Shown here piece after piece: positions 1 to 64,000 of a stretch of DNA of 64,000 nucleotides. The translations under genes were made by a program, and so were the position numbers. Position 1 is the first letter of the stretch. Every line of letters begins with the position of its first letter. The stretch is from positions 1 through 64,000 of the IMG/VR virus record IMGVR_UViG_3300032268_001605; one strand, 5' to 3'. The notes under the pieces are model-generated. The model saw nothing but the letters and a program-made list of their open reading frames with translations, made no database searches and was not told the origin of the DNA. The stretch is from a virus.

Positions 1-560
1 CAATGAATTATCAGCAGCAAGTCTAATAGAAGCCTCAGCAGAATCACCAGCAACCATCTTAGAATTTTCAGCCAAGATTTCAGTAGAAACTAAAGTAGCC
101 AATGAATTATCAGCAGCAAGTCTTGTAGAAGCTTCAGTTGAAATTTCATTCGAAACCACAGTAGCCAATGAAGCATCAGCAGATGCTCTGTTAGATTCTT
201 CTGCAGTAAGTCTTGTGTTTTGAGAAACTTCGATTGACATCAAAGTTTCGTCGTTCAATACATCAATGCTGTTGATGAAAGTAACAACTTCAACAAATTG
301 ATCTAAATTAACGTCGCTACCCAAAAGGATTGCGTCGATACGACTTTGTTCAACTGAAACAGATGTAGCTATAGAAGCGTCAGTTTGTTGGAGTTTAACT
401 ACTTCTTCTGTTATAAAAGTACCCAATGAAACATCAGCATCTATTCTCAAAGCAGCTTCTCCAGATACTGCATTTGAACGATCTACAACTTCAGTAGAAA
501 CTAAAGTAGCCAATGAAGCATCCGCAGTAGAAACTAAAGTAGCTAAAGACTCATCACCAA
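1..560 (-). repeat. Tandem-like degenerate repeats in the fibre-like gene
   Basis: The DNA carries near-identical blocks, for example a 'caatgaattatcagcagc' block at the very start and again near 100-118, and 'gtagccaatgaagcatc' blocks near 165 and 510. They encode the repeated DASLATLVSTE-type peptide and could allow length change by recombination. Confidence 0.7.
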
Positions 561-792
561 CTACTCTCAAAGAAGCTTCATTAGAAACTGCGTCTGTGCG
601 ATTTACAACTTCTGTTGAAATTAAAAGACTTAAAGAACCATCAACTGATTCTAAAGCTGTTAATACTGAAGGTAAACCTGAAATGTCAGCTTGAACGAGA
701 CCTACTGGACTAGAGATGTAAGGTGTAGAAAGTGTAGCACCTGTTAGCATTAAATCCGACTGTCTGTTTAAAACTATTCTTGTATTTGCCAT
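1..792 (-). CDS. Repeat-rich tail-fibre-like structural protein, partial
   Basis: The first 264 codons are visible; the gene runs off the left edge. It starts at ATG 792 (MANTRIVLNRQSDLML). After about 50 residues it becomes an imperfect repeat built on units such as DASLATLVSTE and EASTRLAADNSL, rich in Ala, Ser, Thr and acidic residues, as in the trimeric helical shafts of phage fibres and whiskers. I see no catalytic motif. It is followed downstream of its start by small tail-type genes on the same strand, which supports a virion role. The exact structural part (fibre, whisker or neck) cannot be named from the sequence. Confidence 0.6.
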   Translation of the reverse strand, partial: MANTRIVLNRQSDLMLTGATLSTPYISSPVGLVQADISGLPSVLTALESVDGSLSLLISTEVVNRTDAVSNEASLRVVGDESLATLVSTADASLATLVSTEVVDRSNAVSGEAALRIDADVSLGTFITEEVVKLQQTDASIATSVSVEQSRIDAILLGSDVNLDQFVEVVTFINSIDVLNDETLMSIEVSQNTRLTAEESNRASADASLATVVSNEISTEASTRLAADNSLATLVSTEILAENSKMVAGDSAEASIRLAADNSL

Positions 793-812
793 TTTTTATT
801 TTTTGTTTTTTT

Positions 813-1061
813 TTATCTGTTGTTGTACAACAGATTCTTGATATTCTTGATAGCATTGGTGAAAGCCAATGGTTCACAAGAACCTTTTTCTGTCAAATAC
901 TCATCTACATAAGATAATAGTTCTGGGCTTAATTGAAATATAAAGTTAGATTTACTTTTCAGTTTTTCTACTTGATATTTGTACCCCTTGGTCTTGAGAA
1001 ATGCAGCTAAATACAAATCTGAGGTTACATAATTTTCGATTGGAGATTCTGGAGATTGCAT
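813..1061 (-). CDS. Small hypothetical protein (82 aa)
   Basis: An 82-residue open frame starting MQSPESPIENYV and lying 20 bp upstream of the fibre-like gene in the same direction. It is mixed polar and hydrophobic with no signal peptide or membrane segment. I do not recognise the family. Its position between two tail-type genes suggests a virion or assembly role, but that is inference only. Confidence 0.55.
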   Translation of the reverse strand: MQSPESPIENYVTSDLYLAAFLKTKGYKYQVEKLKSKSNFIFQLSPELLSYVDEYLTEKGSCEPLAFTNAIKNIKNLLYNNR

Positions 1062-1081
1062 ATTATTTATATATATTTTTT

Positions 1082-1411
1082 TTAAACTTGAAATCTGTAA
1101 GTTATTACTAATCTATCACCTGGTTCTGGAGGAAGACAAAACTTAACACAATTTTTACTTACTGTATAGTCCCTATCCTGCCCATATTCCTGTAACAAAC
1201 CATTTAAATAAACATGCTCAGAAGCATTCACCGGTGGATGACTTAACATAAAATCACGGTTTCTACCATTAATTTCACCCTCGGGCTTCTCTCTAGTCAT
1301 ATAAGCAACCGTCATCGGGCTATTTAAGAGAGTGCTTTTGAGTTCGTTAGTTGATTTTATTAGTTTTAAGTTTTCATCCCTTTGTGATTTTTCTACAAAC
1401 ATATTTAACAA
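1082..1411 (-). CDS. Small tail-type protein with a C-terminal NG-N-F / YLNGLLQ domain
   Basis: The protein is 109 residues. The C-terminal about 70 residues read GEINGRNRDFMLSH, then SEHVYLNGLLQ and PPEPGDRLVITYRF. This is the pattern of a beta-sandwich module often seen at the ends of phage tail, baseplate and fibre proteins. The same module closes the next gene (1427-1873), so the pair are partial paralogues. The N-terminal 35 residues look helical and polar. A structural role is likely; the exact position in the virion is unknown. Confidence 0.6.
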   Translation of the reverse strand: MLNMFVEKSQRDENLKLIKSTNELKSTLLNSPMTVAYMTREKPEGEINGRNRDFMLSHPPVNASEHVYLNGLLQEYGQDRDYTVSKNCVKFCLPPEPGDRLVITYRFQV

Positions 1412-1426
1412 TTCCTTAACAATTTT

Positions 1427-1873
1427 TTAAAGCGATATTAAATAAGAAACTTGAATCGAATCTCCTGAATTCGGTGGATCCAAAAATTCTATCATCGGTC
1501 CACTCATAATATAATCCAGTCCTTCGTCTTGAAGTAAACCATTTAAAATTATATGTTCAGAATCCGGCACTGGAAATTGTGGTAATGTAAAGAATTTATT
1601 TGTACCATCAATATCACCAGAAGGGGTTATATTTGCTATTGATACAAATTGACCTACTAAACCACTCTTTTTCGCCTTGATTCTACCTTGATTAGATCCT
1701 TTATATGGATTTAAGGGCCTATTCAAGTCTTTATCCCAAAGTAACCTTACATAGTTTTTCTTCAAAAATTCTTTCTTTTCAAAATATTCTTCTTCTTTTT
1801 GTTTAAGTTCATCTTTCTTTTCTTGCCTAGAGTTTTCTAATTTAGATAGTATTTCTTGTATCGTCTTACCCAT
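1427..1873 (-). CDS. Coiled-coil plus tail-type C-terminal domain protein
   Basis: From ATG 1873 (MGKTIQEILSKLEN) the protein is 148 residues; a longer frame from 1918 would need a TTG start. Residues about 1-45 are a charged heptad-like helix (EKKDELKQKEEEYFEKKE). The C-terminal half repeats the module of the downstream neighbour: GDIDGTNKFFTLP, SEHIILNGLLQ and PPNSGDSIQVSYL. A coiled coil followed by a small beta module suits a tail or fibre attachment protein. Confidence 0.6.
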   Translation of the reverse strand: MGKTIQEILSKLENSRQEKKDELKQKEEEYFEKKEFLKKNYVRLLWDKDLNRPLNPYKGSNQGRIKAKKSGLVGQFVSIANITPSGDIDGTNKFFTLPQFPVPDSEHIILNGLLQDEGLDYIMSGPMIEFLDPPNSGDSIQVSYLISL

Positions 1874-2075
1874 TTCTACTATTCTTAATTTTGAACTCAC
1901 AATATATATTCCTTCCAAAAAGAATAAAATAATATGAATCTTTGTTTTTTTCTAAATTTTTATTCATAAAAAAAAAATATTTTTATATATAAAAAAAAAT
2001 ACTGAAGAAATTAAACTGCAGAATCTTAATTTATATATAAAATTTACATAAACAATCTTTAATACTCAATTCTAT

Positions 2076-3161
2076 TTATTCAAATTGTTCAACTACCTTA
2101 AATCCACCTTCTTTTAAGTAGCTCTCCCTTTTGAATAATTCTAAATCAGATTCAACCATTTCCCTACACAATTCTTCAACACTACAGGTTGGTTCCCAAC
2201 CCAATTCACTTTTAGCCTTAGAATAATCACCAATTAACAAGTCAACTTCTGCTGGTCTAAAATATTTAGGATCTATCTCAACTAAAACTCTTCCGGTTTC
2301 AATATCGTACCCCCTTTCATTTACACCCTCTCCAACCCATTTAAGTTTAATTCCAATGTGACTAAAAGACATTTCAACAAACTTTCTAACACTAATCTTT
2401 TTATTGGTAGCTAATACATAGTCATCTGGTTTATCCTGTTGTAACATTAACCACATTCCACGAATATAATCCTTCGCATGTCCCCAGTCACGTTCAGCAT
2501 CCAAATTACCTAATAGAATCTTGTCTTGTAATCCGTGATAGATTTTTGCAACACCACGAGTAATTTTTCTTGTTACAAAAGTCTCACCTCTAACTGGACT
2601 TTCATGATTGAATAAAATTCCAGAACAAGCAAACATCTCATAAGATTCACGATAGTTCTTAGTTATCCAGTGTGCATATAATTTAGCTACACCATAAGGA
2701 CTTCTTGGATAAAAAGGTGTGGTTTCCTTCTGAGGAATTTCTTGTACTAGGCCAAACATTTCAGAAGTCGATGCTTGATAAAATTTAGTTTTCTTTTCTA
2801 ATCCTAAAATTCTGATTGCTTCTAAAATTCTAAGTGTTCCAATTGCGTCCGCATTCGCTGTATATTCAGGTGTCTCAAAGGAAACTTTAACGTGTGATTG
2901 AGCGGCTAAGTTATAAATTTCATCAGGTTGAACTTGTTGAATAATTCTGATTAGGTTAGTAGAATCTGTTAAATCACCATAATGTAGAAAAAAGTTTTCT
3001 GATTTTTCTTTATAAAGGTGGTCGATTCTATCCGTATTAAATAGTGAACTTCTTCTTTTGATGCCGTGTACAATATACCCCTTTGATAGGAGTAATTCTG
3101 ATAAGTATAATCCGTCTTGTCCGGTTATTCCTGTGCAAAGTGCTACTTTCTTATTCTGCAT
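2076..3161 (-). CDS. gmd: GDP-mannose 4,6-dehydratase
   Basis: A 361-residue short-chain dehydrogenase/reductase that converts GDP-D-mannose to GDP-4-keto-6-deoxy-D-mannose, the first step to GDP-fucose, GDP-rhamnose or GDP-perosamine. Visible motifs are the Rossmann glycine motif TGITGQDG (residues 10-17), STSEMFG with the catalytic Ser/Thr and Glu (131-137), and YGVAK (156-160). Its length is that of the family. No reductase (fcl or rmd) or perosamine synthase is in the window, so the final sugar is unknown, but GT10 and GT11-like fucosyltransferases nearby make GDP-fucose the leading candidate. It is the most downstream gene of the glycan cluster. Confidence 0.95.
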
Positions 3162-3163
3162 TT

Positions 3164-3796
3164 TTATAAATTTTTATTTCTGAATAAAACATTACCCATA
3201 TCTTGATGTGGTAAATCCTCAAAAACCACCTCAAAGTTATTAATTTCTAGAAATTCTTTGTATTGTGGATAAAGTAAAACATTTTCATATGTCTCAATCA
3301 GGGAAACTTCTGTGTAGAGATATCTTGTTTTAGAGAGTGTTGTGATAGAATTTTTCAAAACGCTTGGTTCGGCCCCCTGCATATCCAACCACATTAAATC
3401 AATTTTTTCTATTTTCTCTTGTTCACAGAAGTCATCTAAAGTTATAGATTCTATTATTCTTTCCACATTAAAAGTTATTTGTGGATGAACCTGTAAGTGG
3501 TCTTTGGGTTTTAAGAGTGACGATGAAGCAAAAATTTGTCCAAATCTATCACTTATAAAAATGTTCTGCTGACCAGTTTCTGATGAGAGTGCTTTTTTGA
3601 AAAGATTCAAATTTTTGTATTGATAAAGTTTCTGAGAACAGAAATTAAATAGTTCATCAACTGGTTCGAAAGCATATACTTTACCGTAAGTAAATCTATC
3701 ACAGAAGAACTGTGTATCACTACCATCGAAAGCGCCAGCTTCAACTATTATTGAGTCTAAACTTAAATTATTAATTATCCAATCTTGTATTTTCAT
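3164..3796 (-). CDS. FkbM-family methyltransferase
   Basis: A 210-residue class I SAM-dependent methyltransferase of FkbM type. The SAM-binding motif is [12 protein letters not shown] (about 16-27), followed by the acidic loop YAFEPV (41-46) and the family signature [13 protein letters not shown] (137-149). FkbM proteins commonly O-methylate sugars or polyketides. It ends 2 bp before the start of gmd, so the two are co-transcribed and it probably methylates a cluster glycan. A second FkbM gene lies at 4664-5296. Confidence 0.85.
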
Positions 3797-3811
3797 TTTA
3801 ATTTATTATTT

Positions 3812-4660
3812 TTAATCTTCTGATACTGCTCTGCCTATTTGTTTTTCCCAATCTTTATTGGTTCTCACTTCTTTATTTTTCTCGATTGTTGCGGTCAACA
3901 TCGTTGTTTTAATATTTTTAGAGTCTGCTAAGAATTTTAGACTTGAAATATCTTTTGGAAAGCAATGTCCACCAAACCCCATATCACCATCGTGTCCAGG
4001 AACTGACCAATGAGAGTTTCCTAATCTATTATCATATTTTGTGTATTCTATTACTTTATCAAAATCTATATCAACTGCTTGACATATTTGATATATCTCA
4101 TTAGCGAATGAAAGTTTTGTTGCCAAGAATGTATTAGTAACATACTTCACCATTTCGGCAATAGTCGAAGAAGTTTTTATTATTGTAACATTCGGGAAAG
4201 CCTTTTCAAAAATTGATTTAACAGTAGATGTATGAGGTCTTTCGCCACCAACAATAATTCTATTCTGATTCTTGAAGTCTTCGTTTGCGTTAGCTTCTGT
4301 TAAAAACTCTGGGTTAAAAACTATATTTATGTTTTTGAATTGTGAGTTCAAGCTTTTAGTTGTTCCAGGAGGTATAGTAGATTTTATTACAACAATAAAA
4401 TCTTTTTTATTTAGCGAATCTACTATTAGTCCTACTTGTGATAAACAATTTTCCACAATGTATAAATCACACTCACCGGATTTTTTCATAGGTGTTGGTA
4501 GACATAAAAAAGTAACATCTACTTTTTCTATAAGTTCAAAAAGGGAGTTTTCTGTACAATTTCCTTTCAAATCAAAAGTCTTGATGTCAAAGAAATTACT
4601 TAGTCCTTCTTTTACAGCAGTTCCAACAAACCCCTGTCCTATTATTCCAATTTTTTTCAT
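3812..4660 (-). CDS. UDP-glucose/GDP-mannose dehydrogenase family protein, short form
   Basis: A 282-residue NAD-dependent nucleotide-sugar 6-dehydrogenase homologue. It has the Rossmann motif GIIGQGFVG (5-13), STIPPGT (94-100), NPEFL (116-120), the conserved Lys/Asn pair near 172-176, and the active-site GFGGHCFPKD with Cys233. The usual enzyme is about 400-450 residues; here the C-terminal nucleotide-sugar-binding domain is absent. The catalytic thiol is kept, so it may act on an unusual substrate or recruit another protein for binding. Confidence 0.8.
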   Translation of the reverse strand: MKKIGIIGQGFVGTAVKEGLSNFFDIKTFDLKGNCTENSLFELIEKVDVTFLCLPTPMKKSGECDLYIVENCLSQVGLIVDSLNKKDFIVVIKSTIPPGTTKSLNSQFKNINIVFNPEFLTEANANEDFKNQNRIIVGGERPHTSTVKSIFEKAFPNVTIIKTSSTIAEMVKYVTNTFLATKLSFANEIYQICQAVDIDFDKVIEYTKYDNRLGNSHWSVPGHDGDMGFGGHCFPKDISSLKFLADSKNIKTTMLTATIEKNKEVRTNKDWEKQIGRAVSED

Positions 4661-4663
4661 ATT

Positions 4664-5296
4664 CTATAAAAATTTTTTCTTTACATAGATTGCATCTCCC
4701 CAATATTGTCCCATCCAATTTTCATCGACCTTAACAAAATCGAAACCTGATAGAAATTCGTCGATTTCGTTGACCAGTGCACAATTTTCATACATATACA
4801 CTTTATTTACTTCCGAATTAATTATATCTATGTTAGGTAGTATATTAGTAGCGCCTTTTAAAACCTCGAGTTCATAACCCTGAACATCAATGTTGAGTAC
4901 GTTATATTCGACCTCGGAATCTTTTAGGAATTCATTTAAAGTTGTTATCTGAACAATTTCTCTAAACGGGAACTGTATTCCCGGATATTGTGTCAAGTGA
5001 AATGCTGGTTTAAGTATAGAAGAAGACTGACCTTCGTTTGCCACTTCAACAAACATTTCTATGTCACCAGTTTTATTACCTAAAGCTTTATTCACAAATA
5101 ATAAATTACAACTTTCTGATTTATTTTTTTCTCTAACATTTTTTTCAAGTCTTTCAAATGTCTTGGACAAAGGTTCGAAAAAAACTACATTTTTGAAATT
5201 TAACTCATTATATGTAACGATTTCATAACCAAAGTGTGCTCCAACATGAAGTACACCCCTTGGTTCTATTTTGTATTTTAAAATAAATTCTTTCAT
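4664..5296 (-). CDS. FkbM-family methyltransferase
   Basis: 210 residues with the SAM motif VLHVGAHFGYE (about 15-25), FFEPLSKTFERL, and the FkbM signature LNIDVQGYELEVLKG (about 132-146). It is distantly similar to the other FkbM protein in the cluster and ends 3 bp from the short dehydrogenase gene. It probably O-methylates a sugar of the glycan made by the cluster; the target position cannot be told. Confidence 0.85.
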   Translation of the reverse strand: MKEFILKYKIEPRGVLHVGAHFGYEIVTYNELNFKNVVFFEPLSKTFERLEKNVREKNKSESCNLLFVNKALGNKTGDIEMFVEVANEGQSSSILKPAFHLTQYPGIQFPFREIVQITTLNEFLKDSEVEYNVLNIDVQGYELEVLKGATNILPNIDIINSEVNKVYMYENCALVNEIDEFLSGFDFVKVDENWMGQYWGDAIYVKKKFL

Positions 5297-5309
5297 TTTG
5301 ATTTTTTTT

Positions 5310-6038
5310 TTATTTTATTGAAACACCTTTCCAATCTTCATAGACAAATATATCTCCGTACCAAGGCTTGTCTCCGACTGGGTATAGTATACTTTTTGAT
5401 TTACTGAGTAAGCCTATCCACCAGCTAAAGGTTCCTTTACTAAGGATTAGTTTACCAAAATCTTTAGCAAAATTTATCGTATCTATTGGATTATTTTCAT
5501 ATAGTATTATATTATAATTTTCCATTAATGTTTGTATTAAAGTGTGATTTGGTGAGTCAGTTGAGAGGTAAATTTTGTCGAAATTCATCGAATCAATAGA
5601 TTTTGAGTAATATTCATATCCAGGACTATAGTTTGACACATCACCTAATCTAACATGAATAAAAACGTCTTCTAAGTGGGTTTCTTTATATTTTAAGTCA
5701 AAGTGTGATAATATTTCGTGTCGGTAGTCTTTTACAAACTCCTTCACTTGAAAATTTCCGTCGTATAAAATACCAGAATCAATGTCATCTTGTCTTCTCA
5801 TTAAATCAATTAGTGTACCGTAAGGTCCTGTTGTTACGTGGCTTAATTCAATATCATAGCAATTCACGATATTTTCAAAAATTTTTTCACCTTGGAATAA
5901 AGACAACCCAAGTATTTTAAAATCCTCGACACTCTGATAGTGAGATACCTTCAAGTTAAACTTTTTTGCTATAATACTAATACCAACATTTTCTAGTAGA
6001 ATATTACCGGTCCTTCCTGAGTATTTTGGATAAATCAT
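5310..6038 (-). CDS. GT11-like (alpha-1,2-fucosyltransferase-like) glycosyltransferase
   Basis: A 242-residue GT-B type enzyme. The motif FIHVRLGD matches the HxRxGD nucleotide-binding motif of GT11 fucosyltransferases, followed by YYSKSIDSMNFDKIYLSTDSP and near the C-terminus LSKGTFSWWIGLLSKS, the family's conserved acceptor/donor region. It would transfer a deoxysugar, probably fucose from GDP-fucose, which fits gmd in the same operon. Slightly shorter than the typical 280-300 residues. Confidence 0.7.
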   Translation of the reverse strand: MIYPKYSGRTGNILLENVGISIIAKKFNLKVSHYQSVEDFKILGLSLFQGEKIFENIVNCYDIELSHVTTGPYGTLIDLMRRQDDIDSGILYDGNFQVKEFVKDYRHEILSHFDLKYKETHLEDVFIHVRLGDVSNYSPGYEYYSKSIDSMNFDKIYLSTDSPNHTLIQTLMENYNIILYENNPIDTINFAKDFGKLILSKGTFSWWIGLLSKSKSILYPVGDKPWYGDIFVYEDWKGVSIK

Positions 6039-6041
6039 ATT

Positions 6042-6482
6042 TTATTTCATATATTTTATTATGTAATCTGAACATAAACCCAAACATTCATTAACATCAT
6101 CATTAAATAACTCAGGCATTACTGAGATACTATTTTTTATAGGTTGATTTCCAGGGAAAACCCACATATGACCTTTAGAAGTCAAAGTCATTAAATCATT
6201 TTCATGCCAGAAATAGTTTAAATCTATTTTATTGATATTGAAATATTCAATTGATTCTTTGTTTTTACAATGAACCCAAAGTTTATTCTTTCGATTTAAC
6301 AACCACTCCAAAACTATTGCACTTTCTGGTCTATCGTGTCCTAAAAAGAACGACTCTTGAATTAACCAAACATCAATTTCGACATCATATCCAAGTGAAA
6401 GAGCCTCATCTATAAAATCAGTTGTATTTTCTCTGTCTATAGTTCTACCATATAAATTTCCTCTATGAGATATTAAAATCAT
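6042..6482 (-). CDS. GDPD-like (glycerophosphodiester phosphodiesterase-like) protein
   Basis: 146 residues with the start of a GDPD TIM barrel: ISHRGNLYG (3-11), ENT, EALSLGYDVEIDVWL with the catalytic Glu/Asp pair, and FFLGHDRPE. The family normally has 230-250 residues and a full barrel, so this is a minimal version. It lies 2 bp downstream of the RuBisCO-like gene. It might remove or process a glycerophospho-type substituent; the substrate is not evident. Confidence 0.65.
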   Translation of the reverse strand: MILISHRGNLYGRTIDRENTTDFIDEALSLGYDVEIDVWLIQESFFLGHDRPESAIVLEWLLNRKNKLWVHCKNKESIEYFNINKIDLNYFWHENDLMTLTSKGHMWVFPGNQPIKNSISVMPELFNDDVNECLGLCSDYIIKYMK

Positions 6483-6484
6483 GA

Positions 6485-7717
6485 CTAAAAAATCCTATAG
6501 GCTAAATCAGGTGAAAAATTCTTCTCTCCCCATTTTTTTATGGCTTCTATATACTCAATTTGTGAGTAATCACCGTTTATAGATTGTTTCATTGCTTTTG
6601 CTCCTGATAGCGTTCCCATAGGGTGACCATGTAGTGCACCACCTACATTAGCCATCCAGTCAGTCGAATTCAAGAACTGATTTATATATGATACTAAACC
6701 GGGATGCATTCCACAACTTAGCGCTGGTACAATATTATATTTCCACAAAACTTTCAAAGCATCAATGAGTTCCTCATCATCTTGATTCATATATCCACCA
6801 ATCATACCAGCGTGAATAGAGTCAGCTCCAGACCATCCAGCTATTTTACAAATTACAGGCCAATAGATGTGAAAAGGTGATATTCTGTCTGTAAAAAATT
6901 TATCACCGCTTTTCTGAAAGTGTATCCAAAGATTTGGATTTTCTTTTCTAATTGCTCTATAAACACCTAACCCACTCCAAACATTTATGTGTATTCCTGT
7001 ACCGCCTTCTTCTGATACAAATTTTGCCCTTTGAAGAGCGTATGGACTATCACCATTAATACAGAATGTATAAATTACATCTGGCGCATTTTTTTGTAAC
7101 CAATTCGATATAAGCGGTACTCTCTTTTGTAAGGTGCAATGTGATGGGTTACCAAGCAACTCATCTTCTTTTATAAAGTTAACACCACCATCAACCATTT
7201 CTTTTACTGCTTCTAATAGAATGTCCGGACTCATTCCCAATTTTGGTTTGATTATACCACCTAAAAAAGGCTTCATTTCTACTCCGTTGAATTTTCGGAA
7301 TCCATCTATACCGTATGCAGGTTTTAATCTGAAAGTTCTTTCTAATTCCTCTGGTAAAGTGATGTCTAAAATTACACACTTTTCTATTTCAAGTATATCA
7401 ACTTGACCACCGGCTATGTGACAGATAATTTGTGAAATACCATCTTCCTCAAAGTCGATGTTCGATATAGGGAAAGCAATTTCAATGATACCCTCTTCAA
7501 CAGACTTCAAATATGACTCGTCGCCTAATACTACACAGCTATGATTCTCAAACATCTCCTGAGTTTCCCAAATGCTTCTATTGTTTGGATTACCTATACT
7601 TTGACCTATTGCTAAATTCCAGGCTGCATCTTTTAGTGACGTTCTGCCTTTTAGGAAATACTTCACTATGAAGTATTTGTTTCTATCAATCTCTTGACTG
7701 AAAATATTAAAAGTCAT
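6485..7717 (-). CDS. RuBisCO-like protein (form IV type)
   Basis: A 410-residue homologue of the RuBisCO large chain. Aligned by eye, it keeps the active-site lysines in GGIIKPKLGMS (K157, K159), the carbamylation/metal site GGVNFIKEDE (K183, D185, E186), a histidine at 266, IHAGMIGG with H302, Ser334 in LSCGMH, and the phosphate-binding NVGGALHGHPMG. The loop-6 lysine needed for carboxylation is missing (IGGYMN), so true CO2 fixation is unlikely. RuBisCO-like proteins catalyse enolisation, isomerisation or decarboxylation of sugar-phosphate-like substrates. It sits between a cupin gene and a GDPD-like gene inside a glycan cluster. Confidence 0.85.
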   Translation of the reverse strand: MTFNIFSQEIDRNKYFIVKYFLKGRTSLKDAAWNLAIGQSIGNPNNRSIWETQEMFENHSCVVLGDESYLKSVEEGIIEIAFPISNIDFEEDGISQIICHIAGGQVDILEIEKCVILDITLPEELERTFRLKPAYGIDGFRKFNGVEMKPFLGGIIKPKLGMSPDILLEAVKEMVDGGVNFIKEDELLGNPSHCTLQKRVPLISNWLQKNAPDVIYTFCINGDSPYALQRAKFVSEEGGTGIHINVWSGLGVYRAIRKENPNLWIHFQKSGDKFFTDRISPFHIYWPVICKIAGWSGADSIHAGMIGGYMNQDDEELIDALKVLWKYNIVPALSCGMHPGLVSYINQFLNSTDWMANVGGALHGHPMGTLSGAKAMKQSINGDYSQIEYIEAIKKWGEKNFSPDLAYRIF

Positions 7718-7786
7718 GTTTTATATTTTTTTTTTGTTAATCTTTCTTAATATATGCTGAAGGATAGATATAGTTTAAATTTTTTA

Positions 7787-8107
7787 TTATACATTATATT
7801 TATCACCAGGTAAAGATGGTGTTTTGATTACTACAAGTTTGCAATCTGTGTGGAAAACTGGGTCTGCTACTTCGAAAGGATATATCACAAATACATCTCC
7901 CGTTCTTAATTCTTTATCTCCTATTCTCATTTCACCATCAATTAAGAAATTGATTTCTGTTGCAATTTTATGTATATGTGCAGACCAAATCTCTCCTTTT
8001 TTGTGATTGAGTATTCCCACTTCAAATTGTTCTGTTTTGAAACAAGCTGGTTCAAAATTTCCAACAAACCAACCTCTAAAATAATCTTCAATTCTACTTA
8101 TTTTCAT
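7787..8107 (-). CDS. Small cupin protein
   Basis: 106 residues with a single conserved beta barrel: GILNHKKGEIWSAHIHK contains the first cupin motif with metal ligands H44 and H46, E51 follows, and the second motif spans RTGDVFVIYPFEVADPVFH with H86. Such proteins are sugar epimerases, isomerases or binding proteins. Its start overlaps the nucleotidyltransferase gene by 14 bp, implying translational coupling, and the RuBisCO-like gene follows 69 bp downstream. Confidence 0.75.
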   Translation of the reverse strand: MKISRIEDYFRGWFVGNFEPACFKTEQFEVGILNHKKGEIWSAHIHKIATEINFLIDGEMRIGDKELRTGDVFVIYPFEVADPVFHTDCKLVVIKTPSLPGDKYNV

Positions 8108-8777
8108 ACTCTAAATATTTTTTCAAATCTTCTGGTGTACCAATTGGATAATGTTGATTAAACATATATATTCCCACTTTATAGTTTTTTTGTATAAGAT
8201 AGCTGTATGATGGAGCAATATAGAATTCATCATTTGTTCTATCATTCTTCTCAAACATTTCATCACAAGATTCAAAAAAATATTTCGCTTTCCTCCAGTA
8301 ATGTAGGCCGTTTGTCGCAATGTTTGAAATCACTACCTTTTCTCTAACCTCTGTGACTAAATTACTTTCGTCCACTTTGACAAATGAGTTTTTTGGTGAA
8401 TTAGAAATGAAGCATCCTAAAACTCCGTCAAATTTTCTTGCAAAAGTCAAAAAAAGTTCTTGATTCCAATCTTTAATAATTTGATCACAATTAGTAATTA
8501 TGAGCTCATCCTCTAAATTGATTATTGATTTTGATAGATAAGCACTACATGCTGGACCTTCAGTTGTGTAGTCTATTTCAATTTTGTCAACGTTTTCTAA
8601 GGTTAGATTGTGTTCATTTCTGGTAATTATTATTAGTTTACAGTCACCCCTAAAGTTTTCAATGACGTGTTCTATCATGTTTCTACCATTCCAACTAATA
8701 AGCGGTTTGGGTTCCTGATATTCTGAATTTATGAATCTGCTTCCTCTTCCTGCAGCAGGTATTAAAATTTGTAACAT
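8094..8777 (-). CDS. Sugar-phosphate nucleotidyltransferase-like protein
   Basis: A 227-residue NTP_transferase-type enzyme. It begins MLQILIPAAGRGSRF, the glycine-rich nucleotide-binding signature, has EPKPLISWNGRNMIEHV with the conserved Lys, and TNCDQIIKDW with the metal-binding Asp at about 98. It would activate a sugar phosphate to an NDP-sugar for the glycosyltransferases. It lacks the extended C-terminal part of dTDP-glucose synthases. It starts 11 bp after a glycosyltransferase-like gene and overlaps the cupin gene. Confidence 0.8.
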   Translation of the reverse strand: MLQILIPAAGRGSRFINSEYQEPKPLISWNGRNMIEHVIENFRGDCKLIIITRNEHNLTLENVDKIEIDYTTEGPACSAYLSKSIINLEDELIITNCDQIIKDWNQELFLTFARKFDGVLGCFISNSPKNSFVKVDESNLVTEVREKVVISNIATNGLHYWRKAKYFFESCDEMFEKNDRTNDEFYIAPSYSYLIQKNYKVGIYMFNQHYPIGTPEDLKKYLEYENK

Positions 8778-8788
8778 TAATTTTTTAT

Positions 8789-9553
8789 TTATTTTGAAAT
8801 AAAACCCAAACAGTAATCTATAGAGGATTGAACACTATCACGACCTAATTCATCAACGTCATTTTTGGACCAATTTCTATAATTTCTAACTATGTAATAA
8901 TTTTTAACTTTTTGACTTGGTATGAATGAATATTTGCTTTCATTTATCACATTTTGAAACAGTGTTTCTGGATCTCTTGAAGTTTTTATCAATTCGTTAA
9001 TTTTAGTAAGATCTAAGTTTTGAAAAGATTTTAAAAATGAATTTTTGTTACAAATAAAAAAATGGTCATTATGTCTTTGTGTCCTACCATAGTCATACCA
9101 GAAGCAAACTGGGAAATGAAAATCACTAGTTTCAAAGTTGAATTTATCAAACATGATTTTGAGATCTGTTCTACAAAAGACATAATAATCAAAATCTGTA
9201 TATGTTTTGGCAATTTGAATCATTTTTGTATAGAAATGAAATACTCCATACAGATTCGATATCCACCAGGGCTTTGACATATCAGCTATATCAAACGTCT
9301 TTATTTGAGACAACAACATATCAATATCGGGTTGAGAAGAAATCAGGTTTAAATTGAAATTTTCCTCTATAACAGATTTGTTAACTTCGTATTCCCTATT
9401 ATCTTGGTCAAGTTCTTTATTGTTGAACCAAGTAGAAAGTAAAGTTGTTTTCTCACATTCATCGAAATTACTCAATAACAAGTTTTTGTTATTGATAACG
9501 CTCTCCAAATCCGGTCTAAGTAAACCATGCACTATAAAAAGAATACGTTTCAT
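8789..9553 (-). CDS. Putative glycosyltransferase-like protein
   Basis: 254 residues. I see no named signature with certainty, but FDYYVFCRTDLKIMFDKF resembles the DxD-bearing strand of GT-A proteins that handle a nucleotide sugar. The N-terminus MKRILFIVHGLLRP is a typical first beta strand. It lies within an uninterrupted run of glycosyltransferases, which supports the assignment. A partial match (TTAATATATA) to the recurring upstream motif lies about 20 bp before its start. Confidence 0.5.
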   Translation of the reverse strand: MKRILFIVHGLLRPDLESVINNKNLLLSNFDECEKTTLLSTWFNNKELDQDNREYEVNKSVIEENFNLNLISSQPDIDMLLSQIKTFDIADMSKPWWISNLYGVFHFYTKMIQIAKTYTDFDYYVFCRTDLKIMFDKFNFETSDFHFPVCFWYDYGRTQRHNDHFFICNKNSFLKSFQNLDLTKINELIKTSRDPETLFQNVINESKYSFIPSQKVKNYYIVRNYRNWSKNDVDELGRDSVQSSIDYCLGFISK

Positions 9554-9575
9554 ATTATTTATTTATTTTTATATA

Positions 9576-10361
9576 TTAAGACCAAGAGTTTCCATTCAGA
9601 TGTGTGACTAAAGATTCGTCATTCCATTTACCGTAGACAAAACAACCAAATCTTTCTAGTGCTAAATCTAAACCCATCTTAGAAATATAGAATTCCATCA
9701 ACTCATTTAATGGACCTTCAACAAACCCACCTTCATTTGATGTGTTGTACACAAATGTTTTCCACCAATCTTGAAAGACTGTTGTTTTACAAATATAAGG
9801 ATTATTGGACCATCTGAATGTCGATATGAGTGCAATACTTTTAGAGACATTTGAACTCCCTTCTATCAAATTGTTATATCTTATATTATTATTGTCAAAC
9901 TGATTAAATCTAATATAGTTTATGTTTGAATTATTAGATATCTCGTCAATTACTTCTTTCAAATCTATCTTTCTCTTAAAAATCCAATCATGTTCCCAAA
10001 AGATGTATAATTCTGTTTTAACTGAGTCTATTAAGTTGATGAAGTTTTTTGGTGCTGTAACGATTGGATCGTCTATCTCTGACTCATTCGTAAATATTTT
10101 CAAATTCTTGATATTACTCTCCAAATTCAGCAAATTTCTATGGTAGATATTATCAATTTCTCTACCTACTCTCTTATCGAATCCTATGTGTATGAAAACA
10201 TCTTCAGGATTTAAATTTGTTTTGAAAAAGAAGTCTTTCAACACAGACTCAATTAATTTTGTAGATGGGGTACTTGGAACTACGTTCTTGACACCCGCCC
10301 AAGTTCCCTGGCTTTCTGTTTTAATACAATGAGTTGTAATACAAAGTGTTATTTTAGACAT
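9576..10361 (-). CDS. Putative GT-A-like glycosyltransferase
   Basis: 261 residues beginning MSKITLCITTHCIKTESQGT, a GT2-like first strand. The segment TELYIFWEHDWIFKRKID carries an HDW acidic motif where a DxD would lie. The rest is rich in Asn and aromatic residues, as in many phage and capsule glycosyltransferases. It overlaps the next upstream gene by 13 bp. Donor and acceptor are unknown. Confidence 0.5.
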   Translation of the reverse strand: MSKITLCITTHCIKTESQGTWAGVKNVVPSTPSTKLIESVLKDFFFKTNLNPEDVFIHIGFDKRVGREIDNIYHRNLLNLESNIKNLKIFTNESEIDDPIVTAPKNFINLIDSVKTELYIFWEHDWIFKRKIDLKEVIDEISNNSNINYIRFNQFDNNNIRYNNLIEGSSNVSKSIALISTFRWSNNPYICKTTVFQDWWKTFVYNTSNEGGFVEGPLNELMEFYISKMGLDLALERFGCFVYGKWNDESLVTHLNGNSWS

Positions 10362-11188
10362 TTTTTATTTATTTTTTTTAGAAGCATGTGAGCAATACTA
10401 CCCTCGAAAAATAGTTCTATTATCTCGAAACTAGTTAATATGTGGAAAATCTTTATAAACTCCGAATGTGAACCAAGACAAGTACTATAAAATAGATAAT
10501 TTGTTGTTTCTAAGACTTCAGAAGATTCAAAATATTTTTCTATTGGTAGTTCACTCAAACTATGATTAGCAATTACTAAATCAAATTTTTGTTTTTTAAC
10601 TTCGTTTAAGCTATCTGAATATAAAATTCGTTCTAATTGAGTTTCATCAAGATTCTTTTTCAGGAAAAATTCTTGTAGTCTAGACATACCCGGTATGTCA
10701 ATAATTGTGTAATTGTTAATATTTATGACTAACTTGAACAGTAACCTACAAACATTGCCATATCCTCCGCCAAACTCCAATATTCTCAAATCTTCAATTT
10801 CGTTGAATCTGAAATGTTTTATTAAAAATGTTAGATATATCAAATGGTTCGCTGTAACATAAGAAGTAATTCTGGGACTTCTCTCACTGATAACTTTTTT
10901 CTGATCGTCTGTGTATCCGACCAAAGAGTCTCCTATTGAAGCTAGTTGTTGGAATATTTCTGGTGAAATTAAATTACAATGATTCATAGCATGGTTAAGT
11001 ATCTCATTGTAGTTGTCTATTCTAGCAATACAAAAATGAAAATTTTGATCTGATTGAAATTTTTCCAATTCCTCTTCCGTAAAGTCAGGAAATTTTATGT
11101 CTTCAACCCAATAGTCGTAGTCGACTTTTTGTAATTTTTTTTTGTTTTTTTTATAGATTTCTCTCAGTAAATTGTTTTTTTCAATCAT
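10349..11188 (-). CDS. Putative sugar O-methyltransferase
   Basis: A 279-residue class I methyltransferase. The SAM motif I is LRILEFGGGYGNVCRLL (about 146-162), with TIIDIPGM as the acidic second strand and DLVIANHSLSELP as motif IV. The pattern (long helical N-terminus with SPRITSYVTANHLIYL, then the Rossmann core) matches the putative sugar O-methyltransferase family. Operon overlaps on both sides place it in glycan modification. Confidence 0.7.
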   Translation of the reverse strand: MIEKNNLLREIYKKNKKKLQKVDYDYWVEDIKFPDFTEEELEKFQSDQNFHFCIARIDNYNEILNHAMNHCNLISPEIFQQLASIGDSLVGYTDDQKKVISERSPRITSYVTANHLIYLTFLIKHFRFNEIEDLRILEFGGGYGNVCRLLFKLVININNYTIIDIPGMSRLQEFFLKKNLDETQLERILYSDSLNEVKKQKFDLVIANHSLSELPIEKYFESSEVLETTNYLFYSTCLGSHSEFIKIFHILTSFEIIELFFEGSIAHMLLKKINKKCLK

Positions 11189-12039
11189 TTTAAATTATTT
11201 TTTTTTGTAATAAAATTTTGCAATTTTTTTCTAAGTTCCGATTTAAAGTTTACAAACCATTCATTAACTTTTTGATTTAATAATCTTTTATCAACATTGC
11301 TACATTGATTTTTCACATCATTCCAATCTTTTGCGACTATGAAAGGGTGATCGCCATAAATTTTCTCAAAATAGTCAGTGCCGTCTTTCTCGAAGATCGA
11401 AACAGGTATTGAACCACACTCAAGTGCCTCATTTATTCTAAAACTATCTAATGATATCCACCCTCTGGGACAAAGTGTGAACCAACTTCTACTCAAAACT
11501 TCTGAATATTGAGTTAGATTCAAAGAATCAGGATCATTCCACATTCTTGTCAGATAAAAATAAGAGTTGGGTAAAACTTTGAAAGTATTCAACATTTCAT
11601 ATCTATCCGACTTTAACTGTCCCACAAAATTAACTTCAATAGTTTTATCTGTTTGATTTTTTTTAACACCACTTTGATACCCTAATGGTATTGTCATCAA
11701 ATTGAATTTTTTTGTATATTCTTCATTATAATAGTTTCTAATTATTTTTCTCGAAACGTCATAAAAGTCTATGTTTTGTTCAAAAGCCTCATCAGATAAA
11801 TGTAGAATAGAATAGTTTAAATTTAATTTATTATACTCTTGTATATAAGAAATTAAACTATTATTAGAGTCTTTCCCAACCGATACAATTATGACAGAAT
11901 TATTTTCGAAAGTTTGAAATCTATTTTCAAAATCATCGATATGAGTTATTTCAAATTTTGAAAAAATTTCTTCAATCCAATTTAATGAAAAATTCTTTTC
12001 ATATTGAGATTTAACACACCAAATCATATTTATTTTCAT
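11185..12039 (-). CDS. Exostosin-like (GT47-type) glycosyltransferase
   Basis: 284 residues. The C-terminal half has the exostosin-type donor-binding stretch RSWFTLCPRGWISLDSFRI followed by NEALECGSIPVSIF. This same pattern is found in the C-terminal domain of the 495-residue protein at 14499-15986. It overlaps both neighbours by 4 bp (ATGA-type junctions), so it is tightly coupled within the operon. Confidence 0.75.
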   Translation of the reverse strand: MKINMIWCVKSQYEKNFSLNWIEEIFSKFEITHIDDFENRFQTFENNSVIIVSVGKDSNNSLISYIQEYNKLNLNYSILHLSDEAFEQNIDFYDVSRKIIRNYYNEEYTKKFNLMTIPLGYQSGVKKNQTDKTIEVNFVGQLKSDRYEMLNTFKVLPNSYFYLTRMWNDPDSLNLTQYSEVLSRSWFTLCPRGWISLDSFRINEALECGSIPVSIFEKDGTDYFEKIYGDHPFIVAKDWNDVKNQCSNVDKRLLNQKVNEWFVNFKSELRKKLQNFITKKNNLK

Positions 12040-12980
12040 CTTATATAAAAATTTTTGAATTTTTCCATTACTATTTCAGGTTTACAATCATGATAACAAG
12101 TCCAATCAAAATCTCTTTTTGGTTCAAATTTTTTAAAAATACTTAATAATTCTTGATAATCATCATAATAAAAACCCTTTCCACCAAGATATTCAATATG
12201 GTTTCTCTCCATAGAACCATACCAAGTTATTACTGGTTTATTTTTCATTGAGAATTCAGCACAAGTCAATCCGAAGGATTCTCCAATATGACGAGCATGA
12301 ATAAGAGCATCGGTAGTATTTATGAATTTAACTTTTGTATATAAGTCTGGCGAAGCAGGTAAATGTATTATTCGTTCATGTTCATAGAATTCGTCGGTAC
12401 CTTGAAATAAAAAATATACATCTTTTCTTATATTTAAAATATCAACTACAGCCTGTTTTGCGAATGGTAAATCAAAGGTATCATGTCCACCGTTTCTTCC
12501 AAAAACAACAGAGTCTATGGGAATACCCAATTCTTCTCTGAAGTTCGAATCGTGTTCTGGTAAATTTACCATGTAAGAAACATAATCTATCTGATTATTT
12601 GTAATTTTACTCAACCATTTGGAGCCCATCGCAAATCTGTCTCCGTGAATATCATTGGAATTACAAATTGTAATTGCGTTAATCCAATTCGAACAATATT
12701 TTGATATTACTCCATCTGGTTTTCCGCCTTTAATCATAAAAAAAGCATCACATTTCTCAGAAGAAAGTATTTCATCTATTTGATTCAAACTCTCATAGTT
12801 AAAAGTTTTAAATCTATTTTTAAATCTTTCTATAGCAATATTTTGATTATGTATAGACTTATTATTATAGAGAATAATTGGATCGATTCCCAAAAACTCT
12901 TCACTTTTTTCAGCAAAGTCCCAAAGTGCATTAGTCGTGCCTCTTACGCTCAATCCATTATCGTGAAAACATATTTTCAT
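12036..12980 (-). CDS. GT-B glycosyltransferase (GT4-like)
   Basis: 314 residues with GT-B character: an N-terminal strand MKICFHDNGLSVRGTTNALW containing the glycine-rich acceptor loop, FGRNGGHDTFD, and the C-terminal GESFGLTCAEFSMKNKPVITW, which resembles the E-x7-E donor region of GT4 enzymes. It lies 3 bp downstream of the GT25-type gene. Specificity cannot be deduced. Confidence 0.7.
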   Translation of the reverse strand: MKICFHDNGLSVRGTTNALWDFAEKSEEFLGIDPIILYNNKSIHNQNIAIERFKNRFKTFNYESLNQIDEILSSEKCDAFFMIKGGKPDGVISKYCSNWINAITICNSNDIHGDRFAMGSKWLSKITNNQIDYVSYMVNLPEHDSNFREELGIPIDSVVFGRNGGHDTFDLPFAKQAVVDILNIRKDVYFLFQGTDEFYEHERIIHLPASPDLYTKVKFINTTDALIHARHIGESFGLTCAEFSMKNKPVITWYGSMERNHIEYLGGKGFYYDDYQELLSIFKKFEPKRDFDWTCYHDCKPEIVMEKFKNFYIR

Positions 12981-12983
12981 ATT

Positions 12984-13625
12984 TTAAACTTCAATTTGTT
13001 TTAAACCAGGTTCCAACCAAGCAACTTTCAATTGATTTAATTGGATAACTTCGTTCATTTTAATATCTATTGGATTGTTTATATTTCCAAATCCAATAAT
13101 GAGTTTATCTACACATTTTATATCAACCAGATAAGCATGAGTACATCGTGTTTTCTGTAGTGGATGATAATGAATTGAATTACCCTCAATTACATTCGGT
13201 GATACAAAATCTGAAAAACCACCCAACATAACTATATCATAATTTCCTGTCCGCATCTCACTTGAAACTTTTTCTAAAATTGATATAAAGTTGTTTGGAA
13301 TTTCGCAATCATCTTCCAAAATTAAAATTTTTTCAAAATGATTATCTCTTTGTTTCTCCCAACAATTAATATGTTTCAAAACCAGACTCAAGCTCCCAGG
13401 ACTAATTTTTTTAGGATAATTATAATATGAATAATACTTGATTTGTTGTATGATTATAGGGTAATATTGATTTGAATTCTTAACAATTTCCTCATAATCC
13501 AATTCCTCCGGAGAAAAATTTTCGATAATTTCGTAGCTTATACCTTCATAATTGAGCCTTTCGGTAATGTGTTTTCTTCGCTTATCAAAAGCCGGATGAC
13601 TTAATAGATACACTTTATCAATCAT
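12984..13625 (-). CDS. GT25-family glycosyltransferase
   Basis: 213 residues beginning MIDKVYLLSHPAFDKRRKHI, the typical GT25 (LPS galactosyltransferase-type) start. SPGSLSLVLKHINCWEKQ and the metal-binding KILILEDDCEIPNNF follow in the expected order. GT25 enzymes add hexoses to lipo-oligosaccharide or protein. It is 1 bp from the GT10 gene. Confidence 0.85.
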   Translation of the reverse strand: MIDKVYLLSHPAFDKRRKHITERLNYEGISYEIIENFSPEELDYEEIVKNSNQYYPIIIQQIKYYSYYNYPKKISPGSLSLVLKHINCWEKQRDNHFEKILILEDDCEIPNNFISILEKVSSEMRTGNYDIVMLGGFSDFVSPNVIEGNSIHYHPLQKTRCTHAYLVDIKCVDKLIIGFGNINNPIDIKMNEVIQLNQLKVAWLEPGLKQIEV

Positions 13626-13626
13626 T

Positions 13627-14502
13627 TTAATCTAATATTTTTTTAAAAAAATTTAATACATTTTCAGGTTGAACAAAATCAGGTATTTTATTATCTACAA
13701 ACCAAGGTTGATTTATCATATCGTTATATAGATTTTCGTCCGAATCAATTTTTATGATTTGCTCTATAAATTCTTCGTCAGATTTATAGTCATGATAGTT
13801 CAAAAAAGAGTTCCTGTTAAAATCATTAGAAACAAATGGATCACCCCAGTAAATCGGTATACACCCAGCGAACATCGAGTTTATTATCTTTTCAGTACAA
13901 TAACCCGAGTGGCTAGAATTCTCGAAAGATACGTTGAACTTATATTCTTTTAGGAAGTTTATTTTATAAATTTGGTCACCTCTACCAGGAACTAAAGGAA
14001 TATTGTTAAAGAGTCTGCCACCACAATCTATATGCTTATATCTATAGAGTTTTGGAACAAAATCTAATCGTTTTCCCATCGGTTTAGACGCTATAAAACT
14101 ACAAAATTTTGTTTTTTGAGGTATTTTCTTATTGAGGAAATCGTCTATACTGTGTAAATAAGCTTGATCTCTTTCGTCTCTATAAGGTCGGTCAAACCAG
14201 TTTAATATCAGTGCCCAAAGTGGTAAGCGATAATTCCTCGGGTCCGAAGAATAATCAAACGAGATTGAATAGTGACAATTTGTATAATCAGGTCGAAAGT
14301 TTTCACCGGTATACAAAATTTTAATAACCTTCTTCATATCATATTTCAAATGGTTATTTGAGTATACTGTATAAAAAAGTACATCAGGGTTGATATTATC
14401 GATTTCTATCTCATACCGCAGAGAGAGTAGGTTATAGAAGTAATTATCAGTTGGTATCAGTTCACCCCAAAAATCAGAAAAACCAATTTTTATTTTTCTC
14501 AT
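13627..14502 (-). CDS. GT10-family (alpha-1,3/1,4-) fucosyltransferase
   Basis: 291 residues with the strong GT10 signature at about 190-222: NVSFENSSHSGYCTEKI, then FAGCIPIYWGDP. In this family these residues bind GDP-fucose. The N-terminal half has the expected KFCSFIASKPMGKR. Together with gmd and a GT11-like gene it argues that the cluster makes a fucosylated, Lewis-like or related glycan. It overlaps the upstream gene by 4 bp. Confidence 0.9.
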   Translation of the reverse strand: MRKIKIGFSDFWGELIPTDNYFYNLLSLRYEIEIDNINPDVLFYTVYSNNHLKYDMKKVIKILYTGENFRPDYTNCHYSISFDYSSDPRNYRLPLWALILNWFDRPYRDERDQAYLHSIDDFLNKKIPQKTKFCSFIASKPMGKRLDFVPKLYRYKHIDCGGRLFNNIPLVPGRGDQIYKINFLKEYKFNVSFENSSHSGYCTEKIINSMFAGCIPIYWGDPFVSNDFNRNSFLNYHDYKSDEEFIEQIIKIDSDENLYNDMINQPWFVDNKIPDFVQPENVLNFFKKILD

Positions 14503-15986
14503 AATCTTTTAATTATTATTTTTGATAGCGATTCCAAACTAAAAAAATCATCATACACTTTTATTGCATTCTCTGACATTTGTTTAATTCTATCTTGACT
14601 AATTTGGGTCAATATTGAGTCTAATTGATTTAATTGAGAATAATGTACTGATACAGAAAAATCATCCCAATTGACATCACTTTTAAATGCTCTCCAATCT
14701 TCATCAAAAATATAAACAGGTATACTACCTAATTGCATAGCCTCATACATTCTAAATGAATTTCTACCATAGCCCCTCGGGCACAAGGTAAATACGCTTC
14801 TTGATGTGATATCCATGAATTCTTCTAATTGGTTATTACTCACTTTATCAGTCCATTGTTTATATTTCAAAAGATATTTCTGATTTGAATTCAACACATT
14901 TATCATTTCTTGTCTGATTTGGTGTGTAACAGAACCAACAAAGGAACAGAATATATCTTTTTCTCTCCTAATTTTATATTTGTCTGGAATTGGTGAACAA
15001 ACCAACGGAATTGGTATACCAATTGAATTCCCACCAGCACAAAATTTTAATGTACCCGAAGGTAACCATTCCCTTATAGCATCATCATGTTGACTGACAG
15101 TAAAGTATTTCTTTGTTTTATCTAAACTCAAAATCTTTTCTTGAAGTAAGGGTAGATTTACATTTTGTATATAACAAGTTGTCCAGTCTACTGGAATCAA
15201 GTGAACACTCTTTTTAATTACGTTATTCTTAAAAAATTCAATAAAATAAGAATCTAAATATTTACCTTCATGATAAGGAGGATAAATAGGATATGTAGGT
15301 TCTGGTCGAAACTCTTTAAAATATTCAAATAAAAAGCTTTGATAATCAGATTTATTACATTTTACTTGTTTTTTTAACTCTTGTTTATATTTAACCAACT
15401 CTAATAATTTTATCTTATTATCGATACCTTCTGTCCAATTTGAGTGGTGCATCAATATATCATCAGGTATATCAAAATTTTGTCCTTTCCACTGCTGTTG
15501 ATATGCGCCGAAAGTCCAAAATTTATTTGACAATACTTTCACCTTACAAAAGTTTAGATTCATATTCAAAGCATGTTGGTCTTCTCTATAAAGATTGTGA
15601 TTATCCTTCATAGATTGAAACATTTTGAGTGTTCTTTCATTACCTCTGCAGATAAAAAAACCAGAACATAACCCACCTGCGTAATCATTTTGGATAGCAA
15701 TATCAGCATCACCAAGTTCTCCAACGAGAGTCTCTTTTATAGAACCAAAAAATTGAATATCAACATCTGAAAAGATGAATACTCCATCCATATTTTCCTT
15801 TACTCCTTTCAAGAAGACATCAACCTTCTTCATAGTAGTTGTTTTCCAACCATCTTGATAGTATGATCCAGACTTACAATCTTGTTCTCCAATTGTAGCA
15901 TCAATTTCCAAATCCACTAATGATTTCTTAAAATAGTTTTCAAAAAGATTAGCGTGACTTTCTGTATAATATGTATATACTTTCAT
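14499..15986 (-). CDS. Two-domain glycosyltransferase: GT77-like plus exostosin-like
   Basis: A 495-residue fusion. Residues about 1-200 form a GT-A domain of nucleotide-diphospho-sugar transferase type with FIFSDVDIQFFG (DxD), GGLCSGFFICRGN and YREDQHALNMNLNF. Residues about 260-495 form an exostosin-like domain with RSVFTLCPRGYGRNSFRMY and EAMQLGSIPVYIF. It probably adds two successive sugars, as bifunctional glycan polymerases do. It is the longest enzyme of the cluster. Confidence 0.75.
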   Translation of the reverse strand: MKVYTYYTESHANLFENYFKKSLVDLEIDATIGEQDCKSGSYYQDGWKTTTMKKVDVFLKGVKENMDGVFIFSDVDIQFFGSIKETLVGELGDADIAIQNDYAGGLCSGFFICRGNERTLKMFQSMKDNHNLYREDQHALNMNLNFCKVKVLSNKFWTFGAYQQQWKGQNFDIPDDILMHHSNWTEGIDNKIKLLELVKYKQELKKQVKCNKSDYQSFLFEYFKEFRPEPTYPIYPPYHEGKYLDSYFIEFFKNNVIKKSVHLIPVDWTTCYIQNVNLPLLQEKILSLDKTKKYFTVSQHDDAIREWLPSGTLKFCAGGNSIGIPIPLVCSPIPDKYKIRREKDIFCSFVGSVTHQIRQEMINVLNSNQKYLLKYKQWTDKVSNNQLEEFMDITSRSVFTLCPRGYGRNSFRMYEAMQLGSIPVYIFDEDWRAFKSDVNWDDFSVSVHYSQLNQLDSILTQISQDRIKQMSENAIKVYDDFFSLESLSKIIIKRL

Positions 15987-16004
15987 TTTTATTTTTATTT
16001 TTAT

Positions 16005-16853
16005 TTACCAATAGCATCCACCTTCAACATATATACCTAATTCAGGCATCTCCTCTTGTGAAGGTCTTGTCCAATTTTCATTATAAAACTTATTTACATC
16101 AGGACTCGAATCCCATCTTTTTCCTTTAATCCCAAAATATAGTTGAAGTCCACCACCAATATAAACTGATGACTTACCTAAATTCTTTTTGATAAAATTA
16201 CCCAAAGGCAATCCATAAGAGCCACAACCGAGTAAAGCTATATCAAAATCAATATTGGAAATATCATCACACATAATTTGAAAAGATTCATACCAGTCTT
16301 TGTGTGGTCCTCTTCCACCAATTGATTGAATTGATTTATAGACTATCCATTCAGCATCTGGTAAAACATCAGAGTTTTCCCATATTGTTGTTCTCTTTTT
16401 TAATTGATTTTCGACAGTATCTTTAAATGGAGTTACAATAAGTATCTTTTTACCTTTTAGAGCTGATGTCCATGGATTTTCGAATCTAAAAGATTCTAAT
16501 GCACCAGGCTCTATCAATATCTTATCGTTAGGTACTAAAAAATCTTCCATTTCAACAAATCCTGGAAAATTCCAATAAGCATGTAAATCTGAATTATTAC
16601 AAGCCTCTTTATACATCTTAGCATAGTCTATTAAATTGTTAGTGCCATAAAATCCAGCATTGACAAAGAACCAAGACAAAACTTGTTGGTTCGGAATTTG
16701 ATTGTTTAAGACGAGAGAAGAAACCGCAGTTTCACCACCTAAACCTACCCTTGTAATAAAGAAATTATTATTAGTTTGTATCAAATATTTAATTTTTTCG
16801 TTACTTTTACTTTCTGATAATCTAGTTTCAACTCTATTTAACATATTTTTCAT
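16005..16853 (-). CDS. Putative GT-D-like glycosyltransferase
   Basis: 282 residues. Residues about 32-46 (FFITRVGLGGETAVS) resemble the conserved RxGxGE start of the GT-D (DUF1792) group, and near the C-terminus IALLGCGSYGLPLGNF, then SVYIGGGLQLYFGIKGKRW resemble its closing strands. The match is by eye and imperfect. It overlaps the adjacent GT2-like gene by 20 bp. Confidence 0.5.
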   Translation of the reverse strand: MKNMLNRVETRLSESKSNEKIKYLIQTNNNFFITRVGLGGETAVSSLVLNNQIPNQQVLSWFFVNAGFYGTNNLIDYAKMYKEACNNSDLHAYWNFPGFVEMEDFLVPNDKILIEPGALESFRFENPWTSALKGKKILIVTPFKDTVENQLKKRTTIWENSDVLPDAEWIVYKSIQSIGGRGPHKDWYESFQIMCDDISNIDFDIALLGCGSYGLPLGNFIKKNLGKSSVYIGGGLQLYFGIKGKRWDSSPDVNKFYNENWTRPSQEEMPELGIYVEGGCYW

Positions 16854-17439
16854 TATAAATTTTTAAGTCATTTGACTTTATACTATCAAATTCTTTCATA
16901 TCAGATGTTGTACACATTTTAGTATTTATTGGCAATCCGATAATTTTTCTTCTATTTTCAAATCTGTCAAAAATAAAATCATCACCACACCAAATTTTCA
17001 TTTCATCCGGAATGTTAATCCAACTTTCTTTTTTGAAAATCAATAAACATCCCCATCCCCAATCTCTTTTTTCGGCATTTTGTAGGTTGAAAGTCTTATT
17101 TTCAGACTTATAACAACTGAAATCAGTCCCGATGATTGTGTTATGTTCAAGTTTGAGATTAGTCAAAAAATCAAAAGACAAAAGTATATCGTCGTTCAAT
17201 ATAAGTATATTCTCAAATTTACTTTTACTTACACCTAAATTCCAGGATGGATTTACAAAAATGTTCTTTTCTTGTGGATGATATTTTATTTTTTCATAAG
17301 TGATAATTTCTTTGTTGGTATTTAAAATATCATTATCTATAATTATAATTTCACCTATTAAGTCACTTTTTACTAAGTTATTTAGTAAATCTGATAAAGT
17401 ATTTGATTTCCACATTGTTGGAATTATTACTGAATACAT
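16834..17439 (-). CDS. GT2-like glycosyltransferase
   Basis: 201 residues: MYSVIIPTMWKSNTLSDLL, EIIIIDND, NPSWNLGVSKSKFENILILNDDI. This is the standard GT2 GT-A fold with the two acidic nucleotide/metal-binding sites (IDND and NDDI). It is shorter than most GT2 enzymes and lacks membrane segments, so it is a soluble enzyme. Confidence 0.8.
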   Translation of the reverse strand: MYSVIIPTMWKSNTLSDLLNNLVKSDLIGEIIIIDNDILNTNKEIITYEKIKYHPQEKNIFVNPSWNLGVSKSKFENILILNDDILLSFDFLTNLKLEHNTIIGTDFSCYKSENKTFNLQNAEKRDWGWGCLLIFKKESWINIPDEMKIWCGDDFIFDRFENRRKIIGLPINTKMCTTSDMKEFDSIKSNDLKIYNEKYVK

Positions 17440-17446
17440 ATCTATT

Positions 17447-18100
17447 TTATTTTCTTTTTATAATTGATGTTGTTGACCCTCTTTTTATTTCAATTATTTC
17501 TATTGAAGATATTTGTTTTAAAATTTCTTCGAATTCAATTTTATTCAAATAATAGTCAGATCCTTGAGAAATGTCACCATTCTTCAAATCATTTAGAAGC
17601 CTAATTGTATTGTTAGTATCTGTTCTACCATAATTACATCCGTCGTAAAAATCCACGTTGGAAGTGTGAAGATCTTCTAATATATAAATTCCTCCATGTT
17701 TTAATTTATGAAATATAGTTTTTATCGTATTCTGTTGTTGAAACATAGTATGACCACCATCGTCAATAATTACATCAAATTCATCTGGCAAACTTAGTAA
17801 CTCAACAGATTTCTCTTGATTAACGACTAGTGTTGTAGTTTTTTTCGTATCGAAAAATATACCACGAGAGGAAAATTCACGTTTGCGCCACTCTTCAGTA
17901 TTTATGTCTACACCAAAGATTTTACCATTCGAAAAGTACTCTTCCCACATCTTCAATGATGCACCGGAGCTAATTCCTATTTCTAAAATCTTTATTTCTT
18001 TGTTTCGTAATTCACCTAAGACTTCCTCATACAAACCTAAATAATTATGATGAGTCGCTTTGTCTGTTTTGTACTTCATTCCGATTTCATGTAATGTCAT
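17447..18100 (-). CDS. Macrocin-O-methyltransferase / cephalosporin-hydroxylase-like class I methyltransferase
   Basis: 217 residues. KILEIGISSGASLKMWEEYF is the SAM-binding motif I in the form typical of sugar O-methyltransferases of the MycE/TylF-like group, followed by IFGVDIN and FDVIIDDGGHTMFQQ, where the Asp/His residues bind metal and substrate. IYILEDLHTSN completes the family pattern. It would O-methylate a sugar hydroxyl on the cluster product. Confidence 0.8.
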   Translation of the reverse strand: MTLHEIGMKYKTDKATHHNYLGLYEEVLGELRNKEIKILEIGISSGASLKMWEEYFSNGKIFGVDINTEEWRKREFSSRGIFFDTKKTTTLVVNQEKSVELLSLPDEFDVIIDDGGHTMFQQQNTIKTIFHKLKHGGIYILEDLHTSNVDFYDGCNYGRTDTNNTIRLLNDLKNGDISQGSDYYLNKIEFEEILKQISSIEIIEIKRGSTTSIIKRK

Positions 18101-18118
18101 ATTTTATATAATTTTTTT

Positions 18119-18817
18119 TTAAAAATGTTTTATTATTTGTTTCCAACTTTCTTTTTCTAAATCGTCAGTTGGTTCTACTAACAGATAGGGACCGAAAACT
18201 ATATCAGTATGATTATAAGTTCTATAGTTCGAAGTATGTAAGTGTTTAGTAATTATCTTTCTACTTGGATTCTTTACATTATATCCAAGTTCGTGATAAA
18301 TAGCCACAATCCTATTGTCACATCCTGGTTTACCCATCAAGAAATTGCTTCTATCGTCAATTTTTATAGGAGTTTTGAATATCCAAGAATCCTGTGATAA
18401 CATACCCATAGTCCAGTTATTATCTCTATAAGGCCCATTAAAAAATCTCATGTACCATTGTTTATTCTCAGTGAATAAATCCCATCTCGTTAATGCTAAA
18501 AATTGATTTTCTAAGTTATAATTAACCAAGTTTCCTAGACTTTTATCGAAAATAATATCAGTATTACCAATAATACAAATCTCTTCTGGATAATTATTAT
18601 TACAATATTCAAATAAATACTTAAAAGTGGGTCTTTCTTTAAGATAAACAATCTCAATTTTTTCAGATTCGAAATCTAATTTTGAAATTTCGTCTGAAAT
18701 AAAAATTACTATTTTATCTATAGTTTCGCAATTTACGTTCTCTTTAATACAAGCTTTGTATTCAAAGTCTCTATTAGTATTACTTGATGTAAAATATTCA
18801 ATTAAAAGTATCATCAA
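18119..18817 (-). CDS. Putative GT-A-type glycosyltransferase
   Basis: 232 residues. IIGNTDIIFDKSL holds a DxD-like acidic motif, SQDSWIFKTPIK and GKPGCDNRIVAIYHELGYNVKNPS follow, and KHLHTSNYRTYN closes the domain. The DSWIF and PGCDNRI strings recur in uncharacterised glycosyltransferase-like proteins. As the most upstream gene of the run, it may begin the glycan operon transcript. Confidence 0.6.
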   Translation of the reverse strand: MMILLIEYFTSSNTNRDFEYKACIKENVNCETIDKIVIFISDEISKLDFESEKIEIVYLKERPTFKYLFEYCNNNYPEEICIIGNTDIIFDKSLGNLVNYNLENQFLALTRWDLFTENKQWYMRFFNGPYRDNNWTMGMLSQDSWIFKTPIKIDDRSNFLMGKPGCDNRIVAIYHELGYNVKNPSRKIITKHLHTSNYRTYNHTDIVFGPYLLVEPTDDLEKESWKQIIKHF

Positions 18818-18835
18818 TTTTAAGTCTCTTTATTC

Positions 18836-19795
18836 CTACTTATAAACAAATTTTTTTAATTGTTCATAAATATCTTCTTTTTGTTGCAAATAGTTAAATC
18901 TTATCAACTCAAAACCATTCACTTCACACCATTTATTTTTTATCTCATCTCTAACCTTCAATTTTTCGAACTCTTCCATACCACCAAACATCTCAACTGG
19001 CTTAAAATGTTGCATACCATCAAATTCAATACAGACATTAAAATCCGGTAAATAAAAATCAAATCTCAATTTAGATGATGAAATACAATCTTTTAAAGAT
19101 TTATTGTAAATATATTTTATTTCATTTCTATCAAAAAAATCAGCAATCAGTACCTCACCATACGACATCTGAGTTCTTTTATCAATTCCTAAAAAGTCGT
19201 TCCAATCTATCCATCCTTTGCCCACGTACAATTTTTCAGGTTTCTTTGTCATGCCTTTTGGTAAATCACGAAACTTTATTTTATACCATTGTTTTTGAAA
19301 TTTCAAATTTAAACTTCGTGAATATTCTCTAGCAATCTCAAAATCGACTAAGTTTTCTATTTGGTCAACTGAGTTATCTGTATCCAAAAAATGAACCCAA
19401 CCTTCCCATTCCTCCTTATAAACACTTCTCGGGTCGTATGGTATTTTTATGTCCAATTTAATAATGTCTTTGATTCTTCTAAAATAGTCAGATTTACTTA
19501 AGAAATTATATTGTCTAACTGCTTCTTTACATTCTTTATAAGAATAATATGTTCCATTATATTTTTTTTTATAGACTTCATCTCTCAAAAAGATAGACCA
19601 TCCTTCCCATATTTCTTTTGAGTAGAAGGCTGATGGATTATATGGTATATTTATACCATCTATGATGAAATTATTTGAAACATGAGAAAGATATTCATCC
19701 TTTTTACGGATATTATTTTCCCTCACATACCTCTTCAAGTCTTCATATTTTATGAATTTATCTCTATCTTTCACTACTTTTCTTTTGACCGACAT
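18836..19795 (-). CDS. Homing-type endonuclease: GW-repeat recognition region plus DUF559-like nuclease
   Basis: 319 residues. Three or more units ending EIWEGWSIFL, EEWEGWVHFL and KGWIDWNDFLG (about residues 60-210) look like a repeated DNA-recognition module. The C-terminal 110 residues are a PD-(D/E)XK nuclease of DUF559/Vsr-like type: FDFYLPDFNVCIEFDGMQH, then VRDEIKNKWCEVNGFELIRF. It lies between the glycan cluster and the last clp fragment and has its own TTTTTAATATATA motif 18 bp upstream. It is a free-standing mobile gene by architecture. Confidence 0.75.
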   Translation of the reverse strand: MSVKRKVVKDRDKFIKYEDLKRYVRENNIRKKDEYLSHVSNNFIIDGINIPYNPSAFYSKEIWEGWSIFLRDEVYKKKYNGTYYSYKECKEAVRQYNFLSKSDYFRRIKDIIKLDIKIPYDPRSVYKEEWEGWVHFLDTDNSVDQIENLVDFEIAREYSRSLNLKFQKQWYKIKFRDLPKGMTKKPEKLYVGKGWIDWNDFLGIDKRTQMSYGEVLIADFFDRNEIKYIYNKSLKDCISSSKLRFDFYLPDFNVCIEFDGMQHFKPVEMFGGMEEFEKLKVRDEIKNKWCEVNGFELIRFNYLQQKEDIYEQLKKFVYK

Positions 19796-19813
19796 ATCCC
19801 TACTTTTTATTTC

Positions 19814-19826
19814 TATATATTAAAAA
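19814..19826 (-). promoter_or_regulatory. TTTTTAATATATA motif, candidate phage promoter
   Basis: An exact copy, on the minus strand, 18 bp upstream of the ATG of the endonuclease at 18836-19795. It is one of seven exact copies found in the window in gene-proximal, correctly oriented positions. Confidence 0.55.
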
Positions 19827-19840
19827 GTATATAGTCTATA

Positions 19841-19870
19841 TAATAAAAAAGAGGATTAAAAATCCTCTTT
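19841..19870 (-). terminator. Intrinsic terminator after the C-terminal clp gene
   Basis: A 9-bp perfect stem (AAAGAGGAT / ATCCTCTTT) with a 5-nt loop, followed on the minus strand by a T-run. It lies 8 bp beyond the stop codon of the clp fragment. Confidence 0.8.
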
Positions 19871-19878
19871 ATCATAAC

Positions 19879-21114
19879 TTAATCTTCTTTTTTCTTTTTA
19901 GAAGTTACTTTTTTCTTTTTATCACTTTCTATTTTAGTTACATCATTTTCAGAATCATATGATATTTTAAATACTGTTCCAGTCGATGGACTTTCCAATA
20001 GTACATCAATTAAATTGTCGTCTATCCATTTTCTAATAGCTCTTTTCATTGGTCTTGCTCCATATTGTGGATCATATCCAACCTCTATTAGTTTTTCAAT
20101 CATTGTCTCATCGATTTCAGCGTTGAACCCCAATTCTTTTAGTCTATTGATTGATTTTTCCAATTCTAAAAATAAAATTTTACGAATATCATCTTTACTT
20201 AAATCATTAAAATAAATTATCTCTTCAATTCTATTTATGAACTCTGGTGCAAATTTCTTCTTCAATTCTTTTTCCAGAATCCCTTTTATTTGGTCTGTTC
20301 TGTCTTCAGTTTTATTTTTAGTAGCAAACCCTACACCAGTACCAAAATCCTTAACAACTCTTGTTCCGACATTTGAAGTCATTAGTATAATGCAATTCTT
20401 GAAAGATACTTTTCTACCATGAGTATCCGTCATGTGGCCATCATCAAATGCTTGTAAGAAAATATTATAAACATCCGAGTGAGCCTTTTCAACTTCATCC
20501 ATCAATAGTACACAATATGGTTTTCTTCTTATTACGTCAAGTAGATTACTATCATCATATCCAATATAACCGCTGGGCGAACCCAAAATCCTGTTTATCG
20601 AAATTTTTTCTGAATACTCAGACATATCAATTCTAATCATCGAATCCTCCGAATCGAAAAGATATTTTGCTAATTGTTTAGCTAATTCTGTATTATGTGA
20701 TAATATACCATTTGTGAAATATCTTTTTTTAGAGTTATCTACCAGTTGAAAGTCATACATATTTTCAACTCTATCCGTTTTGGTCACATCAATCACTATT
20801 GCGTAACCATCGTCTGTCTTGACCCTATCCCCAATTTCAAGATCCTTAACAAAAACCTCACTCATATCGTCATAGAATACAATATGATCGTCAGCACATT
20901 CTATTTCATATCCATTAGATAACTTTAAAGTCCAAACATCGTATGGAATAGTTTCATGTAAATATTTCAAATCCACAAAACCATCATCTGTTAAAATTTC
21001 ATATTCACTCAAATCATAAGTTTTGGTGAATTTTTTTTCTTCCTTTTTACTATAAACTTCCATGTTATTTATATTTTTTGATTTTATTATTCCTGCAATA
21101 GAAAGTTTATACAT
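19879..21114 (-). CDS. ClpC-like AAA+ unfoldase, C-terminal third, with N-terminal split-intein C-fragment
   Basis: Residues 1-141 (or from Met18 at 21063, which avoids overlapping the upstream nuclease gene) are an intein C-fragment: YEILTDDGFVDL, ADDHIVF (block B-like), then YDFQLVD and YFTNGILSHN (blocks F and G). Splicing joins Asn141 to Thr142, the start of extein TELAKQLAKYLF. The extein (270 aa) holds D2 Walker B VLLMDEVEKAHSDV, a ClpP-loop-like VGF in GTGVGFATK, the arginine-finger region FAPEFINRIEEI and sensor-2 YGARPMKRAI. The product is active only after trans-splicing to the protein of 22623-24218. Confidence 0.88.
   Translation of the reverse strand: MYKLSIAGIIKSKNINNMEVYSKKEEKKFTKTYDLSEYEILTDDGFVDLKYLHETIPYDVWTLKLSNGYEIECADDHIVFYDDMSEVFVKDLEIGDRVKTDDGYAIVIDVTKTDRVENMYDFQLVDNSKKRYFTNGILSHNTELAKQLAKYLFDSEDSMIRIDMSEYSEKISINRILGSPSGYIGYDDSNLLDVIRRKPYCVLLMDEVEKAHSDVYNIFLQAFDDGHMTDTHGRKVSFKNCIILMTSNVGTRVVKDFGTGVGFATKNKTEDRTDQIKGILEKELKKKFAPEFINRIEEIIYFNDLSKDDIRKILFLELEKSINRLKELGFNAEIDETMIEKLIEVGYDPQYGARPMKRAIRKWIDDNLIDVLLESPSTGTVFKISYDSENDVTKIESDKKKKVTSKKKKED
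20692..21114 (-). other. Split intein B, C-terminal fragment
   Basis: This encodes 124-141 residues ending in the canonical SHN with Thr as +1 residue. Its partner N-fragment is at 22626-22736. The short-N/long-C split and the ILTDDGF and TNGILSHN strings resemble the atypically split AceL-TerL class. Confidence 0.88.
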
Positions 21115-22607
21115 CTTTCTATTATTTTTTCTTTATTTTCAAATCCTTTATACCTGTACTCAGAATCCCATATTATCAAAACTTTATATCCTAATTCTTC
21201 AGCTAATTTTATCTTAATTTGATCTTTTAGCCAAATTTCTTTAGAAGTTATATTTTTTCTAAAAGGATGTGGATTATCATCTTCTTTGAATTTATCTGGA
21301 TTTGCATGGTACATATCACCGTTATATTCTATAATAAGTTTTTTATTTTCATCTACAAAATCATAAAAATAAAATCCTCCACTAGATTTAGGAATCTTGA
21401 ACTCACCACCATTCGTAGCATATTTAAAATCCCCTTTCAATCTATTTGAAATCTCGGTGAACATTTCTTGACTTATCTTTGAATAACCTATAAATATGTT
21501 ATCTTGATCTTTAAGTGAGTTTAACCACTTATCCGTTCGGTTATTAAACACCTCAATTCCTTTTTCATACCCAAATTTCTCTATACATTTTTCTTTACTG
21601 AATGTTGTCTGAGACTCTTTGACTTTTTTCTTAGAATCCTCTTCATTGTATCCTCTTTTTATCCAATAATCTAAATTAGAAGGCAGTAATCTACTTTTAG
21701 TATCTATGAATTTAGCAGCATGGCTTTGTCCTTTTGATATAATTGATTTTGCTTCTTCTTCTGTATGACCTTTAAGTGTCCAAAATTTAATATTTGATGG
21801 TGATAGACTAACTCTCTCTATTTGTTCTTCAGTATATCCTTTTTTTCTTAAAATTTCTTTATTTTTACCAGTTCTCTTACCTTTAAACTTTTTGGAATTT
21901 TCAGATTGTATTTCAAAGACTTTTTTGATCGAATCTTCTTCAGAATATCCTTTTCTCATCCAAAACTCTTTTGAAAATGCTCTTTTTACAGATTTCAGTT
22001 TGTTTTTGACTTTATTATATTCTTCTTCCGGTAAGAACGCAAACCATCTGTCATTTTTATTTCTAGTATTGTTCGAGTTACATTCATCATTAGAGCACTT
22101 TTTTATCAAATAAATAGGAGTATCTTGAATTTCAGATTTTTTTAAGATCAAATCTGATTCACAGAGTCTACAGTTTGGTTTCTCAATAGATTCAAATTTT
22201 ATTGTATTGAATAAGTATAAATTTGAATAGTCTTTATCATATTCATAGCTTTCAATTTTTGACTTCTCGTTATAGTTCAACAACTTTTCTTTAGAATTTT
22301 CGAAAATTTTTTCTGAATAATTTTTATATTCTATTTCAGAAAATCCCCTTTCGATCCAAAAGCTTAGTGAAAGTTTACTTGAAGAAGTAAAACCAAACTT
22401 AGATGGTAACCATCTTGTTAATCTTAAAAATGGAACATTAGAATCATCATTTATGAGCATCGAATAAATAGATATAATAGATGATTTTATTTTTTCATTA
22501 TCGAAATTTATGTTACTATAATCTTTTTTTAAAAAAACTATAAAATCATCTATTGTTGGAAATATATCTTTAGCAGGTATATTTTTTCTATTTATTGTTA
22601 AAGTCAT
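21087..22607 (-). CDS. Vsr-like homing endonuclease with repeated recognition modules
   Basis: 506 residues. About five imperfect repeats of the form FWIERGFSEIEYK, FWMRKGYSEEDSIKKV, ILRKKGYTEEQIERV, FWTLKGHTEEEAKSI and YWIKRGYNEEDSKKKV (residues about 80-330) look like a DNA-reading array; CRLCESDL and CSNDEC suggest one zinc site. The C-terminus is a Vsr-like nuclease: FVDENKKLIIEYNGDMYHANP, then SKEIWLKDQIKIKLAEELGY and VLIIWDSEYR. It sits exactly between the two halves of split intein B, as expected for an endonuclease that spreads a fractured gene. Confidence 0.85.
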   Translation of the reverse strand: MTLTINRKNIPAKDIFPTIDDFIVFLKKDYSNINFDNEKIKSSIISIYSMLINDDSNVPFLRLTRWLPSKFGFTSSSKLSLSFWIERGFSEIEYKNYSEKIFENSKEKLLNYNEKSKIESYEYDKDYSNLYLFNTIKFESIEKPNCRLCESDLILKKSEIQDTPIYLIKKCSNDECNSNNTRNKNDRWFAFLPEEEYNKVKNKLKSVKRAFSKEFWMRKGYSEEDSIKKVFEIQSENSKKFKGKRTGKNKEILRKKGYTEEQIERVSLSPSNIKFWTLKGHTEEEAKSIISKGQSHAAKFIDTKSRLLPSNLDYWIKRGYNEEDSKKKVKESQTTFSKEKCIEKFGYEKGIEVFNNRTDKWLNSLKDQDNIFIGYSKISQEMFTEISNRLKGDFKYATNGGEFKIPKSSGGFYFYDFVDENKKLIIEYNGDMYHANPDKFKEDDNPHPFRKNITSKEIWLKDQIKIKLAEELGYKVLIIWDSEYRYKGFENKEKIIERCINFLLQE

Positions 22608-22622
22608 ATCTAATCATACATT

Positions 22623-24218
22623 TTATTCGGCACCACCGGTGTCCGATAATGTATATATTAAATCTGAAATATTTACTTTTTCTACTTTTCCATTACTCTT
22701 ATTGCGAAGCGTTACAAATGAAGATTTACTTATACATTTTCCTGTTCCTGAATTTCCAATAAGCATCGCAACTAAACCAGGTTTATTCGGATCTTTCATA
22801 CCTACTCTTCCTCGCTGTATAGCCTTTACTACTTTCCTTACGGCTTCATCTTGCCCGATAACCTTTCCAGATAAGTTCTCAAACATCCTACTAAGTTTTT
22901 GATTTTCACCCTCACTAACCTTCTTTAAAGGTATACCACTCATCATAGATACAACTTCAGCTACTACTTCCTCAGAAACTACTTTCTTGTTGCCCTTTTG
23001 TTCTTCTTCCCATTTAAATCTAGCTTCATCTAAATTAGCAAGCAATTGTTTTTCAACATCTCTTAATTTTGCTGCTTCTTCATACTTTTGATTCCTTACA
23101 ACTTGAGTCTTTTTATCTTTAATTTCAAGTATTTTTTCCTCAATATCAAGAATCTCTTTCGGTACATTTACTTCAGAAATTTGTACTCTGGAACCAGATT
23201 CATCAAGAGCATCAATTGCTTTATCAGGTAAAAATCTATCTGGCAAATATCTACTTGTTAGTTTCACACATGCTTCAATTGCCTCTGGCGTATATTCTAC
23301 GTTGTGGTGAGACTCATATCTGTCTTTAATGTTAGTTAATATTTGTAAAGTATCTTCTTCGGTCGAGGGTTCAACAACTACCTTTTGGAATCTTCTCTCT
23401 AAGGCTCCATCTTTCTCAATATGTTTACGGTATTCGTCAAGTGTGGTAGCACCAATCATTTGAATTTCTCCTCTAGCCAATGCTGGTTTGATAATATTAG
23501 CAGCATCAAGAGAACCTGAAGCACCACCGGCTCCAATTATGGTATGAATCTCGTCAATGAATACAATTACATCAGGATTCTTCTCTAGTTCAGACATCAC
23601 TGCTTTGATTCTTTCTTCGAATTGACCACGATATTTAGTCCCAGCTACCATTGATGCCAAATCCAAAGAACAGATTCTTTTATTTAACAAATTTCTGGAA
23701 ACTTTTCTCTGTGTAATTTTTATAGCAAGAGATTCAGCAATACTTGATTTACCAGTATTGTGTGAGATGATATCATTTGAAATATAGGAATGTTCATCGG
23801 TTAAGACTTCTAAATCATATGTATCATCGATGTCGATAAATGATATAAATTCTACTTTAGATGACCCATCTGTTGTTTTAACCCAATCAGAATTCTTGAT
23901 ATTTTTAAGTCTTACCCACATATCACCATCTAACAACTCAATATTTTCGTTGATTTCATCGTCAGAATTCTTAGTGGTATCTATGAGAACTAAATGATCT
24001 TCTGATCCATTCAGAATTTTACCGTCGGATAATTCTAATTTGAATATTTTTTTGTTTAATTTTTTATAAACATCACCAATTTTTTGAAATCCACTAGGTG
24101 TAAGTATCTCGAATGTTCCCCCTTTCTCCTTAACATAGTTGAAAAAATCAACTATTCTTACTTTAGAAGGCTCTTGTAAATTGAACTCCAGATCTATATC
24201 AATTTTTTCTTCAATCAT
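22623..24218 (-). CDS. ClpC-like AAA+ unfoldase, middle third, flanked by two split-intein fragments
   Basis: 531 residues in three parts. Residues 1-154 are the C-fragment of intein A, with FEILTPSGFQKI, SEDHLVL and ISNDIISHN at the end. Residues 155-494 are extein: TGKSSIAESLA (rest of the D1 Walker A), YRGQFEERIK, Walker B VIVFIDEIHTIIGAG, TTLDEYRKHIEKDGALERRF, a short coiled-coil middle domain, and MLIGNSGTGK of the D2 Walker A. Residues 495-531 (starting CISKSSFVTLRN) are the N-fragment of intein B. Both splices must occur to make a Clp ATPase. Confidence 0.9.
   Translation of the reverse strand: MIEEKIDIDLEFNLQEPSKVRIVDFFNYVKEKGGTFEILTPSGFQKIGDVYKKLNKKIFKLELSDGKILNGSEDHLVLIDTTKNSDDEINENIELLDGDMWVRLKNIKNSDWVKTTDGSSKVEFISFIDIDDTYDLEVLTDEHSYISNDIISHNTGKSSIAESLAIKITQRKVSRNLLNKRICSLDLASMVAGTKYRGQFEERIKAVMSELEKNPDVIVFIDEIHTIIGAGGASGSLDAANIIKPALARGEIQMIGATTLDEYRKHIEKDGALERRFQKVVVEPSTEEDTLQILTNIKDRYESHHNVEYTPEAIEACVKLTSRYLPDRFLPDKAIDALDESGSRVQISEVNVPKEILDIEEKILEIKDKKTQVVRNQKYEEAAKLRDVEKQLLANLDEARFKWEEEQKGNKKVVSEEVVAEVVSMMSGIPLKKVSEGENQKLSRMFENLSGKVIGQDEAVRKVVKAIQRGRVGMKDPNKPGLVAMLIGNSGTGKCISKSSFVTLRNKSNGKVEKVNISDLIYTLSDTGGAE
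22626..22736 (-). other. Split intein B, N-terminal fragment (37 aa)
   Basis: Begins with the nucleophilic Cys directly after the D2 Walker A lysine (GNSGTGK). It runs CISKSSFVTLRNKSNG and ends at the stop codon. Splicing to the C-fragment at 20692-21114 restores GTGK-TELAK. Confidence 0.88.
23757..24218 (-). other. Split intein A, C-terminal fragment (154 aa)
   Basis: Ends SYISNDIISHN, with Thr as the +1 residue. Contains the block-B-like SEDHLVL and a strand GKILNG before it. Partner of the 24-aa N-fragment at 28096-28167. Confidence 0.88.
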
Positions 24219-24325
24219 ATATCTATTTTTTAATGTTTTTAATTATATACTTTTCCACAATAAAGTTGGAAAAAAAGAACTATATTTGGTTCCAGAAATA
24301 TAATATATATAAATAAAAGTATTAC

Positions 24326-26179
24326 ATGCCATCAAAGTTAACAAATGGGGAATTTATAGAAAAAGTTAAATTAAAACACGGTGATAAATGGGATTACTCA
24401 AAAGTAGACTATACTGGATCTAAAAATAAAGTTATAATTATTTGTAAAGAACATGGTGAGTTTACACAAACAGCATCAGATCATCTAGCTGGTTGTGGTT
24501 GTCCAAATTGCGATCCAACTAAAAGACTGACTGCAGACGAATTCATAAAAAAATCAGTAGTCATGCACGGTGATAGGTGGGACTATTCAAGAGTTAAATA
24601 TGGTAAAAATAACTACGATTTAGTAGAAATTCTTTGTAAAGAACACGGAATATTTCAGCAAAGGCCTTGGGCACATTTAAGGGGTCAAGGTTGTCCAAAA
24701 TGTGTTAATAATACAATAATGACAACACGTGAATTTATTGAAAGGTGTATAGAAAAACATGGCGATAGGTGGGATTATTCAATAACAGAATATATTGGTA
24801 GAAGAAGGGAGGTATCTATTATATGTAAAAATCACGGTATATTCAAACAAGAAGCTCGAGTTCATTTGGAGGGATTTGGTTGTAAAATGTGTAATAATTC
24901 GAGAATGGAACACTATCTATCGGTCAAATTGAGGGATATGAATGAGCCGTTCGAAACAAATAAAAAATTCAAAGATTGTAAAAATAAAAATCCATTACCA
25001 TTCGATTTTTATTTACCTCTTAGAAATATGTTAATTGAGTGTGACGGTATACAACACCGAGAGTCAATAGAATATTTCGGTGGGCAGGAGAGATTAGAAT
25101 ATCAAAAAAATAATGATAAAATCAAAAACAAATGGTCAGAAGAAAGGGGAATACAATTAATAAGACTTGATAACAATTTAGAAATAGATAATTTTATCAA
25201 ATCTTTACAAACAAAAAAATTAGTATTTGATAAATCTGTTTTGAAGGATTTGAAAGAAAATAGAACAAACCCAAAAAAGAAAGCAGATGGATATTTGAGA
25301 GAAACTGACTTTAACTGGTTGAATAGTGGAGCGATTCATAAAGAAATCGACATGTATATTAGTGGACTTAGAGTAAATTTTTCTACCAACTTTACTTTCA
25401 AATCAGAAAATATCAATTGGATAGTAAACAATAATTATATAATTCTAATTGACAATTTTAAAGATTCTGAGATAAATAGAAACAAAAATTGGTTAGTTAT
25501 TTTAAAGAATGAATTGGAAAGTTTAAATAAAAATTTAATTGTAATTTATCCCGAAGATTGGATTTTAAATAAAGAAATAACCAAAAGTAGACTGAGAAAT
25601 ATACTTAATTTGAACCAAATTAAAATTGGAGCAAGAGAATGTCAAATAATAATACCCCAGAATAAATCAGTTTCTAAATTTTTAATTGATAATCATATTC
25701 AAGGGCACGTTAATGGAAGTATAAAAATTGCATTGACATATAATGATGAAATAGTTAGCCTAATGACGTTCGGTAAACTTAGAAGAAATTTAGGAAATAC
25801 ATCTAAATTAGATTCCTATGAACTACTAAGATTTTGCAATAAGAAAAACTACTCTGTTATTGGGTCAGCAAGTAAATTAATGAGTTTCTTTAAGAAACAA
25901 TATTCCCCAAAATACATACTTTCGTATGCTGATAGATGTTGGACAAGTATTAATAAAAATATTTATAAAGAATTAGGTATGGATTTGGTTAGTAAAACAC
26001 CTCCATCTTATTCTTATCTAGTCGGAGAAAAAAAATATGATAGATTCAGATACAGAAAAGATAAATTGATAGAATTTGGATATGACAAAGATAAATGGAC
26101 AGAAAGAAGTATATGTTCTTCTAATTTAGTATTTAAAATATTCGATGCTGGTTGCTTAAAATATGAAATGAATTTGTAA
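24326..26179 (+). CDS. Modular homing-type endonuclease with zinc-ribbon repeats, DUF559-like nuclease and conserved C-terminal domain
   Basis: 617 residues. Three about 60-residue repeats (for example KHGDKWDYSKVDYTG, then IICKEHGEF and GCGCPNC) carry Cys/His pairs and look like recognition units. Next is a DUF559-like nuclease: FDFYLPLRNMLIECDGIQH and KNKWSEERGIQLIRL. Residues about 330-430 (EIDMYISGLRVNF to VIYPEDWILNKEI) match the EDxHD nuclease region of the 49984 protein but have lost its catalytic residues. The C-terminus (ARECQI to SYADRCW) is shared with three other window proteins. It lies between the halves of split intein A. Confidence 0.8.
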   Translation: MPSKLTNGEFIEKVKLKHGDKWDYSKVDYTGSKNKVIIICKEHGEFTQTASDHLAGCGCPNCDPTKRLTADEFIKKSVVMHGDRWDYSRVKYGKNNYDLVEILCKEHGIFQQRPWAHLRGQGCPKCVNNTIMTTREFIERCIEKHGDRWDYSITEYIGRRREVSIICKNHGIFKQEARVHLEGFGCKMCNNSRMEHYLSVKLRDMNEPFETNKKFKDCKNKNPLPFDFYLPLRNMLIECDGIQHRESIEYFGGQERLEYQKNNDKIKNKWSEERGIQLIRLDNNLEIDNFIKSLQTKKLVFDKSVLKDLKENRTNPKKKADGYLRETDFNWLNSGAIHKEIDMYISGLRVNFSTNFTFKSENINWIVNNNYIILIDNFKDSEINRNKNWLVILKNELESLNKNLIVIYPEDWILNKEITKSRLRNILNLNQIKIGARECQIIIPQNKSVSKFLIDNHIQGHVNGSIKIALTYNDEIVSLMTFGKLRRNLGNTSKLDSYELLRFCNKKNYSVIGSASKLMSFFKKQYSPKYILSYADRCWTSINKNIYKELGMDLVSKTPPSYSYLVGEKKYDRFRYRKDKLIEFGYDKDKWTERSICSSNLVFKIFDAGCLKYEMNL

Positions 26180-26217
26180 AAAAAAAGAGGTGTAGATTAA
26201 TCTACATCTCTTTTTTT
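26178..26217. terminator. Bidirectional terminator between convergent nuclease genes
   Basis: An 11-bp stem (GAGGTGTAGAT / ATCTACATCTC, one G-U pair) with an A-run on the left and a T-run on the right. It serves the plus gene ending at 26179 and the minus gene ending at 26197. Confidence 0.85.
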
Positions 26218-28038
26218 ATACATAAATTTAATCGATCCACAATCATATATTCTACATATACCCAACTTATTACATATTTCATATTCACTTAGACTTTTAT
26301 CAAATCCCATTTTTAAAAAAACATCTTTCCTATATAAAAATCTATTTTTTCTATATGCACCAATGATATGATAATAGGATGGTTTTGAATCATCAAAATA
26401 ATTCATCCCAATTTTACTATACATACTATCTTGATTCGACCACATTTTATCAGCATATGATATAACTCTATTTGGATTATAAATATCTAAAAAATATTTA
26501 AAAAGCCTAGATGCTGCACCAACAACAACATAATTCAACTTGTTACAGAACCTTAATAATTCATAAGAATTCTTTTCAGATTTTTGACCTAAATTTTTTC
26601 TAAGTTTTCCGAATGTCATTAGACTAATAAGTTCATTATTATAATATAGACCTAATTTTATGGAAGATCCCAAATTTCCTTGTATGTGATTTTTTATTAA
26701 AAATTGACTGACTATCTTAGTATCTCTTATTTCTCTAATTTCACATTTTCTAGCATAAACTTTTTTAGACAAATACAACATTGATAATATCCTCGACTCA
26801 ACTATTTCTCTTTTATATATCCATTGATCCTCAAATACTTGAATTAATTTAAATCCATTTAATTTAAATTTATTATTCATATTTAAATGATGGTTTTTAT
26901 CAACATTTATATTTGATCCACTAAAAATACCTATGAAATTTATTCCCAATTTAATATCTGGTAAAAATATATCATATCTATATTCCTCAATCTCAAAATC
27001 GATTATTATATTATTTTTATAAATATTTTTTATAAAAATAATAAAGTTATCTTTTGCATCTAAATATGACTTTATATTAAACTCACTCTTTTGAATATTA
27101 TTTATAGTCTGATCGTATTTAACTTTTTCCAAAAAAGTATAAAATTTTTTTATACTTTTTTCATAATCATCAAATTTTATTCTAAACAAATTTACTCCAT
27201 TTTTTTCACACCAAGTATTTTTGATAAAATCATTTCTCACTACTTTATCAAAATATTCATCACCCCCGAATTTATCAACTATTTCATAATGATGCCTACC
27301 ATCATATTCTAAACATATATTATATTTAGGTAAATAAAAATCAAATGGTAGTTTTCTACCACCATCACCAACACAATTTTCAAATTTATACTCTCTTATA
27401 AATTTTATATTTAATGAAGTTAAACATTTAGCTATCATCATTTCACCCTTGCTAAAATTACATAAATTACATCCATGTCCATTTAAATGATCTTTAGGGG
27501 ATTGAAAAAAAGACCCATGTTTACTACAAATTATTTCTACTTTAGTTCGATTATTTTTATAATCAACATTTGAATAACCATACATATTATTATGTATTTT
27601 ATTCGATTCATTAATGAATTCAATATTATTTTTTCTTTTTACTCCAGCACAAGATGAGCAAGATTGTCCTAATAAATGATTCGATGGCAAGATATTAAAT
27701 GGTCCATGATATTTACATATCACCTCAATTTTTTTTGATGAATTAATATAATTAACTTTACTATAATCAAACTTATTACCATGCTTTTCTATAGCAAGAT
27801 TAATGAAAATCTCATTATTATATTTTACACCACCATTACAAGAAGGACATCCAACTTTTCTAACATGTGCATCAGGTCTAACAAAAAAAGAACCGTGTTC
27901 TTTACAAATTATTTTAACTTTTTCAATTGAATTTATATATTCAACTTCCGAATAATCATATTTATATCCATGTCTTTTTAAAGCCTTGTATATAAATTTT
28001 TCTCTTAAAGAATCTTTATTTTTAACCGGATTTCTCAT
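26197..28038 (-). CDS. Modular homing-type endonuclease, paralogue of 24326-26179, with two nuclease regions
   Basis: 613 residues. Three zinc-ribbon-like repeats (KHGNKFDYSKVNY, VICKYHGPF, CSSC and similar) come first, then an intact-looking DUF559-like nuclease (FDFYLPKYNICLEYDGRHHYE, NTWCEKNGVNLFRI). A second nuclease-like region, YDIFLPDIKLGINFIGIF to VFEDQWIYKREI, aligns with IEFNG and EDDW of the 49984 protein but has Asn for the catalytic Glu. The conserved C-terminal domain (ARKCEIREI to SYADKMWS) ends the protein. It sits with its paralogue between the intein A halves. Confidence 0.8.
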   Translation of the reverse strand: MRNPVKNKDSLREKFIYKALKRHGYKYDYSEVEYINSIEKVKIICKEHGSFFVRPDAHVRKVGCPSCNGGVKYNNEIFINLAIEKHGNKFDYSKVNYINSSKKIEVICKYHGPFNILPSNHLLGQSCSSCAGVKRKNNIEFINESNKIHNNMYGYSNVDYKNNRTKVEIICSKHGSFFQSPKDHLNGHGCNLCNFSKGEMMIAKCLTSLNIKFIREYKFENCVGDGGRKLPFDFYLPKYNICLEYDGRHHYEIVDKFGGDEYFDKVVRNDFIKNTWCEKNGVNLFRIKFDDYEKSIKKFYTFLEKVKYDQTINNIQKSEFNIKSYLDAKDNFIIFIKNIYKNNIIIDFEIEEYRYDIFLPDIKLGINFIGIFSGSNINVDKNHHLNMNNKFKLNGFKLIQVFEDQWIYKREIVESRILSMLYLSKKVYARKCEIREIRDTKIVSQFLIKNHIQGNLGSSIKLGLYYNNELISLMTFGKLRKNLGQKSEKNSYELLRFCNKLNYVVVGAASRLFKYFLDIYNPNRVISYADKMWSNQDSMYSKIGMNYFDDSKPSYYHIIGAYRKNRFLYRKDVFLKMGFDKSLSEYEICNKLGICRIYDCGSIKFMYKKRDVD

Positions 28039-28044
28039 ATAATC

Positions 28045-28057
28045 TATATATTAAAAA
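28045..28057 (-). promoter_or_regulatory. TTTTTAATATATA motif, candidate phage promoter
   Basis: Exact minus-strand copy 6 bp upstream of the start of the nuclease gene 26197-28038. It overlaps the A-tract side of the terminator of the clp N-terminal fragment, so one transcript stops where the next could begin. Confidence 0.55.
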
Positions 28058-28093
28058 AAATAACCCTATTTTTAATATAGGGTTATTTTTTTT
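28053..28093 (-). terminator. Terminator after the N-terminal clp fragment
   Basis: A perfect stem of ATAACCCTAT with ATAGGGTTAT, extended by A/T runs on both sides. It starts at the stop codon of the 117-aa clp fragment. Confidence 0.85.
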
Positions 28094-28446
28094 CAAGTTG
28101 TTATTATTTTATGTGATTCTAAATTTGATGTTTTCCTAACCTCTATAAGAGTTTCAGGGGTTACACAACCTGGTTCGCCAATCAGAATCGGATTATTCTT
28201 CTTTTTTCTAGCTAGAATTTGTGAAACTCTAAGTATTTCTTTGTCTCTACCAACTACTGGATCCAGTTTGCCTTCTTCAGCAAGTTTAGTTAAATCTCGA
28301 CTAAAGGAGTCTAATACAGGCGTTTTTGATTTCGGATCGGGGTTCTTCCTACTACCTTTATATTTCTCAGAGTCTTGGTCATCATCCTCGAAAGCCATCT
28401 TTACATCGATAAGTTCTTTACCTAATAATTCTTTTGATGTATCCAT
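28093..28446 (-). CDS. ClpC-like AAA+ unfoldase, N-terminal piece, with C-terminal split-intein N-fragment
   Basis: 117 residues. Residues 1-93 are extein: a charged linker, then [35 protein letters not shown], the standard start of a Clp D1 domain up to the first glycines of the Walker A loop. There is no Clp N-domain. Residues 94-117 (starting [12 protein letters not shown]) are the N-fragment of intein A. Without the other two genes this piece has no ATPase fold. After both splices the assembled protein would be about 703 residues. Confidence 0.9.
28096..28167 (-). other. Split intein A, N-terminal fragment (24 aa)
   Basis: Starts with Cys right after GEPG of the D1 Walker A and ends at the stop codon. 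At 24 residues it is about as short as the known 25-residue AceL-TerL N-fragment. Confidence 0.88.
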
Positions 28447-28497
28447 TTTAAATATTTTTGTGTTTTAGATTATATAAATTTTTGGGGAGATTGTTTT

Positions 28498-28527
28498 CAA
28501 AAAAAGAGAGTTGATGTGAATCAACTC
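28498..28527 (-). terminator. Terminator after the HU gene
   Basis: Perfect 8-bp stem GAGTTGAT / ATCAACTC with a GTGA loop, then a T-run on the minus strand. It begins 10 bp beyond the HU stop codon. Confidence 0.8.
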
Positions 28528-28536
28528 CCATTTCAA

Positions 28537-28812
28537 TTAGTTGTTTACCTTTTGATTCAAAGTTGCCCCAGGCTTGAATTTTGCAACTGTTTTTGAAGGA
28601 ACTCTAACTTCATCCCCAGTCTTAGGGTTTCTTGCGATTCTTTCTGCTCTTTTTGATGTTTCCCAACTACCAAAACCAACCAAGCTCACTTTTTCACCCT
28701 TAGCCAGAGTTGACTCAATTACCGAAATAATCGCATCAATTGTTTCGGTTGATTTCGTTTTAGTAAGACCAGTGATAGTAGCTACTTCACTGACTAAATC
28801 TGATTTATTCAT
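28537..28812 (-). CDS. HU/IHF-family DNA-binding protein
   Basis: 91 residues: MNKSDLVSEVATITGLTKTKS, then EKVSLVGFGSWETSKRAER and the DNA-binding arm ARNPKTGDEVRVP with the intercalating Pro, and KFKPGATL. It matches HU length and pattern throughout. It would bend and compact phage DNA in the cell or act at recombination and replication sites. A 155-bp AT-rich gap lies upstream with no gene visible. Confidence 0.95.
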   Translation of the reverse strand: MNKSDLVSEVATITGLTKTKSTETIDAIISVIESTLAKGEKVSLVGFGSWETSKRAERIARNPKTGDEVRVPSKTVAKFKPGATLNQKVNN

Positions 28813-28967
28813 TTTTTAAATTTAAATTTTTATTTTTGAAAATTTTACACTTTCATATTAAGTATTATATTCTTTATAATATAAAGAGTTTATGAAAGTT
28901 TAGTAAAATTTAAAATTTTTTATTTTAAAATCTCTTACTTCACAGTTTTCGCACCGAAGAAAAATAT

Positions 28968-29297
28968 CTATTCATCAGAATCTATTAATAATTTTCCAAG
29001 TAAAATATCTCTGTAATGTGATTTATCAGCTTTTGTAATAGTAGAATCTAAAAATTTAACTTCAAAAAAATTTTCAAACCTAGCAACATTTTTATATATC
29101 TTGAATCCTTTGTAATTAACAAGGTCTAGACACTCTTTGTCAACTACATAAAATTCTAGTTCCTTGTTCATCTTGGTGAAAACGATATGTTGAAGACGTT
29201 CAAAAAAACTTAGATGCCCTTTTTCGAACAAGAAGGAAGTTCCATGTTTAGAAAAATATTCTATTTGTTTATCATTTATGTAAATATGTTTATTCAT
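28968..29297 (-). CDS. Hypothetical protein (109 aa)
   Basis: Starts MNKHIYINDKQIEYFSKHG. It is a mixed alpha/beta-looking basic and aromatic protein with no motif I recognise. Its start overlaps the small membrane protein gene by 8 bp, placing it last in the folA operon. Confidence 0.6.
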   Translation of the reverse strand: MNKHIYINDKQIEYFSKHGTSFLFEKGHLSFFERLQHIVFTKMNKELEFYVVDKECLDLVNYKGFKIYKNVARFENFFEVKFLDSTITKADKSHYRDILLGKLLIDSDE

Positions 29298-29424
29298 TTT
29301 TCTTTTCTTCGTTTAAAAAATAAAAAATAATACAAAGTAAAAACCAAAACCAGTAAAGATTATCGAACTGATAAAATAAGTCTACTAAAAAAAGTATTAA
29401 AAAATAAAATGATATAGCTTTCAC
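29290..29424 (-). CDS. Small two-helix membrane protein (44 aa, GTG start)
   Basis: From GTG 29424 the frame reads VKAISFYFLILFLVDLFYQF, then DNLYWFWFLLCIIFYFL and a charged tail NEEKKNE. The two hydrophobic stretches look like a membrane hairpin. It overlaps the folA stop by 3 bp and the next gene start by 8 bp, a typical phage operon arrangement. The start is non-ATG and the gene is short, so it is provisional. The role is unknown; small phage membrane proteins of this kind can be lysis or exclusion factors. Confidence 0.5.
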   Translation of the reverse strand: MKAISFYFLILFLVDLFYQFDNLYWFWFLLCIIFYFLNEEKKNE

Positions 29425-29888
29425 AAGTTCTGATAAGTAATGTATTTGTATTCAAATTCACCATTTGAATTGATTTCCACATTTGATTCAATCCAATCAC
29501 TTCCCAACTCAGGAAAAAAAGTATCTCCCTCAAAATCTTTATCGATTAGTGTTAATTCAATCTTTTTAGCATGTGGCAAAAACATATTATACATCTCACC
29601 ACCACCAATTACAAACAAATTACTTTGTTGATATATTTCTAACATATCATATATGTTATTATAAATTAAACAATTATCTGCCTTAAAATCTCTGTTCTTG
29701 GTTAATATAATATTCAATCTTCCTGGAAGTGCCTTACCTATTGATTCATAAGTCTTTCTACCCATTACTATTGGATTTCCAGTAGTCAACGATTTAAACC
29801 TTTTCAAGTCTTCTGGTAAGTACCACAATAATTTCCCATCACCACCGATGACTCTATTTTTACTACAAGCTGCTATTAGTGTTATCAT
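29421..29888 (-). CDS. folA: Dihydrofolate reductase
   Basis: 155 residues matching DHFR end to end: MITLIAACSKNRVIGGDGKLLWYLPEDLKRFK (active-site region, with Pro-Glu-Asp), PIVMGRKTYESIG, PLPGRLNI-like ALPGRLNIILT, LFVIGGGEMYNMFLP and LTLIDKDFEGDTFFPE. It reduces dihydrofolate to tetrahydrofolate with NADPH, supporting thymidylate synthesis during phage DNA replication. It overlaps the upstream gene by 26 bp. Confidence 0.96.
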   Translation of the reverse strand: MITLIAACSKNRVIGGDGKLLWYLPEDLKRFKSLTTGNPIVMGRKTYESIGKALPGRLNIILTKNRDFKADNCLIYNNIYDMLEIYQQSNLFVIGGGEMYNMFLPHAKKIELTLIDKDFEGDTFFPELGSDWIESNVEINSNGEFEYKYITYQNL

Positions 29889-30582
29889 TATCTAAAATTT
29901 CATCTATTATATTGTCTCTTTTTACATGTGAGAACATCTCTGCCGGATCATAACCCCATAAAATACAAGCCTCTACTTCATCAATTTCCCAATCATATAT
30001 CACCTGTCCACCCTTTAAGTGGTATTCACCACAGTTATCACCAATGCACTCATCAGCGAACCTAACCTTCAAAGTCAAATCTGGGAATATTTCTGACAAT
30101 CTTTTGATTACTGGAAGGGGTGTAGACCAAGCAGTTTGGAAGAAAATCTCACCATCTTCTATGTAAGATCCTGAAGCACCCCATTTTGTACCCCAATTAT
30201 CAATTGCCCAATTGTACCAGTTTTTATAACCATAGTTTATTTTATTCTGATAACATATCATACCAACTTCTAAAATTTTATCATAATCTTCTTTTTTAGA
30301 AAAGTAATCGATTAAACCTTCAATGGTATGAATACCTAAGTTTACAGGCCAGTTTCTTGAAAGTATTTCATCAAGATATTTACTATCACCAGTTTCTTGG
30401 TATAAAACAATAGCAAATCCTATATCAGAATCTGTAGAGGCATCTATTCTGAGAGAAGGTGGCATAGGTACTATCTTTTCAAAATCTATGACTTTTCCAC
30501 CATCTGAAATATGTGAGTATAATTTCTCTACTTCTTGAGTATTGCCTTCAATACTTAATTTATTTATAACCCAATTTGGCAT
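29863..30582 (-). CDS. DUF1281/YubB-like ferredoxin-fold protein
   Basis: 239 residues. MPNWVINKLSIEGNTQEVEKL is the typical start of this family, and GASGSYIEDGEIFFQTAWSTPLP with RFADECIGDNCGEYHLKGG is its conserved C-terminal region. The family is found on plasmids and in phages; its function is not established. It overlaps folA by 26 bp and is in the operon driven from near 31121. Confidence 0.8.
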   Translation of the reverse strand: MPNWVINKLSIEGNTQEVEKLYSHISDGGKVIDFEKIVPMPPSLRIDASTDSDIGFAIVLYQETGDSKYLDEILSRNWPVNLGIHTIEGLIDYFSKKEDYDKILEVGMICYQNKINYGYKNWYNWAIDNWGTKWGASGSYIEDGEIFFQTAWSTPLPVIKRLSEIFPDLTLKVRFADECIGDNCGEYHLKGGQVIYDWEIDEVEACILWGYDPAEMFSHVKRDNIIDEILDNDNTNSSL

Positions 30583-30585
30583 ATT

Positions 30586-31101
30586 TTAATATTTATAATT
30601 TATTACCCCATCAAAATTTTCAGAATCATCTATTGCCTCGTATCCATTAATCATTTCCTCAATTACAGAGCCAGGTATAGATTTACCCTCATCAACAAAC
30701 CTAACACTATTTCTACTTTGGTATTCTTCTAAAGACAGTATAGGGAAAATGATTGCCATTTTTTTAAATTCATTCGAAAAATATGAACTAAACAAATTTC
30801 TACCCTTTCTTCGTAGATTAGTCAAATTTATAATAACACTATTACCAGAATTTGCCAAATCAATCAATTTATCTTTCAACATTCGATTAACCAACTTTTG
30901 ATTAACAGATTTGAATGCGTCATTATAATTCATACCTGGACATAACTCTAAAACAATATCATCACGAGAAACAACTACTACATTTGATAATTGTAAATTT
31001 CTTATCAAGGTATCTTTACCAGAAAGAGGTGGTCCAACCAAGAAAATCACAAAAGGTTGATTAAGTGAGTAAATATAAGTTTTTAAATTCTGTAAATTCA
31101 T
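30586..31101 (-). CDS. Polynucleotide-kinase-like P-loop kinase
   Basis: From ATG 31101 (MNLQNLKTYIYSL) the protein is 171 residues. The Walker A loop is FLVGPPLSGKDT, followed by VVSRDDIVLELCPG, as in the kinase domain of T4 PseT (5' polynucleotide kinase), and the lid-like LTNLRRKGRNLF. The 3'-phosphatase domain is absent. A 14-codon longer frame from TTG 31143 would start upstream of a good promoter at 31121-31146, so ATG 31101 is preferred. It would phosphorylate 5'-OH nucleic-acid ends or a small molecule. Confidence 0.75.
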   Translation of the reverse strand: MNLQNLKTYIYSLNQPFVIFLVGPPLSGKDTLIRNLQLSNVVVVSRDDIVLELCPGMNYNDAFKSVNQKLVNRMLKDKLIDLANSGNSVIINLTNLRRKGRNLFSSYFSNEFKKMAIIFPILSLEEYQSRNSVRFVDEGKSIPGSVIEEMINGYEAIDDSENFDGVINYKY

Positions 31102-31120
31102 ATTATGAAATTTTATAAAA

Positions 31121-31151
31121 TAAAGATAAATAAAATTTACCAAATTTCAAA
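31121..31151 (-). promoter_or_regulatory. Bacteroidetes-type primary promoter for the kinase-folA operon
   Basis: On the minus strand TTTTG, 19 bp, TATCTTTA, the host sigma pattern (TTTG-N19-21-TAnnTTTG, last base A here). The -7 box (31121-31128) lies 20 bp before ATG 31101 and therefore decides that start. Confidence 0.65.
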
Positions 31152-31152
31152 A

Positions 31153-31857
31153 TTATTTGGCAACAATTACCATAACTTTCTCAGATTGTGATTCAGTCAA
31201 TCTATGATATCCATCTATCACAAAATAATTATCATCTACTTCTAGAACCAGACCTTTTGGGATAAGCGGGTAATGATAGTAAGACAAATCCTCCGATTGA
31301 ACCTTTTTCAGATGTGATTTTTGACTAAAGATAATTTTAGATTTTTTTACATATTCTATAGTATAATTCTTATCTAATAGTTTATCTAATATAGTACCAT
31401 ATTCTAATTTTAGGAGGTAAAAAACTATATCCCTCAAGTCATCAAGCTCCTCAATTTTGTCTAAATCACTAACGATTTTATTGAAAATTTCTGGGTTGAT
31501 AAAAATACTATTAATTTCCTCACCGTAAAATCCATTATCAATTGTATAAAACCAATTACCTAAATCCCAAATTCTATAATGAGATAAAATTCTATCGACA
31601 CAATATTCAAAAACAACATTAGCATCATAACCAAATAATAACCCAGTTATGGTATTATTTCTATCCTTGTTTTTTCCTGAACCGAAATATCTCCTGACTA
31701 TCTTAGCTCTGACCGATGGTAAATCCACACCAGTCAATGTCACTGATACTATTGTAGCACACCTACAAACCCCTTCTTCGTGGCAGCCGTGTTCCTTACA
31801 GTTGTTTTTTTCAACTGTCTCGTATTTAACGGAGTCTATAAAATCATTTGTTATCAT
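31153..31857 (-). CDS. Hypothetical protein with ParB/sulfiredoxin-like IDGYHR motif
   Basis: 234 residues. The N-terminal region has a Cys/His cluster (NNCKEHGCHEEGVCRC) that may bind metal. The C-terminal segment GLVLEVDDNYFVIDGYHRLTES resembles the VIDGHHR loop of ParB-like/sulfiredoxin folds, which bind or hydrolyse nucleotides. The middle is helical. Its stop and start abut neighbouring genes (1-bp overlap with 31857-32294), so it is in the same operon. Function unknown. Confidence 0.55.
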   Translation of the reverse strand: MITNDFIDSVKYETVEKNNCKEHGCHEEGVCRCATIVSVTLTGVDLPSVRAKIVRRYFGSGKNKDRNNTITGLLFGYDANVVFEYCVDRILSHYRIWDLGNWFYTIDNGFYGEEINSIFINPEIFNKIVSDLDKIEELDDLRDIVFYLLKLEYGTILDKLLDKNYTIEYVKKSKIIFSQKSHLKKVQSEDLSYYHYPLIPKGLVLEVDDNYFVIDGYHRLTESQSEKVMVIVAK

Positions 31858-32294
31858 TACTTGATATTTGGTAAAATAAGTCTTCCATCAACCATTCCAA
31901 TATGGTAGTCAGTCCAACTATCTCTATCAATTTTTCCCTCAACTTTATCAAGGTAGTTCTTGTAAAGACCGATGATATTTCCCTTACCAATCGGATTCAT
32001 GGAGTGCACAATGAAATCCGGAAGTTCCATTTCACCGTCTATACATATATCTAACAGGTAATCAGCAGCATCTTTGCCGTTCCACTCCCTGCCACTCCCA
32101 TCAAAACTATCTATATCGTGATCGAAAGAAACTAAGTCTATATTTTGAATGTTTTGGTCGACATATTTTGTGAAGTCGAAATAATTTCTTATTACAACCC
32201 AATCGTACCCGTCAAAGTTTGGTACCAAGTTGTTGACAAACTGAGGTGCCCTTTCGTCATCTAGGAATATGGCTAGTTTTTTATCTTTTTGCAT
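31857..32294 (-). CDS. Cyclic-phosphate-processing receiver-like (cREC) protein
   Basis: 145 residues. KLAIFLDDERAPQF (about 6-19), VSFDHDIDSFDGSG with FDHD (about 54-57), GKDAADYLLDICIDG and FIVHSMNPIGKGNI match the receiver-like family linked to cyclic-phosphate RNA-end processing. The catalytic Asp/His residues are all visible. It overlaps the next upstream gene by 14 bp. The nearby kinase supports a role in RNA end repair. Confidence 0.7.
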   Translation of the reverse strand: MQKDKKLAIFLDDERAPQFVNNLVPNFDGYDWVVIRNYFDFTKYVDQNIQNIDLVSFDHDIDSFDGSGREWNGKDAADYLLDICIDGEMELPDFIVHSMNPIGKGNIIGLYKNYLDKVEGKIDRDSWTDYHIGMVDGRLILPNIK

Positions 32295-32742
32295 AATTTT
32301 CTAAAAATTTTTTTTCAGCTCTTCTTAAATTTTCAATACCCTTCTCATTAATTAAATCTAATACCGTATCTAAGTCTGTGTTTACTTCTACCCACCCATC
32401 CACTTTGTCTATGAATAAATCAAATATTCTGTGCAGTGAGGGTCTAATGTGTTCCTTCACCTTCAAAAAATCGTATTGGTTCTTTAGTACCGATTGGCTT
32501 ATGTCCCTTGTATGTTGGAAAATTAGATTGTTCACTAAAATTCCCCTATACTTGTCCATTTCCTTGGGTTGGCAAATGACTATCATATTGTAAAAATCCC
32601 ACTTATCTTCCCAGTCCAAACTAGCATCAAAATTTACTTGTGCAAGGTTAGTCCTATCTACCTCACTAAGGTTAGTATATTCCCAAATCACGGTATCCAC
32701 CTGTCTGGAGTAGTTTATGTGGTAAATTCTGTGTTTCTTCAT
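32281..32742 (-). CDS. Hypothetical protein (153 aa)
   Basis: Starts MKKHRIYHINYSRQVDTVIWEY. Mixed alpha/beta with a charged C-terminal helix (NLRRAEKKFLENYAKR). I do not recognise the family. It opens the operon that runs to the cREC gene and is preceded by an 11-of-13 match (TTTAATATATA) of the recurring upstream motif at 32755-32765. Confidence 0.6.
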   Translation of the reverse strand: MKKHRIYHINYSRQVDTVIWEYTNLSEVDRTNLAQVNFDASLDWEDKWDFYNMIVICQPKEMDKYRGILVNNLIFQHTRDISQSVLKNQYDFLKVKEHIRPSLHRIFDLFIDKVDGWVEVNTDLDTVLDLINEKGIENLRRAEKKFLENYAKR

Positions 32743-32760
32743 GTAAGATCATGATATATA

Positions 32761-33912
32761 TTAAACACTTACTTCATTTTTTTGTCTAGACTTCCAAAAA
32801 TTTAAAATTTCAAGGTATCCACCTAATTCACTTCTGTTAATTTTTGTACAGTGTTCTCCACTCTTCTCTGTGTGTTCGACTTCGAGTGTCATTCCGTTCC
32901 AGCTCATACTCCTGAATTCGATTTCAGTTTCCCTTAGGAACTCACTTATTTCTTTCTTTTCCCTTTCTATTCTCCCTCGGCTCATGTCCACCTCTGATAC
33001 TTCACCACTGCTGTCTACTTCGAAATATGATACGTGATTGTCGAACTCTTCGTCTATGAACCAATTTTTCTTCTTTTCCTTCTTAAACGATCGGTAATTA
33101 TATTCCCAAATATCATCCCCTAAATCGTTATAGTAGGAATATCTGCTACGGCTCTCACATATTTTCTGATCACGTTCAACAGGCAAACCTTCCCAATCTA
33201 CCAAAGATGCAACCCTACATAATTTCTCTAAGTGTAGAATGTCTTGCGTCTCTCTCCCAGTATGCTCATTTTGATAACCTACTGAAATATTCGTACATTC
33301 TGGATATATTGACATAAACTGATATGAATCAGTGTAAACACCAGTTGGATCTGCACTATAGTTGAAGTCACATAGTATAGTATCTTCCACTTTAGATTTT
33401 CTATTCAATTCCATAGAAAGTGCCTCAGCAAAAGTTTCTGAGCAACATCTACTACTAGATTGAAAAGTAATTACTGAACCAGTACCACGTCTATCAAATG
33501 AAATTACCTTTTTTATATTTGGAAGTGGATTCTCTCTGTGTAGTTTTGATACAGCTTTTGAACCGATACAGCCCCTTTCCTCTCCTAAAAAGAAATAATA
33601 TAATCCAGGGATACCTTTCTCTATTAGATAGATCATAATTGTTACACCTGCTTTATCATCAGCACCTAATATGGAAGTTCCATCTGTTTTAATCAAATTC
33701 CCTTCAAATATGTGATTTACTGCCCTTTTATCACTGGAGGCAGTATCTAAGTGTGAAGTAAACATTGTATTGGGACTTTCACCTAATTGGATGTATAGAT
33801 TACCGAATTCGTCTGAATGAAGTCCACTTGGTAATAAGTGAAACAAGCCTGACTCAGTGCCGTGTGGATAAGTTTCTGATGTTAATTTTAAAAATGTTTC
33901 CTTAATATTCAT
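32761..33912 (-). CDS. M20/M42-like metallopeptidase
   Basis: From ATG 33912 (MNIKETFLKLTSETYPHGTE) about 383 residues; a longer frame would need TTG. The pattern is that of di-zinc aminopeptidases: MFTSHLDTASSDK (His and Asp ligands), SILGADDKAGVTIMIYLIE (bridging Asp), FFLGEERGCIGSKAV (catalytic Glu) and a late His (YQNEHTGRE). It most resembles PepT-type peptidases. The C-terminal 110 residues are acidic and unlike the family. A peptidase of this type is unusual in a phage and may supply amino acids or process a protein. Confidence 0.7.
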   Translation of the reverse strand: MNIKETFLKLTSETYPHGTESGLFHLLPSGLHSDEFGNLYIQLGESPNTMFTSHLDTASSDKRAVNHIFEGNLIKTDGTSILGADDKAGVTIMIYLIEKGIPGLYYFFLGEERGCIGSKAVSKLHRENPLPNIKKVISFDRRGTGSVITFQSSSRCCSETFAEALSMELNRKSKVEDTILCDFNYSADPTGVYTDSYQFMSIYPECTNISVGYQNEHTGRETQDILHLEKLCRVASLVDWEGLPVERDQKICESRSRYSYYNDLGDDIWEYNYRSFKKEKKKNWFIDEEFDNHVSYFEVDSSGEVSEVDMSRGRIEREKKEISEFLRETEIEFRSMSWNGMTLEVEHTEKSGEHCTKINRSELGGYLEILNFWKSRQKNEVSV

Positions 33913-34002
33913 TGTAAGTAATTTTTGATAATACAAATATAAATAAAAAAATTAACATTTAAAAATTTTTCAACACAATTTTTTTATATATATACTTTCA
34001 TT

Positions 34003-36294
34003 ATGGCGAATATATCAACTAATACTACCACAGGCGAATTAATATTAAGTGACTCTTGGTCTATATCAGCAACCGGACCCAGTGGACCACCTCAGTTTTC
34101 TCAAGCTGGTGATGAATTTATCTACAGTTATATAAATTTAGAACACGTTGAGACTCTTAAAAATTTCAACTTTGATTACACTGGGCAAACCGAATTGAGA
34201 TATTTAGAAGTTTACTACCGAATTAGTAGAGATCAAATTGCATGGACAGATTGGTTATCAATCACAGATAATAAACTTACACTTAGAAATGATTCTATAA
34301 GCTTTTATGAAAATACTACACGTATCACTAACTTTCCACCATTTAGTTCAAGAGACACTATGTTTCTTGACCTTAAGTTTACAAGAGAGGGACTTTCGAA
34401 TATTGGAAACATAAAATTACTAGAATATCAACTTCAAGGAACACTTGAGAGGAATATAGTAGACGGACTTAGTCAAGTTGCGTTAACAACCACTACCGAC
34501 CCGGTTATAATAAAACCACCGTTTATTTATAAAGTTTTCAAAATTGAAGATATTGAAATCATTTCAAATAGCACAATAGATGTAGACTTTACAGTCAAAT
34601 ATAGATTTTCACAAGATTATGGTAAATCTGTTACAGACTGGGAATTCTTAACAAAAGAAAATATAAGTTCAGCTAGAATTACACCAATTAGATTTTTCCA
34701 AATTGAATACCTCCTGCAAGTTAACAACACATCAGTAATTATCTATGACATCAACCTAATTGGGGATTTTCAAAACGTGAGCCTAGACTACTTCAAAACT
34801 AATTTATATGGAATTCGAGAAGATTGCAATTGTTTGAAATTGGGTATCGTAAATGATCCATCGACTTTTCCCGAAATTCATCCCGGTGTAGAGATTAAAA
34901 CACTACCTACTGGCGTGGAAGCTCTTTCACCTCTACCCCAATTATCAAATGAACAACAGGCAAACCTGTTTAAACCTTACCAATTACAACAAGCTACTGA
35001 CTTGCTGAATAAAATGAGTAATGATGCTAATTCAATTTTCGGACACGAGGTTGTTTATTTTCTAACTGACCCAGATAAAAAAGGAATTGATTACTCTTTC
35101 CATGAATATCAACTCTATAACTTTGTATCTGAATGTCTTATTAAAGTTTCTGTAGAAAATAATCAATTTCCTGAGAATACCGGAGCTATAAACCAATTCG
35201 ACCTCTCACTTTTTGACTCTTTTGAAATTCATATTCCTAAAAAAGTTTTTAAAGAATCATTTGGTGCAGATAAAAGACCATCTAAAGAAGACTTCTTGTG
35301 GTTTTGCGATATAAATAAAATGTTTCTTGTAGAACACTCACAAGCTTTTAGAAGTTTCAATAATAATTCTATCTATTATAAACTCATGTTGAAAAAATAC
35401 AATCAAAAAGCAAATGTTATTGGTAATAATAAAACAATTTCAGATAAACTCAATGCACTCACAAGAAATTCAACTATTGATGAGTTATTTGGATTAGAAA
35501 ATCAACAAGATAAAGACTCTGTTGCTAACCAAAATCAATTTAGAACACTCACTCAAGACCCAGTCAGATCTATTATCAGTGCACAAATTGTTAAAGAATT
35601 TGTCTTCAATGCAGAGAATATAATAAGCAATTACCATTACGACCTATCCACTGTAAACTTTACAGCAACACAGTCTAACCCAGCAGTAATCTATCAAAAC
35701 TTCAAAAGATATTTCAATGAAGGTAGTAACCTCTCTTTTATGTGTTGGTTTAATATTAATAACTTTGCTATAAACGATAATTATCATCTTTTTAACTACT
35801 ATGATAACACCAATCTTTTTGGTTTTGATGTTAACATAACAAATAATATTTCTACCGTGAAGTGGAACTCCAATAGTTACTCTATGACACTCAATAACTC
35901 ACTTGAAGAAGAAACTTGGTATGGTTATTTAGTAAATGTGAACCAAAGACAAAGAAAAATAACCCAATACATCTATAAAAGAAATGTAGATGATGAAGAA
36001 GATGCAGAACAATTGACATCAACCCACTTGAGACAAGTTTATAAAATGGAAGAGGACTTGACACCAGTAATATTCACCTTAGATGGTATTGAAGCTAAGT
36101 TATTAAGTTCTGACATGAAAATTACCAATATTAGACTATTCACTGAAACAGTACCTGAAACAGAAATTAATAAACTTATGAACCAGAATATACTGAGAGA
36201 TGATACTAAATATTTACTATTAGGTGATAACGCTAATAAAAAATTAGTCCTACCTAATTTTTCAATTGGTCAAATTGGTGAAGGTGAGGTTTAA
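34003..36294 (+). CDS. Large virion-type protein with a C-terminal LamG/ConA-like region
   Basis: 763 residues beginning MANISTNTTTGELILSDSWS. The first about 250 residues are beta-rich with repeated YRFSQD- and YYRISRDQ-type strands, as in baseplate or tail proteins. Residues about 560-660 (SNLSFMCWFNINNF, then FGFDVNITNNISTVKWN) resemble a LamG/concanavalin jelly roll that binds glycans. There are no membrane segments. A tail, baseplate or host-binding role is likely. It is the first plus-strand gene, divergent from the peptidase gene. Confidence 0.55.
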   Translation: MANISTNTTTGELILSDSWSISATGPSGPPQFSQAGDEFIYSYINLEHVETLKNFNFDYTGQTELRYLEVYYRISRDQIAWTDWLSITDNKLTLRNDSISFYENTTRITNFPPFSSRDTMFLDLKFTREGLSNIGNIKLLEYQLQGTLERNIVDGLSQVALTTTTDPVIIKPPFIYKVFKIEDIEIISNSTIDVDFTVKYRFSQDYGKSVTDWEFLTKENISSARITPIRFFQIEYLLQVNNTSVIIYDINLIGDFQNVSLDYFKTNLYGIREDCNCLKLGIVNDPSTFPEIHPGVEIKTLPTGVEALSPLPQLSNEQQANLFKPYQLQQATDLLNKMSNDANSIFGHEVVYFLTDPDKKGIDYSFHEYQLYNFVSECLIKVSVENNQFPENTGAINQFDLSLFDSFEIHIPKKVFKESFGADKRPSKEDFLWFCDINKMFLVEHSQAFRSFNNNSIYYKLMLKKYNQKANVIGNNKTISDKLNALTRNSTIDELFGLENQQDKDSVANQNQFRTLTQDPVRSIISAQIVKEFVFNAENIISNYHYDLSTVNFTATQSNPAVIYQNFKRYFNEGSNLSFMCWFNINNFAINDNYHLFNYYDNTNLFGFDVNITNNISTVKWNSNSYSMTLNNSLEEETWYGYLVNVNQRQRKITQYIYKRNVDDEEDAEQLTSTHLRQVYKMEEDLTPVIFTLDGIEAKLLSSDMKITNIRLFTETVPETEINKLMNQNILRDDTKYLLLGDNANKKLVLPNFSIGQIGEGEV

Positions 36295-36307
36295 AAATAA
36301 AAATACT

Positions 36308-36490
36308 ATGGATTTAAATAAGAATTGGACAAGGGAAGATAATGATAAAATGAGAGAATTTATAAAAGAAAATAAATCTCCTGAATTTATAAGAAACTAT
36401 TTTAAAAATGATAAGCTTTTTTATCACCCAAAAAAAAAATACTATCAAAGTAAAAAACCTCAGTTATACCAACATTCAAAAAGAAAATAG
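36308..36490 (+). CDS. Small hypothetical protein (60 aa), possibly half of a frameshifted gene
   Basis: MDLNKNWTREDNDKMREFIK with FIRNYF suggests a small helix-turn-helix of SANT/Myb-like type. The frame ends TAG 36488-36490 within an A-rich stretch, and an overlapping frame (36466-36711) continues for 81 codons without ATG. A -1 shift at the AAA AAA run near 36451 would fuse the two. Whether this is one gene or two cannot be decided from the sequence. Confidence 0.45.
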   Translation: MDLNKNWTREDNDKMREFIKENKSPEFIRNYFKNDKLFYHPKKKYYQSKKPQLYQHSKRK

Positions 36491-36711
36491 AAAATTTTGA
36501 GGGGTACATTACTGAAATAAAATATGAAGAATTAAAAACAGATTTTTCTTTTGATTTTGAAAAATCATCTTTTTTTGAAGACGAATTCAACTACATATAT
36601 AAATTTCAAACCATTTCTGGTAATAGATACGTTGTTGACTTTATTTACTTAAAAGATACAATCGGTGAGTGCAAAAATGAGAATATATACAATATATCAT
36701 TTACACGATAG
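36466..36711 (+). pseudogene. ATG-less open frame with a targeting-peptide-like start
   Basis: From ATA 36466 the frame reads (M)PTFKKKIENFEGYITEIK and then an acidic 65-residue domain ending NIYNISFTR. The start resembles the MKxLKxFExF leader of other genes in the window (for example 39481 and 47713). No ATG, GTG or TTG opens it, so it uses ATA, depends on a frameshift from 36308, or lost its start codon. Confidence 0.4.
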
Positions 36712-36832
36712 GAAATATTAATTTTAATTTTTTAATTTTTTAACATATATTATATATAAAAGCTCTGTATGTACCTTTAAACTTAATTCTATATAATTAT
36801 ATAAAAACAAATAGATTTTAATTCTAATATTT

Positions 36833-38317
36833 ATGAACAATCAGGAAAAATTGAATAAATTAGACTACCTGAGGAAAAAAGCTTCTGAATTGAAAATGGA
36901 CGTTGATTACTATAACAGTCTCCAATTATCGCTGAAGTTGATCCTTAACGGTAGTTATTTTTAGCCCCCACTAGCAATAGTGGGGGTGATTTAAGGAGCA
37001 TTCGCCACGCCATATTTTATACTTTTCAATCCAAATGTAGCAGGCACAATAACAGCAGAAGGTCGTAATCTAACCAAAACCATGTCTGATGACAATGAAA
37101 GATATTGGTATACTATGTGGCATACTGAATCTTGGGTTCATGAAAAACTTAAGATTAAAAATGTTACACAAATACCTGATAATCAACATGTTAGTGTCTA
37201 TGGGGATACTGACAGCGTCTTTGTAGGATTTGAACCAGCAATCAATTCTTGTGAGTGGAAGAATCAATTATTTAATTCTGAATACTTGAATTCAGTTGAT
37301 AAACCTTTTACTATACTTACTAAGTCTAAATTTAAGGCTAAGTTTTCTAATTCTAACCTACAGTCAGCCATACTAATTGATAAGTTAGATGATGTAACTG
37401 AAAACAAAATAAAGATTGCTTTACAAAAATCCAAGGTAGTTCTGGTTGATGGTGAGTTTGTCAAAGATTGGAATTTAGATAAAATCTTAAATGATTACCC
37501 CTTAGAGGTTTATTATAATTGGCAAAGAGAACTAGACTTCATTCACGGGATTGACAAAGTAAGGTTCGCAGATTATTTTAAACAGTGTTTAGATGATTTG
37601 GCAGCTTCCTACGGTGTTGACAACAAACAAGATTTTGAGTTAGAGAGGGTTTCTGAATCAATTATTAATATTGCTAAGAAGAAGTATATTCAACATATTG
37701 TATATGAAGATGGTATACCTTACGATAGATTGACTTACATATTCCCTAAAGGTGTTGAACTCGTTAGATCTTCTACACCTCTATTTGCCAGAGATAAGAT
37801 TATTGGTATCGTTAAATATCTTTTTGAACATCCTGATACCTTCAATATTAAGGAGTTATTGAAACTGGTTAAGAATTTAAGAAAGGAATTTGACTTATGT
37901 GTACCTGATAGAATTGATGAAATATCAATGCAGTCTTCTTGTTCAAAGTATGAAGAAAAGGTTTTGAATGACAAGGATAAATTAGAATTTGCTACGGGTG
38001 CACACTTTGCTGTTAAAGCTAGTGCCCATTTTAACTATCTACTTCATAGAAATAAGAATTTACAATATAAGTATGAGTTTATTAAATCTGGAACAAAGAT
38101 AAAATATTATTATTGCAAAGACAAATCTCTCAATGATATATTTGCTTACATCAGAGGTTCTTTTCCAGTTGAAATGAATCCACCAGAAATAGATCTTGAT
38201 ACACAGTTCGAGAAATGTATCCTATCTCCGATAAATTCGATTATCGAACCCTTGGGATTACCACTAATAAATAAAAGATTATCAGTTGTAATGGATATTT
38301 TTAGTTCTGGGTTTTAA
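36833..38317 (+). CDS. Family B DNA polymerase, C-terminal part (43B-like), interrupted in motif B
   Basis: The frame starts at ATG 36833 with a fingers-domain helix (MNNQEKLNKLDYLRKK, SLQLSLKLILNGSY). It is interrupted at 36959-36994 and continues GAFATPYFILFNPN, then HVSVYGDTDSVFVGF (motif C with catalytic Asp residues) and KKKYIQHIVYEDG to KGVELVRSSTP (thumb). Removing the gap gives 482 residues and restores NGSYGAFATPYF, the motif B form of phage polymerases. The exonuclease domain and first palm half are not upstream, so the polymerase is split elsewhere. A later ATG (37082) would lose motif B. Confidence 0.85.
36959..36994 (+). other. 36-nt hairpin interruption with in-frame stops in polymerase motif B
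   Basis: The gap runs TTT TAG, then a perfect 9-bp stem CCCCCACTA / TAGTGGGGG closed by a GCAA (GNRA) tetraloop (36965-36986), then TGATTTAA. TAG and TAA are in the polymerase frame at each end, and the gap length is a multiple of three. The codons before (AGT TAT) and after (GGA GCA) join to the conserved SYGA. The GC-rich stem stands out in an AT-rich genome. Confidence 0.8.
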
Positions 38318-38351
38318 AAAAAAAGAGTCACCAAATGGTGACTCTTTTTTT
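38316..38351. terminator. Bidirectional terminator between polymerase gene and 38350-39435
   Basis: Perfect 8-bp stem GAGTCACC / GGTGACTC with an AAAT loop, flanked by an A-run and a T-run. Confidence 0.85.
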
Positions 38352-39435
38352 ATATATTCAAGTTTTTTTCTAATAAGAGTTGTTTAGTTGAAAATCTAAT
38401 TACTTTGTCCGCATCTCTAGTTTCGAAGTTAGGTAATTTAATTTCATCTAAAGTTTCATCATCTGATTTTTCTGTCTGTAGATACAATGGGTCTATTTCG
38501 TTGAGAGGTACCTTGATTATGAAATAAGATTTGTCATTAGCTACAATTAATATGTCAGTTGTTATTTTTCTTACATCTCCTGCTGAGACTAGCTCAATAT
38601 AATCAGATGTTCTTGACTTAATTCTCGCTAAAGGTTTTACTTGTATGGTAACTTTTCTCCTATTGTTTATAATTGCAAAAGCATCTATACCCTTTTTATC
38701 TTCCTCGGTAGTTGGCTTTTTAAATTCTATCTGAGTGCCTTTGCCAAGTTCTATCGTATAATCACCAAAAACTTTGAGTGCTCTATCTTCTGTATCTTTA
38801 CCTTTTAGAGTTGTTATCTCCATTATTCTGTAATATTTATCAAAATATTTTCCTTTAATATTAAAAATATCAAACTTATTTTCTTCTAAAAAATCCAATA
38901 ATTCTCTATAATCATTTGATAAATTGAAATCTCTAATAATTGCCATTCTAAAAGTTCTGTTGTTTACCCACTTTGATAAATATTCCGTGTTTAAAATTAC
39001 ACCCTTTTCATCAACTATTCTATTTGATTTAAATGGATCTATATGTGAATAATATTCTTTAATTATATCTGCAATAGTATTCATGACTATTTTATTTTCA
39101 TCATCTGTATATGTGGCACCTATTTCATCGTAAAATATTTTTCTACTATAATCAATTGTACCAGCCTCATTTTTAGCCACAACCTTTAAAATATTTTCAC
39201 CTGGTTCAAGTTTAATTTTTTCGGCGAATAACTTTCCATTTTTCACCTTATAATTCAATTTACTAACAAATTCACCATTTAATTTTAACCATATTTGCCC
39301 ATCATCTGCCCATTTTACTATTGCTTCAACACTAATAAATGAGTCATATGTTTTTCTATCTTCTGATGGAGAAATAAAATTTATAGTAGGTCTATACTTT
39401 GGAATAAATTTATTATATTCAAGTAAAAATTTCAT
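38350..39435 (-). CDS. Ig-like domain plus PD-(D/E)XK-like nuclease protein
   Basis: 361 residues. Residues about 20-100 form an Ig-like beta domain (ISVEAIVKWADDGQIWLKLNG, LEPGENILKVVAKNEAGT). The C-terminal part has KGIDAFAIINNRRKVTIQVKP, a D-x(n)-QxK pattern of PD-(D/E)XK nucleases. The N-terminus MKFLLEYNKF is a weak version of the recurring leader peptide. An injected or extracellular nuclease is a possible reading; activity is unproven. Confidence 0.5.
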   Translation of the reverse strand: MKFLLEYNKFIPKYRPTINFISPSEDRKTYDSFISVEAIVKWADDGQIWLKLNGEFVSKLNYKVKNGKLFAEKIKLEPGENILKVVAKNEAGTIDYSRKIFYDEIGATYTDDENKIVMNTIADIIKEYYSHIDPFKSNRIVDEKGVILNTEYLSKWVNNRTFRMAIIRDFNLSNDYRELLDFLEENKFDIFNIKGKYFDKYYRIMEITTLKGKDTEDRALKVFGDYTIELGKGTQIEFKKPTTEEDKKGIDAFAIINNRRKVTIQVKPLARIKSRTSDYIELVSAGDVRKITTDILIVANDKSYFIIKVPLNEIDPLYLQTEKSDDETLDEIKLPNFETRDADKVIRFSTKQLLLEKNLNI

Positions 39436-39453
39436 TCGATAATTAATTTTAGT

Positions 39454-39466
39454 TATATATTAAAAA
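39454..39466 (-). promoter_or_regulatory. TTTTTAATATATA motif, candidate phage promoter
   Basis: Exact minus-strand copy 18 bp upstream of the start of 38350-39435, the same spacing as at 19814. Confidence 0.55.
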
Positions 39467-39480
39467 TTATATATAGTAAT

Positions 39481-40116
39481 ATGAAGTACCTAAAAATATT
39501 TGAAAACTTTGATATACAGCTCTCTGAAGAGATTGAGGATATCTTGAATAGTCTTACTGATAGAAAATTCATTATTAAAAAGAAGGAACCAATTGTTGAT
39601 GATTTAGGTAAAATTGAATTAGTATTCGATATTGATAAAAAATTCCAAGTTATACAAGATTTAAATATTTTGATAGAATTCAACCAATCAATATCTGATC
39701 TAACTACAGCTCTCAATAGATTTAATCATTTTTATCAAGGTAAGATTAAATTAACCGTTGATTTTTCGAAACCGGAAATCAAATTGGATTTACCAATACC
39801 CGAAAATTTACAAAAATTATTTTCAGATCTTAGAAATATTTCCTTCAGAAATGATAATTGGGTATTTCTATATGCTCCTCACTATTCAAAGTTACCTAAG
39901 TGGTTGATGGTAGAATTTATTGTTAATGTGAATACTTATGAAGTTACCGCTGAAATTTATTTCGGAAAAGATCGACCAAAAGATTGGTATGATCAGAATA
40001 AACAAATTATAGATGATATTTCAAAAGAAATAATAGAACATTTTACTACAATGTACGACTTGGAGTTTCAGAGGCAAAACGAATTAACATTTGGATTTCA
40101 TTATTATTTCAAGTAA
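39481..40116 (+). CDS. Hypothetical protein with targeting-like leader (211 aa)
   Basis: Begins MKYLKIFENFDIQLSEE, one of the best examples of the window's shared leader, with an L-x-E site (LSE) at 15-17. The body has LDLPIPENLQKLFSDLR and later beta-rich segments. It resembles in order and motif the gene split by the IS607-like element (57641 and 59977), where KLPVPDKI matches LDLPIPEN. Unknown function; the leader suggests packaging into the virion. Confidence 0.6.
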   Translation: MKYLKIFENFDIQLSEEIEDILNSLTDRKFIIKKKEPIVDDLGKIELVFDIDKKFQVIQDLNILIEFNQSISDLTTALNRFNHFYQGKIKLTVDFSKPEIKLDLPIPENLQKLFSDLRNISFRNDNWVFLYAPHYSKLPKWLMVEFIVNVNTYEVTAEIYFGKDRPKDWYDQNKQIIDDISKEIIEHFTTMYDLEFQRQNELTFGFHYYFK

Positions 40117-40133
40117 AATAAATTCTTAGAGAA

Positions 40134-40170
40134 AGTCAATTTTGATATATAGTCAAAATTGACTTTTTTT
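40134..40170 (+). terminator. Terminator after 39481-40116
   Basis: A perfect 12-bp stem AGTCAATTTTGA / TCAAAATTGACT with a 7-nt loop and a T-run. It ends directly before ATG 40171, so the next gene needs its own start of transcription or read-through. Confidence 0.85.
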
Positions 40171-40560
40171 ATGCTAATAAAATCTCACGACCTATATCCT
40201 TATTACCTACACTATTTAGAAACCAAAAAAATGAATAGTGGGGCAAAGAAACTAGCTGAAATTTCAGAGTCACTATTCTTTGATTTCCAAAAAAAATGGC
40301 AACTTCAACCAGGATTTAAGGAAAAATGGGAAAACCTACTGATATCACAAAGGAGAGATGAAAATATTGAAGTAGTTCTTGAACAAGATGTCTATGACAC
40401 TTTTTTTGAAACCTTAGATGAAAATGTATTCATTCAAGATGATAGAAATAAGAACATCGAAGAGTTATTAAAAGATGATGAATTTGAAATTTTCTTAGAT
40501 AATTTAGATATAAAAACCTCAAAACAGAATGATTTGGAAGATGACATTTTTGATTTTTAA
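40171..40560 (+). CDS. Acidic hypothetical protein (129 aa)
   Basis: From ATG 40171 (MLIKSHDLYPYYLHYLE). A longer TTG start would lie inside the terminator stem, so ATG is preferred. The C-terminal half is very acidic and repetitive (YDTFFETLDEN, FEIFLDNLDIK, DLEDDIFDF). No family recognised. The two similar F-x-LD-N units may be a small tandem repeat. Confidence 0.55.
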   Translation: MLIKSHDLYPYYLHYLETKKMNSGAKKLAEISESLFFDFQKKWQLQPGFKEKWENLLISQRRDENIEVVLEQDVYDTFFETLDENVFIQDDRNKNIEELLKDDEFEIFLDNLDIKTSKQNDLEDDIFDF

Positions 40561-40913
40561 TAATCTACCCTTCTAGCTAAACCTTCAGTAATTAAATGTT
40601 CATTTACATTGAGTGAATCAAGAAGGATTATACCTAAATATCTACCCCACTTCTCACTTGAATCCTTTACTGTCTTAAGAGTTACCTCCTTACCTAAAAG
40701 GAGATTTCTGAGGTAATCTCTTGAGATTATACCCTTTTCCCTTTCTGTACCCTTCATTTCTGGGGCATCCAACCCGAATAGTCTAATTTGAACTCCCCTA
40801 CCATCAGAGCCCCTCCATTTTAATCCAAATCCTAAATCAATTTCAACCCTTATAGTGTCAGCATCATATATTTCTAAAACTGATGCTTTGTAATGGTATA
40901 AATAATCAAACAT
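40557..40913 (-). CDS. Staphylococcal-nuclease-like (TNase) protein
   Basis: From ATG 40913 (MFDYLYHYKASVLEIYDADT) about 118 residues. It has the SNase pattern: DADTIRVEIDLGFG (metal-binding Asp residues), IRLFGLDAPEMKGTERE (catalytic Arg and Glu), KWGRYLGIILLD (second Arg) and VNEHLITEGLARRVDY. These are the known active-site residues of thermonuclease. No signal peptide is present, so it acts inside the cell. Its last codons overlap the 3' end of the plus gene at 40560. Confidence 0.85.
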   Translation of the reverse strand: MFDYLYHYKASVLEIYDADTIRVEIDLGFGLKWRGSDGRGVQIRLFGLDAPEMKGTEREKGIISRDYLRNLLLGKEVTLKTVKDSSEKWGRYLGIILLDSLNVNEHLITEGLARRVDY

Positions 40914-40986
40914 AGTAATTAATTTTTTTTTTATCACTTGATATTTTTTCAAATTTACAAGAGTGGGCTTACTTATATATTATTTT

Positions 40987-40999
40987 TTTTTAATATATA
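40987..40999 (+). promoter_or_regulatory. TTTTTAATATATA motif, candidate phage promoter
   Basis: Exact plus-strand copy 26 bp upstream of ATG 41026. Confidence 0.55.
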
Positions 41000-41025
41000 T
41001 TGAAAATTAAAGTTTTTTTCAGAGT

Positions 41026-41493
41026 ATGAGAAATTACAAGATATCTGATAGAGAGGCGAGATTGAATCAGATTTTGGATAGAATATTATCATTTGGTCTT
41101 AAATCACTTACTAAAAATGAAATAGAATTTTTAGAGGCTTGGGGTAATTCAGATGAAATTACTCTTGAAAGACTATTAAAAGAGGGTGATCTTAAAGAAT
41201 TTAAATCTAGTGATGGTAAATTTCTATTTACCTTTTCACATACAGTAAATCTAAAGGGTACTATAAACTATTTTGGTAGGATTACTGTACCAAATTTGAC
41301 CTTTGAAGATGGTAGTAGAATATTAGGTAGTATGAATGGATATATTTCTGTACAAAAGAACGGAGATAAAATTCCCTTCTTCCAAAGTGAAGGTCATGAT
41401 ATTATAGATTTTTGTAATGGGCTAGAATATGAATTAGATAACTTTATAGATTATGTCATTGAAACTTTAAATGATGAAAAAAATAGCCGATAA
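41026..41493 (+). CDS. Hypothetical protein (155 aa)
   Basis: The N-terminal 45 residues (REARLNQILDRILSFGLKSLT, then KNEIEFLEAWG) look like a short helical module found in Bacteroidetes proteins (LDxILDKI...SLTxxExxFL), which supports a Bacteroidetes host. The remainder is beta-rich with no known motif. It sits under a candidate late promoter. Confidence 0.6.
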   Translation: MRNYKISDREARLNQILDRILSFGLKSLTKNEIEFLEAWGNSDEITLERLLKEGDLKEFKSSDGKFLFTFSHTVNLKGTINYFGRITVPNLTFEDGSRILGSMNGYISVQKNGDKIPFFQSEGHDIIDFCNGLEYELDNFIDYVIETLNDEKNSR

Positions 41494-41494
41494 A

Positions 41495-41507
41495 TTTTTA
41501 ATATATA
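41495..41507 (+). promoter_or_regulatory. TTTTTAATATATA motif, candidate phage promoter
   Basis: Exact plus-strand copy 21 bp upstream of ATG 41529. Confidence 0.55.
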
Positions 41508-41528
41508 ATAAAAAAATTACCTAAAGAA

Positions 41529-42167
41529 ATGAAACTACAGAAATTCAGCAACTTTGCTAAAAATAGAAAACTCAATGAAAACCAAACAGATTTGATGCCT
41601 GAACCAGAAGAGATGTCTGATGAATTAATGATGTCAGGAACTACGAAACCAACAATAGCACCACCAATAGTTCCAACAAAACCTAAAGAACCACAGACAG
41701 CCCCTCCAGTTATCAAACAACCAGTCGAAACACCACAAAGAAAAATGACTGAAGAAGAAGAATCAGATAATCAAATCGATACTGATTTGAATGAATTAGC
41801 AACAGAACTCGGTGCTGAAAAAGTTGGTAATGTTATCAACTATAATGGTATGGAAATTGAATTTTATTCAGAACCAATGTCTTTTGCAATCAATGGACAA
41901 GTTAAATTAAATGTAGGTGGAAAGAAAATGGAACTTAAAACTATTCAAGATGTAATTGAATATGTTACAACAATGGAACCAGGAAGTCCAGCACAAGCAC
42001 AAAGAAGTGGTAATCAAAGAGCACAAGCTCAAGGTGGACAAACACAGACTCAGACACAAGTGCCCGGTAGAGCACCACAAACTGGTGGACCTGGACAACA
42101 AAGACCCGTCACTAAAATGGGTGGACAGGCACCTACAGTTGAGTCAAAAAAATACCGTAGATATTAA
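41529..42167 (+). CDS. Pro/Gln-rich hypothetical protein with targeting-like leader (212 aa)
   Basis: Begins MKLQKFSNFAKNRKLNENQ, matching the shared leader, with L-N-E as a possible maturation-protease site. Residues 30-70 are Pro/Thr-rich, the middle has a small folded region (GNVINYNGMEIEFYSEP), and the last 60 residues are Gln/Gly/Thr-rich and disordered. A virion-internal or scaffold-like protein is plausible from the leader only. Confidence 0.55.
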   Translation: MKLQKFSNFAKNRKLNENQTDLMPEPEEMSDELMMSGTTKPTIAPPIVPTKPKEPQTAPPVIKQPVETPQRKMTEEEESDNQIDTDLNELATELGAEKVGNVINYNGMEIEFYSEPMSFAINGQVKLNVGGKKMELKTIQDVIEYVTTMEPGSPAQAQRSGNQRAQAQGGQTQTQTQVPGRAPQTGGPGQQRPVTKMGGQAPTVESKKYRRY

Positions 42168-42190
42168 AACTTAAAATAAATAAAATCTAT

Positions 42191-42229
42191 AAGAGGCACT
42201 TTGAATATCTAAGGGCCTCTTTTTTTTTT
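42191..42229 (+). terminator. Terminator after 41529-42167
   Basis: AGAGGC / GCCTCT stem followed by a run of T residues, 24 bp after the stop codon. Confidence 0.75.
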
Positions 42230-42247
42230 AAATATTTTCAGAAAAGC

Positions 42248-42278
42248 TTTGATATTTCAAATTTAATTACTAATTTTG
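42248..42278 (+). promoter_or_regulatory. Bacteroidetes-type primary promoter for the VWA gene
   Basis: TTTG (42248-42251), 19 bp, TAATTTTG (42271-42278): a full match to TTTG-N19-21-TAnnTTTG. It lies 21 bp before ATG 42300, so the leader is very short. Confidence 0.7.
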
Positions 42279-42298
42279 TTTAAAATAAAACTAAAGAT

Positions 42299-43678
42299 AT
42301 GATTAAGAACATTCACGAAAAACTAATGGAATCTGTTCAACAAATGTTGATTGACACTAAGGTTTCACTACCTTACTACGGAAGCTTCAATCTGTTCGTC
42401 AATTTTGCTGAAAGAAAAGACATCGATACCTGTGCTGTAAATATGACTGCTAAAGGCATGAATTTCTATTTCAATTCAGAATTCCTCGATAGACTTACTC
42501 AAAAAGAAGTCAACTTCATTACACTTCACGAAGATTTTCACCTTCTTTGGAACCACCCTAAAAGAACAATTACCGGTCAATACGACCACCGACTTTCTAA
42601 CATTGCCCAAGATATGATTATCAACCATATCATTTGGGAAGATATACCTAACTCCTATGTCGAAATACCAAAAGATAAAGATGGTAAGAACATGGCTCTT
42701 TTTATTCCGAAAGAATACACAGGTAAACTAATCTTTGAAGAAGTTTATGAATGGCTAAGAGACGAAAAAGAAAAAAGAGATAAACAGAAACAGTCTCAAC
42801 AATCACAAGATGGTGATGAACAAGGTGATTCTAAAAGTAAAGGCAAAGGCAGTAAAAGTGATAAAAACGGCAATGGTGACCAGAGTAGTGGTGATGGAAA
42901 TGAGAAAGGTGATGATAAGTACGGTCCATATGGTAAGAATCCTAAGAACGAAAAAGAAACTATTGACACCTGGTCATTAGATCAGATTCTTGACAACTTA
43001 GATTCAAATGGAGGTCAATACTTAGATACTCACTTAGGTGATGAAATCCCAGAAGAAATGAGAGAATCTATGGTGAAAGATGCTATGGATAGACTACAAG
43101 CACGTGGACTTTCTGCAGGTAACATCGAGACTACCCTAAACAAACTGAGAAAACAAAGAAAAGATTACTTGAAAGAAATCAAGAGAACTGTTTCTAATTT
43201 GATTTTTGGTACAAAGAAAGAAAAGACTATTAAGAAACCAAATAGAAAAGGTATTCAAGGAGTAAAGGGCAATCGTAAAGTTAAGACTAAGATTAATGTG
43301 GGGCTTGACACCAGTGGCAGCATGGGTGGCCATGGAACGTTCGAAAGAGTTCTTTCTTATGTCTATCAAAACGATATCGAGATTAACTTTATGGAATCTG
43401 ACACACAAGTGAACTGGGTTGAAAAATTAAAGTCTAAAAAACAATTAGAGTCAATACCTATAAAAGGTTTGGGTGGAACTTGCTTGAGCCCGATGATAGA
43501 TTATATCGTTGAACATCACAATGACTGTTCAACAGTTTTACTAACGGACGGATACACTGATTCTTTAGATTTCTCTAAAGTAAAAGGAAATGTTTTGATA
43601 ATTTCTGTTGGTGTCCCTTGTCCAATTCTAAAATCTAATGGTAAGGTTAAACAGATTTGTATTGAAAACACTCATTAA
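42299..43678 (+). CDS. Metallopeptidase-like plus VWA-domain protein (DUF2201-type)
   Basis: 459 residues. The N-terminal domain has FITLHEDFHLLWNHP, an HExxH zinc-binding motif in the form used by DUF2201-type VWA proteins. A Lys/Gly/Ser/Asp-rich disordered linker (residues about 160-215) follows. The C-terminal VWA domain has the MIDAS motif VGLDTSGSMGG and LLTDGYTDS. Such proteins act with MoxR-type AAA+ ATPases as a chaperone or metal-insertion pair; that partner is at 51676-52833. Preceded by a host-type promoter, so probably expressed early or middle. Confidence 0.85.
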   Translation: MIKNIHEKLMESVQQMLIDTKVSLPYYGSFNLFVNFAERKDIDTCAVNMTAKGMNFYFNSEFLDRLTQKEVNFITLHEDFHLLWNHPKRTITGQYDHRLSNIAQDMIINHIIWEDIPNSYVEIPKDKDGKNMALFIPKEYTGKLIFEEVYEWLRDEKEKRDKQKQSQQSQDGDEQGDSKSKGKGSKSDKNGNGDQSSGDGNEKGDDKYGPYGKNPKNEKETIDTWSLDQILDNLDSNGGQYLDTHLGDEIPEEMRESMVKDAMDRLQARGLSAGNIETTLNKLRKQRKDYLKEIKRTVSNLIFGTKKEKTIKKPNRKGIQGVKGNRKVKTKINVGLDTSGSMGGHGTFERVLSYVYQNDIEINFMESDTQVNWVEKLKSKKQLESIPIKGLGGTCLSPMIDYIVEHHNDCSTVLLTDGYTDSLDFSKVKGNVLIISVGVPCPILKSNGKVKQICIENTH

Positions 43679-43709
43679 AAAAAGTCTCACTTAAGTGAGA
43701 CTTTTTTTA
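43677..43709. terminator. Bidirectional terminator between VWA gene and nuclease
   Basis: Perfect palindrome AGTCTCACTT / AAGTGAGACT with A- and T-runs on both sides. Confidence 0.88.
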
Positions 43710-45475
43710 ATTTCATATTTGATTTTCCCACAATCCCATACTTTATTTAGATCCAGTTTTGATTCAGACACACCAGTTATAGACTTCTTGAACCCAGACT
43801 TATGTTTTCTAACTCCGTTTAGTACATATTTGTAGTCTGGTTTTGTTTCATATAATTTTATGAATCCGATTTTTTCATATAAATTACCCTGACTCCAATC
43901 TTTATCTGCGTATGAAATTATTCTATTTGGATTATATTCTTTAATAAAATGATTCAATAATTTTGATGCACCACCAACTACATAATGATTTGATATATTG
44001 CAGAATCTAGATAAATTCCATTCATTATTAGCCATTTTTTTTCTACCTTCAAATTTATCGAAAGTCATTACCCCAACTAGTTCATCTTGATAATAGAGCC
44101 CGAAAGATTTATTTATATTTGGATAATCTCCTTGGATATGATTTATTTTAAGAAATTGCCTACAAATGTTATAATCAATTATTTCCTTCACATCACATTT
44201 TCTTGCATGTATTTTAGTAGATAATCCTAAAACGTTCATTATTTGAGATTCTATTATGGATCTTTTGAAATCCCAATCATCTTCCCAAATATTTATAATT
44301 CTAATACCCTTATCTCTAAAACGATTTAATTTATCAATATGGTAATCTTTGCTTCTAAATTTATCGGAATGAAAGTATAATCCATTAAATTCAAAACCAA
44401 TTTTCAAATTCGGAAGATAGATATCAATTTCTAAACCATCACGATACGATTGTATTATTTCACCTCTGAAATTATTTTTTATAAAATTATAAATATCCTT
44501 CTCCTTTATTGATTTATGTTCACCAATTGGATTGCATATTGTACAAATTGACACACCACTTTTTGTCCTTCTAAAAAAGTTATCAGTGTTTATTTCGAAA
44601 TTATTATTACATAAATCACATTTGAATAAACTTATAGAATTACCAACATAGTTTATATAATTTGGATGATTGGCGATATTGAAGTTGTTTCGTCTAAATT
44701 CTTCATTTTGAGATGAATTCTTCACACCGTATTTTAGAATATAATTAAACTCTCTTCTATTCTTTATTTCTTCAGACTGAATTGGATGATAGAATCCATA
44801 CCTTTCCAAATTTGTATTTTTAGTTTTTTCCCTCAATTCAATAGATTTCTGAGGATTAGTGACTCCCCATTTCACCAACAACGTATTGATTGACTTTGAA
44901 AACACATCATTATTTTGTAACGGTGACATATATCCATATCTTTCAAGGTTTGTGTTCTTAATTTTATTTTTAACCTCTTCAGATTTTGATGGTGATGTGA
45001 ATCCATATTTCTCTAAATTAGTTTTTTCTGATTTTTTTTGTTTATCTTCTGATTGTAAGTACCACTCAACACCATATTTTTCCAAATTAGTTTTCTTAAC
45101 CTTTTCTGTATATTCTTCTGATTTTGTATAAATTTCAAATCCATATCTCTCTAAACAAGTTTTTTTTCTTTTATCCACGGAATCTGTAGATGACATATAT
45201 GTCTCCGATCCGTATTTTTCCAAATTTGTTTTTTTTATTTTTTCTTTTACAATTGGAACTTGCGATATATTTGTCACACCATATTTTTCTGTTAGAATTT
45301 CTTTTGACCTTATTGCAGCACATTTTTTAGAGCAACAAAAATTTAAAGCAAAATCTTTAGTACTTCTAGTGTATTTTATCATTTGTACAGAGACAATTGA
45401 ATCACAATAGATACATTTGGCTTCTATCAATTTTCTCGATCCCCTCGAAATATTTGTAACATCACTGATTATCAT
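43691..45475 (-). CDS. Modular homing-type endonuclease with KYG repeats and EDxHD-like nuclease
   Basis: 594 residues. A zinc-ribbon-like N-terminus (AKCIYCDS, FCCSKKCAA) precedes seven or eight 33-38-residue repeats of the form KKTNLEKYGVEWYLQSEDK, likely a DNA-reading array. The nuclease region has GLEIDIYLPNLKIGFEFNGLYFHSD, KDYHIDKLNRF and INIWEDDWDFKRSI, the catalytic set of Vsr/EDxHD enzymes. The C-terminus (ARKCDVKEI, NHIQGDYP, VVGGASKLL, SYADKDWS) is shared with 24326, 26197 and 49984. It is inserted between the VWA gene and a nucleotidyltransferase-like gene. Confidence 0.85.
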   Translation of the reverse strand: MIISDVTNISRGSRKLIEAKCIYCDSIVSVQMIKYTRSTKDFALNFCCSKKCAAIRSKEILTEKYGVTNISQVPIVKEKIKKTNLEKYGSETYMSSTDSVDKRKKTCLERYGFEIYTKSEEYTEKVKKTNLEKYGVEWYLQSEDKQKKSEKTNLEKYGFTSPSKSEEVKNKIKNTNLERYGYMSPLQNNDVFSKSINTLLVKWGVTNPQKSIELREKTKNTNLERYGFYHPIQSEEIKNRREFNYILKYGVKNSSQNEEFRRNNFNIANHPNYINYVGNSISLFKCDLCNNNFEINTDNFFRRTKSGVSICTICNPIGEHKSIKEKDIYNFIKNNFRGEIIQSYRDGLEIDIYLPNLKIGFEFNGLYFHSDKFRSKDYHIDKLNRFRDKGIRIINIWEDDWDFKRSIIESQIMNVLGLSTKIHARKCDVKEIIDYNICRQFLKINHIQGDYPNINKSFGLYYQDELVGVMTFDKFEGRKKMANNEWNLSRFCNISNHYVVGGASKLLNHFIKEYNPNRIISYADKDWSQGNLYEKIGFIKLYETKPDYKYVLNGVRKHKSGFKKSITGVSESKLDLNKVWDCGKIKYEIKKSLT

Positions 45476-45602
45476 CTTTCTTAATTTTATTTTTCGTTCT
45501 TTGTTTGTATTTTAGTTCGTTTCTTTTACATTGAACTTTACAAAATTTTTTATTGGGTCTTCCAGCTATTTCGTTCTTACAGTTTCTATATTGACATTTC
45601 AT
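45462..45602 (-). CDS. Small zinc-ribbon protein (46 aa) paired with the nuclease
   Basis: From ATG 45602: MKCQYRNCKNEIAGRPNKKF and then CKVQCKRNELKYKQ. Four Cys in two pairs form a small zinc ribbon, with a basic tail. It overlaps the nuclease gene by 14 bp, and may help the nuclease bind DNA. A longer frame (to 45650) needs a TTG start upstream of the promoter-like motif at 45607. Confidence 0.65.
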   Translation of the reverse strand: MKCQYRNCKNEIAGRPNKKFCKVQCKRNELKYKQRTKNKIKKDDNQ

Positions 45603-45606
45603 ATTA

Positions 45607-45619
45607 TATATATTAAAAA
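45607..45619 (-). promoter_or_regulatory. TTTTTAATATATA motif, candidate phage promoter
   Basis: Exact minus-strand copy 4 bp upstream of ATG 45602; a transcript starting after it would be nearly leaderless. It supports the short start of the zinc-ribbon gene. Confidence 0.5.
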
Positions 45620-45687
45620 ACTTGTCCTTCCTTTTTATAAAACTAACCAAAAAAATTACCCAATCATATAATCACAAATAAAAAAAT

Positions 45688-46218
45688 ATGAATAATTATA
45701 AAAGTATTTTAAGAGATTTGAAATTAATAATTTTAGATGGAGAAGAGATTTTCAAAATTGATAAGAGGAGAATTCAAGAAAACAAGAAACAATTAAAATT
45801 TATTACAAAGTATTTAAAAGAAGATGATGTAATAAGCGGTTCCCTTTGTCTTAGTTTATATGGTTTAATAAATAGATCAGTTAAAGGTAGTGACATTGAC
45901 TTTTTAATAAAAGATAGTGATAGATATGATGATTACGAAAGTTTTCTTAATTACGGTGATAATGAACTTGAAAATAGATTAGGATTAAAAGAATTCAAAT
46001 ATAAAACTTTTTTTGGTTTGAAATCAACTAAAATTGAGGTAGATTTTTTTACCAACGAAGGTGCTTCCTACGAGGAAATAGAATTTAGAGGTAAAAAGAT
46101 AAAACTATAAAGTCCACTTGAAATAATTTCAAAAAAGATAGATATGTGGGTAAATATCAAACACTATTCTGATTTAGATAATATTTTTTCCAAATTAGAA
46201 CTTAATTCATTCTCTTAA
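45688..46218 (+). pseudogene. Nucleotidyltransferase-like gene with an in-frame TAA
   Basis: 140 residues to the first stop (46108-46110): SGSLCLSLYGLINRSVKGSD, IDFLIKDSD and KIEVDFFTN, the GS and D-x-D plus third-Asp pattern of a minimal nucleotidyltransferase. After TAA the same frame continues 35 codons, SPLEIISKKIDMWVNIKHYS and then DLDNIFSKLELN, which is the expected C-terminal helix of this fold. So the stop is a nonsense mutation, a read-through site, or the short form is sufficient. Confidence 0.65.
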
Positions 46219-47464
46219 AATCCTTAAACCTCATTAGACTTTCGAATTTACCTAATTTAAGTTTGTCTTGTTCGACACTTTGTTTGTCTGTTAAGCCGAT
46301 AAAATTATCTAAAACTTTATAACTATATTCAATGTCTTCCGGGTGAAAAAGTACACCATATCTTTTTAGTTTATCATTTGCAATACCAGCAATTTTCCCA
46401 TCAACTGTACATAGTACACTAAAACCATCTGGGCAGTTTTCTGGGTAGTCGTTAAATGAAAAACTAAAACTCTTTTCATCTTCGAACAAATCATTGAAAA
46501 GTGGATGTTCCCTTCTATCTATATTTTTGTTTTGGTGAGTGAAGTCTACCCTACCAATTTTCGAACCGTAATATTTAGCTAAACTTTGAAATCCAAAACA
46601 AATACCTAAATAAGGCACTTTAGTCCTATCTAAAACTCCGTAAGTCATCTTAGTAGCTCTATCATCACTTACCATATTTTCTGAACCAGTTGATATTACA
46701 CAAGAAAATTTATATTTAGAAAGTGCTTTTCCCAATTCATCAATATTTGATACTACTACATTATTAATACCTCTTAGTTGGAGATACTTCAAAAGATTAG
46801 CAAGGTATCTATGTTTGGGTGGCTTCGAGTTATTGATTACAAGAACTTTTTTTCCGTGAGAAAGAGCAGTTTCATCGGGTCTTTCGCTATTTGTTGGAAG
46901 TTCTAATTCACTATCTAACTTATTATAAGTCTTTTTAGTGTCAGGTACAAATTTCAAAGTTGTTGGATCGAAAGTATCTGGGTATTTATCTAAGAAGACT
47001 AAATCTTCCTTAGTAATATCATAATCTGTTGAGAAATTGTTGAACAATTTGACTAAATCTAAAATGGTTTCATCTTCGAATCCGAATTGAGTGTCACTAT
47101 CTAAAAGTGAATCAATGCCATTATAATGTGTGATTGTTATTTTATTTGAAGCTTCTATAGAAAATGCATACTTTGTTGAATCACCGTATGTTATATCTAC
47201 AATAGTTTTTAATCCGGATTCGTTATTCACAAAATAGAAATCGAAAATTAAAAAATCTGGTTCACCGTCTCTAAGGGGATTAGATTCTTTATATGTGTTG
47301 TGATAGTAGTCTGCCTTTATTACATTTCCTTCCCTTGTAAAATCAGCAAGAGTTAGGGTAAAATTACCGGTTGTGCTGTAAATCTTTACAAGTTTTGGGA
47401 AAATTTCTTTTATTGATTCATCCATGAATCTATGTGCATTTTCGAACTTTTTTAACCACTTCAT
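46202..47464 (-). CDS. Class I glutamine-amidotransferase-like protein with targeting-like leader
   Basis: 420 residues. The leader MKWLKKFENAHRFMDES (with M-D-E) matches the shared N-terminal peptide. Residues 20-200 are an unrecognised beta-rich region. The C-terminal 200 residues are a GATase1 fold: VPYLGICFGFQSLAKYYGS with the nucleophilic Cys, and RYGVLFHPEDIE with the catalytic His-x-Glu. It most resembles the amidotransferase of anthranilate/GMP-synthase type. No synthetase partner is adjacent, so ammonia transfer or gamma-glutamyl hydrolysis on another target is possible. Confidence 0.75.
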   Translation of the reverse strand: MKWLKKFENAHRFMDESIKEIFPKLVKIYSTTGNFTLTLADFTREGNVIKADYYHNTYKESNPLRDGEPDFLIFDFYFVNNESGLKTIVDITYGDSTKYAFSIEASNKITITHYNGIDSLLDSDTQFGFEDETILDLVKLFNNFSTDYDITKEDLVFLDKYPDTFDPTTLKFVPDTKKTYNKLDSELELPTNSERPDETALSHGKKVLVINNSKPPKHRYLANLLKYLQLRGINNVVVSNIDELGKALSKYKFSCVISTGSENMVSDDRATKMTYGVLDRTKVPYLGICFGFQSLAKYYGSKIGRVDFTHQNKNIDRREHPLFNDLFEDEKSFSFSFNDYPENCPDGFSVLCTVDGKIAGIANDKLKRYGVLFHPEDIEYSYKVLDNFIGLTDKQSVEQDKLKLGKFESLMRFKDFKRMN

Positions 47465-47467
47465 TAT

Positions 47468-47713
47468 TTAGTAAGTTATTTTTTTCACATTTTTTAAATC
47501 AACCTCATACAGACTACCATCTATTTCAACTGTGATTTCTCCATTATCATCAACACTAACTGGCCTAATCGGTGTATCTGGGTTATCTGGTAAATCTTTT
47601 ACTATATCTGTCTCTAAAAATCCATCACTATTGATGCATTTTATAATATCTTCAATAGTGATATTATTTTGTTTGAAGTCTTCGAAAATTTTTAGATACT
47701 TTAATTTAGGCAC
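47468..47713 (-). CDS. Small protein with targeting-like leader (81 aa)
   Basis: Begins MPKLKYLKIFEDFKQNNITI, the shared leader, then an acidic region ending VEIDGSLYEVDLKNVKKI. It ends 3 bp from the amidotransferase gene and is transcribed with it. No catalytic motif. Possible virion-internal partner of the amidotransferase protein. Confidence 0.6.
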   Translation of the reverse strand: MPKLKYLKIFEDFKQNNITIEDIIKCINSDGFLETDIVKDLPDNPDTPIRPVSVDDNGEITVEIDGSLYEVDLKNVKKITY

Positions 47714-47771
47714 AATTTTGTAATATTTTTTTATATATAGAATATATATAAAATTCTACAATACAATAATT

Positions 47772-48512
47772 ATGTCAACTTATATACAATATCTTAAAGA
47801 CACACTCGGTAGTAATTTTCTCGGTTTAAAAATATTTCAACATGGGGTAGAACCTTACTTAGAGAGATTGGAGAAAGTTTTAGGTGATAATTTTGAAACT
47901 TATATCAACAATCAAAAATTAAGAGATGTGGATGGATATCACCTTAGTGTCATAAACGTTTTAGAATATGATACATTATCCAGAGATTTGGGTATGGACA
48001 ATTTCATAAATTCTTTGGATGTAGTTTTCAAATATGAAATTGACGATTTGAAGATGTTAGGTTTAGGTAAGGCATCAGATGGTGTCAACACGGCTTATTT
48101 CATAGTTTGTGATTCGGATAAATTGAATCAAATTAGGGAGAAATATGATTTACCTAAAATAGATTTACATATAATTTTGGGTTTTAAGTGGAAAGATGTT
48201 TATGGTGTGAGAAAAAATCAAATTATTAAAGAAAAATCAGACTTTATTCAACTTTTGTCCGATAATTTTTATAATCATCACGAAACTTTTGAATTTTTAA
48301 AAAACATTTCTAATTTCAGTGCGGACTCCGAGTTAGAAATAGATCCGATAAAAATTGGAGAAACTTCGGCAACATTTAGAATCGGTAAAAATTTATACTT
48401 CACTGTTTCATTAGTCGAGAATGAATTCAGGATAGTTGCGGAATGGTTTGGTAAAGCAGATATACCGATTCTATCAAATACAATTGTAAAAAGAAAATTT
48501 AAAGAACTATAA
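47772..48512 (+). CDS. 2H-phosphoesterase-like protein
   Basis: 246 residues. Two motifs fit the 2H fold: GYHLSVINV (about 56-64) and DLHIILGFKW (about 136-145), each an H-x-S/I type half of the active site. The segment between (FIVCDSDKLNQIREKY) is as expected. 2H enzymes cleave or seal 2',3'-cyclic phosphates in RNA and nucleotides. With the cREC and kinase genes near 31 kb it suggests RNA-end repair or counter-defence against cyclic nucleotides. Confidence 0.6.
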   Translation: MSTYIQYLKDTLGSNFLGLKIFQHGVEPYLERLEKVLGDNFETYINNQKLRDVDGYHLSVINVLEYDTLSRDLGMDNFINSLDVVFKYEIDDLKMLGLGKASDGVNTAYFIVCDSDKLNQIREKYDLPKIDLHIILGFKWKDVYGVRKNQIIKEKSDFIQLLSDNFYNHHETFEFLKNISNFSADSELEIDPIKIGETSATFRIGKNLYFTVSLVENEFRIVAEWFGKADIPILSNTIVKRKFKEL

Positions 48513-48527
48513 AAAAAATTTTAAACT

Positions 48528-48806
48528 ATGTTAGCAAAATACTACAGCCTGGATGAATGTTTTGAACAAGACACAATTTATGACAAATTAGATGAACTTT
48601 CAGATAATTCTAAAATTGATTATGAAATAGTAGAAGATGATGTAATCAGAATTAAAGATTTATCTCTCACCGTCAAAGAAAAAAAGGAACTCGTGAAACT
48701 TTTTGAAGAAAATGATGTTATTGAATATAACGAATGGGAAGAAGAGGAAGAAGAAGAGGATGAAGATTTCGATGATGAGGATGAATATGAAGATGACGAT
48801 TTTTAA
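48528..48806 (+). CDS. Acidic-tail protein (92 aa)
   Basis: MLAKYYSLDECFEQDTIYDK, a small folded region, and a C-terminal tail of nearly all Asp/Glu (about 25 residues). Such tails mimic DNA and occur in phage anti-defence proteins and histone-binding proteins. It lies 15 bp after the 2H-like gene. No further assignment. Confidence 0.55.
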   Translation: MLAKYYSLDECFEQDTIYDKLDELSDNSKIDYEIVEDDVIRIKDLSLTVKEKKELVKLFEENDVIEYNEWEEEEEEEDEDFDDEDEYEDDDF

Positions 48807-48850
48807 TTAAAAAAAAATCACAAAGTGTTCCATTTTTAAAAATTTGTCCT

Positions 48851-48858
48851 TATCTTTG
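48851..48858 (+). promoter_or_regulatory. Possible promoter -7 box TATCTTTG
   Basis: A perfect -7 box of the Bacteroidetes type, but the -33 box at the right distance (GTTC) is weak. First of two in tandem before 48994-49611. Confidence 0.45.
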
Positions 48859-48921
48859 TAACAGTGAAGAGGGAAAGAGAAAAAAAAGAAGAAAAAAAGT
48901 TTTAAAATAAACAGTCTAAAA

Positions 48922-48953
48922 TTTGAAATTCTAAAATTCTCGCCTTATCTTTG
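48922..48953 (+). promoter_or_regulatory. Bacteroidetes-type primary promoter for 48994-49611
   Basis: TTTG (48922-48925), 20 bp, TATCTTTG (48946-48953): full consensus with ideal spacing, 40 bp before ATG 48994. With the box at 48851 the gene may be driven from tandem promoters and be highly expressed. Confidence 0.75.
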
Positions 48954-48993
48954 TAACATCAAATTAAATAACACACTTAAAAAATATAACACT

Positions 48994-49611
48994 ATGTCAC
49001 TTTTTAGTAAGGCAAAAGCAACTGCAAAAACAACTACTCCTAAAGCTAAAGATTCTAAAGCTTCTTGTATTGTCAACGACCCTGACTTTTTCAACAAAGT
49101 CAAAATGCTTGAAATTCTTCAAGAGAATATGAAGCGTGATAAGGCTAAAGCCGATATGTTAGCTGATGAAATCAAAGAAGTATCTAAAGATGAGTGGACA
49201 TCTCTATACACTAAAACTGGTGTAAATCCTGGTTCTATCTTGATTGAATCTGAAATGGGTGACGAGACTGCTTCTGTAATGTTTGTACCTTCTGACAAAT
49301 ACATCACAATCGGTGGTGACAGAGCAGAAGAATTGGTTGAAAAATATGGTGAAGGTATTGTTGAAGAAAAAACTACTTTCTCTTTCGACAACTTTATGAT
49401 TGAGAAATATGGTGATGTTCTTTCTCGCCTAATCGAAGAGTGTTCTGAAATCGATGTAAGAGACAAAGATAAAATCATCAAAGCCGCAACTACTTTCTCT
49501 GTAGCTAAAGGTACTATCGACAAAATGAGACAGTATGGAGATGTTAAAGAGGTTATGGAAGAAGTTAAACCAGTAGTAGCTCTTAAAAACGTTGAAATTA
49601 TCAAGGGTTAG
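48994..49611 (+). CDS. Conserved phage-type hypothetical protein (205 aa)
   Basis: MSLFSKAKATAKTTTPKAKD, a Lys/Thr/Ala-rich disordered start, then a helical and beta body (KMLEILQENMKRDKAKADML, then VMFVPSDKYITIGG). Codon choice is less AT-extreme than its neighbours and the promoter is strong, both typical of a highly expressed gene. The N-terminus resembles nucleic-acid-binding tails. No family recognised. Confidence 0.65.
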   Translation: MSLFSKAKATAKTTTPKAKDSKASCIVNDPDFFNKVKMLEILQENMKRDKAKADMLADEIKEVSKDEWTSLYTKTGVNPGSILIESEMGDETASVMFVPSDKYITIGGDRAEELVEKYGEGIVEEKTTFSFDNFMIEKYGDVLSRLIEECSEIDVRDKDKIIKAATTFSVAKGTIDKMRQYGDVKEVMEEVKPVVALKNVEIIKG

Positions 49612-49620
49612 TCACTAATT

Positions 49621-49878
49621 ATGGGAAGCAAAGGAAAAGTTTGAAAAATTCTCTCGAGAAAAAGTGAAAGATACAGATACCGAAAAACAAAAGATGGTGA
49701 AATAATTAAACAAGGTATGGGATTGGAAGGTGTGATAAAAGCGATAAAAAGACATAAATTTACCAAAGAACTGATTGCGGAATTTGATACAACTTCAACG
49801 TATTGCCACTGTGAATTGAAATGGATGACAATAGATGAAACATTAAAAGATGTGGTGATTCCGCTAAATGTTGCCTAA
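49621..49878 (+). pseudogene. Small gene with an in-frame TGA at codon 8
   Basis: ATG 49621 reads MGSKGKV then TGA (49642-49644), and the same frame continues KILSRKSERYRYRKTKDGEI, IKQGMGLEGVIKAIKRHKFT and more to TAA 49878. A Trp (TGG) at the stop would give an 84-residue basic protein. An internal ATG at 49717 gives 53 residues. TGA is a normal stop elsewhere here (for example at 55787), so recoding of the whole genome is unlikely; nonsense mutation or local read-through remain. Confidence 0.5.
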
Positions 49879-49969
49879 CTAATATATATATATATACGTA
49901 AGTCTTTCTAACTTCTTGGTTCTTAACAAGATTGAACACTCAACTTTAAATAATCGTAAATAAAAACTT

Positions 49970-50003
49970 AAAACTGAATCATACTAACGATTCAGTTTTT
50001 TTA
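49970..50003. terminator. Bidirectional terminator overlapping the end of the nuclease gene
   Basis: 10-bp stem AAACTGAATC / GATTCAGTTT with an 8-nt loop that contains the nuclease stop codon; T-run on both strands. Confidence 0.75.
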
Positions 50004-51534
50004 TGTATTTTTTGCTAACACAATCATATATCCTTAAATATTCATCTAAATTTATATTATCCATTTTACCCTTTCTGAATGTAAATCTGTGTTGTTTTTT
50101 CAATTGTTTATCATAATACCAAAAATTCGGTTCTGTATTGTGAATAAATTCAAACCCATTTTTTTCATAAACATTATTATCTATACTCCAATCTCTATTT
50201 GCATAAGTCACGATTTCCTCGGGATTTATCTCTCTTTCAAAATGTTTCAGTATTTTTGAAAATGCACCAATAACATTGTATTCCAGTTTAGACGCAAATC
50301 TGTATAATTCATAAGTTCCTGACTTTGATTTGTTCCCGGTAGATATTCTAAGTTTACCAAATGTCATAACACTAACTAACTCATTCTCAAAATATAATCC
50401 ATATCTTATTGAAGAATTGATATTACCTTGTAAATGATTATTTTCCAAAAATTCAGAAGAATCTTTATGATTAATTTCCATTATTTGGCACTTTCTAGCC
50501 ATTATCTTAATTTTACCTAAACCTAATAAATTATATAATCTAGATAACACAATTTCCTTTTTGTATACCCAATCATCTTCCCAAATGTGTATAAGGTTAA
50601 CACCCTTATTTTCACAAGTTTCTTTTTTATTTATGTGATATCTTTTATCTTTGAATAAGTCAGAGTGCCAATATATACCATTAAATTCTATAGCTATTTT
50701 TTTCTCTGGGATAAATATATCTAATTCTTTACCACCAAGAATCTTACGATCTCCGAATTCAACACTAAAATATTTTGATAACTCATCAAATATATCTCTC
50801 TGGGTGGTAAATTTATATGAACTAATCGGATTGCAGTTAAGACAAGGTTCTACCTTATATCTGAAGTATCTTAATCTCAACAGAGAATTTCTGATTAAAT
50901 ATTCCCTACCACATTTAGTACATAGAATTTCTAACTCGCCCTCTTTTGGTATATTTTTAATATTTAAATCCTGATACAAAGAATAGATATTCTTTTTATA
51001 TAGATTAAATCTGGTTTGTAAACTTTTCTTCAATAATAAACAATTTTGTCCAGAATATTCAACATTATATTTATTTAACATTGTATTTATCTGTTTCTCC
51101 TTTACATCAGAATTGAGTGTAGGTGAAACAAATCCATACTTTTGTATATTTGTATTCTTTTGTTTTTCCTTTACTGACTCTAACTTTGACGTGTGCTCAA
51201 CTCCCCACTTTTCTAAAGTATTTGACTTTCTTTTTTCTAAAGCTTGAGGCAATGAATACTTAACAGCACAATTTTTCGAACAAAAGTCGTTATATCCTTC
51301 TTTAAATCCAATAAATCTTTTATCTTTGTCAAAACAGACACAACATTTCGGAGTTAATTCATGATTATTCAAATAGTTATAAATTACTTGAGAAAACTTT
51401 AAACCATTCTGATTATTTAAATTTTGAAAATTTTTTAAATCTAAATAAAAATTTTTTAAATTTTTTTGAACCCATTGCTCCCTTAATTTGTTTTTGTTTA
51501 AACAACCGTTGTCGAAGAAAATATTTGTATCCAT
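49984..51534 (-). CDS. Modular homing-type endonuclease with EDxHD-like nuclease
   Basis: From ATG 51534 (MDTNIFFDNGCLNKNKLREQ) 516 residues; a start at 51576 is possible. A Cys cluster (CCVCFDKD, FCSKNCAV), three KYG-type repeats (EKQKNTNIQKYGFVSPTLNS), and a second Cys set (CTKCGREY, CLNCNP) are followed by the nuclease KELDIFIPEKKIAIEFNGIYWHSD, RYHINKKETCENKGVNLIHI, WEDDW. The shared C-terminal domain (ARKCQIMEI to TYANRDWS) ends it. It lies between the broken small gene and the MoxR ATPase gene. Confidence 0.85.
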   Translation of the reverse strand: MDTNIFFDNGCLNKNKLREQWVQKNLKNFYLDLKNFQNLNNQNGLKFSQVIYNYLNNHELTPKCCVCFDKDKRFIGFKEGYNDFCSKNCAVKYSLPQALEKRKSNTLEKWGVEHTSKLESVKEKQKNTNIQKYGFVSPTLNSDVKEKQINTMLNKYNVEYSGQNCLLLKKSLQTRFNLYKKNIYSLYQDLNIKNIPKEGELEILCTKCGREYLIRNSLLRLRYFRYKVEPCLNCNPISSYKFTTQRDIFDELSKYFSVEFGDRKILGGKELDIFIPEKKIAIEFNGIYWHSDLFKDKRYHINKKETCENKGVNLIHIWEDDWVYKKEIVLSRLYNLLGLGKIKIMARKCQIMEINHKDSSEFLENNHLQGNINSSIRYGLYFENELVSVMTFGKLRISTGNKSKSGTYELYRFASKLEYNVIGAFSKILKHFEREINPEEIVTYANRDWSIDNNVYEKNGFEFIHNTEPNFWYYDKQLKKQHRFTFRKGKMDNINLDEYLRIYDCVSKKYIKKLNR

Positions 51535-51616
51535 AGTGCTTATATAGTATATATTCAACATAGGTTCTTTCCTCATCTAAAATCATATCAAAAAAATAAA
51601 AAAAAGATAAAAAAAA

Positions 51617-51647
51617 ATTGATATTTCAAATAAACTCCTTATCTTTA
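51617..51647 (+). promoter_or_regulatory. Bacteroidetes-type primary promoter for the MoxR ATPase gene
   Basis: ATTG (51617-51620), 19 bp, TATCTTTA (51640-51647), 28 bp before ATG 51676. One base off the -7 consensus. Confidence 0.65.
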
Positions 51648-51675
51648 CATTATCAAAAATACAAAATTAAAAATT

Positions 51676-52833
51676 ATGACGAATTTTCTCGATTTATCCA
51701 AAGTAACAGATTTTTCAACAATGCCACAAGAAATCCGCGAAAGAATGAATACCCTAACTCCCCGTGAGCGTAAGTATTTTATGACGATGTGGCCCAAATC
51801 TGGTGTACTTTACATCACTTCAAAACCCGGTGTCGCCAAATCTGCAATCGCACGTTCAATCGCAGATAAAATGGGTTTCAAATACCTTGATGTTCGACTT
51901 GCAATGTCCGACGAAACCGACTTCAAATTTCCCTTCTTGAAAGACGCCGAGTACAAAGGCAATATCTTCAAAGTATCTGGATATGCTGTACCTGAATGGG
52001 CATTTGAATCAAATAACCAACCAACAATCATTCACTTTGAAGAGTTGAACAGAGCACCACAGTTTGTTAGAAATGCCGCTCTTCAAATTCTACTTGAGAG
52101 ACAGATTGGTGAATTCAAATTCAATAACACTGTCTTAATGATGGCGAGTGGGAATCTTGGTGACGAAGATGGTACCGATGTTGAAGAATTCGATAACGCT
52201 CTTAACAACCGCCTAATTCACTTCTCACATACACTTGGTGCTGATGAATGGGTTGATAACTTTGGTAAAACAAACTGTCACCCTACAATAGTATCTTATA
52301 TCAGAGCGTATCCAGAGAAACTGTATCAGAATCCTACTGAGAACACAAAGGCTTACGCTACACCACGTTCTTGGTTATTCTTGAGTGACTTTATCACTAA
52401 AAACTTTGGTATGGAATGTTCTCCAAGAGAGTTTCTACCTTACCTACAAGAAGTAGCTCACGGTTACATTGGTAATGGTGCTCAAAGATTCTTACAATAC
52501 TGTCAAGAAATGGTGAATATCACAATCCAAGATATCATCGACAGATATGATAAAGTTGAGAAAGAACTTGATAAGTACAACCGTGATAAAAACTCCGAGT
52601 TGATTCAATCACTGAAAGAGTTCGACATCAAGAAGTTTACAGAGAAACAACTTGAAAATGTGACTAAGTTCTTGAAGAGAGTTAGTGACGATGAGTTGAC
52701 AGCATATCTTCTTCACATTTTGGACAATGTTGCTGATGTAGCAGATCCGAAGATTAAGAAATTCATGCAGAACTTCAGAGACGTTCTGGTTAATATCAAA
52801 CGAATCAACAAGCCTACGAAGGATTCTAAATAG
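51676..52833 (+). CDS. MoxR-type AAA+ ATPase
   Basis: 385 residues. LYITSKPGVAKSAIARSIAD is a Walker A loop in the relaxed GxxGxAKS form of MoxR proteins; FKYLDVRLAMSDETDF, IIHFEELNRAPQFVRNAALQI (Walker B and sensor region), MMASGNLGDEDGTDVEEF and ALNNRLIHF (Arg finger) follow. The C-terminal 150 residues are helical. The expected VWA/metallopeptidase partner is encoded at 42299-43678, 8 kb away, each with its own host-type promoter. The pair probably remodels a protein or complex in the infected cell. Confidence 0.85.
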   Translation: MTNFLDLSKVTDFSTMPQEIRERMNTLTPRERKYFMTMWPKSGVLYITSKPGVAKSAIARSIADKMGFKYLDVRLAMSDETDFKFPFLKDAEYKGNIFKVSGYAVPEWAFESNNQPTIIHFEELNRAPQFVRNAALQILLERQIGEFKFNNTVLMMASGNLGDEDGTDVEEFDNALNNRLIHFSHTLGADEWVDNFGKTNCHPTIVSYIRAYPEKLYQNPTENTKAYATPRSWLFLSDFITKNFGMECSPREFLPYLQEVAHGYIGNGAQRFLQYCQEMVNITIQDIIDRYDKVEKELDKYNRDKNSELIQSLKEFDIKKFTEKQLENVTKFLKRVSDDELTAYLLHILDNVADVADPKIKKFMQNFRDVLVNIKRINKPTKDSK

Positions 52834-52842
52834 TTTTAAGTT

Positions 52843-52880
52843 ACTCTCTCTGAAATTGAAACAGAGAGAGTTTTTTTTTG
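52843..52880 (+). terminator. Terminator after the MoxR gene
   Basis: Perfect 10-bp stem ACTCTCTCTG / CAGAGAGAGT, 9-nt loop, 8 T residues. Confidence 0.88.
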
Positions 52881-52900
52881 TATAAACAAAAATGTAAAAA

Positions 52901-53113
52901 ATGAAATTTAAAATTGTTATCAAATTAAAAAACGAACTCGGTGAATTCATATCTGAAGAGATGAGTGTCACAGAGGAACAATATAGGGGACTAATGGAAG
53001 TATCTAAAGATTTTTATCTTAATGGATATGAAATGTATCTACCAAATGGTTTTATGGTAGTAGGACCAGAAATTTTGAAAAAATCAATACTAATTATACA
53101 AGTAGTCGAATAA
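52901..53113 (+). CDS. Hypothetical protein (70 aa)
   Basis: MKFKIVIKLKNELGEFISEE, then EEQYRGLMEVSKDFYLNGYE. It has the look of a small alpha/beta protein. Its stop codon abuts the start of the next gene, so the two are translationally coupled. No family recognised. Confidence 0.55.
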   Translation: MKFKIVIKLKNELGEFISEEMSVTEEQYRGLMEVSKDFYLNGYEMYLPNGFMVVGPEILKKSILIIQVVE

Positions 53114-53770
53114 ATGGAAATAAGAAAAAAATTCAAACGATTTGGTGGTGAATTCATACCGGATATTATTGAATATCTAAATGAGTTTTTGAAAAATCAA
53201 CCTGGTGTAACAATTAGTGTTGGTTGTGATTCTATACAAAAGAAGAGAAAAACTCTTTTTGCAATTACTATCATGTTATATAACCAAGATATTAAGAATG
53301 GGGCACATGTTGTTTTCTTCAGGGAGAACTTACCAAAAATACGTGATAACTTTGAGAGATTGACTCGTGAGGTTACATTTGCACATGAGTTGGCTGAATA
53401 TTTAGAGAATGAATTGTCACCAATCTATCAAAGAGAGGATTTATCCGAATTAGAGTTGAAAAAGTATAAATTTCATCTTGCAAAATGTAACGGAGAATTC
53501 TCTAACCTATCTAACTACGAAGAATATACAGTAACTAAAAATTTGACTCTTACAGAAATAGAAAAGAATTTTAAATACAAACTTGTAGATATTCACTTAG
53601 ATTTCAATCCTAAAGAAGGTCAAAATGACAGTAGAGGTTATGCTAAAAATCGTTCAAACGTTGCTTACAGGAGTTTTGTACCTTGGTTAAGAGGTACTGG
53701 TTTCAGAGTTTGGGCTAAACCATCCGCACACGCTAGTAGCTCTGCGGCTGATTTACTTGTTCAAGATTAA
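53114..53770 (+). CDS. RNase H-like (YkuK/DUF458-type) protein
   Basis: 218 residues. TISVGCDSIQKKRKTLFAIT gives the first catalytic Asp, ERLTREVTFAHELAEYL the Glu helix, VDIHLDFNPKEGQNDSRGY the second Asp, and AKPSAHASSSAADLL the closing Asp region. This is the order of the YkuK/DUF458 RNase H-like family. It probably acts on RNA or DNA-RNA hybrids. Confidence 0.7.
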   Translation: MEIRKKFKRFGGEFIPDIIEYLNEFLKNQPGVTISVGCDSIQKKRKTLFAITIMLYNQDIKNGAHVVFFRENLPKIRDNFERLTREVTFAHELAEYLENELSPIYQREDLSELELKKYKFHLAKCNGEFSNLSNYEEYTVTKNLTLTEIEKNFKYKLVDIHLDFNPKEGQNDSRGYAKNRSNVAYRSFVPWLRGTGFRVWAKPSAHASSSAADLLVQD

Positions 53771-53800
53771 ACTTTAATTAAATTTATAATTATAAAAAAT

Positions 53801-54388
53801 ATGAAAAAAGAAGAATTAAAAATTTACGGACTATCCTATGCACACTCGAATTCCGGGTCTTATATATTAGTCTTGGGTCAGATGACTGGTAATTTAAAAT
53901 TGCCCGTTATTATAAAAGCACATGAGGCTCAGATCATTGCGCTAAAGTTAGAAAATATAGAATCACCGAAGCCACTATTACAAGAGGTTGTGTATAATCT
54001 AACAGAAAATTTAGGAGTGGATTTACAACAGGTTCTAATTTCACATATATTGGAGGGTGTATTTTATTGTAAATTAATCTTTACTACACCTACTGAAGAA
54101 TTCGAAATTAACTGTTCAATTGGTGATGCCATATCACTGTCACTTTATTATAGTTGCCCAATTATGTGCTCAAAAGAGGTGATGTCAATTTCTGGTATTC
54201 ATATGAGTGAAGATGGAGAAGTTTCAGAATCTCAAGAGACACAAAATAAACAAGATAGAGATTATAAATCAGTATTATCTGTGGATAATCTACAATCGAT
54301 GTTAGATAAGGCTATTGAAAATGAAGAATATGAAATCGCATCTCAATTAAGAGATAGAATAAACGAACTAAAAAAAATGAGTAAATAA
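53801..54388 (+). CDS. Bifunctional-nuclease-domain (DUF151) plus UVR-motif protein
   Basis: 195 residues. The DUF151 domain covers about 1-130 (GSYILVLGQMTGNLKLPVII, IGDAISLSLYYSCPIMC), and the last 35 residues are a UvrB/UvrC-type motif (LDKAIENEEYEIASQLRDRI). This domain pairing is usual in Bacteroidetes chromosomes, so the gene looks host-derived. The role in phage is unknown; nucleic-acid processing or stress response are possible. Confidence 0.8.
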   Translation: MKKEELKIYGLSYAHSNSGSYILVLGQMTGNLKLPVIIKAHEAQIIALKLENIESPKPLLQEVVYNLTENLGVDLQQVLISHILEGVFYCKLIFTTPTEEFEINCSIGDAISLSLYYSCPIMCSKEVMSISGIHMSEDGEVSESQETQNKQDRDYKSVLSVDNLQSMLDKAIENEEYEIASQLRDRINELKKMSK

Positions 54389-54413
54389 CTTTAAAAAAAA
54401 ATATATTTAAACT

Positions 54414-55223
54414 ATGATTTCATGGATAGGGGGAAAATCCTCCATAAGCAAATGGATAATACCATACATACCCGAAAATATTAAAACATATTGTGAACCC
54501 TTCAGTGGAGCCTATTGGGTATATCTGAAGATGGATCTTTCTAAATATAAAGATTTGGAGGAAATTGTTTATAACGATTACAATGATTACTTGGTAAACT
54601 TTTTTATGTGCTGTAAAGAACATGAAACCTTCCATAAGTTTGTATCGAAATATAAATCTCAGGACAAAGAATTATTTTATAAGTTTCAAAAAGAGCTTTA
54701 TAAGGACAGATTATCATATCAGATGCCGGATCATGCTACAGCTGTTAAGTTTGCTTATTTATGTACTCAAGTTTGGAGTGGTTTAAATAGTGAGACAAAT
54801 AAGTTTATAGATTTAAAGGATAAATATAAATCGAAATTTGATACTTTCAAAGATAAACTAATCAATAGAAAGTTTACAGACAACTTAGATAGAATTACAA
54901 ACTTTGAAAATCTAGATTTCCAGAAAGTGATAGAAAAATACGACAATGAAAACGCATTTTTCTACGTTGATGCACCATATTACACAACAGAACATTATTA
55001 TAGTAATAATGTTTTCTCAAAAGAAGACCACGAAAGACTAGCAAACGTTTTGAAATCAATTAAAGGTAGATTTGCAATGAGTTATTACTACTTTGAAGAT
55101 TTGGAAAAATGGTTTCCTAAGAATCAATATAATTGGCAGGAAAAAGAATTTAATAAGGCGGCTATGGCAAAAGCTGGTAAAGCACAGACTAAAGCAACTG
55201 AATTATTAGTAATGAATTATTAA
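54414..55223 (+). CDS. D12-class N6-adenine DNA methyltransferase
   Basis: 269 residues. SWIGGKSSISKWIIPYIP and YCEPFSGAYWVYLKM are the SAM-binding motif I (normally F-x-G-x-G type) of Dam-like D12 enzymes; NENAFFYVDAPYYTTEHYYS holds the catalytic motif IV, here DAPY in place of DPPY. RFAMSYYYFEDLEKW and ATELLVMNY complete the pattern. It would methylate phage DNA, protecting it from host restriction; the Pro-to-Ala change may affect activity. Confidence 0.85.
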   Translation: MISWIGGKSSISKWIIPYIPENIKTYCEPFSGAYWVYLKMDLSKYKDLEEIVYNDYNDYLVNFFMCCKEHETFHKFVSKYKSQDKELFYKFQKELYKDRLSYQMPDHATAVKFAYLCTQVWSGLNSETNKFIDLKDKYKSKFDTFKDKLINRKFTDNLDRITNFENLDFQKVIEKYDNENAFFYVDAPYYTTEHYYSNNVFSKEDHERLANVLKSIKGRFAMSYYYFEDLEKWFPKNQYNWQEKEFNKAAMAKAGKAQTKATELLVMNY

Positions 55224-55224
55224 T

Positions 55225-55551
55225 ATGAAAAGAAGTAAAATCTGGATTAGGGATGCTATCAAAAATGGTTTAGTAAAATATTATACTGATCAGAAGGTCG
55301 TTGTATTTAGAAGAAAGGTTAATGGATATCCTCGTTCAATGAAAGACGGTGTTGTTTATAGGGTCAAATACACTCTACTTGATGATTTAGTTTTGATTGA
55401 AGATATAGACCACGAAGCACATAAATTTCTAAAAATACGGGAGTATAAAGTGAATAAGAGTTACGTCATACCGATAGATTTTTTAAGAGATGAATTAATT
55501 AGTGAAATTTTGGACTTTGATGAAGAGAGAGACGTCCAAATTAATAAATAA
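55225..55551 (+). CDS. Hypothetical protein (108 aa)
   Basis: Begins MKRSKIWIRDAIKNGLVKYY, basic, then beta-rich and acidic at the end. It starts 1 bp after the methyltransferase stop, so it is co-translated with it. No family recognised; the strong coupling suggests a partner of the methyltransferase. Confidence 0.55.
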   Translation: MKRSKIWIRDAIKNGLVKYYTDQKVVVFRRKVNGYPRSMKDGVVYRVKYTLLDDLVLIEDIDHEAHKFLKIREYKVNKSYVIPIDFLRDELISEILDFDEERDVQINK

Positions 55552-55571
55552 TAAAAAATTAAAATTTTTTT

Positions 55572-55787
55572 ATGTTTTTTAAACCAGGTGATAGAGTTAT
55601 AAAAAATACTGGTGGTAACAAAATGACAATAGTTTCCTGCACTGATGAAACCGCTAATTGTGTTTGGATTACAGAAAATTTTCACGAATCAACATTTAAT
55701 GTCAAAGAACTTTTACCACTCAATCAATACGATAAAATTAGAAGAGGAGAAAAAAGAGAAGATTTAATCAATCAATTACTTAAATGA
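55572..55787 (+). CDS. DUF2158-like small protein (71 aa)
   Basis: FKPGDRVIKNTGGNKMTIVS, then ANCVWITENFHESTFNVKEL match the compact beta-barrel pattern of DUF2158 (GDxVxLKSGGxxMTV...CxW). The function of the family is not established. The stop overlaps the next start (ATGA). Confidence 0.65.
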   Translation: MFFKPGDRVIKNTGGNKMTIVSCTDETANCVWITENFHESTFNVKELLPLNQYDKIRRGEKREDLINQLLK

Positions 55788-56089
55788 GGTTGTACAAATT
55801 AGTTACACAAAAAGCTACATTATGTTCCAGCCCAGATTTAGAGACTCTAGTTTCTATCGAAGATTTAAGTTCGGGAAGACCATCACTCTGTTGTTTGAGA
55901 AGAATAACCTCGGTATTTTATGAATCATCGAGAGTACTCAACATTAACGATATATTCCAATTATCTACTTTTGGTAAAACTTTAGTTTATAGACACACTT
56001 CTGGAAACATTGATTGGATTATAGACATTGAAAGAAATGAGTATAAAACCTTAAAAAGAATTTTGAAAATTAACCTAATTTTAGAATAA
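55784..56089 (+). CDS. Hypothetical protein (101 aa)
   Basis: MRLYKLVTQKATLCSSPDLE, mixed, ending in a basic helix (RNEYKTLKRILKINLILE). Its ATG overlaps the preceding stop by 4 bp. No family recognised. Confidence 0.5.
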   Translation: MRLYKLVTQKATLCSSPDLETLVSIEDLSSGRPSLCCLRRITSVFYESSRVLNINDIFQLSTFGKTLVYRHTSGNIDWIIDIERNEYKTLKRILKINLILE

Positions 56090-56120
56090 ACTACATATCG
56101 AAAATAAATATAAATTGTGT

Positions 56121-56287
56121 AATCTTGGTGGTGTAAAAAGCTCTTGGTGGCTGCCTAAAAGCACACACTGTACCTGCTCTGGCTTATAGATTGTACATCA
56201 TGCTTGTACAAATAGTGAGGTTGAGGTAGTTGGTTAATCCTCAGACAAGATTCTAAGAATCCCTATTAAAAGTAGGGATTCATTTTT
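56121..56287 (+). ncRNA. Candidate structured noncoding RNA with terminator
   Basis: This 276-bp gap has no open frame of note and is GC-richer than its surroundings. AATCTTG (56121-56127) pairs with CAAGATT (56246-56252) to close a multibranch; inside are TTGTACA / TGTACAA (56191-56211) and TGAGG / CCTCA (56216-56243), and CTGCCT could pair with AGGTAG. A CTTGGTGG element occurs twice (56124, 56143). A terminator follows. I could not match it to a known RNA family. Confidence 0.5.
56257..56287 (+). terminator. Terminator of the candidate RNA
   Basis: Perfect 9-bp stem GAATCCCTA / TAGGGATTC with a 7-nt loop, followed by ATTTTT. Confidence 0.8.
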
Positions 56288-56289
56288 CA

Positions 56290-56302
56290 TTTTTAATATA
56301 TA
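56290..56302 (+). promoter_or_regulatory. TTTTTAATATATA motif, candidate phage promoter
   Basis: Exact plus-strand copy directly after the RNA terminator and 75 bp before ATG 56378, the longest spacing of the seven. Confidence 0.5.
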
Positions 56303-56377
56303 GAATTATGAGAATCTCAAAAATGGAATAAAGGATTCAATAAGAATGGATTCTCAAAAATATACTTGTGTAAAATA

Positions 56378-57484
56378 ATGGAGAGAATAGTAAAATTTAA
56401 AGATTTTGTAACTGAAGCACTTGGTGTTCCAACTGGAATTATACCACTAGCTAAACAGTTATTCGACCACCTTGTGGATAACATTGAAAAACAAGATAGT
56501 CTTGAGGATTTAATAAAGATTCCTATTTTGATGGAAGGTAATTTTTCCATAAATGATATGAAAATCAAAAAGATAATACTTGGATTAAATTTCAACGTAT
56601 ACATTAGTGGTAAAGGAAAAATTGATTTCTTAGGTATGGGTTCACACTTTCAGAGTCATAGTGGTGTGAGTAAAAAATTTAGAGTACCTTATGTGAAGAC
56701 AAATGATACAGATGAGATTTTAATTAGTATTGACTTAGCAGTCTCCCAAGAAATTATTGGACAAAGTATTATCGATTACTTGATATCACTTAAAAATTAT
56801 TTTATACCTATCTTTGCACACGAATTAAAACATTTTTATGATAAATTCAAAAAACCAAGACAACCGTTAGCCGTCTGGACGGAATACTCCACTATATCCA
56901 AAAACAATTTTGGTGGAGTAAAGCCACTTAATGACTATCTTTTCTTGTCATACTATTTGCATGAATTTGAAAATTTAGTTAGACCTACTGAATTTGCAGC
57001 AATGTTAGATATTCATAAGATAACACCAGATAAGTTTAAAGAATATTTTGTTAATACTGAAATCTATCAATTTTTGAAACAGGGTCAGAATTTCTCTCTT
57101 TCGAACCTCAAAAATGATTTGAAAAATTACCTAATACAAATGGTATCGATATTGTGTGACTTGGGATATAACCCAATACAAATTATTAAACTTGGTTCAG
57201 ATTCGATTGTTGAATTAATATTGAAAGAGTTCTATGAAAATATTCTAACTTGGAAAGGAGACACATTAGAAAAATTTTTATTCCCATTAGGAAAACATCC
57301 TATGAGATTCATTGGAAAAAAAGATGAATATTTTGATGATTATTTAAATAAAATCCTTAAATTTGGATCCGATTATAAGAAGTTCTATGAAAACGAAGAA
57401 AAGTTCTTGAAATCTGAATCAACTAAAATGATCAAAAAACTTTCTGGATTATACGCACTTACAGACATTTATAAAAAGAAATAA
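56378..57484 (+). CDS. HExxH metallopeptidase-like protein with targeting-like leader
   Basis: From ATG 56378 (MERIVKFKDFVTEALG), 368 residues; an upstream ATG at 56366 adds 4. The leader has V-T-E followed by Ala, close to the T4 capsid-targeting peptide. The motif FAHELKHFYDKF (about 144-155) is an HExxH zinc site, with RPTEFAAMLD about 55 residues later as a possible third-ligand region. It may be a protease carried in the virion; the substrate is unknown. Confidence 0.6.
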   Translation: MERIVKFKDFVTEALGVPTGIIPLAKQLFDHLVDNIEKQDSLEDLIKIPILMEGNFSINDMKIKKIILGLNFNVYISGKGKIDFLGMGSHFQSHSGVSKKFRVPYVKTNDTDEILISIDLAVSQEIIGQSIIDYLISLKNYFIPIFAHELKHFYDKFKKPRQPLAVWTEYSTISKNNFGGVKPLNDYLFLSYYLHEFENLVRPTEFAAMLDIHKITPDKFKEYFVNTEIYQFLKQGQNFSLSNLKNDLKNYLIQMVSILCDLGYNPIQIIKLGSDSIVELILKEFYENILTWKGDTLEKFLFPLGKHPMRFIGKKDEYFDDYLNKILKFGSDYKKFYENEEKFLKSESTKMIKKLSGLYALTDIYKKK

Positions 57485-57486
57485 CT

Positions 57487-57666
57487 ATGAAACTACAATC
57501 AATTTGGAACTGGGAACTTTGGCACAAACTAAAAGGTGAATCAAATTTAGTAAAAGAAAAACCACAATTCGTCAAAGAAATTTTTGAGAAAGACAAAAGT
57601 GAAAAATCAGAAGATAATACTCTAGAAAAAAATTCTAATGACGATGGAAAAAATCAAACTATTTGA
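57487..57666 (+). CDS. Small charged protein (59 aa)
   Basis: MKLQSIWNWELWHKLKGESN, then a Lys/Glu-rich tail ending NDDGKNQTI. It starts 2 bp after the metallopeptidase stop and overlaps the next gene by 26 bp. The aromatic-rich start differs from the shared leader. Position and coupling make it likely real; function unknown. Confidence 0.45.
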   Translation: MKLQSIWNWELWHKLKGESNLVKEKPQFVKEIFEKDKSEKSEDNTLEKNSNDDGKNQTI

Positions 57667-57991
57667 AAATTTTAATTACTCTTCTTTTGAAGAGGTAGAT
57701 GATTTACTCTTATCATTACAAGATCAAGGAATACTAAAGTTGAAAAATAAACCCTCCTTCCTAATCGAAACAGAAGAAGAAGAGGGAATCGGAGCACCTC
57801 AAATCGTCACTAGATACTCTATCACTAAAGATTTGGGTAAAATAGATTCAATCCAAAAACTTGAGACACTCGAAAACTTGTTGAGAGATTTTAGACAAGC
57901 AATGTCTAGAATTGGTACATTCGGTGATTACCTCATAGATTTAGGCGCAAAAGAATGGGAAGTCAAATTACCAGTACCAGATAAGATATAA
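57641..57991 (+). pseudogene. 5' part of a phage gene split by the IS607-like element
   Basis: From ATG 57641: MEKIKLFENFNYSSFEEVDD, a clear shared-leader start, to KLPVPDKI and a stop that is created by the element's end. The 117-residue fragment parallels 39481-40116 (leader, then LPIPEN). The 3' part is at 59977-60327. The intact gene would be about 230 residues. Confidence 0.75.
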
Positions 57992-57994
57992 ATT

Positions 57995-59290
57995 TTAACA
58001 ACTTTGATTACACAAATAACTTATGTAACTTTTATCAGTTTTAAACTTACTAAAAACAACAATATTTGTTGAAACTCTATATCTCAATTTAGAATTTTTT
58101 ACTAATCCAAATAATTTATTCCAACTTTCTGGTAATTCACTGAAATATTCCTTCCATTGGTCTTTCAGTGAATTTTTAATCCATAATTCTGGGTAAAATT
58201 TCTTTGTCTTTTTTATTATTACTTCAAATCCCCTCCTTCCAATTTCTAAACTGGCATTGATTGGGTCAACATATTCATAAATACAATTACCTATAAATGA
58301 AGTATATACAGGATTTATTTTATAAATTTTTTGTCCATTTAAGACACATCTCTTTTCTAAATTATCTATGAAAATATTTCTTTTCCATAAATTTTTAGTT
58401 AATCTATTAAATGATTTATGATTTTTTTCATTCTTAAATTTTAAATCTTCTATGAAAATAAATTTACATTTATTTTTTAATGATATTTCAGATATTTTTT
58501 TTGATATTTCAAGTATTTCATGATTTAATTTATTATTTAAGTACTTCATTTCTGAGGAATTATTAGATTTATTTAATTTCTTAAATTTCTCAATTATTTT
58601 ACTTAGATTAAAACATTCAGTATGTAAAATATCATCGCCTTTTTTGATAGATAATCCAATAAATTCTGGGTTTAAATCAATTCCCATATAAATATCATCA
58701 TCTAAAACTTTATCAATTTTAATTTCTTCAAAAGAAAAATAGATATATTTGTCTGTTAATTTAATTTGATATGTTAACCCAACATTTTCATTAAGTAATT
58801 GAAGATTAGATAGTTTTTTCTTAAAATTATTTCTTAAATTTGGAAGTTCGAGTATAAAATGTTCTTTTTTATTTAATTTATAAATAATTTGATTATTATT
58901 TAAGATGTCTAGTTTAAATTTTCTATTTCCTTTTTGTGATTTTTCCCCAAAAATTGTTAAAGGGAGTAATCTTTTATACTTTAAAAAATCACCAGAAATC
59001 TTGTTTTTAGTTCTGTTTAAGAAGTTATGTTTTCCTCCAAAAATTACTTTATCATCACCATTTTTGTTTAAAATACTTTTACCTTCAATTATACCACATT
59101 GTTTAGTCCAGACATCTAAGTAGTTGATATTGTTCAATTTATAAAATGAATCTCTAATTTCCTTTTCTGTTAAACCATCTTTTAATCTATTATAAGAATA
59201 CCTAACAACTGAAGAATATTGTTTTCTTAGAGAAAACAATTTATCTTGAAATTCTAAAGTTGATTTATAAGGTAATTTAATAGTTATCAA
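57995..59290 (-). CDS. tnpB: TnpB-family RNA-guided nuclease
   Basis: 431 residues. The RuvC triad is present: MGIDLNPEFIGLSI (D205), CKFIFIEDLKFKN (E281) and YVDPINASLEIGRRG (D342). The Cys-x2-Cys zinc ribbon between the last two motifs in most TnpB proteins is not visible. TnpB cuts DNA guided by an RNA (omega/reRNA) copied from the 3' end of tnpB and the flank. Since the stop codon lies only a few bp from the element edge, the guide would come from the target gene in antisense. Confidence 0.88.
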   Translation of the reverse strand: MITIKLPYKSTLEFQDKLFSLRKQYSSVVRYSYNRLKDGLTEKEIRDSFYKLNNINYLDVWTKQCGIIEGKSILNKNGDDKVIFGGKHNFLNRTKNKISGDFLKYKRLLPLTIFGEKSQKGNRKFKLDILNNNQIIYKLNKKEHFILELPNLRNNFKKKLSNLQLLNENVGLTYQIKLTDKYIYFSFEEIKIDKVLDDDIYMGIDLNPEFIGLSIKKGDDILHTECFNLSKIIEKFKKLNKSNNSSEMKYLNNKLNHEILEISKKISEISLKNKCKFIFIEDLKFKNEKNHKSFNRLTKNLWKRNIFIDNLEKRCVLNGQKIYKINPVYTSFIGNCIYEYVDPINASLEIGRRGFEVIIKKTKKFYPELWIKNSLKDQWKEYFSELPESWNKLFGLVKNSKLRYRVSTNIVVFSKFKTDKSYISYLCNQSC

Positions 59291-59328
59291 AGTTATTAAT
59301 TATAATTTTATATAGTATATATTAACTT

Positions 59329-59925
59329 TCAAAACTCATTTTTTGAATTTTCTAAACTTTTTTTAATATTTTTTAATAAATTTCTTCTTTTAGAATAGTA
59401 TTTCATACTAAAATGATTTATTATTGTTAATAAATCATCAGTTAACTCATTTTCATAAGTTTTAGTATCAGAATTATCAAGTATAACTATATTACAGTTA
59501 TACTTATTAAATATATTTTTTAAATAATCATACCCAAATCTTGATAACCTATCTTTTGTTGAAATAAAAATATTTGATACTTTATTTTCCAAAACCATAT
59601 TAATTAGTTTATTAAAATCCAGCCTATCTTCATTCATACCAGAAGCGATATCTTTAAATACTTGGTCCACAATATATCCATTATATATCATATAATTTTT
59701 TATAAGATCAATTTGTCTATTTAGGTCTTCTTTTTGACTAGTATTTGAAACTCTACTATAGACAACATTTAATTTTTTATCTTCTTCAATATTTTGGTCT
59801 AAGTATAGGAATTTTCTTGATGATACTTTATTACATTTAATTTTTCCATCATCCACCCACCTTTTAAGTGTAGTATTTGATATTTTATACTTTGAACAAT
59901 ATTCTTTAGATTTTAACCATAACAT
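59329..59925 (-). CDS. tnpA: IS607-type serine recombinase (TnpA)
   Basis: 198 residues. The N-terminal MerR-like helix-turn-helix (YKISNTTLKRWVDDGKIKC) is followed by the resolvase domain: VVYSRVSNTSQKEDLNRQI with catalytic Ser60, DIASGMNEDR and ISTKDRLSRFGYD with the conserved Arg residues. HTH first and catalytic domain second is the hallmark order of IS607 recombinases. It starts 38 bp upstream of tnpB. Confidence 0.9.
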   Translation of the reverse strand: MLWLKSKEYCSKYKISNTTLKRWVDDGKIKCNKVSSRKFLYLDQNIEEDKKLNVVYSRVSNTSQKEDLNRQIDLIKNYMIYNGYIVDQVFKDIASGMNEDRLDFNKLINMVLENKVSNIFISTKDRLSRFGYDYLKNIFNKYNCNIVILDNSDTKTYENELTDDLLTIINHFSMKYYSKRRNLLKNIKKSLENSKNEF

Positions 59926-59976
59926 AAATTATTAAAATTATTTTAGTTATATATATTATTTATATCATCTCCTGTT

Positions 59977-60327
59977 TATAACATCAAAAAACTTACAAAT
60001 CTTTTAGGATATCCAAGCGACTTGGATTTAAGTGGGGGTTATTTTCCCTACGATAATGATATAGATGGATATCCGCGCGATGTTAAACTTAAATTTACTG
60101 TTGATGAAGATTTGAATGTTATAGTTGAAATCAAACCAGATTCTAAATTTTACTATATTAGAAAGGGAAATACACGATCCTATCACAAAATAGATAACAT
60201 GTCAACTTTAGTGACTGATGAGAAAGAGACCGCATTAAAGAAACATTTTTTAGACAATTATGGATTAAAGTTCATCGGTGATGAAGTAAGAGGAAAACTC
60301 AAATTCTATAAATTCATAAATAATTAA
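59977..60327 (+). pseudogene. 3' part of the phage gene split by the IS607-like element
   Basis: The frame is open from 59947 and, from the junction, reads YNIKKLTNLLGYPSDLDLSG, then beta-rich segments ending GKLKFYKFINN. No ATG opens it; only TTG 60022 could start a 101-residue fragment. Joined to the 5' part it gives LPVPDKI-YNIKKLTNLL, parallel to LPIPENLQKLFSDL of 39481-40116. Confidence 0.65.
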
Positions 60328-60344
60328 TTTTTTTCTTCATAAGT

Positions 60345-60376
60345 ATTGTTTTATTGGAAATATTTACCTATCTTTG
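60345..60376 (+). promoter_or_regulatory. Bacteroidetes-type primary promoter for 60404-61291
   Basis: ATTG (60345-60348), 20 bp, TATCTTTG (60369-60376), 27 bp before ATG 60404. Confidence 0.7.
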
Positions 60377-60403
60377 TCTAAACAAATTTAAAAACGATAA
60401 ATT

Positions 60404-61291
60404 ATGAGCAAATATCTTTCACAGTACGGTTTCAGAACTTGGAACAAAGAAGAACTTTTTAACCAAATTGATAAAATTAACATCTTCAGACTTGAAGATC
60501 AAGTTATCACTAAAATCGGAGATGTAGTAACCAATGTAACAAATGTTTCTAAAAGATACGAAGTATTTGATATTCGATCTTTTATGAAATCCAAAATCGA
60601 ACAAATAGAAGCTAATTTTCCAATCAACTTCTATAAGTTCAGACTCAAAGCCGGTGTACAAGAACTTACACTAATCTCAGACGAAGTAGAAATCAATAAA
60701 ACCCTCTTCTACAAATCATTCTATATCCTGAACTCTTCTGACAAATCCAGAAGACTCAATATGAATATGGGTTTGTATAGAGCAGATAACAACTCTTATG
60801 TAGTAGGTTCAATCAGAAATCTAACACTTTCAACAAAACACCTAACTGGAGTTACCAAGAAGGCAGAAGAAATATCTCAAACAATAGACATCGAAACTTT
60901 TGATGAGCAAATCGAAGCAATCAAATCCCTAGTAGGACAAAGAGTACTTCTTTCTAAGGTTAGAGAAATCATTGTGGATAAAGATTTACAAATTAACCAT
61001 AGAAAATTTGATGCACTTAAAAACTCCCTGAGATACTCACCATCAGATAAGATGGATACCTTGACAAAAGACCAGTTGAATACACTTTGTACCACTTCAG
61101 AGACTCTGGTGATAGATCATAAAAATGATTTTTCAATAGATGCCTACAAAATATTTAATTGTTACATACAGGTTTTCTCAAGACAAGACTCTTATATAGT
61201 GAAGAAAGAAACCGAAAAGATACTAAAAATCACACAATGTTTCCTCAGAGATGAAAAAATTAGTTCTCTCCTAGATTTACTTCTTGATTAA
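60404..61291 (+). CDS. Conserved phage-type hypothetical protein (295 aa)
   Basis: MSKYLSQYGFRTWNKEELFN, then YEVFDIRSFMKSKIEQIEAN and MGLYRADNNSYVVGSIRNLT. The order of a KxxxxI helix and an R-x-N strand vaguely resembles DUF932-type plasmid/phage proteins, but the match is too weak to name. It is driven by a host-type promoter and is followed 33 bp later by the next gene, so the two are an operon. Confidence 0.6.
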   Translation: MSKYLSQYGFRTWNKEELFNQIDKINIFRLEDQVITKIGDVVTNVTNVSKRYEVFDIRSFMKSKIEQIEANFPINFYKFRLKAGVQELTLISDEVEINKTLFYKSFYILNSSDKSRRLNMNMGLYRADNNSYVVGSIRNLTLSTKHLTGVTKKAEEISQTIDIETFDEQIEAIKSLVGQRVLLSKVREIIVDKDLQINHRKFDALKNSLRYSPSDKMDTLTKDQLNTLCTTSETLVIDHKNDFSIDAYKIFNCYIQVFSRQDSYIVKKETEKILKITQCFLRDEKISSLLDLLLD

Positions 61292-61324
61292 TTTTAAAAA
61301 TATATTTACCTTAAAATAAAAATT

Positions 61325-62515
61325 ATGTCTTATACAAGAAAAACAACTGATATTTTCATCTCTGATGAATTAACATCAATCTTAGAAAAAATCCAAAATG
61401 GATCTGTGGTGGCTAAACTTCTTCTAAAGAAACGTCACCCCTTAGAAGATTTAGTCGAGGATTATGTCAACTACATCTCTGTATCTAAAGATGATAGTAC
61501 CAAACTTTCCTACATATCACAAGAGCGACAAAAACAAACTACCGATTTCTGGGACTCAAATAGACGCTTTATGATAAAGCCAGGTGCCTTTGTTAAAAAA
61601 GTATTCAAAAACATCTCAGAAAAAGATATTGAAATTTTTTCAAGTCTTTTCAGAAGTGAACAAACAGTCAACAACTTACAATTCAAAGTTGTCAGTGGAA
61701 GAAATATCTCACAATACTATAATGAAGAAAGTTATGCTTCTGTGAGATCTTCTTTAGGAGCTTCTTGTATGAGATATGATGAATGTCAAAATTGGTTCAA
61801 TATCTATACAGACAACCCTGACCAAATCACCATGTTGATACTCGTAAACAAGACAGGGGACTTGGTCGGTAGAAGTTTACTTTGGCAAACTACACCGAAA
61901 GTTATGGATAGAATTTACACAGTAAATGATGATTTATTTGCACCACAGTTTAAAAAATGGGCACAAGAAAATGGATATCTCTATAAGACTGAACAAAAGT
62001 GGAATAATACATTTGCTTTCACCTCAAATGGTGTGAGTACAAATCATCATCTTTCAATAGAACTCGATAATGTAGATTTCAAACACTATCCTTATTTGGA
62101 TACTTTCAAATTTTTATCACCTTCAAAAAAGACAATCTATAACTATATACCTACAGATGTAGATGATATAATAACTCTTACCACTGCTGATGGTAGAAGT
62201 AACAGTGTTGAATATTTGGCACTAGATATTAAAACCAATCTTTACTATCAAAGGTGTGATACTGTTTTTCTTGGTTATCTAAATGGTAGAGTATTCGGTG
62301 ATAGTGTTTATTACTCTCAGACTAATGACTGTTATATACACGAATGGGACGCTGTCTATTGTCGTTTTTTAGATGACTATATTTTCATAGATAATAGTCT
62401 GAATAGTAGTTCTGGAAAAATTGAAAGATTAAAATGTATTACCGGTAAATCAGAGTTAGATATAGAAACTTTAAAAAAATACAATCTCGCTGACATACCC
62501 GAACTTTTCGTTTAG
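61325..62515 (+). CDS. Conserved jumbo-phage-type hypothetical protein (396 aa)
   Basis: The middle has SSLGASCMRYDECQNWFNIY, LVGRSLLWQT and DRIYTVNDDLFAPQFKKWAQ, a combination I associate with a conserved large-phage protein of unknown function. It contains several Cys and many Tyr/Asp. It is followed by a strong terminator. No enzyme family can be assigned. Confidence 0.65.
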   Translation: MSYTRKTTDIFISDELTSILEKIQNGSVVAKLLLKKRHPLEDLVEDYVNYISVSKDDSTKLSYISQERQKQTTDFWDSNRRFMIKPGAFVKKVFKNISEKDIEIFSSLFRSEQTVNNLQFKVVSGRNISQYYNEESYASVRSSLGASCMRYDECQNWFNIYTDNPDQITMLILVNKTGDLVGRSLLWQTTPKVMDRIYTVNDDLFAPQFKKWAQENGYLYKTEQKWNNTFAFTSNGVSTNHHLSIELDNVDFKHYPYLDTFKFLSPSKKTIYNYIPTDVDDIITLTTADGRSNSVEYLALDIKTNLYYQRCDTVFLGYLNGRVFGDSVYYSQTNDCYIHEWDAVYCRFLDDYIFIDNSLNSSSGKIERLKCITGKSELDIETLKKYNLADIPELFV

Positions 62516-62516
62516 C

Positions 62517-62546
62517 AAAAAGACTCACTTTAAAGTGAGTCTTTTT
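62517..62546 (+). terminator. Terminator after 61325-62515
   Basis: Perfect palindrome GACTCACTTT / AAAGTGAGTC with A- and T-runs. Confidence 0.88.
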
Positions 62547-62627
62547 TATTATCGAAGTATTGTTGAATAATCCGTATTCGTTTTCAGAAATAGTTAAACT
62601 CATAATAACTTCTTCCATATAATTTAT

Positions 62628-63383
62628 ATGGAAGAAGTGCTAAAAAAACTTAAGATATTTGACGATTCCAATTTCAAGTTCGACCCAATACAACATAAGT
62701 ATTATTTAGACGGTGAGCATTTTATTTCAGTTACACAATTTATATCAAAATTTCATCAAAAATTTGATACTGAATTTTGGTCAAAGAAAAAGGCTGATGA
62801 TGCCGGTGTATCACAAGACCAAATTTTACTTGAATGGAAACAACTGAATGATAGAGCCAATGAGATTGGTACCGCTACACATAATTGGATAGAAAATTAC
62901 TATAATGGTATATATCAACAATTACCCACTGATTTAGATGTAATTGATAGAATTAATAAATTTAATATAGCTTATGCCAAGTGGTTATATAAATTAACGC
63001 CTATCAAATTCGAACAGCGTATTTTCTCAAGAAAATGGAAAATTGCTGGAATGATGGATGCAATATTTGGTTTTAACGATAGTGTTTTTATATTTGATTA
63101 TAAAACAAATAAACAATTTACTCATGACGAACATGATAAAGGCAAATTTGAAAAATTACTATATCCATTCGAAGATTATTATAAAAATCATCTTAATGAG
63201 TATTCAATACAAGTTAGTTTATATAAATTAATTCTAAGAGAAGTTGGTATTGATATAAAAGCATCATACCTACTTTATATCGGCCCAAATGAGGAAGCTA
63301 AAATATACAAAACACATGATTTTTCTGATATTTTAGAAAAATACTTGATACAGGAACAAATAAATAATTTATATATAAAATAA
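62628..63383 (+). CDS. RecB/Cas4-like PD-(D/E)XK exonuclease
   Basis: 251 residues. GTATHNWIENYYNG gives the His motif, KFEQRIFSRKWKIAGMMDAI has the Glu and the G-x-x-D, and FIFDYKTNKQFTHDEH has D-Y-K-T, together the RecB-type nuclease core. QVSLYKLILREVGI is motif Q-x3-Y. No Cys cluster of Cas4 is seen. It is probably a replication or recombination nuclease of the phage. Confidence 0.8.
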   Translation: MEEVLKKLKIFDDSNFKFDPIQHKYYLDGEHFISVTQFISKFHQKFDTEFWSKKKADDAGVSQDQILLEWKQLNDRANEIGTATHNWIENYYNGIYQQLPTDLDVIDRINKFNIAYAKWLYKLTPIKFEQRIFSRKWKIAGMMDAIFGFNDSVFIFDYKTNKQFTHDEHDKGKFEKLLYPFEDYYKNHLNEYSIQVSLYKLILREVGIDIKASYLLYIGPNEEAKIYKTHDFSDILEKYLIQEQINNLYIK

Positions 63384-63393
63384 AAATATTTGC

Positions 63394-64000
63394 ATGATTT
63401 GGTCTAAAGATGAAATTGACATATTAATAGAAAATTTTCCAAAAAATGGATCCAAATATTGTAGTCAATTGTTGAATAAAAGTAAAAGTTCTATTCAACA
63501 AAAAGCTAATAAATTAGGATTATTTGTTGATAGAGATATTGTTAGGAAAAATATGTCCAAAAATACTATAAATATAGATGACTATAGAAATGTTTCTGAT
63601 AAAAAAATAGCATATATTTTGGGATTGATATGGACTGATGGTACAGTCACTTTTGCTAATAATAAAAGTAAAACACCTGTTATTAAACATACTTGTGTTA
63701 AATATGATTCGGAAATTATAACAAAAATATTCAATGAATTAAATTGGAGACACTTTTATTCCGAAAATAAAAAATCTATTGGCAAAAATACAATGTCTGC
63801 ACATTGGTTGTCTAGTAGAGAATTAGGCAACTTATTGATTGAGAATAACTTTAGAGATAAAAGCAAAGGAACTTTTATCTATGAATTATTTGAAGATGAA
63901 AAATTAATTTCGCACTTTATTAGAGGTATTTTTGATGGTGACGGTTCTTTCTGTATATCAGAAATAAAAAATACAAAATATAAACAGTTTAATATAGCTT
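63394..64000 (+). CDS. LAGLIDADG homing endonuclease, partial
   Basis: 202 residues visible, running off the right edge. The N-terminal 45 residues (MIWSKDEIDILIENFPKNGS, KSKSSIQQKANKLGL) are a SANT/Myb-like DNA-binding motif. Two dodecapeptide motifs follow: AYILGLIWTDGTVTF and HFIRGIFDGDGSFCI, so it can fold as a monomeric LAGLIDADG enzyme. It starts 10 bp after the RecB-like gene. Confidence 0.85.
   Translation, partial: MIWSKDEIDILIENFPKNGSKYCSQLLNKSKSSIQQKANKLGLFVDRDIVRKNMSKNTINIDDYRNVSDKKIAYILGLIWTDGTVTFANNKSKTPVIKHTCVKYDSEIITKIFNELNWRHFYSENKKSIGKNTMSAHWLSSRELGNLLIENNFRDKSKGTFIYELFEDEKLISHFIRGIFDGDGSFCISEIKNTKYKQFNIA

Follow-up and report, generated by a model that had tools for sequence, protein, structure and literature searches.

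The window analysed here, a 64,000-base stretch of a 139,250-base virus record, encodes at positions 6485–7717 (minus strand) a 410-amino-acid RuBisCO-like protein (RLP; P0001) whose reading frame is intact, with an ATG start and no internal stop. The protein matched Pfam families RuBisCO_large (2.3e-32) and RuBisCO_large_N (7.4e-5), each exceeding its curated cut-off, and its AlphaFold2 model (pLDDT 92.7, pTM 0.90, from an alignment of 55 relatives) had form III RuBisCOs as its top Foldseek matches in the PDB (for example, 2d69: TM 0.84, E 6e-28, 26% identity); these searches together showed the N-terminal alpha/beta domain and C-terminal TIM barrel typical of the RuBisCO superfamily. Its neighbours are those that a first-pass annotation of the sequence had described. 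Upstream lies a single-domain cupin of 106 amino acids (7787–8107, minus strand) with an HxH...E metal motif (alignment A2), a match to PHROG 24762 (2.2e-34) and matches to PDB cupin profiles. The start of the cupin gene is overlapped by 14 bases by a gene for a 227-amino-acid MobA/RmlA-like nucleotidyltransferase (8094–8777, minus strand; Pfam NTP_transf_3, 2.1e-9), which has the NTP_transf_3/NTP_transferase fold and the GxGxR...PK signature, with G10, G12, R14 and K24 invariant. On the other side of the RLP gene is a miniature GDPD/PLC-like phosphodiesterase (6042–6482, minus strand) of 146 amino acids, little more than half the length of the usual GDPD TIM barrel (~250 amino acids), which retains the HR..EN..E.D..HD pattern (alignments A4 and A6; profile match to 7e0v, 6e-4): across 43 rows, H6, E18, N19, E35, D37 and H49 were invariant and R7 nearly so. 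Its AlphaFold2 model had a pLDDT of 97.4 and gave a Foldseek list rich in GDPDs (TM 0.40–0.61), none at E ≤ 0.001. Found repeatedly in phage sugar cassettes, this mini-GDPD may form or cleave phosphodiesters of sugars.

These genes sit in a wider glycan cluster, also on the minus strand, which includes a GDP-mannose 4,6-dehydratase (2076–3161; Pfam GDP_Man_Dehyd, 8e-157), two FkbM methyltransferases (3164–3796 and 4664–5296; Pfam, 2.6e-17 and 1e-16), a UDP-glucose/GDP-mannose dehydrogenase family protein (3812–4660; Pfam), a GT47/RXYLT1-like glycosyltransferase (11185–12039; Pfam RXYLT1_C, 2e-11) and a second glycosyltransferase with Nucleotid_trans and GT47/RXYLT1-like domains (14499–15986; Pfam). 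In animals, the RXYLT1 family adds xylose to ribitol phosphate, and the two RXYLT1_C-like glycosyltransferases perhaps hint that the glycan contains a pentitol or a pentose. Among the neighbours of the RLP, no Calvin-cycle gene was recognised, and this gene context supports the earlier suggestion of a route to an unusual sugar rather than CO2 fixation.

Active-site residues were tabulated, in spinach numbering, from a MAFFT L-INS-i alignment of 55 rows (the query and relatives at 43–80% identity to it). The two KPK lysines K175 and K177 (here K157 and K159) and the superfamily metal site K201, D203 and E204 (K183, D185 and E186, with putative carbamylation at K183) were unchanged in all 55 rows, as were S379 (S334), G381 (G336) and G403/G404 (G359/G360); H327 (H302) was histidine in 45 rows and glutamine in 10. 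The loop-6 lysine, K334, was replaced by Tyr309 throughout. The pattern of kept and lost residues given in the first-pass annotation was thereby confirmed, and the metal ligands, whose loss on proper alignment would have spoken against its interpretation, are retained. Further replacements were equally uniform (T65 to N43, W66 to P44, N123 to G104, H294 to Q268 and G380 to C335, each in 55 of 55 rows), E60 is replaced by G38 in a column that is invariantly glycine, and R295 is lysine in 48 rows and serine in 7. The residue set Lys334/Glu60/Asn123/His294 of the form I–III carboxylases is thus absent from the alignment (Y309, G38, G104 and Q268 in its place), and the changes at the P5 site (H294Q and R295K/S) appear compatible with a monophosphate, whichever that may be. 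Among relatives, dN/dS was 0.03–0.07, and the RLP is an enzyme under strong purifying constraint. Because of this constraint and the residues kept and lost, we read the protein as one that would form an enediolate on Mg2+ and be unable to carboxylate it.

Phylogenetic analysis was consistent with this reading. Tree 1 (IQ-TREE) comprised 55 proteins (25 of the RLP family and 15 form I/II/III carboxylases, with MtnW, OiaX and other isoapionate-type RLPs), form II being represented by one row; tree 2 omitted the three longest end branches and had no row labelled form II. The viral RLP family was a single clade in both trees (100/100), its stem measuring 2.57 changes per column in tree 1, and the sampled carboxylases formed a separate clade that excluded it (100/97 in tree 1 and 100/99 in tree 2), contrary to the placement that would have overturned the first-pass annotation. 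From residues and trees, the latter drawn without Photo, NonPhoto, DeepYkr or Rhodospirillum rubrum (R. rubrum) RLPs and with some PDB rows partial, the protein is almost certainly a non-carboxylating member of the superfamily and as such a putative form IV protein. Orthology to MtnW or OiaX was ruled out by model scores and tree positions: the RLP scored 77.5 against the MtnW model TIGR03332 (cut-off 513.6) and 115 against the OiaX model NF042437 (cut-off 700), and each of the two formed a clade of its own (99/97 and 100/100, respectively). In tree 1, the isoapionate/OiaX group neighboured the viral clade (94/77); in tree 2, no sister group was resolved (a union with the isoapionate group had p-AU 0.398).

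Relatives of the RLP proved to be widespread in viral sequence data. Query-specific patterns found 23 RLP contigs in IMG/VR, profile A1 found 138 relatives, and profile A5 showed that at least 355 virus contigs encode the clade; together with the low dN/dS, this rules out a chance gene or an assembly chimera. The first-pass annotation had called a RuBisCO-like gene an unusual phage cargo; the gene is not a one-off. Among annotated phages, no RLP relative was found at a tblastn E of 1e-5. The BFVD viral structure library yielded no RuBisCO fold (best match E 6e-5, TM 0.36), and plasmid searches returned only distant OiaX, MtnW and RuBisCO types and no close RLP. (A highly divergent bacterial RLP on plasmid p3 of Pararhizobium qamdonense (L280:46-1170; branch 3.95) adjoins a transketolase gene and has histidine aligned at Glu204.) Across 84,980 species genomes, a scan for NFIKEDE/NLWIHFQ, which is blind to more distant cellular kin, found a single RLP contig, in a Patescibacteria metagenome-assembled genome, and a profile search of 380 Patescibacteria genomes recovered the same one close relative, the next three matches resembling form III RuBisCOs. 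Acquisition from a common bacterial host is therefore disfavoured. In the Patescibacteria locus, the GDPD-like, cupin and RLP genes are consecutive, the nucleotidyltransferase is on the opposite strand, and glycosyltransferase- and methyltransferase-like genes surround them, with no phage structural gene recognised among the neighbours; this copy, inside a bacterial glycosyltransferase locus, counts for a sugar-cassette role. Judged by the sequences compared, the RLP clade is a deep, almost exclusively viral branch of the RuBisCO superfamily.

Flanking genes within the window match, over several genes in one stretch, the uncultured phage LR745206 (634,780 bp), with 73% identity for a protease-like open reading frame at 22.6–24.2 kb and 46% over a 763-amino-acid frame at 34.0–36.3 kb. 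In earlier work, phages larger than 634 kb fell in the Mahaphage clade, and their hosts were predicted to be Bacteroidetes (PMC7162821). Given this and the LR745206 match, the window is probably a piece of a huge, Mahaphage-like phage genome, and we infer a Bacteroidetes host. It also holds several homing/HNH endonuclease genes (24326–28038, 42299–45475 and 49984–51576). Other RLP loci lie in different backgrounds (for example, those of L014–L034 beside tail-tube and single-stranded-DNA-binding-protein genes), and a TerL search recovered terminases in only 11 of 35 records.

The gene neighbourhood was assessed across 101 RLP loci (dereplicated at 95% identity, at least 7 kb each). Within 4 kb of the RLP gene, a nucleotidyltransferase was found in 99 of the 101 loci, the cupin in 91, the mini-GDPD in 77 and a glycosyltransferase-like family (F4) in 51; where cupin and RLP adjoin, their median gap is −4 bases. 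The cassette comprises the nucleotidyltransferase, the cupin, the RLP and the mini-GDPD, with a glycosyltransferase usually present as well. In L014–L034, the order nucleotidyltransferase–cupin–RLP–GDPD–F4 forms a mostly compact block between recurrent phage genes, which suggests that this five-gene set suffices when supplied with host precursors. An exception is L002 (a 174-kb record that may be a fragment), which has an RLP and a GDPD-like gene, with neither cupin nor nucleotidyltransferase anywhere in the record. That record also carries a stand-alone homologue of ribose-5-phosphate isomerase B (RpiB) about 7 kb from the RLP (L002:2522-2953), and at another locus (L205:2017-3480) the cassette cupin carries a fused extension of ~380 amino acids that is methyltransferase-like by eye. 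From these associations, the RLP very probably belongs to a movable cassette, which appears to make a nucleoside-diphosphate (NDP)-linked sugar, ketose or polyol.

A related cassette in cyanophages offers a view of what the RLP may replace. Synechococcus phages that lack an RLP carry cupins, GDPD-like proteins and nucleotidyltransferases of the families seen in RLP loci. In Synechococcus phage Bellamy, a single gene joins the nucleotidyltransferase to RpiB (PF02502, 3.9e-32), the cupin comes next, and the cluster also holds an AraD-like class II aldolase; SynMITS9220M01 carries the same 385-amino-acid nucleotidyltransferase–RpiB gene, and S-SKS1 has a nucleotidyltransferase fused to DHBP synthase (PF00926, 5.4e-65). 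Existing annotations describe these fusions differently: Bellamy gp206 (L083:6838-7995) is labelled 'phosphatase' and is in fact the RpiB fusion, and S-SKS1 AGH31555 (L087:5001-6428) is labelled DHBP synthase alone, although the fusion suggests an NDP-linked dihydroxybutanone. Upstream of the RpiB fusions are a KdsC-like phosphatase (TIGR01670, 2.8e-26, below cut-off) and a PfkB-like protein (5.9e-5). Among dereplicated cyanophage-type cupin loci, the KdsC-like HAD and PfkB-like genes occurred in 31 of 31, RpiB in 24 and the RLP in none, and none of the 101 RLP loci had RpiB, KdsC-like or PfkB-like genes within 4 kb; the two sets of counts come from searches centred on different relatives, and phylogenetic clustering inflates the significance of this alternation. 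The isomerase–kinase–phosphatase–nucleotidyltransferase set of the cyanophages resembles the heptose route GmhA–HldA–GmhB–HddC. Ribulose 5-phosphate is a substrate of RpiB as well as of DHBP synthase, and these fusions, with the AraD-like aldolase, suggest by analogy a pentulose phosphate as the substrate of the RLP too. Because RpiB stands in place of the RLP in these sister cassettes, an isomerase or epimerase acting on a pentulose phosphate is favoured over an enolase or a decarboxylase. The first-pass annotation had proposed a form IV enzyme with enolase, isomerase or decarboxylase chemistry; its non-carboxylase assignment stands on residues and trees, and the analogy with RpiB would narrow its three chemistries to isomerisation or epimerisation.

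Nucleotidyltransferases were compared across both cassette types. In DSL-LC03 and L006, the enzyme is fused to a HAD_2 domain, those of S-CAM9 and B23 have lengths suggesting the same fusion, and such HAD fusions are present in RLP loci too. The nucleotidyltransferase of the window is nearer to the HAD-fused forms (36–39%) than to the RpiB-fused form (28%), which counts against carrying the product over from one cassette type to the other, and a tree of the family gave no resolved answer on whether the RLP- and RpiB-linked enzymes share a substrate.

Together, these results lead us to propose, with a probability of roughly 0.5 for the reading as a whole, that the RLP is a non-carboxylating ketose-phosphate isomerase or epimerase feeding the cassette nucleotidyltransferase in the making of an unusual activated sugar. 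We infer the following substrate, isomerase chemistry, order of steps, final sugar and biological target. Lys183 would be carbamylated and, with Asp185 and Glu186, would hold Mg2+; Gly336, Gly359 and Gly360 would bind the phosphate of the substrate, a ketose monophosphate for which a pentulose 5-phosphate (D-ribulose 5-phosphate, for example) is the likeliest candidate. A proton would be removed and returned by Lys157 and the carbamate via an enediolate which, because the equivalents of Glu60, Asn123, His294 and Lys334 are gone, would collapse to an isomeric or epimeric ketose phosphate rather than fix CO2. The nucleotidyltransferase would then activate this product, and the cupin, GDPD-like enzyme and glycosyltransferase would complete the sugar or attach it to a glycan of the phage or of the host surface. 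A narrower assignment as a pentulose-phosphate isomerase, drawn from the cyanophage analogy, is tentative. It is also conceivable, if somewhat short of likely, that a virus-held RuBisCO branch was recruited for a nucleotide-activated ketose or rare sugar, its isomerase or epimerase replacing a whole isomerase–kinase–phosphatase route with a reaction new to the RuBisCO family. Precedents exist for individual steps: a cytidylyltransferase acts on a ketose phosphate in converting fructose-6-phosphate to CDP-6-D-fructose (PMC10918830), and the R. rubrum 5-methylthioribulose-1-phosphate (MTRu-1-P) isomerase is an RLP that isomerises a pentulose phosphate (PMC6302742).

Other functions were weighed against this proposal. 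The RLP could instead be a decarboxylase, or a transcarboxylase/hydrolase, of a beta-keto sugar-acid phosphate in the manner of OiaX and the isoapionate pathway, building a tetrulose or branched-sugar precursor; the neighbour relation in tree 1, the presence of OiaX among the closest NCBIfam models (2.8e-33) and the glycine at position 123 common to OiaX and the viral clade would agree with this. However, tree 2 did not recover that relation, K177 is kept in the viral RLP and lost in OiaX and the isoapionate types, the four-carbon acid sugar kinase that adjoins most cellular OiaX-type loci examined was not recognised near the viral genes, and the alternative cyanophage cassette uses an isomerase, so that we regard such chemistry as unlikely. 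Similarly improbable is that the RLP, cupin and GDPD-like enzyme act after the nucleotidyltransferase step, on a nucleotide-linked sugar or phosphodiester: the gene order nucleotidyltransferase–cupin–RLP–GDPD is compatible with such a sequence, and L002 has RLP and GDPD without the nucleotidyltransferase, but the fusions to RpiB and to DHBP synthase suggest a role in making the nucleotidyltransferase's substrate and, to our knowledge, all characterised RuBisCO-family enzymes act on free sugar phosphates. Still less probable is an R. rubrum-type methylthioadenosine (MTA)–isoprenoid shunt, in which MTRu-1-P would be isomerised by the RLP and methanethiol released by the cupin to give 1-deoxyxylulose 5-phosphate, perhaps then activated by the nucleotidyltransferase. 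That pathway is known to pair an RLP with a cupin (PMC6302742), and the cupin adjoins the RLP in most loci, yet this cupin family is linked just as closely to RpiB-type cassettes lacking an RLP, so its role is not confined to MTRu-1-P isomerisation, and general annotation and family scans of the neighbourhood brought no methylthioadenosine gene to notice. Finally, although viral rbcL genes are listed as carbon-fixation auxiliary metabolic genes in virome reports from a landfill (PMC12607003) and the Great Salt Lake (PMC8506154), a CO2-fixing RuBisCO is very unlikely here in view of the family-wide replacement of the four carboxylase residues and a position outside the sampled carboxylases, the surroundings being glycan genes with no Calvin-cycle gene recognised among them.

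A search of the literature, with most subscription papers and preprints outside its reach, found no paper linking RLPs to phage glycan cassettes. The RLPs whose roles are known to us are catabolic or salvage enzymes (methionine salvage, the isoprenoid shunt and apiose breakdown), and the viral family is a new clade with a probable new role. If correct, the presence of a conserved viral RLP clade in a cassette for sugar activation would extend the roles of the superfamily to biosynthesis, give studies of RuBisCO evolution a new branch and offer an experimental way into how large phages produce unusual sugars for surfaces or virions. It would likewise be a warning to check residues and neighbours before viral 'rbcL' matches are counted as carbon-fixation genes.

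Comparison with known systems places the viral RLP as follows. With the form III RuBisCO of Pyrococcus horikoshii (2cwx/2d69) it shares the two-domain fold, K175, K177, K201, D203, E204, H327 and the GG motif, but identity is only ~26% and E60, T65, W66, N123, H294, R295 and K334 are missing. The isoapionate-pathway RLPs, including OiaX and 3nwr, share a non-carboxylating RuBisCO fold with the metal site kept and are a possible tree neighbour; at 24–32% identity, they differ in losing K177, keeping K334 and, for the isoapionate RLPs and OiaX, having catabolic neighbours (four-carbon acid sugar kinase and TRAP transporters). MtnW, the DK-MTP-1-P enolase, resembles the viral RLP in its RuBisCO fold, its carbamate/metal site and a residue other than lysine at 334, and differs in the loss of K177 and H327 and in its methionine-salvage neighbours. 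The R. rubrum MTRu-1-P isomerase, likened here by description rather than by sequence, isomerises a pentulose phosphate and works with a cupin methylsulfurylase (PMC6302742), but serves methionine and isoprenoid metabolism, whereas the viral cassette cupin also serves RpiB-type sugar cassettes. The viral rbcL genes of the landfill and Great Salt Lake viromes, compared by description only, are likewise RuBisCO-family genes on virus contigs, one from the landfill clustering among 'RbcL-like' proteins (PMC12607003), and the accessible portions of those reports give them neither a cassette nor a glycan role. The Bellamy cassette has the cupin, nucleotidyltransferase and mini-GDPD families in common with the RLP loci, and in it RpiB, KdsC-like and PfkB-like genes take the place of the RLP.
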